Shown here: positions 1 through 19,660 of the stretch, in pieces
How positions within the stretch are numbered: the first letter of the stretch is position 1
Layout of the letters: each line of letters opens with the position of its first letter
Origin: Archaeoglobales archaeon
GTDB lineage: Archaea > Halobacteriota > Archaeoglobi > Archaeoglobales > Archaeoglobaceae
Direction of reading: 5' to 3'
Assembly (NCBI GenBank): GCA_003662985.1
Contig: QMZD01000005.1
Location: forward strand, 1-19,660
Length of the DNA: 19,660 nucleotides
Translations under genes and position numbers: made by a program
The notes under the pieces: generated by a model
What the model was told of the DNA's origin: nothing
The model's input: only the letters and a program-made list of their open reading frames with translations
Databases searched by the model: none

Positions 1-10
1 ATGTGTTGGT

Positions 11-1018
11 ATGGCAAAATTAAAAGGACATTTTGTTTCTTATATTTCTGGTGCTTTTTTAGTAGCCACTTTGTTGCTCATTCTGTTTATGGCTGTGACA
101 GCTAAGGTAGGAATGACGGTTGTTCTAGAATCCCCTGCTGAAAAATGGACCAGTTATGATAATAGTACGCTAAACTTTACTTTCACGTTTTTCGGTCCAA
201 AAAAAGCTGACTGTATCCTCTATATAGATAACAACGTTAGTGGTTACATAAGCACTAAAAAGAAAGTTTCTACATCGATACAAGCCAATAAATCATACTC
301 AGAAGAAAACCACATGTGGAGCGTAACATGTGTAAGCAAAAAGAAACATGCAACCAATTCAAGCTGGTTTTTCTACGATAAAACTGGGCCTAAGATAGTA
401 TGGGTCGGGATATTTGGGGCAAATACTAGTTTTGGTAATAACAATACAACTACAAGCGCCTTAGATATAACAGCGATTGCAAACATAACTGATAACGGCA
501 AGGGAGTCGGTTCTATTTCTGCATCGACAACCAGTGGTACCTGCTCGATTATCTCTTTGACACCAATCCAGAAAGGTTATCAAGTAAATATAACCTGCAA
601 CTACTCAAATATCACAGATGTTGTGTTCCTAACTCTATTCTCGCAAGATCTGATAGACATAGGCAGTGCAAACAGCAACACATCAACACAGAAAATAGTG
701 GTAGATCACACCTTGCCTGAGCTGCAAGTAATCTCACCAACAGATGACAAAATTGAAGGAAACGTGACGGTCAGCGTAATTGTTGCGGATCACAATACTG
801 GGGTTAAAGATGTGACTCTAAATGGAGCGTCCATGTCTCTGTATGAGGGGGATATATTTGCGGGTAATTGGACAATTGCTTATGATACCACGATGTTAAT
901 AAAGAATGGGAATTACGAGTTCTGTTTCACTGCAAAAGACTATACAAACAACTCAAACACAATCTGTGTAACCAAATACGTTGAGAATAACAATCTTCTG
1001 ACATCTGGCTTCAAGTGA
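11..1018 (+). CDS. Surface glycoprotein, N-terminal fragment (335 aa)
   Basis: The ATG at 11 opens a protein with a short basic start and a hydrophobic segment at about residues 10-32 (ISGAFLVATLLLILFMAV), which is a signal peptide or N-terminal anchor. What follows is a run of beta-rich Ig-like segments: one with paired cysteines (CILYID ... WSVTC) at about residues 38-125, one starting near KTGPKIVW, and one starting near DHTLPELQV with the common SPTDD opening. There are many N-x-S/T sequons (NST, NFT, NVS, NKS, NSS, NTS, NIT). The frame ends at TGA 1016-1018. The next frame continues the same kind of protein with TIPTYIGDD, so this stop is probably a frameshift artefact or lesion. The gene could extend to or before the window edge, but the hydrophobic segment makes this start reasonable. 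Confidence 0.7.
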   Translation: MAKLKGHFVSYISGAFLVATLLLILFMAVTAKVGMTVVLESPAEKWTSYDNSTLNFTFTFFGPKKADCILYIDNNVSGYISTKKKVSTSIQANKSYSEENHMWSVTCVSKKKHATNSSWFFYDKTGPKIVWVGIFGANTSFGNNNTTTSALDITAIANITDNGKGVGSISASTTSGTCSIISLTPIQKGYQVNITCNYSNITDVVFLTLFSQDLIDIGSANSNTSTQKIVVDHTLPELQVISPTDDKIEGNVTVSVIVADHNTGVKDVTLNGASMSLYEGDIFAGNWTIAYDTTMLIKNGNYEFCFTAKDYTNNSNTICVTKYVENNNLLTSGFK

Positions 1019-2204
1019 CACTATACCAACCTATATAGGAGACGACATAACGTTCACAGCGAAATATATTCACTATTATAAACCGATAAATGGTACATGC
1101 GAGATAACAATAGACGGATTAACGTATCCAATGACGTTCAATGGTTATAACTACACCTACACTTACAATGCTCTTTCTTCTGAAAAAATAGCCTACAGCG
1201 TCTCATGTACTAATGCAACCTATGACAACCTAACAGCAAATTCTATTACCTGGGTAATTTATCCGTCAGAGATACATGGATATGTCTACAGCATGGCAAC
1301 TGGTAAACTTATACCTGATGCAAAAGTAACGTTGAGAGAGTTATGGCCGGGTGATTATTTATACACCTACAATGCCACTAACGGTAGTTTCATTTTGAAT
1401 ATGTCAGATCCTACAATGTCTGTGTACTTAATACAGGCAGTTTGGTATGATTCAGATGGTGTCGCTAGGTACTGCTCCCCAATGCTACCACCTAAACGCC
1501 CACCATCTTTAAGACCTGGTGAGACAAAGGCAATAGGCTATATAGACTTGTACCTTGTTGATGCAACCACCTTAAACATAACCTCTGCCACACAAGATGC
1601 TAATCCAACGACGTTTTCCGTAGAGGTCTTCTACAAGAACATACCCGTAGCTAGTTGTATAAAAGTAAATGCACCTCTCGAGATAGTTGTTCAAGCAAAC
1701 AACAACTATACTTTAGGTTACTTCAAGATGGAACTCAATGGAACTCCTTCAAAGGTGATAAGTGTAAATGCTAATGACTTGCCCCCAGGTTCTGTTTACA
1801 ATATCAGTTTAGACTTAACAGCTGTCTCATACAAATTGAACGGTACCATACTGCTGAATGGTGTGGGGGGAGGTATTGATTACTTGGGAATAGAAGTTTA
1901 TACATATGCTGGTGATGTTGTCCCAACAGCATCAGCTATCCCATTCTCAAACTCAAGTATAAATGCAACGAACGGATACTACGAACTAACACTTCCTGCA
2001 GACACAAAGATGGAGATAATTTTCTACGCGAAGGATGGAGATAAATACTACATTGGACAGCTACACAACATTCAGCTCTCAAATGATACAACTATGAACG
2101 TCACGCTACAGCAGGCTGCTGGGATACCAACTTGGAATGCATTCTTGCAAACAAATCTACCAAAAGTTTCTCTGGTTTTTCTAAGGGTTGACAGAGTGTG
2201 TTAA
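1002..2204 (+). CDS. Surface glycoprotein, middle fragment
   Basis: Open from about 1002; the first ATG is at 1131, but coding-like sequence (DDITFTAKY, NGTCEITIDG) begins well before it, so 1131 is not a real start. The piece begins with another Cys-paired Ig-like segment (NGTCEITID ... YSVSCTN). It continues into a carboxypeptidase-regulatory-like beta domain, recognisable from IHGYVYSMATGKLIPDAKVTL, about nt 1264-1440. A second segment of the same kind (KLNGTILLNG) lies near nt 1830-2110. Sequons remain frequent. It ends at TAA 2202-2204, just before GTFFEAKVAYPDG resumes in the same frame. Its last residues (LVFLRVDRVC) look unlike the rest of the protein, so one or more compensating indels around 2165-2205 are also possible. 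Confidence 0.65.
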   Translation, partial: HLASSDTIPTYIGDDITFTAKYIHYYKPINGTCEITIDGLTYPMTFNGYNYTYTYNALSSEKIAYSVSCTNATYDNLTANSITWVIYPSEIHGYVYSMATGKLIPDAKVTLRELWPGDYLYTYNATNGSFILNMSDPTMSVYLIQAVWYDSDGVARYCSPMLPPKRPPSLRPGETKAIGYIDLYLVDATTLNITSATQDANPTTFSVEVFYKNIPVASCIKVNAPLEIVVQANNNYTLGYFKMELNGTPSKVISVNANDLPPGSVYNISLDLTAVSYKLNGTILLNGVGGGIDYLGIEVYTYAGDVVPTASAIPFSNSSINATNGYYELTLPADTKMEIIFYAKDGDKYYIGQLHNIQLSNDTTMNVTLQQAAGIPTWNAFLQTNLPKVSLVFLRVDRVC

Positions 2205-3728
2205 GGTACATTCTTTGAAGCAAAGGTTGCATACCCGGATGGAAACACAATCACCTGGATGATAGAAAGGGACAAAACAACAGCCCAGTGTGGTGATATC
2301 TTACCGTATGTTTTACCGTTGCCAATTGGTTCAAGTATTACTGGGGGCATAATAAGTCTAAAGTCTCCACCATTTACAACAAGTATCAGTTCAGCGGAGA
2401 TAGCCAATGGCAGTGTAGTGGTAACCATGCCTCTTTTTGACGTGAGGGATCCTGATACAAACTCACTGATAACAGATGTTACCGTTCTTTTTCTGAAGTA
2501 CGTTTCTTATTGCGATATACCAGAGCCAAACATGACTGCATGTAAGATTGCTGAGATGGGCGCAGAGGACTTTGCTCCGCTAAGAGTGATAATGGCTGGA
2601 AAGGTAGATATAAGGATAGTACTTGGCAGTGGTCACATAGTTGAGTTTGTTGGAGTAGATCTGATAAACTCAGGGCCATTAAAGGCCGATATAGACATAG
2701 ATCCTGAAACGTATGTAAATAGATCTACTTCAACGATAGAGAAGATTTGGAAGATTGGATCGTTCGCTCCAGATATGTATGAATACATCTTGATCGGAAT
2801 ACCTTACGATATAACAGTAGAGGAGAGTCAACCAGTTAATATGAGCATACCCGTCCTTTATGATAATAACTGGAACATTATATGGAATGGAACCGGCCCA
2901 GTTCCTATTGACTACAGTGATTTTGATTCGAACTTTTTCACAAGTGGAGTCCAGTGTAGTGATACTGATGCTAATTTAACGGAAACGAGTTGTTATAGGG
3001 ATAAAGCAAATAACATGGTGTGGATGAAGATTCCTCATTTCTCAGGCATTGGACCAGAGTTATCGGGTACACTGGATAGTACAGCTCCAACAATCTCAGA
3101 TCTTTCACCGAGCGATGGATACTCAACAACAAACACAAAACCAACCTTCACGTTCAAAGTTACAGATAATGATCCACAAAACACTTGTTATCTGTATGTA
3201 GATAGCTTACTGGTCGCAACCGTAACCGTTACTACAAATACAAGTTCATCAATAGCTCCGTCTATCCCCTTATCAGTAGAGCCCCACACATGGTATTTAC
3301 TATGTGAGGATGGTGTCTTAAATCAGGGAAAATCACAAGTTAGGATCATAGAGATAACAGGCGAGATAGGCCTACCAAGTAAAGTAGATGGGGTTAGTGG
3401 AAATGGTGGTTTCATAGTCGTCAGCCCTACGCCATCTCCACCACCAATAGAGTTAGATAGTTCGCTTGACCTGATGCTTGGGTACAAAGTAGAGTTTACG
3501 TACTCTGGTAGTACGTATTCCCTTAAGATAGAGAAGATCTATGAAAACGAGGTAACAATAGTCATAAAGTCAGAACCGGCAATCATAGAAATTGCAGAAG
3601 GTGAAACCAAAGAAGTAGACATAGACGGAGATAGTAGCAATGATATAGCAGTAATGGTAGAGCAAATCTACAACGCAACAATGGCAAGGATAAAGATATC
3701 ACTCATACCGGAGGGAAAAAGGGGTTGA
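2205..3728 (+). CDS. Surface glycoprotein, C-terminal half fragment
   Basis: Coding-like from 2205 directly after the TAA; the first ATG is at 2259, giving 489 aa. It contains a beta-rich region and then an Ig-like segment at about nt 3079-3360 (LSPSDGYS, TCYLYVDS, WYLLCEDG). That segment resembles the first Cys-paired segment of the N-terminal fragment, so these are repeats of one domain type. A short Ser/Pro linker (VVSPTPSPPPIEL) leads to a closing domain whose pattern (LMLGYKVEFTY ... EIAEGETKEVDIDGDSSNDIAV) is typical of archaeal exported proteins just before a membrane anchor. It ends at TGA 3726-3728, in the frame left behind by the G run at 3721-3724. Confidence 0.65.
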   Translation, partial: GTFFEAKVAYPDGNTITWMIERDKTTAQCGDILPYVLPLPIGSSITGGIISLKSPPFTTSISSAEIANGSVVVTMPLFDVRDPDTNSLITDVTVLFLKYVSYCDIPEPNMTACKIAEMGAEDFAPLRVIMAGKVDIRIVLGSGHIVEFVGVDLINSGPLKADIDIDPETYVNRSTSTIEKIWKIGSFAPDMYEYILIGIPYDITVEESQPVNMSIPVLYDNNWNIIWNGTGPVPIDYSDFDSNFFTSGVQCSDTDANLTETSCYRDKANNMVWMKIPHFSGIGPELSGTLDSTAPTISDLSPSDGYSTTNTKPTFTFKVTDNDPQNTCYLYVDSLLVATVTVTTNTSSSIAPSIPLSVEPHTWYLLCEDGVLNQGKSQVRIIEITGEIGLPSKVDGVSGNGGFIVVSPTPSPPPIELDSSLDLMLGYKVEFTYSGSTYSLKIEKIYENEVTIVIKSEPAIIEIAEGETKEVDIDGDSSNDIAVMVEQIYNATMARIKISLIPEGKRG

Positions 3729-3736
3729 AATAACAC

Positions 3737-3907
3737 ATGAAGAGGTTGGGATTACTCCTGAAAGGAAAGAAATTGAAGAAAAAAGTTGAAGAGAAAATAC
3801 CAGTGAAGGCTAAACTTGAAGACGCGTATCTCCTAGTTTTGGTTGCGGTTTTTGTAGTGGTGGGCGTAGGGATTGTATTATTTATCCTAAGGAAGAAATT
3901 CTATTGA
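3737..3907 (+). CDS. Short protein with C-terminal TM anchor, probably the tail of the surface protein (56 aa)
   Basis: From ATG 3737 the frame encodes a highly basic start (KKLKKKVEEK), a short charged stretch, one strong transmembrane helix (about residues 31-51, LLVLVAVFVVVGVGIVLFIL) and a basic tail RKKFY. On its own it could be a small membrane protein. More likely it is the anchor of the preceding surface protein. Between 3721 and 3789 a third frame encodes EITHEEVGITPERKEIEEK, and single-base corrections in the G4 and A6 runs join all three frames into a stalk plus anchor. No good ribosome binding site precedes the ATG. Confidence 0.55.
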   Translation: MKRLGLLLKGKKLKKKVEEKIPVKAKLEDAYLLVLVAVFVVVGVGIVLFILRKKFY

Positions 3908-3921
3908 AATTCTTCTACTAA

Positions 3922-4122
3922 TACCAAGATGCCATAGCTACTGCAACCCCAATTTTCCTTCTATCAGCCGATGTATCGACCAACAATCTCAAAATGTGGT
4001 TACTTGCATATCAGCCAGAGCCGATGAGAAAGGAGGCAAATAGATTATCTAATTATGTCAACACGAGATTTACAGCGAAGGTGAATAATCGAAGTCGCTG
4101 TTTTTCTTCCAATTTTTTATAG
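3922..4122 (+). pseudogene. Unidentified coding remnant
   Basis: The stretch 3908-4241 has no complete gene. Within it, frame 1 is open from just after TAA 3919-3921 to TAG 4120-4122 and encodes a protein-like segment (DAIATATPIFLLSADVST ... AYQPEPMRKEANRLS) with ordinary amino-acid composition, a mix of hydrophobic and charged residues, and no start codon at its beginning. It looks like an internal or C-terminal piece of a lost gene. I do not recognise the family. The last dozen residues (RCFSSNFL) run into the T-rich terminator zone and are probably not original coding sequence. Confidence 0.3.
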
Positions 4123-4138
4123 CTTAACCACCTTTTTT
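4101..4138 (+). terminator. T-run cluster, probable archaeal terminator
   Basis: Three T runs lie in about 40 bases (4101-4105, 4113-4118, 4133-4138) downstream of the last coding-like sequence and before the tRNA promoter zone. Archaeal RNA polymerase stops at oligo-T tracts without needing a hairpin. The sequence shows only the runs; termination is inferred. Confidence 0.4.
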
Positions 4139-4162
4139 CGATGCAGTACCTGAAATTATATG

Positions 4163-4200
4163 GTATGTATTAAATAAATACCACAACTTTCATAAACCTT
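4163..4200 (+). promoter_or_regulatory. Possible TATA region for tRNA-Ser
   Basis: AT-rich TATA-like stretches (TATTAAATAAATA and TTCATAAACC) sit 45-80 bases upstream of the tRNA 5' end. Either could position initiation shortly before the mature tRNA. There is no way to choose between them from sequence alone. Confidence 0.3.
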
Positions 4201-4241
4201 AGAAGTAAAACTTTAGAACTAAGCATTCACAAACTGAATCT

Positions 4242-4323
4242 GCCGGGGTTGCAGAGAGGTACTGCGCCAGCCTTGAGAGCTGGTGCCCGTAAGGGCTCCT
4301 GGGTTCAAATCCCAGCCCCGGCG
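4242..4323 (+). tRNA. tRNA-Ser (UGA anticodon)
   Basis: The 82-base sequence folds as a complete class II tRNA. The acceptor stem is GCCGGGG/CCCCGGC with discriminator G, the D stem GCAG/CTGC, and the anticodon stem CCAGC/GCTGG enclosing the loop CTTGAGA (anticodon TGA). A 15-base variable arm carries its own GCCC/GGGC stem, and the T stem-loop is CTGGG-TTCAAAT-CCCAG. The long variable arm plus UGA anticodon and G discriminator identify serine. No CCA is encoded (GTCAG follows), as in most archaea, and no intron is seen. It borders a zinc-finger/coiled-coil operon; tRNA genes are common integration sites, but I found no second copy of its 3' end in the window. Confidence 0.95.
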
Positions 4324-4394
4324 TCAGAAATTTAGTTTCTACGCCGTTCATTTCTCAAATAAACTAACTAAAACAGCTTTTCACCGAAAAACAG

Positions 4395-4410
4395 AAATAT
4401 TAATATTTAT
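4395..4410 (+). promoter_or_regulatory. TATA box of the zinc-finger/coiled-coil operon
   Basis: AAATATTAATATTTAT ends about 12 bases before the ATG at 4422, with its 5' part near -26 of that ATG. There is no Shine-Dalgarno-like sequence between box and ATG (CCAAAACTAGT), which suggests a leaderless transcript starting at or next to the ATG. Confidence 0.5.
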
Positions 4411-4421
4411 CCAAAACTAGT

Positions 4422-4820
4422 ATGGAATTTGATTCAAGAAGAAACTTGCCGAGAGACAAAAAAGTAGGATATCAGTGTTGGTTTTGCAAGGCGGAGGGCA
4501 GAAGCGTTGTATTTGACACCGTACAGGCTCTTGCCGGCCACATTAGGATGGCTCACAAAAGCAGCACAAGAAGGAGAAAGAGGGCTAAACAGATAGAGAA
4601 AGCTGTGAACAAAATAGCAGGAATTTTCTCGGAAGATCAAGTTATTAGGATTATACTACGCCACCGCGGAGAACCGATAGCCGAGTTCCGGATGACACCT
4701 TCGATCAAAAAGATAGTTGAAGAAGCTCTGGAGATATCCAAAAAATTCGACAATAGAGCACTCCCTGTAGCTATCGTCCTTTCTAACCTTGGACTTTCAG
4801 AACTCAGGTGGTACGTATGA
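4422..4820 (+). CDS. Small zinc-finger protein (132 aa)
   Basis: The N-terminal half carries a C2H2-like finger: C19-x2-C22 in YQCWFC, then a helix with H40-x4-H45 (ALAGHIRMAH). A strongly basic stretch follows (STRRRKRAK, residues 48-56), fitting nucleic-acid binding. The C-terminal half (about 60-132) is predicted alpha/beta with no recognised motif. Such small C2H2 proteins are frequent in archaeal mobile elements and as local transcription factors, so regulation of its own operon is a reasonable inference but unproven. The ATG at 4422 follows a TATA box with no leader. The stop overlaps the next start as ATGA (4817-4820), implying translational coupling. Confidence 0.75.
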   Translation: MEFDSRRNLPRDKKVGYQCWFCKAEGRSVVFDTVQALAGHIRMAHKSSTRRRKRAKQIEKAVNKIAGIFSEDQVIRIILRHRGEPIAEFRMTPSIKKIVEEALEISKKFDNRALPVAIVLSNLGLSELRWYV

Positions 4821-6370
4821 GCGAGCTCGAAAATGCTGTAGGAGAACTTAGGAGGCTCGCGAGGAAGGAGCACTTAGATCGAGAAGAATTGGAAAGGGCA
4901 AAAGATAGTATGAGAGAACTCAGGAGAATGGGTTTCAGTAGCGAAGAAATTAGCGAGCTATCTGAGAGAACTTGGAGCCCCTCTACGATAAGGCAATATG
5001 CGGCGTCAGTTAAAGTTGAGAAGGGGACAAGAGACCTCGCGATAAAGATGCTGGCAGAACTCGTTGAAAGAGGATTAACACTGAGCGATGTGGAGATGTT
5101 TCTGGGTATGCGAAAGAGACTCGAGGAGCTCGGAATTAGTTTTGAGGAATTCACCAATCTTCTAGAAGAGCTGAGGAGAAAGAACATTGAGCTCAGAGAC
5201 TTGATCCACGTCCAACGAATGCTGGAAGATGGGCTAACAAGCGAAGAGATTGAGTCCGCAGTATCTTGTAAATCAGAACTCCAGAAGCTCGGAATAAATG
5301 TCGACCACGTTAAAAGGATAGTCGAGGTTTCAAAGTTTTACGGAGGATTGAACGAATTCTTGGAGGCTGTGGAGAAGTTTAAAGAGCTTAAATCCATAAG
5401 GAGCGAACTAGAGAAGCTAGAAGTTCTCAAGAGAAGCCTCAATAGCAGAATACGTGAGCTCAGGGAGGAAATTTCAAACCTTGAAGAGCGGAGGAGCAAG
5501 ATAAAATATGCACTAAATCTTTTTGGTGAGCTGAAGAAGCGGGGATTTGACGAGAGAGCTCTTGAGGTACTTAGAAAGGCTGCGGAAAAGTACGGCGGAG
5601 TGAAAGAAGTCCTAACGGCCGTGAATACCTTCGGAAAAGTTAAGGAGATTGAACGAAAAATCTTCGAAGCCGAGAAGATTAAGTCTGAGGTAGAGGCGGA
5701 GCTTAAGTTACTTAAAGCCGATTACGTTCACCTCCAAACTGTCGTTAAGTTGTGCGATGAACTGCTCTACAAGCACGGATTCACAATTCAGGCAATTACG
5801 GATGTTTATGAGATCGCTAAAAGGTACGGGAATCCAATAGAAGTCATAAAGACGATTGAAAAGTATGGAAGCATAAGAGAACTGGATGAGGAAATAAAGA
5901 AGCTAGAGGTAAGAAGAAAAGAGCTGGAAGCGAGAATTTCCGAACTTGAGGAACAAACGCAAGTGATGAGAAGAAGAGTAGGGGAAGTCAAGAAGTTCGT
6001 TGAGGAAGTTTTTGAAGCTTCTGCCAACGCAATTAGGAGAAAGATCGAGGAAACTATTGACAGCATAGCTTCGGGTTACGAGGAGTACGCGAGAAGACTT
6101 GGCGAACTTAAGAGGGAAGCAGGGAAGTTCGAGAAGGAGTTAGAATTTGCGAGAGTGTTTAATACCTTGTTGATGCACCCAGAAGCAATTAAAGAGCCTC
6201 AAAAGCACTTCTGCTCGGTAGCACTTCGGGCAATCTACAACCACTGTATTCGAGTAGGGTACAATCCTACAGTGAAGGTCTACGAATCTGTGAGAGAGAA
6301 AGTTGTCTACGATAAAAAAGTGACGCTTCTCGAAGTCTTGGAACTGGCCTTAAAGGCTTTCAGATTATGA
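4817..6370 (+). CDS. Large coiled-coil protein with ~80-residue internal repeats (517 aa)
   Basis: The start chosen is the ATG at 4817, which overlaps the previous stop as ATGA; an in-frame GTG at 4808 would add only three residues. The protein has no signal peptide or transmembrane segment and is rich in Glu, Lys, Arg and Leu. Residues 1-155 are helical with short hairpins opened by G-[FL]-[ST] motifs (GFSSEEI, GLTLSDV, GISFEEF, GLTSEEI). Three copies of a longer unit follow at about 155-202, 239-286 and 317-364. Each runs LG/RG/HG, a helix ending in YGG or YGN, and a second helix rich in K and E that extends into coiled coil. A long coiled coil spans about 355-450, followed by a compact tail with C466 and C477. 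No catalytic motif (Walker A, nuclease) is visible. It is stop-start coupled to both neighbours. A structural, DNA-organising or regulatory role is possible; the function is unknown. Confidence 0.75.
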   Translation: MSELENAVGELRRLARKEHLDREELERAKDSMRELRRMGFSSEEISELSERTWSPSTIRQYAASVKVEKGTRDLAIKMLAELVERGLTLSDVEMFLGMRKRLEELGISFEEFTNLLEELRRKNIELRDLIHVQRMLEDGLTSEEIESAVSCKSELQKLGINVDHVKRIVEVSKFYGGLNEFLEAVEKFKELKSIRSELEKLEVLKRSLNSRIRELREEISNLEERRSKIKYALNLFGELKKRGFDERALEVLRKAAEKYGGVKEVLTAVNTFGKVKEIERKIFEAEKIKSEVEAELKLLKADYVHLQTVVKLCDELLYKHGFTIQAITDVYEIAKRYGNPIEVIKTIEKYGSIRELDEEIKKLEVRRKELEARISELEEQTQVMRRRVGEVKKFVEEVFEASANAIRRKIEETIDSIASGYEEYARRLGELKREAGKFEKELEFARVFNTLLMHPEAIKEPQKHFCSVALRAIYNHCIRVGYNPTVKVYESVREKVVYDKKVTLLEVLELALKAFRL

Positions 6371-6828
6371 GCTTGGAAAAAATTGAGAGGTGCATAGAGG
6401 AGCTTGAAGCCATAAAACACTACAAGGAAGTGAAGAGGGAGAGAGACAAACTTCTGAAGAGAGTCGAGGAACTCGAAAATGAATTGCGGGTTGTGAGAGA
6501 AAGAACGAAAGAATACTCGGAAAAGATAAGAGAGCTAGAAAGAGAGATCACAAAGAGGGACACCGAAATGGCGTATCTTAAATCGGAGCTCAATGCAAAG
6601 AACAGCAGGATTCGCAAGCTAGAGAAGACTCTTAGTGAATACGAACTAAGGATTATTGAGCTGGAAGGAATCAAAGCTACCGCTGAGGGTAAGACCGTCG
6701 CAGAAGTGGTAGGGGAAATCCCCAAAAAGGAAAAGAAAGAAATTGAGAGAAAGAGCAAGGAAATATTTGCTAAGAAGTTAGGGAAATCGTGGAAGATTCT
6801 GAAAAACCCAAGCTGGTCTGGTTTTTGA
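6367..6828 (+). CDS. Coiled-coil protein with altered C-terminus (153 aa)
   Basis: The ATG overlaps the previous stop (ATGA, 6367-6370). Residues 1-105 are an almost uninterrupted heptad-rich coiled coil (KRVEELENELRVV, EKIRELEREI, IRKLEKTLSEYELRIIELE). A short segment follows (GKTVAEVVGEIPKKEK) and then a basic helix. The last 14 residues (KSWKILKNPSWSGF) are encoded by DNA that, one frame over, encodes the start of the surviving part of a periplasmic-binding-protein gene. The natural C-terminus therefore appears to have been lost at a recombination junction near 6770-6790, and this tail is fortuitous. It is probably a partner of the preceding coiled-coil protein. Function unknown. Confidence 0.65.
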   Translation: MSLEKIERCIEELEAIKHYKEVKRERDKLLKRVEELENELRVVRERTKEYSEKIRELEREITKRDTEMAYLKSELNAKNSRIRKLEKTLSEYELRIIELEGIKATAEGKTVAEVVGEIPKKEKKEIERKSKEIFAKKLGKSWKILKNPSWSGF

Positions 6829-7217
6829 TATGGAAGGGGGTTGTATATGTTCCGAGAGGGGAGAGCTACGTTGCAAAGATGGCTGAGTACGCTAATGCAA
6901 ACTACGTCTTTTCAGATCTGAACGGCACCGGAAGTGCGAAGGTAACTCTTGAGGATCTGCTGCTTAGGGGAAGCGATGCCGATGTGGCAGTTTACTCATC
7001 CTACAGAGTCAAGAATGTAAGTGATCTGCTCGAAATCGACAGCAGACTTTCGGAGATCAAGGCTGTTAAAACCGGAAGGATCTACAGAATTTCAGAAGAT
7101 TATTGGCAGCTCGGATTGCTACACACTGATGTCGTAGTAAAGGATTTGGCTGCCATATATCATCCAGACAAATTCAAAGACTACAAACCGAGGTTTTTCG
7201 TAAAACTCGAAAAATGA
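6789..7217 (+). pseudogene. btuF: 5'-truncated ABC transporter substrate-binding protein (BtuF/FecB type, 142 aa left)
   Basis: The remaining frame matches the C-terminal lobe of periplasmic binding proteins of the BtuF/FecB/FhuD kind: a strand-helix start (KPKLVWFLIWKG, VYVPRGESYVAKMAEYANANYVF), a central DADVAVYSS strand, and the late motif EIKAVKTGRIYRISEDYWQ followed by HTDVVVKDLAAIYHP. Family members are about 300-380 residues, so the N-terminal lobe, the linker helix and the signal peptide are missing. Homology begins near 6774, inside the preceding coiled-coil gene. The GTG at 6789 is only a formal start. Without an export signal the product cannot act outside the membrane. It is coupled to the permease by an ATGA overlap at 7214-7217. 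It may still be transcribed from the upstream coiled-coil operon. Confidence 0.7.
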
Positions 7218-8194
7218 AGAGAGTTATTTTTTTCCTAATACTTTTTGTATTCTCCCTCTTCTCAGTTTTTGCGGGGATCATGATAGGATCTGTTAGCGTG
7301 AGCCTGAAAGACATGCTCAACGCCTTAAACGGCTCCGAAGACATAAAGAGCTATATAATACTTAACGTCAGACTTCCGAGAACCGTTGCCGCATACCTTG
7401 GCGGCGCTACCCTAGCTTTGAGCGGGCTTTTACTCCAGACCTACTTCAGAAATCCTCTAGCTGGCCCCTACGTTCTCGGAATTTCATCAGCAGCTTCCTT
7501 CGGAGTAGCCCTATACGTTCTGTCGGGCATCGGAATCGGATACTACGGACTTGTCGGTTCGGCTATGGCGGGATCGTTAGCTGCTATTGTCCTTGTGCTA
7601 ATCATTGCAAGCAGAGTAAAAAGCGCCGTAACACTGCTCATAATCGGGCTCATGCTCGGCTACATATTCGGAGCCCTCGAAAGAATACTCATAACGTTTG
7701 CTGAAAGCGAGGCCGTGCACCAATTCGTTTTGTGGACGTTTGGAAGCTTTTCTGGAGTAACTTGCGAAGACCTTCCGATAATATTTTCCGTAACGCTTTT
7801 AGTGTTCTCATTTGCAGTTTTTTTGGCCAAACCGCTAAACGCTCTGCTTATGGGTGAAGATTATGCGAAGAGTATGGGTGTGAACGTTAAGCTTACGAGA
7901 GTAGCCATCGTTCTTCTCTCAAGCATTTCAGCCGCTGTGATTACGGCGTTTGCAGGGATAATCGCATTTATAGGCTTAGCAACACCCCACATAACCCGCT
8001 TAATTTTCAGAACGTCTGATCACAGGGCGCTCATACCTTCCGTAATAGTGTGCGGAGCTCTGATAACCGTGCTCTGCGATATATTCTCCCGAACAATCGT
8101 TGCTCCAATTGAGCTACCGATCAGCGTTGCCACATCACTCATCGGAGCACCCATAGTAATATCACTTATACTCAGAAGGAAAAGGATCTCCTGA
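7214..8194 (+). CDS. btuC: BtuC/FecCD-type ABC permease, probable corrinoid importer (326 aa)
   Basis: This is a full-length polytopic membrane protein of the FecCD family, with about ten hydrophobic helices after a short basic start. Family hallmarks are visible: RLPRT at 53-57, GLLLQTYFRNPLAGPYVLGIS at 71-91, and the cytoplasmic coupling loop AFIGLATPHITRLIF near 251-265 followed by DHR. In the cobalamin context, vitamin B12/corrinoid uptake is the best guess, though siderophore transporters share these features. Its ATPase partner is probably the BtuD-like gene at 10048 on the other strand. Its binding-protein gene upstream is truncated. The 3' end overlaps the convergent chelatase gene by 23 bases. 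Confidence 0.85.
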   Translation: MKRVIFFLILFVFSLFSVFAGIMIGSVSVSLKDMLNALNGSEDIKSYIILNVRLPRTVAAYLGGATLALSGLLLQTYFRNPLAGPYVLGISSAASFGVALYVLSGIGIGYYGLVGSAMAGSLAAIVLVLIIASRVKSAVTLLIIGLMLGYIFGALERILITFAESEAVHQFVLWTFGSFSGVTCEDLPIIFSVTLLVFSFAVFLAKPLNALLMGEDYAKSMGVNVKLTRVAIVLLSSISAAVITAFAGIIAFIGLATPHITRLIFRTSDHRALIPSVIVCGALITVLCDIFSRTIVAPIELPISVATSLIGAPIVISLILRRKRIS

Positions 8195-8882
8195 TCTCGT
8201 CTACAACTCCAAAGATCTTCTCTTCGCTCAGCTCCTTAAGTCTGTAGTATAACCCCCCAGTTATCTCGCTTATCTCTCTTGCATAACCGAGAGAAACGAA
8301 ATCATCAGCATCGAACACGACTGTCAGAATTTTATCTCGAGCAATTGCTTCCGAGATTCTCTCTATTTCTCTCTTAATATCCCCTGAAATGGAAACGTTT
8401 GCTCTGCCGTCCGTGATCAAAACAAGAATCGGAACGTATCCTTTTCTCGTTTCGATTCTCAGCAAATCCCTCGCTTTGAGAAGTCCTGCAGCAAGTGGTG
8501 TTTTACCACCAGTAGTCAGTTCGGCAAGTCTCTTTGCAGCAAGCTGCGGCGATGAGGTTGGAGGGACGACGACTTCGGCGGAGTTATTTTTGAATACAAT
8601 CATGGAAACTCGATCCTTCCTAATGTAGGCATCCTGAAGAAGTCTAAAGATCAATCCCTTCGCAAGCTCCATTCTTCTCAAGGATGCCATCGAGCTGCTT
8701 GCATCAACGAGCACTGCTATGCTTGAGGCAGATCTACTCGAACAGATCTTATATCTGTAATCCCTTTCCTCTGGAATTCTGACTCCTCTGCTCAACGCAG
8801 TTCTTACTGTAGCGCCAATCGCTATCTCTTCTCCGCTTAATCTGAAGTCCACGTATCTCCCGCTTTTTCCGATGGATTTCAC
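8172..8882 (-). CDS. chlD: ChlD-type VWA domain of the chelatase, read by -1 frameshift from the ChlI-like frame
   Basis: The frame encodes a von Willebrand A domain with a complete MIDAS: DASSS (D60, S62, S64 counted from the GTG at 8882), T128 in GGKTPL, and D158 in LITDGRAN. The segment SGRYVDFRLSGEEIAIGATVRTA before it is typical of the linker just upstream of the VWA domain in ChlD/BchD and CobN-associated proteins. The frame stays open and coding-like back to about 8990 ([16 protein letters not shown]) with no ATG, GTG or TTG before 8882, so translation probably enters from the upstream frame at the A6C slippery site (8954-8960). That gives a 622-residue protein. An independent start at GTG 8882 would cut into the linker and is the alternative. 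VWA subunits bridge the AAA+ motor and the CobN/ChlH-type catalytic subunit. Confidence 0.8.
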   Translation of the reverse strand: MKSIGKSGRYVDFRLSGEEIAIGATVRTALSRGVRIPEERDYRYKICSSRSASSIAVLVDASSSMASLRRMELAKGLIFRLLQDAYIRKDRVSMIVFKNNSAEVVVPPTSSPQLAAKRLAELTTGGKTPLAAGLLKARDLLRIETRKGYVPILVLITDGRANVSISGDIKREIERISEAIARDKILTVVFDADDFVSLGYAREISEITGGLYYRLKELSEEKIFGVVDEIRRSFSF

Positions 8883-8944
8883 CCTTTTACCTTTGACGGC
8901 CTCAATTTTCGACGAGAAGTCGAATTTTGGTAGCAGAGTCCTTC

Positions 8945-8970
8945 CTATCTCGTGTTTTTTCTCTCCTCCG
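8945..8970 (-). other. Probable -1 ribosomal frameshift site in chlD
   Basis: On the minus strand the ChlI frame reads AGA AAA AAC ACG AGA TAG. This contains A AAA AAC (8960-8954) in exactly the phase of the canonical -1 slippery heptamer X XXY YYZ. Slipping back one base reads CAC GAG ATA and enters the VWA frame. GGAGG (8969-8965) lies four bases upstream and could pair with 16S rRNA. The 0-frame stop follows within nine bases. A 6-bp hairpin (TTCGAC/GTCGAA, 8924-8908) lies further downstream, probably too far to act as the usual stimulator. The fused product would be about 622 residues. Confidence 0.7.
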
Positions 8971-10039
8971 GACTTTGCGGTAATTTCGGCATCTTCCTTT
9001 TAGCTTCATCTTTTTCCTCTTTTTCTTTCCGTTCTTCTTCCGCCTCTTGTATCGCATTCTTGAGAATGCTCTCTATTTTATCAAACTCCAATTTCGGCTC
9101 CTCAAACGGTTTCGATTTCATTCTGTGTGGCAGGGTTAACTCAGCAACTTCCATGACGTCTTCCAAGCTCACTTCTTTCCTACCTTTAAAAGCAGCTAAA
9201 GCCTTTGCCGCTCTAATAGTTATTATATCAGCTCTGTGGGTTTCTATCCCCAATTCACTACACAGCCTCGCAACAGCATGAACTATTTCGTCTGAAACTG
9301 TAACTTCGTTGAGTATGTTCCTGGCAATTTCGATTCTCTTCCTCAGCTTTTCCTGTTCCGGTTCGAACTTTTTGTAAAAGGCTTCTGGATTCTTGGAAAA
9401 TTCTTCCACTCTCTTAATAACTTCTGCTCTCAGTTCGGGATCACTTATAGCTTTCACATCGACGACCATACCGAATCTATCGAGGAGCTGGGGTCGTAGC
9501 TCACCCTCTTCTGGATTCATGGTTCCCACGAGAATGAACCTTGAGGGATGTCTGAACGAAATCCCCTCCCTCTCGATGACGTTCCAGCCACTCGCTGCGA
9601 CGTCAAGCAGAGTATCTACTATGTGATCATCGAGCAAGTTCACTTCATCTATGTAGAGGATGTTGTTGTTAGCTTCAGCCAAAATACCAGGCTGAAAAGC
9701 CTTAATACCATCCTTCAAGGCTCTCTCGAAATCGAGCGTTCCAACAACTCTGTCTTCAGTTGCTGAAAGTGGTAGCTCAACAATCCTCATTCTCCTTTTC
9801 ACGAATTTCTTTTCCTTCTTTCTGCATTCATCGCACATAGCTTCCTTAGAGCAGTTAAATATGCAGTCTGAAACTTCGATTTCGGGAAGAACGTCAGCAA
9901 GAGCTCTTACAGCTGTCGACTTCCCTGTTCCCTTATCACCTCTGAGCAAAACACCCCCTATCTTCGGATTTATGGCGTTCAAAATTAGGGCTTTCTTCAT
10001 TTTCTCCTGCCCGACTATTGCCGTAAATGGATATATCAT
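8945..10039 (-). CDS. chlI: ChlI-like AAA+ subunit of Mg/Co chelatase; 0-frame product of chlD (364 aa)
   Basis: The ATG at 10039 begins [13 protein letters not shown], the classic opening of ChlI/BchI-type motors. Walker [10 protein letters not shown] is at 34-42, Walker B ILYIDEVN at 127-134, the sensor region [19 protein letters not shown] near 172-190, and a C-terminal helical lid follows ([16 protein letters not shown]). Four cysteines (C59, C63, C69, C72 in [14 protein letters not shown]) sit where many family members have a probable metal site. A Glu/Lys-rich linker (328-348) ends after a PEERKNTR stretch at TAG 8945-8947, only three codons beyond a slippery heptamer. The gene therefore seems able to make both a short ChlI-like protein and a ChlI-ChlD fusion. 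It follows btuD by 8 bases in the operon. The role is ATP-driven metal insertion with CobN (not in window), cobalt being likely given the setting. Confidence 0.85.
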
Positions 10040-10047
10040 GAGACAAC

Positions 10048-11124
10048 CTACCTGAGAACATCCTTAAAGCTCATATCTCGATCTCTAAAGCTCAAAACCT
10101 TTTTTCCAACCTCCAAAAGATCGAGATTTCTAGCGTTGATTTCTCCAACGGGAAATCCCGTGTCGATTATTATCTTTCCTTCGGCAAGCTTGACAGCCCT
10201 CCCAAAGCTCTCATCACTTATCCGCTCGTAAGGTTTCTCACTAACAACGGCATTTGCCAAGCATTTTGCCACTACGAAGTCCACATCGTTTTCGTGAAGG
10301 ACTCCAACTGTAAAACCAACGCCCTTTTTCGCAAGAAACCTCATAAGTTTTGATCCTGTGCCAGCTCCGCAGACCACGTGAACTTTCGCATCGCCGCAGT
10401 TTCTAATCTCAAAGGAACCTATGTTTTCTTCGAAGTAAGCGTTGCTTATTCCGTAAGCCTTGCCGAGGTTTTCTGCTGTGAGGACTTCTTCTGGAATTCC
10501 TTGGCATATCCACCCGTTTCCGATGAGCACGACTCTGTCGCATATCCTCAAAGCCAATTCGATGTCGTGGGTTGTCAGCACGATCGCAACGTTTTTTTCG
10601 CTCGCAATCCTGCGAAGTAAGAGCATTATCTCCACTTTGTGTTTGGCATCAAGAAAACTCGTTGGTTCGTCAAGCAGCATAACTTCCGGATCCTGAGCTA
10701 ATGCCCTCGCTATCAGAACCTTCTGCTTCTCCCCATCGCTCATCTCGAAAAACAGTCTGTTAGCGAGATGTTCGGCGTTAACTATTTTAAGGCACTCGAG
10801 TATGAACTCAATGTCCTTCTCTCTCAACCTTCCGAAGATGTCCGAGTAGGGGTATCTGCCCAACGCCACAACGTCGAATGCAGTGAGATATCCGACGTCA
10901 CTTCTCTCTGTGAGCATCACGGACATCTTTTTTGCCAACTCAATGGGTTTAAGCTTGAAGATCTCTCTTCCGTCTATGTAAGCTGTTCCCCTTATGGGTT
11001 TGAGCATGTTTGCTAACGTTCTTAGCAAAGTCGATTTTCCGCAACCGTTAGGACCGAGTATTCCGACTATCTCCCCTCTCTCAACTTCAAAGCTAACGTT
11101 GAGCACGGGAGTGCTATAACCCAC
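10048..11124 (-). CDS. btuD: BtuD/FecE-type ABC ATPase with C-terminal extension (358 aa from GTG)
   Basis: Counting from GTG 11124: Walker [10 protein letters not shown] 24-32, signature MSDGEKQKV 128-136, Walker B VMLLDEP 148-154 and switch H186, with the FecE-like segment ALGRYPY at 87-93. Residues 235-358 form an extra domain ([17 protein letters not shown], a Rossmann-like glycine turn) that I recall from archaeal BtuD-like ATPases; its job is unknown. The start is odd. The frame upstream encodes the expected first strand ([11 protein letters not shown]) but has no ATG, GTG or TTG. ATT at 11151-11149, preceded by GGTGAT (11160-11155), may be the true start and would give 367 aa. It probably pairs with the BtuC permease at 7214, which lies on the opposite strand. 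Confidence 0.85.
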
Positions 11125-11141
11125 AACAAGTTCGCGCGCCT

Positions 11142-12035
11142 TTAGAGAAATAGTATCACCCCCACAATTAGAATTGCACCGATAATTAGAGACGCTACAC
11201 CGTTCAACACGACTATTTTAATTCCCAATTTCCCAAAAAGAGACACATGGAGTGGTAATGAATGTTTAATGTAAGAAGTCGAAAAAGTCACAACGTTTCC
11301 GAGCATGAGAGCGACAATAGCCAACTCAATGGATAAAGCGTCGCTTTCGAGCAAACTTTTGCACACGACTATCGATGCTTTCTGGTTGATTAACTGGATG
11401 GCGGAAACAGATAGCACAGCTGGATCAAGCAGTAGAAATGATAAGCTAGATGAAAAAATACTGGATTGAAGCATTAGCTGAACAAAAAAGTAAGTTGCAA
11501 TCATAACTGGAAGTGTGTTCTTAACAATCTCAAGCGTTGAAAAAGATCCAACTTTAATGTCTTGTTTTGCCTCGCTTTTCTTTCTGATATTCCACATTCT
11601 CGCAATGGCTAGCCCTATCAGAGACTTTACTACCGCAACAGTCAGCCTCAAAGCCGCGTAAATGAAACCAACCCAGCCCAAAACGGGTATTACGAATGGT
11701 ATAAGAAAGCAGTAAAAATGCGTTAGCATGGAGGGAAACGAATTTATAAACGAGGCGGCTATCACCTCTCTGTCATCTATTGCCTTCTCCCTCAGAGCTT
11801 GAGACAAAATTGAGTACGCTGCTGTAGCACTTACGAAGCAAACAGCTACGGATGAAACCGTAACTTCGCTCAGATTTAATCTCTTTAAAAGTGGTTTAAT
11901 GCGTTCACTGAATTTTTCCATTAAACCCCTCTCAATGAGTTGAGAAGTTGCAAAACTCGCCACAAGTATAACCGGAAATGTCGACAGCACGAATTTCAGA
12001 GTGGAATTTGCGGCTTCGATTATATCCAAGTTCAT
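11142..12035 (-). CDS. Gate-domain (nucleoside-recognition-like) membrane protein (297 aa)
   Basis: This polytopic protein has about eight hydrophobic helices in two similar halves. The segment VSSVAVCFVSATAAYSILSQ ... DREVIAASFINSFPSMLTHFY ... PFVIPVLG resembles the Gate/nucleoside-recognition family, which is related to part of FeoB and includes uncharacterised archaeal membrane proteins. A cytoplasmic basic loop (MWNIRKKSEAKQD) separates the halves. The ATG at 12035 starts two bases after the cbiT stop, so it is co-translated with the cobalamin operon. A role in metal or corrinoid transport is suggested by position only; the substrate cannot be read from sequence. Confidence 0.6.
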   Translation of the reverse strand: MNLDIIEAANSTLKFVLSTFPVILVASFATSQLIERGLMEKFSERIKPLLKRLNLSEVTVSSVAVCFVSATAAYSILSQALREKAIDDREVIAASFINSFPSMLTHFYCFLIPFVIPVLGWVGFIYAALRLTVAVVKSLIGLAIARMWNIRKKSEAKQDIKVGSFSTLEIVKNTLPVMIATYFFVQLMLQSSIFSSSLSFLLLDPAVLSVSAIQLINQKASIVVCKSLLESDALSIELAIVALMLGNVVTFSTSYIKHSLPLHVSLFGKLGIKIVVLNGVASLIIGAILIVGVILFL

Positions 12036-12037
12036 AA

Positions 12038-12544
12038 TTATTCATCACTCACAGATCCGACCACGATGAAGACCGGATTTAGACTTTTAAAAGCTGTCAA
12101 GCCCGCAAGCTCGTAACTCTTGGACACATTTACGATAAGCATCTCCGTGAAGATTTCCAGCTTTTTCATAATCTCAGCAACCCTCACAGCGACTTCCACG
12201 CGAGCAGCGTTTACCGCTACCCTTTTTGCTTTGGATGACGCAATTTTAAGCATTCTCTCTATGTTTTTTGTACCTCCAAAGAACACTATGTCGTAGTCGT
12301 AGTTTCTGAGAAACTCGGCTCCATCCATGTGAATGACCTCCACATTTTCGAATCCCGCCAGCCTTTTTCTTGAAGCTTCAATGGCTTTAGCATCTACATC
12401 TACAGCATATACCTTTGCAACATAAGGAGCGAAGAATTCCGAAACGCTACCGCTTCCGCATCCTACGTCTGCAAATACGTCTTGCTTTTCCGGTTTTAAC
12501 TTTGCAAAAAGTACGCCGATGATTTCAGGCTTTGTGACTTTCAT
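12038..12544 (-). CDS. cbiT: CbiT, cobalt-precorrin C15-methyltransferase/decarboxylase (168 aa)
   Basis: This is a class I SAM methyltransferase. Motif I is ADVGCGSGS (about 25-33), the acidic end of strand 2 is YAVDVD, and the CbiT-specific FFGGTKNIE is at about 88-96. The opening VTKPEI matches the usual MTKEEI near the start of CbiT. I prefer ATG 12544, which overlaps the 3' end of the upstream gene by 20 bases; a TTG at 12556 would add four residues. Both give a shorter N-terminus than many homologues. CbiT methylates C15 and decarboxylates the C12 acetate, usually with CbiE (C5 methylation), which is not in this window. It sits among transport genes rather than in the divergent cbi operon. 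Confidence 0.88.
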   Translation of the reverse strand: MKVTKPEIIGVLFAKLKPEKQDVFADVGCGSGSVSEFFAPYVAKVYAVDVDAKAIEASRKRLAGFENVEVIHMDGAEFLRNYDYDIVFFGGTKNIERMLKIASSKAKRVAVNAARVEVAVRVAEIMKKLEIFTEMLIVNVSKSYELAGLTAFKSLNPVFIVVGSVSDE

Positions 12545-13118
12545 GCTTAGTCTCAATCAGGTAGTTTAGAACTCCAACAGCTGCGATTATCAGACCAGCC
12601 ACAAGATCCTCTCTTCTACGCAGAAATTCTGGTGGCTTGAAAGCTTTGTACGACAGGTATCTCAGAGCTACAATCGTTGAGATCGTGGCAACTGCGAATG
12701 ACGCTGCAACGCCTACAATCTCGGCAGCAGTTCTGGCTGCAAGCATCAGGGGTATCAGCGGCACGCACGGTGATAAGCCGAGAATTAGCAAAAGCATAAG
12801 TGTTGATGCAGAATGCGCGTGGTGGTGCCCTTTAATGACGGACAGAATCGCGCATCCAATCCCAATTGCAATCAGAAGGAGAGGAGACGATCTTTCCACA
12901 GCCTCTGCAAAGCCCAGCAAGTCTATGCCAAGTATCAGCAGCATGCCCAGGATAATCGAGGTCAGAACGTGAACTGTGCCTGCAATTCCTGATAATGCGA
13001 GAGTTTTTCCAGCACTCCACTTTCTGGCTTTTCCGATTGCAACGAAGGGTAAGTAGTGGTCCGGAGCTAAAGAGTGTACGACGGTTATGCTAACCGACGC
13101 AACTATTAAAATCTCCAA
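12525..13118 (-). CDS. NicO/UreH-like Ni2+/Co2+ permease (197 aa)
   Basis: A six-helix membrane protein. The first helix contains H15-x4-D20-H21 (HSLAPDH), the HX4DH signature of nickel/cobalt transporters. A cytoplasmic His cluster (GHHHAH, 97-102) and the helix-start motif GLSPCVPLIPLMLA agree with the NicO/UreH/RcnA superfamily. The start is TTG 13118, supported by a strong GGAGGTGA (13132-13125) nine bases away inside the end of cbiO; the genes overlap by 29 bases. In this operon cobalt is the probable ion. Import or export cannot be decided from sequence. Confidence 0.75.
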   Translation of the reverse strand: MEILIVASVSITVVHSLAPDHYLPFVAIGKARKWSAGKTLALSGIAGTVHVLTSIILGMLLILGIDLLGFAEAVERSSPLLLIAIGIGCAILSVIKGHHHAHSASTLMLLLILGLSPCVPLIPLMLAARTAAEIVGVAASFAVATISTIVALRYLSYKAFKPPEFLRRREDLVAGLIIAAVGVLNYLIETKHESHKA

Positions 13119-14121
13119 TACTTTTCACCTCCACCCTTGTTTTGCCATCCTCAAGAATTTCAAAATAAACTGGGAACTTCACGACCTCTCTTCTAACTAC
13201 ATTGAGCATTTCAGCACTGCAGATCAGCAGAACTGTGTGACCTTCAATAGCTCTAAGAATTGATCTCTCAAGGACAGTTGAAGTTATATCAACATTTATT
13301 CCCTCTTTCATAGCTCTCTCCTTGGCTTTGTATCCCATCGCAGCCACAAAATCTGCACTGACATCTGGAATTCCAGTGTTGTGCGGAACGACTATAAGCT
13401 TTCCACTCTGGAAAGTTCTTATCCCGAGCTTTCTTGCTAAGCTGAAGTCAACTTCATCACCCTCGTAAACAACCTTGCCAGCATCCATGAAAACGAATTT
13501 ATCTCCAATTGCTTTTGCAAGGTCAAAGTCGTGCGTTGAAACAATCAGACCTTTGCCCCGCCCCCTCAACCTCTCCACGATTTCAACGACTGCTTTGAAG
13601 CCGAGCGCATCGACACCCGCCGTTGGCTCGTCCATAATCACGTATTCGGGATCCATCGCTATCGCCGAAGCAATTGCAAGCTTCTTCTTTTCTCCACCGC
13701 TCAGCGTGCTGCAGAGTCTTCTTTCGTAACCCTCAAGCCCGACAACCCTCAAAGCTTCGTTCACGATAACCTTCAGCTCGTCCTCCTTAAAACCGAGATT
13801 TGCTGGTCCAAATGCAACGTCCTGCGACACCGTTGGGGCTATTATTTGGTCATCTGGGTTCTGAAATACATATGCCACTTTTTTCCGCAACTCTATCAGG
13901 CTCTTTCTGTCATAGGACACTTTCTTACCATCAACCCGTATCTCTCCCCTCCTCGGCTTTAACAGTCCGTTGAGGTGCATCAGCAGAGTTGTCTTTCCTG
14001 CTCCATTCCTACCCATCAAAACAGTTACTTCTCTCCTCGCAGCTCTGAAATTAACCCCCCTCAGCACTTCTGCTTTATCGTAGCCAAACCAGAGATTTCT
14101 TGTCTCGATCATCACGCCCAT
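13090..14121 (-). CDS. cbiO: CbiO, energy-coupling ATPase of the cobalt ECF importer (343 aa)
   Basis: ABC ATPase with Walker A GRNGAGKTT (37-45), Q-loop FQNPDDQ (86-92, typical of CbiO/EcfA), signature LSGGEKKKL (140-148), Walker B YVIMDEPTAGVDA (160-172) and switch H197. After about residue 240 comes a 100-residue extension (IVVPHNTGIPDVSADFVAAMG ... VDITSTVLERSIL) absent from minimal CbiO proteins. Starts are possible at ATG 14121 or at the ATG at 14112, which overlaps the cbiQ stop as TGATG; the latter gives the more usual MIETRNL opening. It works with CbiQ, CbiN and CbiM encoded just upstream. Confidence 0.92.
   Translation of the reverse strand: MGVMIETRNLWFGYDKAEVLRGVNFRAARREVTVLMGRNGAGKTTLLMHLNGLLKPRRGEIRVDGKKVSYDRKSLIELRKKVAYVFQNPDDQIIAPTVSQDVAFGPANLGFKEDELKVIVNEALRVVGLEGYERRLCSTLSGGEKKKLAIASAIAMDPEYVIMDEPTAGVDALGFKAVVEIVERLRGRGKGLIVSTHDFDLAKAIGDKFVFMDAGKVVYEGDEVDFSLARKLGIRTFQSGKLIVVPHNTGIPDVSADFVAAMGYKAKERAMKEGINVDITSTVLERSILRAIEGHTVLLICSAEMLNVVRREVVKFPVYFEILEDGKTRVEVKSIGDFNSCVG
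13125..13132 (-). promoter_or_regulatory. Ribosome binding site of the NicO-like gene
   Basis: GGAGGTGA on the minus strand, inside the end of cbiO, nine bases from GGAGG to TTG 13118. It is the best match to the anti-Shine-Dalgarno in the minus-strand operon and fixes the non-ATG start. Confidence 0.65.
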
Positions 14122-14831
14122 CCGAGAAAAATTATAGTAAGCATCACTGCAATAGCGAAGCTCAAACCTCTGTTTTCAACCTCAAGCACCGGAAATTCGC
14201 CAGCATAGCATCTTGCAGCCATTGCAACGTTCAATTTCTCAGCCCTGCTCAGAGATTTAATGAATAGAGTGTATGCGAGCATTGATGTCGTTTTCAGAAA
14301 GCTCTTGAAGCTTGCATATCCGAGCCTCGAAGAGGCTGCACGATCAAACCTCCCCGCTTCATCAAAAAGGGTCTGTACGGCCCTGTATACAAGCAGGAGC
14401 ATCTCAACTGCAAAGTCTGGAAGCTTCAGCTTTTTTAATGCAGAGACGAGTTCTGGAATTGAGGTTGTGATTATGAGGTAAAAGAGGACTGAAAGAGATG
14501 CAAAAGAACGCAAGAGAACTGAGATGGCGGTATTGAGGCTTTTATCAGTTATCTGAAAAATCCAGAGCTCTAAAACAGGTTTTCCATTTATTGTTACAAG
14601 AATGACGGCAATGCCAGCAATCAAGAAGGAGAGCGGAACCTTCAGTAACCTCAGATAATGCTTTCCGGCCGCATGAAGTGAGAGAGCTGAGAATATAATG
14701 ATAGCAGCAATCTGAGCCTTTTGATTCAGTAAAATCGTTAGCAGGAGAGAAATAAAAGCAAAATAAACCTTCACGTAACCATCCACAACTTTCCTTGACT
14801 CTACCTGAACTTTCTCAAGCGTTTCGCGCAT
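14112..14831 (-). CDS. cbiQ: CbiQ, transmembrane coupling subunit of the cobalt ECF importer (239 aa)
   Basis: A helix-rich membrane protein with four or five hydrophobic segments in its first 125 residues, and a cytoplasmic helical region. That region carries the two coupling motifs of EcfT/CbiQ: the Ala-Arg segment RAASSRLGY (164-172) and AARCYAG (205-211). These bind grooves in the CbiO dimer. The ATG at 14831 overlaps the end of cbiN by 17 bases, and its stop overlaps cbiO. Length matches the family. Confidence 0.9.
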   Translation of the reverse strand: MRETLEKVQVESRKVVDGYVKVYFAFISLLLTILLNQKAQIAAIIIFSALSLHAAGKHYLRLLKVPLSFLIAGIAVILVTINGKPVLELWIFQITDKSLNTAISVLLRSFASLSVLFYLIITTSIPELVSALKKLKLPDFAVEMLLLVYRAVQTLFDEAGRFDRAASSRLGYASFKSFLKTTSMLAYTLFIKSLSRAEKLNVAMAARCYAGEFPVLEVENRGLSFAIAVMLTIIFLGWA

Positions 14832-15090
14832 GCTTTGCCCCTCTGTAGTAACCGAGGAAGTAGCCTATCAGCAACGCCCCTATGGCTGCCTGCAGGCTGA
14901 ACAGGAAGCTCTCGATCTCACCGCTTGGCGGCTCCCATACTGGAGAGAACCACGGCTCGTAGTTTGGGTTGATCTCTTTAATTGCCTCTTCTGCCTGCTC
15001 ATCAGCCCCTGCCCACTCCTCACCAGCTGCAACAGATATGAAAGCAAAGATCGTCAGAAGCACCAATACTGAAAGCAAAAGCTTTTTCAT
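14815..15090 (-). CDS. cbiN: CbiN, small membrane subunit of the cobalt importer (91 aa)
   Basis: Two transmembrane segments (about 4-22 and 66-81) flank an external loop with the CbiN hallmark WAGADEQAEEAIKEINPNYEPWF followed by WEPPSGEIESFLFSLQAA. CbiN assists loading of Co2+ into CbiM. The ATG overlaps the cbiM stop as ATGA (15090-15087). Length fits the family. Confidence 0.92.
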   Translation of the reverse strand: MKKLLLSVLVLLTIFAFISVAAGEEWAGADEQAEEAIKEINPNYEPWFSPVWEPPSGEIESFLFSLQAAIGALLIGYFLGYYRGAKHARNA

Positions 15091-15740
15091 GCCGCCACCA
15101 CCTCAGCAACATCTTCTCTCACTTCAACTAGGTAGCTAACCAACAAGGCTGCAACAACACCCTCCATCAGCGCAAGAGGGATCTGCGTTACGGCGAAGAT
15201 TGCCATGAACTTCATTGTAGATTCGATTACTCCGGCTAAGCTCGGATTTGCCGGAAATGCAAGAGCTAGCTGGAATGATGTGACAACGTAGGTCACCCAG
15301 TCGGCAACTGCTGCTGCAGCAAATACGGCAGTCTTCAAGCCAAACCGCCTGATAGCTTTATAAACTAACCAGCCAGCAAACGGACCGATGATACCCATCG
15401 ACGCTGTATTTGCTCCAAGCGTCGTCAATCCGCCGTGAGCCAGAAGCAGAGCTTGATAGAACAGTACGATGACGGATATGAAAGCTGTAGCAGCAGGACC
15501 GAATAAAACCACCGCAACGCCAGTACCTGTTGGATGTGAACAGCTTCCAGTTACTGAAGGTAGCTTCAGAGCAGAGAGTACGAAGACGAATCCTGCAGCT
15601 ACTGCAAGCAGAGACTTGGCACCGGGATTAGCATCGATTCTCTTCCTCACTATCCAAGCTCCATAAACTACTACTGGTATAGAAAAGGTGTACCAAGCTG
15701 CACACCATTCAGCCGGTAAAAAACCTTCCATTATGTGCAT
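15087..15740 (-). CDS. cbiM: CbiM, substrate-specific subunit of the cobalt importer (217 aa)
   Basis: Polytopic membrane protein of the CbiM/NikM family. The start is set at ATG 15740, giving MHIMEGFLP: the N-terminal amine and His2 are metal ligands in this family, so an upstream GTG (15749) adding three residues would spoil the site. GGTGAT (15750-15745) lies four bases before this ATG. The other ligand region is the SCSHPTGTG motif near residue 66-74. First gene of the minus-strand operon, preceded by a TATA-like box at 15780-15773. Confidence 0.93.
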   Translation of the reverse strand: MHIMEGFLPAEWCAAWYTFSIPVVVYGAWIVRKRIDANPGAKSLLAVAAGFVFVLSALKLPSVTGSCSHPTGTGVAVVLFGPAATAFISVIVLFYQALLLAHGGLTTLGANTASMGIIGPFAGWLVYKAIRRFGLKTAVFAAAAVADWVTYVVTSFQLALAFPANPSLAGVIESTMKFMAIFAVTQIPLALMEGVVAALLVSYLVEVREDVAEVVAA

Positions 15741-15848
15741 CCATATCACCTTACTTCAAATCAAGTAAATTTTATTTAAACTTTTCTGGATTCGAACTTA
15801 AGAAAACTTTAATAAAGATGCAGAAAGCTAAGGAGGTGAGGTGAAAGG
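15741..15848. promoter_or_regulatory. Divergent promoter between cbiM and cbiL
   Basis: A 108-base AT-rich gap serves both operons. Minus strand: TTTAAATA (15780-15773), about 26 bases before the GGTGAT binding site of cbiM. Plus strand: TTTAATAAA (15808-15816), about 33 bases before the cbiL start. Between the boxes lie back-to-back palindromes TTCGAA and CTTAAG (15791-15802), and ACTT-N6-AAGT lies near 15753-15766. A shared operator for a metal or cobalamin regulator is possible but not shown. Confidence 0.5.
15832..15844 (+). promoter_or_regulatory. Tandem Shine-Dalgarno sequence of cbiL
   Basis: GGAGGTGAGGTGA contains two overlapping matches to the archaeal 16S rRNA 3' end. The second leaves four bases before TTG 15849 and supports that non-ATG start. 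The GTG at 15841 is out of frame with the protein. Confidence 0.65.
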
Positions 15849-16445
15849 TTGCTTTACGGTGTCGGGTTAGGGCCGGGAGATAGGAAGCTCATAACTCTAA
15901 AAGCTGTGGAGATTATAAAGGCAGTAGATGAGGTTATTGTGCCAGGAACGATTGCTTACAACTTAATTAAGAACATTCGGGAGCCGAGAGTTGTTGAATT
16001 CCCAATGGGAAAAAGCGAGAAGGTCGCTAAAGGTCTTGCCGCAGAACTGGTTGAAAGAGGCGATGAAGACATAGCTTTCTGCTGCCTTGGCGATCCCGTT
16101 TTCTATTCCACTTTCCACCATGTCGTTGATGAGCTGCTCAGAATAAAGCCCGATGCCGAAGTTGAAGTGATTCCCGGTGTAAGCAGCATCTCGTGCGCTC
16201 TTGCTAAAGCCAAACTTTTTGTGAGTAGTTCTGCGTTCATAACAACTCAGGGTTTCCATGAGATAGATACTGCAATCGTTCTGAAAGCTAAGAGACCAAA
16301 AGAGATAGAGGAAAAGCTCAAGGAAATGGGATTCTCGAAGTTCGTGCTGGTTGAGAAGATGTTCATGGATGGTGAGAAAATCTACGAAGAGATACCAGAA
16401 AGGGCTAGCTACTTCAGCGTGCTGATAGCGAGGAGACAACCATGA
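15849..16445 (+). CDS. cbiL: CbiL, cobalt-factor II C20-methyltransferase (198 aa)
   Basis: A member of the tetrapyrrole methylase family: GVGLGPGD at the start (P-loop-like SAM site), CLGDPVFYSTF around residue 78-88 (the GDP-FYST form is typical of CbiL/CobI), then EVIPGVSSISCALA. The start is TTG 15849, since the family opens directly with LYGVGLGPG and a tandem Shine-Dalgarno precedes it. It is slightly shorter than bacterial CbiL. It adds the C20 methyl group to cobalt-sirohydrochlorin. First gene of the plus-strand operon; the stop overlaps cbiF (ATGA, 16442-16445). Confidence 0.9.
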   Translation: MLYGVGLGPGDRKLITLKAVEIIKAVDEVIVPGTIAYNLIKNIREPRVVEFPMGKSEKVAKGLAAELVERGDEDIAFCCLGDPVFYSTFHHVVDELLRIKPDAEVEVIPGVSSISCALAKAKLFVSSSAFITTQGFHEIDTAIVLKAKRPKEIEEKLKEMGFSKFVLVEKMFMDGEKIYEEIPERASYFSVLIARRQP

Positions 16446-17155
16446 AGGTTTATTTTGTAGGCTTTGGACCCGGTGATAAAGAGTTGCTGACTATAAAAGC
16501 ATACAAGCTACTCAAAAATGCCGACCTTATAATTTATCCTGGTTCTTTGATTGACGAGGAATTTCTTGAAGAATTTAAGGCTGAAAAGATTAACAGCCAC
16601 GGTCTGACGCTTGAAGAGATCGTTGACACAATAGAGAAGGCTGTGAGGGAAGGAAAACTCGTCGTCAGACTTCAGAGCGGTGACCCGACGATTTTCGGGG
16701 CCTTGTGGGAGCAGATAAGGGAGTTGCGAAAGAGAGGTATAGAAGCTGAAGTGATCCCTGGGGTAAGCAGCGTTTTCTCCTCCGCTGCATCTCTCGGAAT
16801 AGAACTCACGACCCCCTCTTCACCGGGCATTGCAATTGTAAGACCGAAGGGTAGGACGCTCAGCGAGGATTATCTTGAAGAGCTTGCCAAGCTTCCCTTA
16901 ACTCTTGTGATTTTACTCGGAGTGGACAAAATAAACTACATAGCCGAGAAGGTCGGCAGGATTCGAGGCTTTGACGAGCCCTGTGCAGTGGTTTACCACG
17001 CCTCGCGAGGTGACGAGAAGAAGATCGCTTCGAGGCTCGGAGAAGTTGCGAAAGTTGTTAGGAGGGAGGGAATAAGCAGAACTGCAACGATAATAATTGG
17101 AAAATCTGTTCTCGGCTACGATGAGAGATCGCACCTTTACGGCGGTGAAAGATGA
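16442..17155 (+). CDS. cbiF: CbiF, cobalt-precorrin-4 C11-methyltransferase (237 aa)
   Basis: Tetrapyrrole methylase with VGFGPGD (6-12), ADLIIYPGSLI (27-37, the CbiF/CobM-type segment), RLQSGDPTIFGAL (near 76-88), EVIPGVSSVFSSAASLGIELTTP, and the late YHASRGDEK segment. Length is typical. It methylates C11 before ring contraction is completed by CbiG. The ATG overlaps the cbiL stop, and its own stop overlaps the cbiG ATG (17152-17155), so the three genes are translationally coupled. Confidence 0.92.
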   Translation: MKVYFVGFGPGDKELLTIKAYKLLKNADLIIYPGSLIDEEFLEEFKAEKINSHGLTLEEIVDTIEKAVREGKLVVRLQSGDPTIFGALWEQIRELRKRGIEAEVIPGVSSVFSSAASLGIELTTPSSPGIAIVRPKGRTLSEDYLEELAKLPLTLVILLGVDKINYIAEKVGRIRGFDEPCAVVYHASRGDEKKIASRLGEVAKVVRREGISRTATIIIGKSVLGYDERSHLYGGER

Positions 17156-17853
17156 GGGTCGCTGTTGTTTGCTTTAGAAAAGATGCTGAAAAGCTTGAAA
17201 GTGTAGTCGAGTATCTGAGCTCGATTTGTGAGGTTGAAGTTGTGTTCTACGATAAAAACATCTGGGAAAGGCTGCTCCTATACGACTGTATTATCGCTTA
17301 CATTGCAGCAGGTATAGTCATCAGGGGTCTTTGCCCGCATTTAAAGAACAAATGGAACGATCCTGCCGTTGTCGTGCTTGACAAGCCATTGAGACATGCT
17401 GTAGTGCTTCTCGGAGGACATCAAGGAGGAAATGAGGTTGCGAAGCTCCTTGAAAAGTTGGGCATAAAAGCCGTTGTAACAACGGCAATGGAGTTCAGTA
17501 CCGGATTAAGCGTTGGAGTTGGTTTCAGAAAGGATGCAAAAGATGAAGAGATAATTGATGCCATTTTCAAAGCTTTAAGCGATGCTGGATTTGGCATAGA
17601 TGATATCAGAGTGATATCGACAGTTGAAGGAAAGGAGGGGAGCGAGATAATTAAGGTGGCTGATAGGCTGAAGAAGCCTCTTGTGTTCGTTAAAAAGGAT
17701 GAACTGAATGCGATGAATGTTAGAGCAACGAAAGCAGTGAAGATAGGGGTTAGAAACGTTGCAGAGGGGTGCGCTTTGTACTGCTCCAGATCAGGAGAGC
17801 TGGTTCTGCCAAAGAGGGTTTACGGGGGTGTTACGGCTGCGATCGCGAGGTAA
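17152..17853 (+). CDS. cbiG: CbiG, cobalt-precorrin-5A hydrolase (233 aa)
   Basis: The N-terminal domain shows the CbiG pattern: AYIAAGIVIRGLCPHL, KWNDPAVVVLD, and AVVLLGGHQGGNEVAKLLEKLG. The C-terminal domain starts with SVGVGFRKDA and holds the CbiG_C-type alpha/beta fold. The middle domain present in many bacterial CbiG proteins is absent, so this is the short archaeal form. It opens the delta-lactone ring and releases acetaldehyde. Its end overlaps the next gene by about 26 bases. Confidence 0.9.
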   Translation: MRVAVVCFRKDAEKLESVVEYLSSICEVEVVFYDKNIWERLLLYDCIIAYIAAGIVIRGLCPHLKNKWNDPAVVVLDKPLRHAVVLLGGHQGGNEVAKLLEKLGIKAVVTTAMEFSTGLSVGVGFRKDAKDEEIIDAIFKALSDAGFGIDDIRVISTVEGKEGSEIIKVADRLKKPLVFVKKDELNAMNVRATKAVKIGVRNVAEGCALYCSRSGELVLPKRVYGGVTAAIAR

Positions 17854-19201
17854 GCTTTACGTTGTTGGAATCGGTCCCGGGAGCATAGATATGCTAACAC
17901 TCAGAGCGCTGAGGGCTATTGAGGAATCTGAGTACATTGTCGGCTATAAGACGTACGTTGAAAGGCTTTCATTGCTTATTAACGGAAAAAGGAAAAAGGT
18001 CATCACGACGGGCATGAGAGAGGAAATTGAAAGGGTAAGAAAGGCTGTTGAGCTTGCGAAGAGTAGCGTGGTTTCACTTGTAACTGGCGGAGATCCATCA
18101 ATTTACGGCATGCTTTCGCCAGTTGTAGAGTACATCATTCGAGAGGGTGTGGATGTTGATATCGAGGTAATTCCGGGAGTTTCAGCTTTGAATGCAGCCT
18201 CAACTCTTCTCGGCTCACCGATAAGTGGGGATCACGCTGTTGTGAGCCTCAGCGATCTGCTTACCCCATGGAGTGTTGTTGAGAAGAGGCTGATGTACGC
18301 GCTAAGGGGAGATTTTGTAATTGCGATATACAACCCTTCGAGCAGGAAAAGGAAGTCAAAGCTGAAGCGGGCAATGGAGCTGATATTGAAAGAGAGAGGC
18401 GACGTTTACGTTGGAGTTGTGCGCAACGCTTTCAGGGAGAATCAGGAGGTCAGGATTATGAGGGTATCTAAAATATTAAACGATCCAGATTGCGTTGACA
18501 TGAGCACAATTCTGATAGTTTCAAACTCGGAGACAGTTGCTAAAGATGGCATAATGCTCACTCCGCGCGGCTACAGCTCGAAGTACTCAATTGGTAGCGA
18601 GGTGAGCGAAATCGGTGAAATTGGTGAGATGGGAGCAACAACCAGAAAAGCGATCAGAATTACAAGGGAGAGTTCGGAGCTTCTCAAAAAAATTCATCCC
18701 GGAGATGATTTGAGGGCTGAGATCATCAGGAGGTGCATAGCTGCGACGGGCGATGTGAGTGTAAGAGATATTCTTAGGTTTAAGGGTGACGTCAAAGAGG
18801 GAGTTAAAGCTCTGAGAGATGAATGCAGAATAGTGGTGGATGTGAAAATGCTTCAGGCTGGGTTGAGGCGGCATTCAATCGCAGCGATAGATTTTGCTGA
18901 AGGTGGCGAGGAAACGAGGGTTGCATCTGGTCTAAAGAGGATAGCTCATCTTGTCGAGGGCAGTGTTGTGGGAATAGGAAATTCCCCTTCAGCTGCAATC
19001 GCGCTGTGCGAGATAGCAGAGCGCTACAAGCCTGCGTTTGTAGTTGCCACTCCTGTCGGATTTGTTAACGCAGCAGAGTCGAAGGAGATGGTGAGAGAGC
19101 TCGATGTTTCTTCGATAACTACTGCTGGTACCAGAGGAGGAAGTACAATTTGTGCTGCGATAATCAACTGCCTGATCGAGCATGCTGAGAGATCCGATTG
19201 A
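17828..19201 (+). CDS. cbiH: CbiH-CbiC fusion: C17-methyltransferase plus precorrin-8 methylmutase-like domain (457 aa)
   Basis: Start chosen at GTG 17828, because the methylase core begins at KLYVVGIGPG (residue 9 on) and no ATG or TTG lies between; an upstream TTG at 17759 would sit deep inside cbiG. Residues 9-255 are CbiH (precorrin-3B C17-methyltransferase): GIGPGSIDMLTL, VTGGDPSIYGM, EVIPGVSALNAAS, AIYNPSSRKR. After a Ser/Gly/Glu-rich linker (253-270), residues 290-457 match CbiC: IIRRCIAATGD, DILRF, VGIGNSPSAAIALCEI, ATPVGFVNAAESKE, GGSTICAAIINCL. CbiC proteins have a catalytic His in the RRxIHxTxD stretch; here it is A305 (GCT, 18740-18742). The CbiC part is also somewhat short (about 165 against 200 residues). 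It overlaps cbiD by 20 bases. Confidence 0.88.
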   Translation: MLRLRSRGKLYVVGIGPGSIDMLTLRALRAIEESEYIVGYKTYVERLSLLINGKRKKVITTGMREEIERVRKAVELAKSSVVSLVTGGDPSIYGMLSPVVEYIIREGVDVDIEVIPGVSALNAASTLLGSPISGDHAVVSLSDLLTPWSVVEKRLMYALRGDFVIAIYNPSSRKRKSKLKRAMELILKERGDVYVGVVRNAFRENQEVRIMRVSKILNDPDCVDMSTILIVSNSETVAKDGIMLTPRGYSSKYSIGSEVSEIGEIGEMGATTRKAIRITRESSELLKKIHPGDDLRAEIIRRCIAATGDVSVRDILRFKGDVKEGVKALRDECRIVVDVKMLQAGLRRHSIAAIDFAEGGEETRVASGLKRIAHLVEGSVVGIGNSPSAAIALCEIAERYKPAFVVATPVGFVNAAESKEMVRELDVSSITTAGTRGGSTICAAIINCLIEHAERSD

Positions 19202-19660
19202 GCTCTACACATATCCGCGCGAATGGTGTAGCAGCAAAGACGTCGTTGAGAAAGTTAGAAGTGGACTCTACATTCTGACTGAGGACGGTTTTTTGCGGCG
19301 GGGAATAACGACTGCAACAACCGTATGCGCAGCGATAAATGCTGCTATCACATCGATTAGCGATGAGGTTGATTCTGTTGAAGTTCTAACGCCAGTCGGG
19401 CTGAGAGTTAGAGTGGAAGTTGAGGCTGTAAACGGTGTTGCAAGGGCAAGAAAGTTCGCTGGCGATCATGAATTCGATGTTACGGATGGCATTGGGGTTG
19501 TTGCAAAGCTCGGAGGGAAGGAGATTGTATTTGGTTCGGGCATTGGCATGATCAGAGGCAGAAAGGCTGTAAGTCGAGCAGCGATGAGGCAGATTATGGA
19601 CAACTTCAGAGAGTACGCTGCAAAGTATCGCTACAGAGGGGGAGTTATCGTTGAAGTTCC
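19182..19660 (+). CDS. cbiD: CbiD, cobalt-precorrin-5B C1-methyltransferase (partial, cut by window end)
   Basis: ATG 19182, overlapping the end of the previous gene by 20 bases, starts an open frame to the window edge (159 complete codons). It shows the CbiD pattern: EDGFLRRGITTATTVCAAINAAI (the family's GITTGT-like start of the fold), VLTPVGLRVRV, and FAGDHEFDVTDGIGVVAKL. A typical late segment follows (SRAAMRQIMDNF, RGGVIVEV). The roughly 35-residue N-terminal extension before LRRG is usual for euryarchaeal CbiD. It methylates C1 after CbiG. Downstream genes are outside the window. Confidence 0.9.
   Translation, partial: MLRDPIELYTYPREWCSSKDVVEKVRSGLYILTEDGFLRRGITTATTVCAAINAAITSISDEVDSVEVLTPVGLRVRVEVEAVNGVARARKFAGDHEFDVTDGIGVVAKLGGKEIVFGSGIGMIRGRKAVSRAAMRQIMDNFREYAAKYRYRGGVIVEV

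Follow-up and report, generated by a model that had tools for sequence, protein, structure and literature searches.

A split chlD-like chelatase gene in an Archaeoglobales genome, with a putative young frame break upstream of an A_AAA_AAC heptamer

A chelatase locus on an Archaeoglobales contig raises the question of how two overlapping reading frames, one for a ChlI-like AAA+ domain and one for a ChlD-like VWA domain, came to be separate, and whether ribosomes join them by slipping at a heptamer in the overlap. Programmed frameshifting in bacterial and archaeal chlD genes reportedly yields the small and medium cobalt-chelatase subunits from one gene. The window analysed here is the whole of contig C5 (19660 bases), which belongs to a metagenome-type assembly of 383 contigs that is ~81% complete. 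Archaeoglobus neptunius and Geoglobus ahangari were among the organisms named in database matches, and the family is accordingly taken as Archaeoglobaceae.

Layout of the split chelatase gene

On the minus strand, the AAA+ (ChlI/CobS-like) frame runs from 10039 to 8945, encodes 364 amino acid residues, and ends with TAG at 8947–8945. The VWA (ChlD/CobT-like) frame of the same strand is open for 275 codons (8999–8172), and GTG at 8882 is the first ATG, GTG, or TTG after its opening at 8999. Read as ORFs, the two frames are in a -1 relation and are both open over 55 bases (8945–8999). The AAA+ frame ends with GAG GAG AGA AAA AAC ACG AGA TAG, in which the heptamer A_AAA_AAC (8960–8954) is phased in the 0 frame such that a -1 shift leads into the VWA frame, and the stop is the third codon past it. 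The sequence GGAGG at 8969–8965, four bases 5′ of the heptamer, lies within Gly-Gly codons of the VWA frame, and Gly-Gly is also present at this position in an intact relative, P0005. A -1 slip at the heptamer would give 622 residues without encountering a stop. The first-pass annotation had described the heptamer, its phase, the stop, the GGAGG four bases upstream, and a VWA frame open without a start codon before GTG 8882, and all of this held when the sequence was re-read.

The same annotation took the two frames to be halves of one gene, and it was right. Pfam searches detected PF01078 (1.6e-14) and AAA_lid_2 (9e-21) in the AAA+ frame and VWA_2 (3.2e-15) in the VWA frame translated from GTG 8882. 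The best NCBIfam match of both was TIGR02442, whose N-terminal half matched the AAA+ frame with 514.7 bits and whose C-terminal half matched the VWA frame from 8999 with 201.3 bits; scanned separately, each half scored below the whole-protein cut-off of 779.45, as did the intact P0005, also a best match to TIGR02442 (712.5 bits). Single-frame archaeal ChlD proteins, TIGR02442-like and named putative cobaltochelatase, have a like domain order and length (607–648 residues, compared with 622 for the slipped product), but these relatives need no shift, whereas the frame of the window is broken and no cobN is linked to it.

The precedent that had been invoked, frameshifted chelatase genes, is borne out for the magnesium chelatase of Methanocaldococcus/Methanococcus in PMC3711429. 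As Antonov et al. 2013 (PMC3711429) and Kuznetsov et al. 2022 (PMC9227772) describe them, such frameshifted chlD (fs-chlD) genes resemble the window in their AAA+ and VWA frames overlapping in a -1 relation, in an A-run slippery site within the overlap, and in predicted short ChlI-like and long ChlD-like products. Some fs-chlD genomes also carry a separate chlI (PMC9227772). Published chlD sites read A_AAA_AAR and are subject to strong purifying selection (PMC5009743), whereas the window has A_AAA_AAC, which is unshared by the clade members examined and lies downstream of the inferred break. Our literature search found no Archaeoglobus case.

Origin and position of the frame break

We refer to the chlD of the window as type A and to the second chlD of the same genome, on contig C104, as type B. 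Among the 57 genomes of the order examined, type-A chlD was present in five (G008, G034, G066, G018, and G000, the genome of the window); it was one frame in all four others and split in G000. In protein searches covering the best 120 of ~8000 matches each, 15 of the 17 AAA-bearing type-A clusters were single proteins of 607–648 residues. Among the matches listed, these single-protein clusters (P0001–P0015) were 64–90% identical, and the AAA-only clusters were P0016, which is of the window's kind, and P0153. A search of genome contigs gave at least 80 loci; those listed had 39–48% identity, for which reason none was taken as type A.

A tree was built with 13 of the 15 single-protein clusters, P0002 and P0004 being left out as near-copies of P0003. 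The type-A clade was supported at 100/100 in this tree, in other parts of which the program flagged long branches. The window protein and P0016 stood beside the intact P0001, P0003, and P0005, and this five-member set (100/99) lay inside more intact copies. Since the window's lineage is nested among intact copies, the split is derived and arose in that lineage. At the junction place, A_AAA_AAC was absent from all three relatives read as DNA (L005, L006, and L007); L005, an intact relative, has A_AAA_AAG at another linker position. With one frame in all four other type-A genomes and no heptamer at that place in L005–L007, the idea that related chlD genes conserve the site and the stop was not borne out. 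Because the close relatives examined lack the signal there, the locus would at best be a recent instance of something already known.

A join at the heptamer would predict similarity between intact relatives and the AAA+ frame right up to that point, which the nearest relatives do not show. The 13-residue peptide read in the VWA frame from 8999 to 8961 matched P0005 at 10 of 11 positions and P0001 and P0003 at 9 of 12, with scores of 43–50 that none of 500 shuffles equalled. Translated in the AAA+ frame, these bases gave a peptide that scored 16–20 against the three proteins, and 182–455 of 500 shuffles were as good. For five more distant relatives, neither frame was clear upstream of the heptamer (the best was the AAA+ frame against P0006, with 49 of 500 shuffles as good); the chlD linker diverges fast. 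The VWA-frame homology thus reaches upstream of the heptamer in the nearest intact relatives, and this protein alignment places the break at about 8990–9003 on the minus strand, in a low-complexity, purine-rich linker ~30–43 bases 5′ of the heptamer, where a net loss of one base or gain of two bases probably occurred.

These results give no support to the heptamer as a designed joining point. It lies where the old frame encodes two lysines, whose counterparts are Arg-Arg in P0005 and Ile-Lys in P0001. Its phase is automatic, since GAG AAA AAA CAC of the VWA frame always reads A_AAA_AAC from the other frame. The GGAGG is accounted for by Gly-Gly codons in the old frame. The main alternative proposed earlier, an error in the run of six A's, was misplaced for the same reason: as a cause of the split, it was rejected on the VWA-frame homology upstream of the heptamer.

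An assembly or sequencing error elsewhere would leave the gene as one frame in the cell, and the metagenome-type assembly with its 383 contigs, the involvement of a single base, and the one-frame nearest relatives could all suggest it. On the other hand, P0016 shares the shifted C-terminal tail, ...PEERKNTR, and one residue distinguishes it from the window protein. Its cluster has three member sequences and a longest contig of 19329 bases (19660 for the window), and a VWA-only cluster, P0121, has five members and two contigs. The second sequence is thus non-identical and on another contig, though it may come from related data, and the inferred break lies outside any long homopolymer. When ORFs from parts of two congeneric genomes, G001 (388 kb) and G005 (800 kb), were compared with 42 contig stretches of G000 (538 kb), one frame change was found in 13,996 and 31,594 residues, that is, in at most 45,590 aligned residues, some genes perhaps being counted twice; the reverse comparison gave none in 14,382 and one in 29,816. 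Because a second, non-identical sequence has the same ending and the sampled assembly is nearly free of frame changes, random error is unlikely as the source of the split, and we regard a gene that is one frame in the cell as quite improbable.

The heptamer, chance, and possible slippage

The frequency of such heptamers was examined in the window and in intact genes. Together, 21 ORFs of the window contain seven A_AAA_AAN in the 0-frame phase in 5844 codons, the site at 8960–8954 included. We deleted each linker base in turn in 20 of 21 intact chlD genes (L022 was skipped), and in 516 of the 4395 simulated losses a canonical heptamer in the rescuing phase was met before the new stop; 496 of these 516 were A6N. 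The per-locus mean was 13%, with none in 12 of the 20 loci, and the four type-A loci gave 0/141, 0/144, 152/153 (L007), and 6/156. A rescuing heptamer after a linker break is therefore roughly a one-in-eight accident, and its presence here is only mildly unexpected. An exact in-phase slippery heptamer can thus be a by-product of an upstream frame break, and where linkers are rich in lysine, phase by itself is poor evidence.

These frequencies bear on the proposal that -1 frameshifting was selected in this lineage, with A_AAA_AAC tuned for a fixed 364:622 ratio of small and medium subunits in a new fs-chlD. The canonical heptamer in exact phase with a stop three codons on would fit this, as would an architecture equal to that of the frameshifted Methanococcales chelatase genes in the published account (PMC3711429), several AAA-only Methanococcales proteins ending in ..KKN, and the A_AAA_AAG in the linker of L005. 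RNA folding downstream of the heptamer in four overlapping windows gave z values of -0.51, -0.17, -0.12, and -1.83; the last, for which 7 of 200 shuffles were as good, amounts to a mild structure, but the other three were unremarkable. The split is, however, found in none of the four other type-A genomes or the 15 single-protein clusters, the site is absent from the junction in L005–L007, where the DNA was read, the heptamer is within the chance range, and Gly-Gly codons account for the GGAGG. We consider programmed frameshifting improbable at this locus.

True gene splitting would instead yield two proteins, like separate CobS and CobT, with the VWA protein begun at GTG 8882 by coupling or reinitiation. 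VWA-only records elsewhere in the clade (P0122, P0123, and P0124) are in its favour, P0122 starting at the equivalent residue, as is the listing of one contig of 91083 bases for both P0153 (366 aa) and P0124 (265 aa). But GTG 8882 is 62 bases beyond the stop and cuts the conserved KG(K/R)RVKS...GRYV segment, and starts set by gene callers are no evidence of initiation, so that this explanation seems very improbable.

We tentatively favour a genuine frame break of recent origin, after which opportunistic -1 slippage possibly rescues some full-length ChlD, although our own judgement of it is almost evenly divided. The starting point would be a fused ChlD-type ATPase gene (AAA+, linker, and VWA), normally one frame in this clade, that recently underwent a net one-base frame break in the linker near 8990–9003. 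Standard decoding would then pass through ~15–19 codons in the shifted frame to the stop at 8945 and give the 364-residue ChlI-like protein as the main product. At the slip-prone A_AAA_AAC just before the stop, a minority of ribosomes would probably move back one base and produce the 622-residue ChlD-like protein, whose linker would differ from those of the relatives by ~14 residues. Slippage would be an opportunistic rescue and not a conserved programmed signal. Judged from the sequences compared, the break is probably real in the cell and slippage may occur.

Published rates give a scale for such slippage. In Escherichia coli, three chelatase slippery sites with 7, 9, and 11 A's gave 10, 40, and 63% shifting, respectively (PMC3711429). 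A_AAA_AAC itself is given as the shift site of the haloarchaeal virus HCTV-2 (PMC5009743). The same paper states that A_AAA_AAC shifts far less readily in E. coli than A_AAA_AAG does, which speaks against slippage here. By analogy, slippage on six A's and a C with no clear stimulator would be expected at or below the low end of the measured rates. In the Sulfolobus solfataricus fucA1 gene, slippage at A-AAA-AAT was ~10% in vitro and low in vivo (PMC8211752). The case resembles that of the window in that a -1 break at an A-AAA-AAY run interrupts an archaeal gene which most close relatives have at full length. The enzyme is a different one, an alpha-fucosidase, and in fucA1 the A-run length itself differs from that of the full-length genes, whereas the break and the slippery run are ~30–43 bases apart in the window.

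If slippage rescues the protein, this locus would illustrate, at an early stage, how dependence on frameshifting arises in a gene, and it has intact close relatives for comparison. An extension of this reading, which we think unlikely, is that an existing slip-prone A-run made an accidental linker indel tolerable, giving a frameshift-dependent chlD at birth, and that one-frame and two-frame chlD genes can interconvert repeatedly via linker indels. The independent splits of P0153/P0124 and of genome G321, described below, and the dnaX-like in-phase A6 heptamers of intact linkers would then be other steps of the same cycle. If true, it would explain the origin of the scattered fs-chlD genes.

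In several intact linkers, for example those of L002, L005, L009, L011, L018, and L021, an in-phase A_AAA_AAN is accompanied by a stop in the -1 frame no more than 6 codons away; this arrangement resembles that of dnaX and could allow a one-frame chlD to produce ChlI. We surveyed such sites in 106 single-frame chlD genes (six further loci, the window's included, gave no such frame), and 88 genes remained after 18 with N or no recognised linker had been skipped. Their linkers held 23 in-phase A6N where 11.4 were expected, a count reached in 1 of 300 simulations, compared with 34 against 34.3 outside the linker in the same genes. Among 45 genes below 75% identity, linkers held 14 against 7.6 under whole-gene codon usage (2/500) and 14 against 9.7 when codons were permuted within the linker (28/500); with a -1 stop required within 6 codons, they held 11 against 7.7 (57/500). 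The excess was weak and lost under the strictest control, and an enrichment of hidden sites in intact linkers was rejected as not robust.

Genomic neighbourhood and other linker splits

The locus was compared with those of four relatives, all of which keep a binding protein and a FecCD permease convergent to an ABC ATPase and chlD. In the window, an ABC transporter ATPase of the corrinoid/siderophore type (10048–11124, minus strand) is syntenic and upstream of chlD, followed by a Gate-domain protein (11142–12035, minus strand), which was matched syntenically in three of the four. The FecCD permease (7214–8194, plus strand) is convergent and overlaps the end of the VWA gene by 23 bases. The substrate-binding protein is a remnant (6789–7217, plus strand) of only the C-terminal 142 residues, compared with 361–387 residues in three relatives.

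This remnant bears on the main rival explanation, that the gene is on its way out: the medium-subunit function would be lost, the cobN-linked chlD on C104 would suffice, and the type-A module would be decaying. The C104 gene is intact (627 aa, with 59% identity in the AAA part) and adjoins the only CobN found in the assembly, in keeping with this explanation. As to a separate small-subunit (chlI) gene, the other matches in this ~81% complete assembly were that fused gene (59%) and two at 28–31%. It also agrees with decay that no cobN was found at the syntenic place in the window, while cobN lies ~3 kb from type-A chlD in G008, G018, and G034. The type-A cobN may, however, simply be missing, as the assembly is ~81% complete, and in G066, which has an intact type-A chlD, no CobN was seen either. 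The reading frames of both halves of the gene, the permease, the ATPase, and the Gate protein are uninterrupted. A nearly invariant arginine is altered in P0016, as decay would allow, but the window protein keeps every one of the 218 residues that 12 other type-A proteins share without variation. That test carries little weight, and a very recent loss of function would look alike, because P0001 and P0003 likewise had no changes and the short branch of the window has only six clear changes in AAA+ and VWA, for which the probability of no hit is 0.05 even with all six unconstrained. Taking these points together, we hold decay to be possible but rather unlikely.

The remaining flanks of the window differ in character. 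Upstream of the binding-protein remnant lie a tRNA-Ser (4241–4325) and a 520-aa ORF (4808–6370); the latter, for which the order's 56 other genomes gave no match, may be counted with the signs of decay nearby. Positions 1–6789 also contain a 132-aa ORF with Cys and His, ORFs that resemble coiled coils, and AT-richer ORFs that matched neither Pfam nor PHROG; this stretch could be an integrated element, a rearrangement, or part of a chimeric contig. Positions 12038–19658 form a cobalt/cobalamin neighbourhood that includes a methyltransferase (weak CbiT match), CbiO, CbiQ, a short ORF in the CbiN position, CbiM, tetrapyrrole methylases, and a methylase-CbiC fusion (17759–19201).

Linker splits were also seen elsewhere. 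P0153 and P0124, taken as one locus because both list one 91083-base contig, appear to be a second type-A chlD split in the linker, placed beside intact Geoglobus ahangari in the tree; from the two proteins, back-read by hand, their frames would be in a +1 relation around an apparent G-run. In a phylum-wide search of 392 genomes, 26 of the 30 loci examined were single-frame, one had a gap of N, two lacked the search motif, and one was split. The split locus, L283 (G321:C15), has a 385-aa AAA frame, a VWA frame in a +1 relation, a long overlap, and no A-run. Since not all linker breaks have a slippery site, the programmed reading of any single break is weakened; chlD linkers seem to tolerate or attract indels.

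The phylum-wide list contained many AAA-only frames of ~355–394 aa, and no Methanococcales genome was recognised among the 30 loci examined. The AAA-only chelatase proteins P0155–P0168 include ones that carry Methanococcales names or group with that order, and among these P0159, P0160, P0165, P0166, and P0167 end with Lys-Lys-Asn, as AAR AAR AAY followed by a stop would predict at the protein level. P0122, a VWA-only, type-A-like protein (64%), and P0217, which is identical (100%) to the type-B ChlD of this genome, both list a longest contig of 40136 bases, and P0122 could represent a third chelatase fragment close to the cobN locus.
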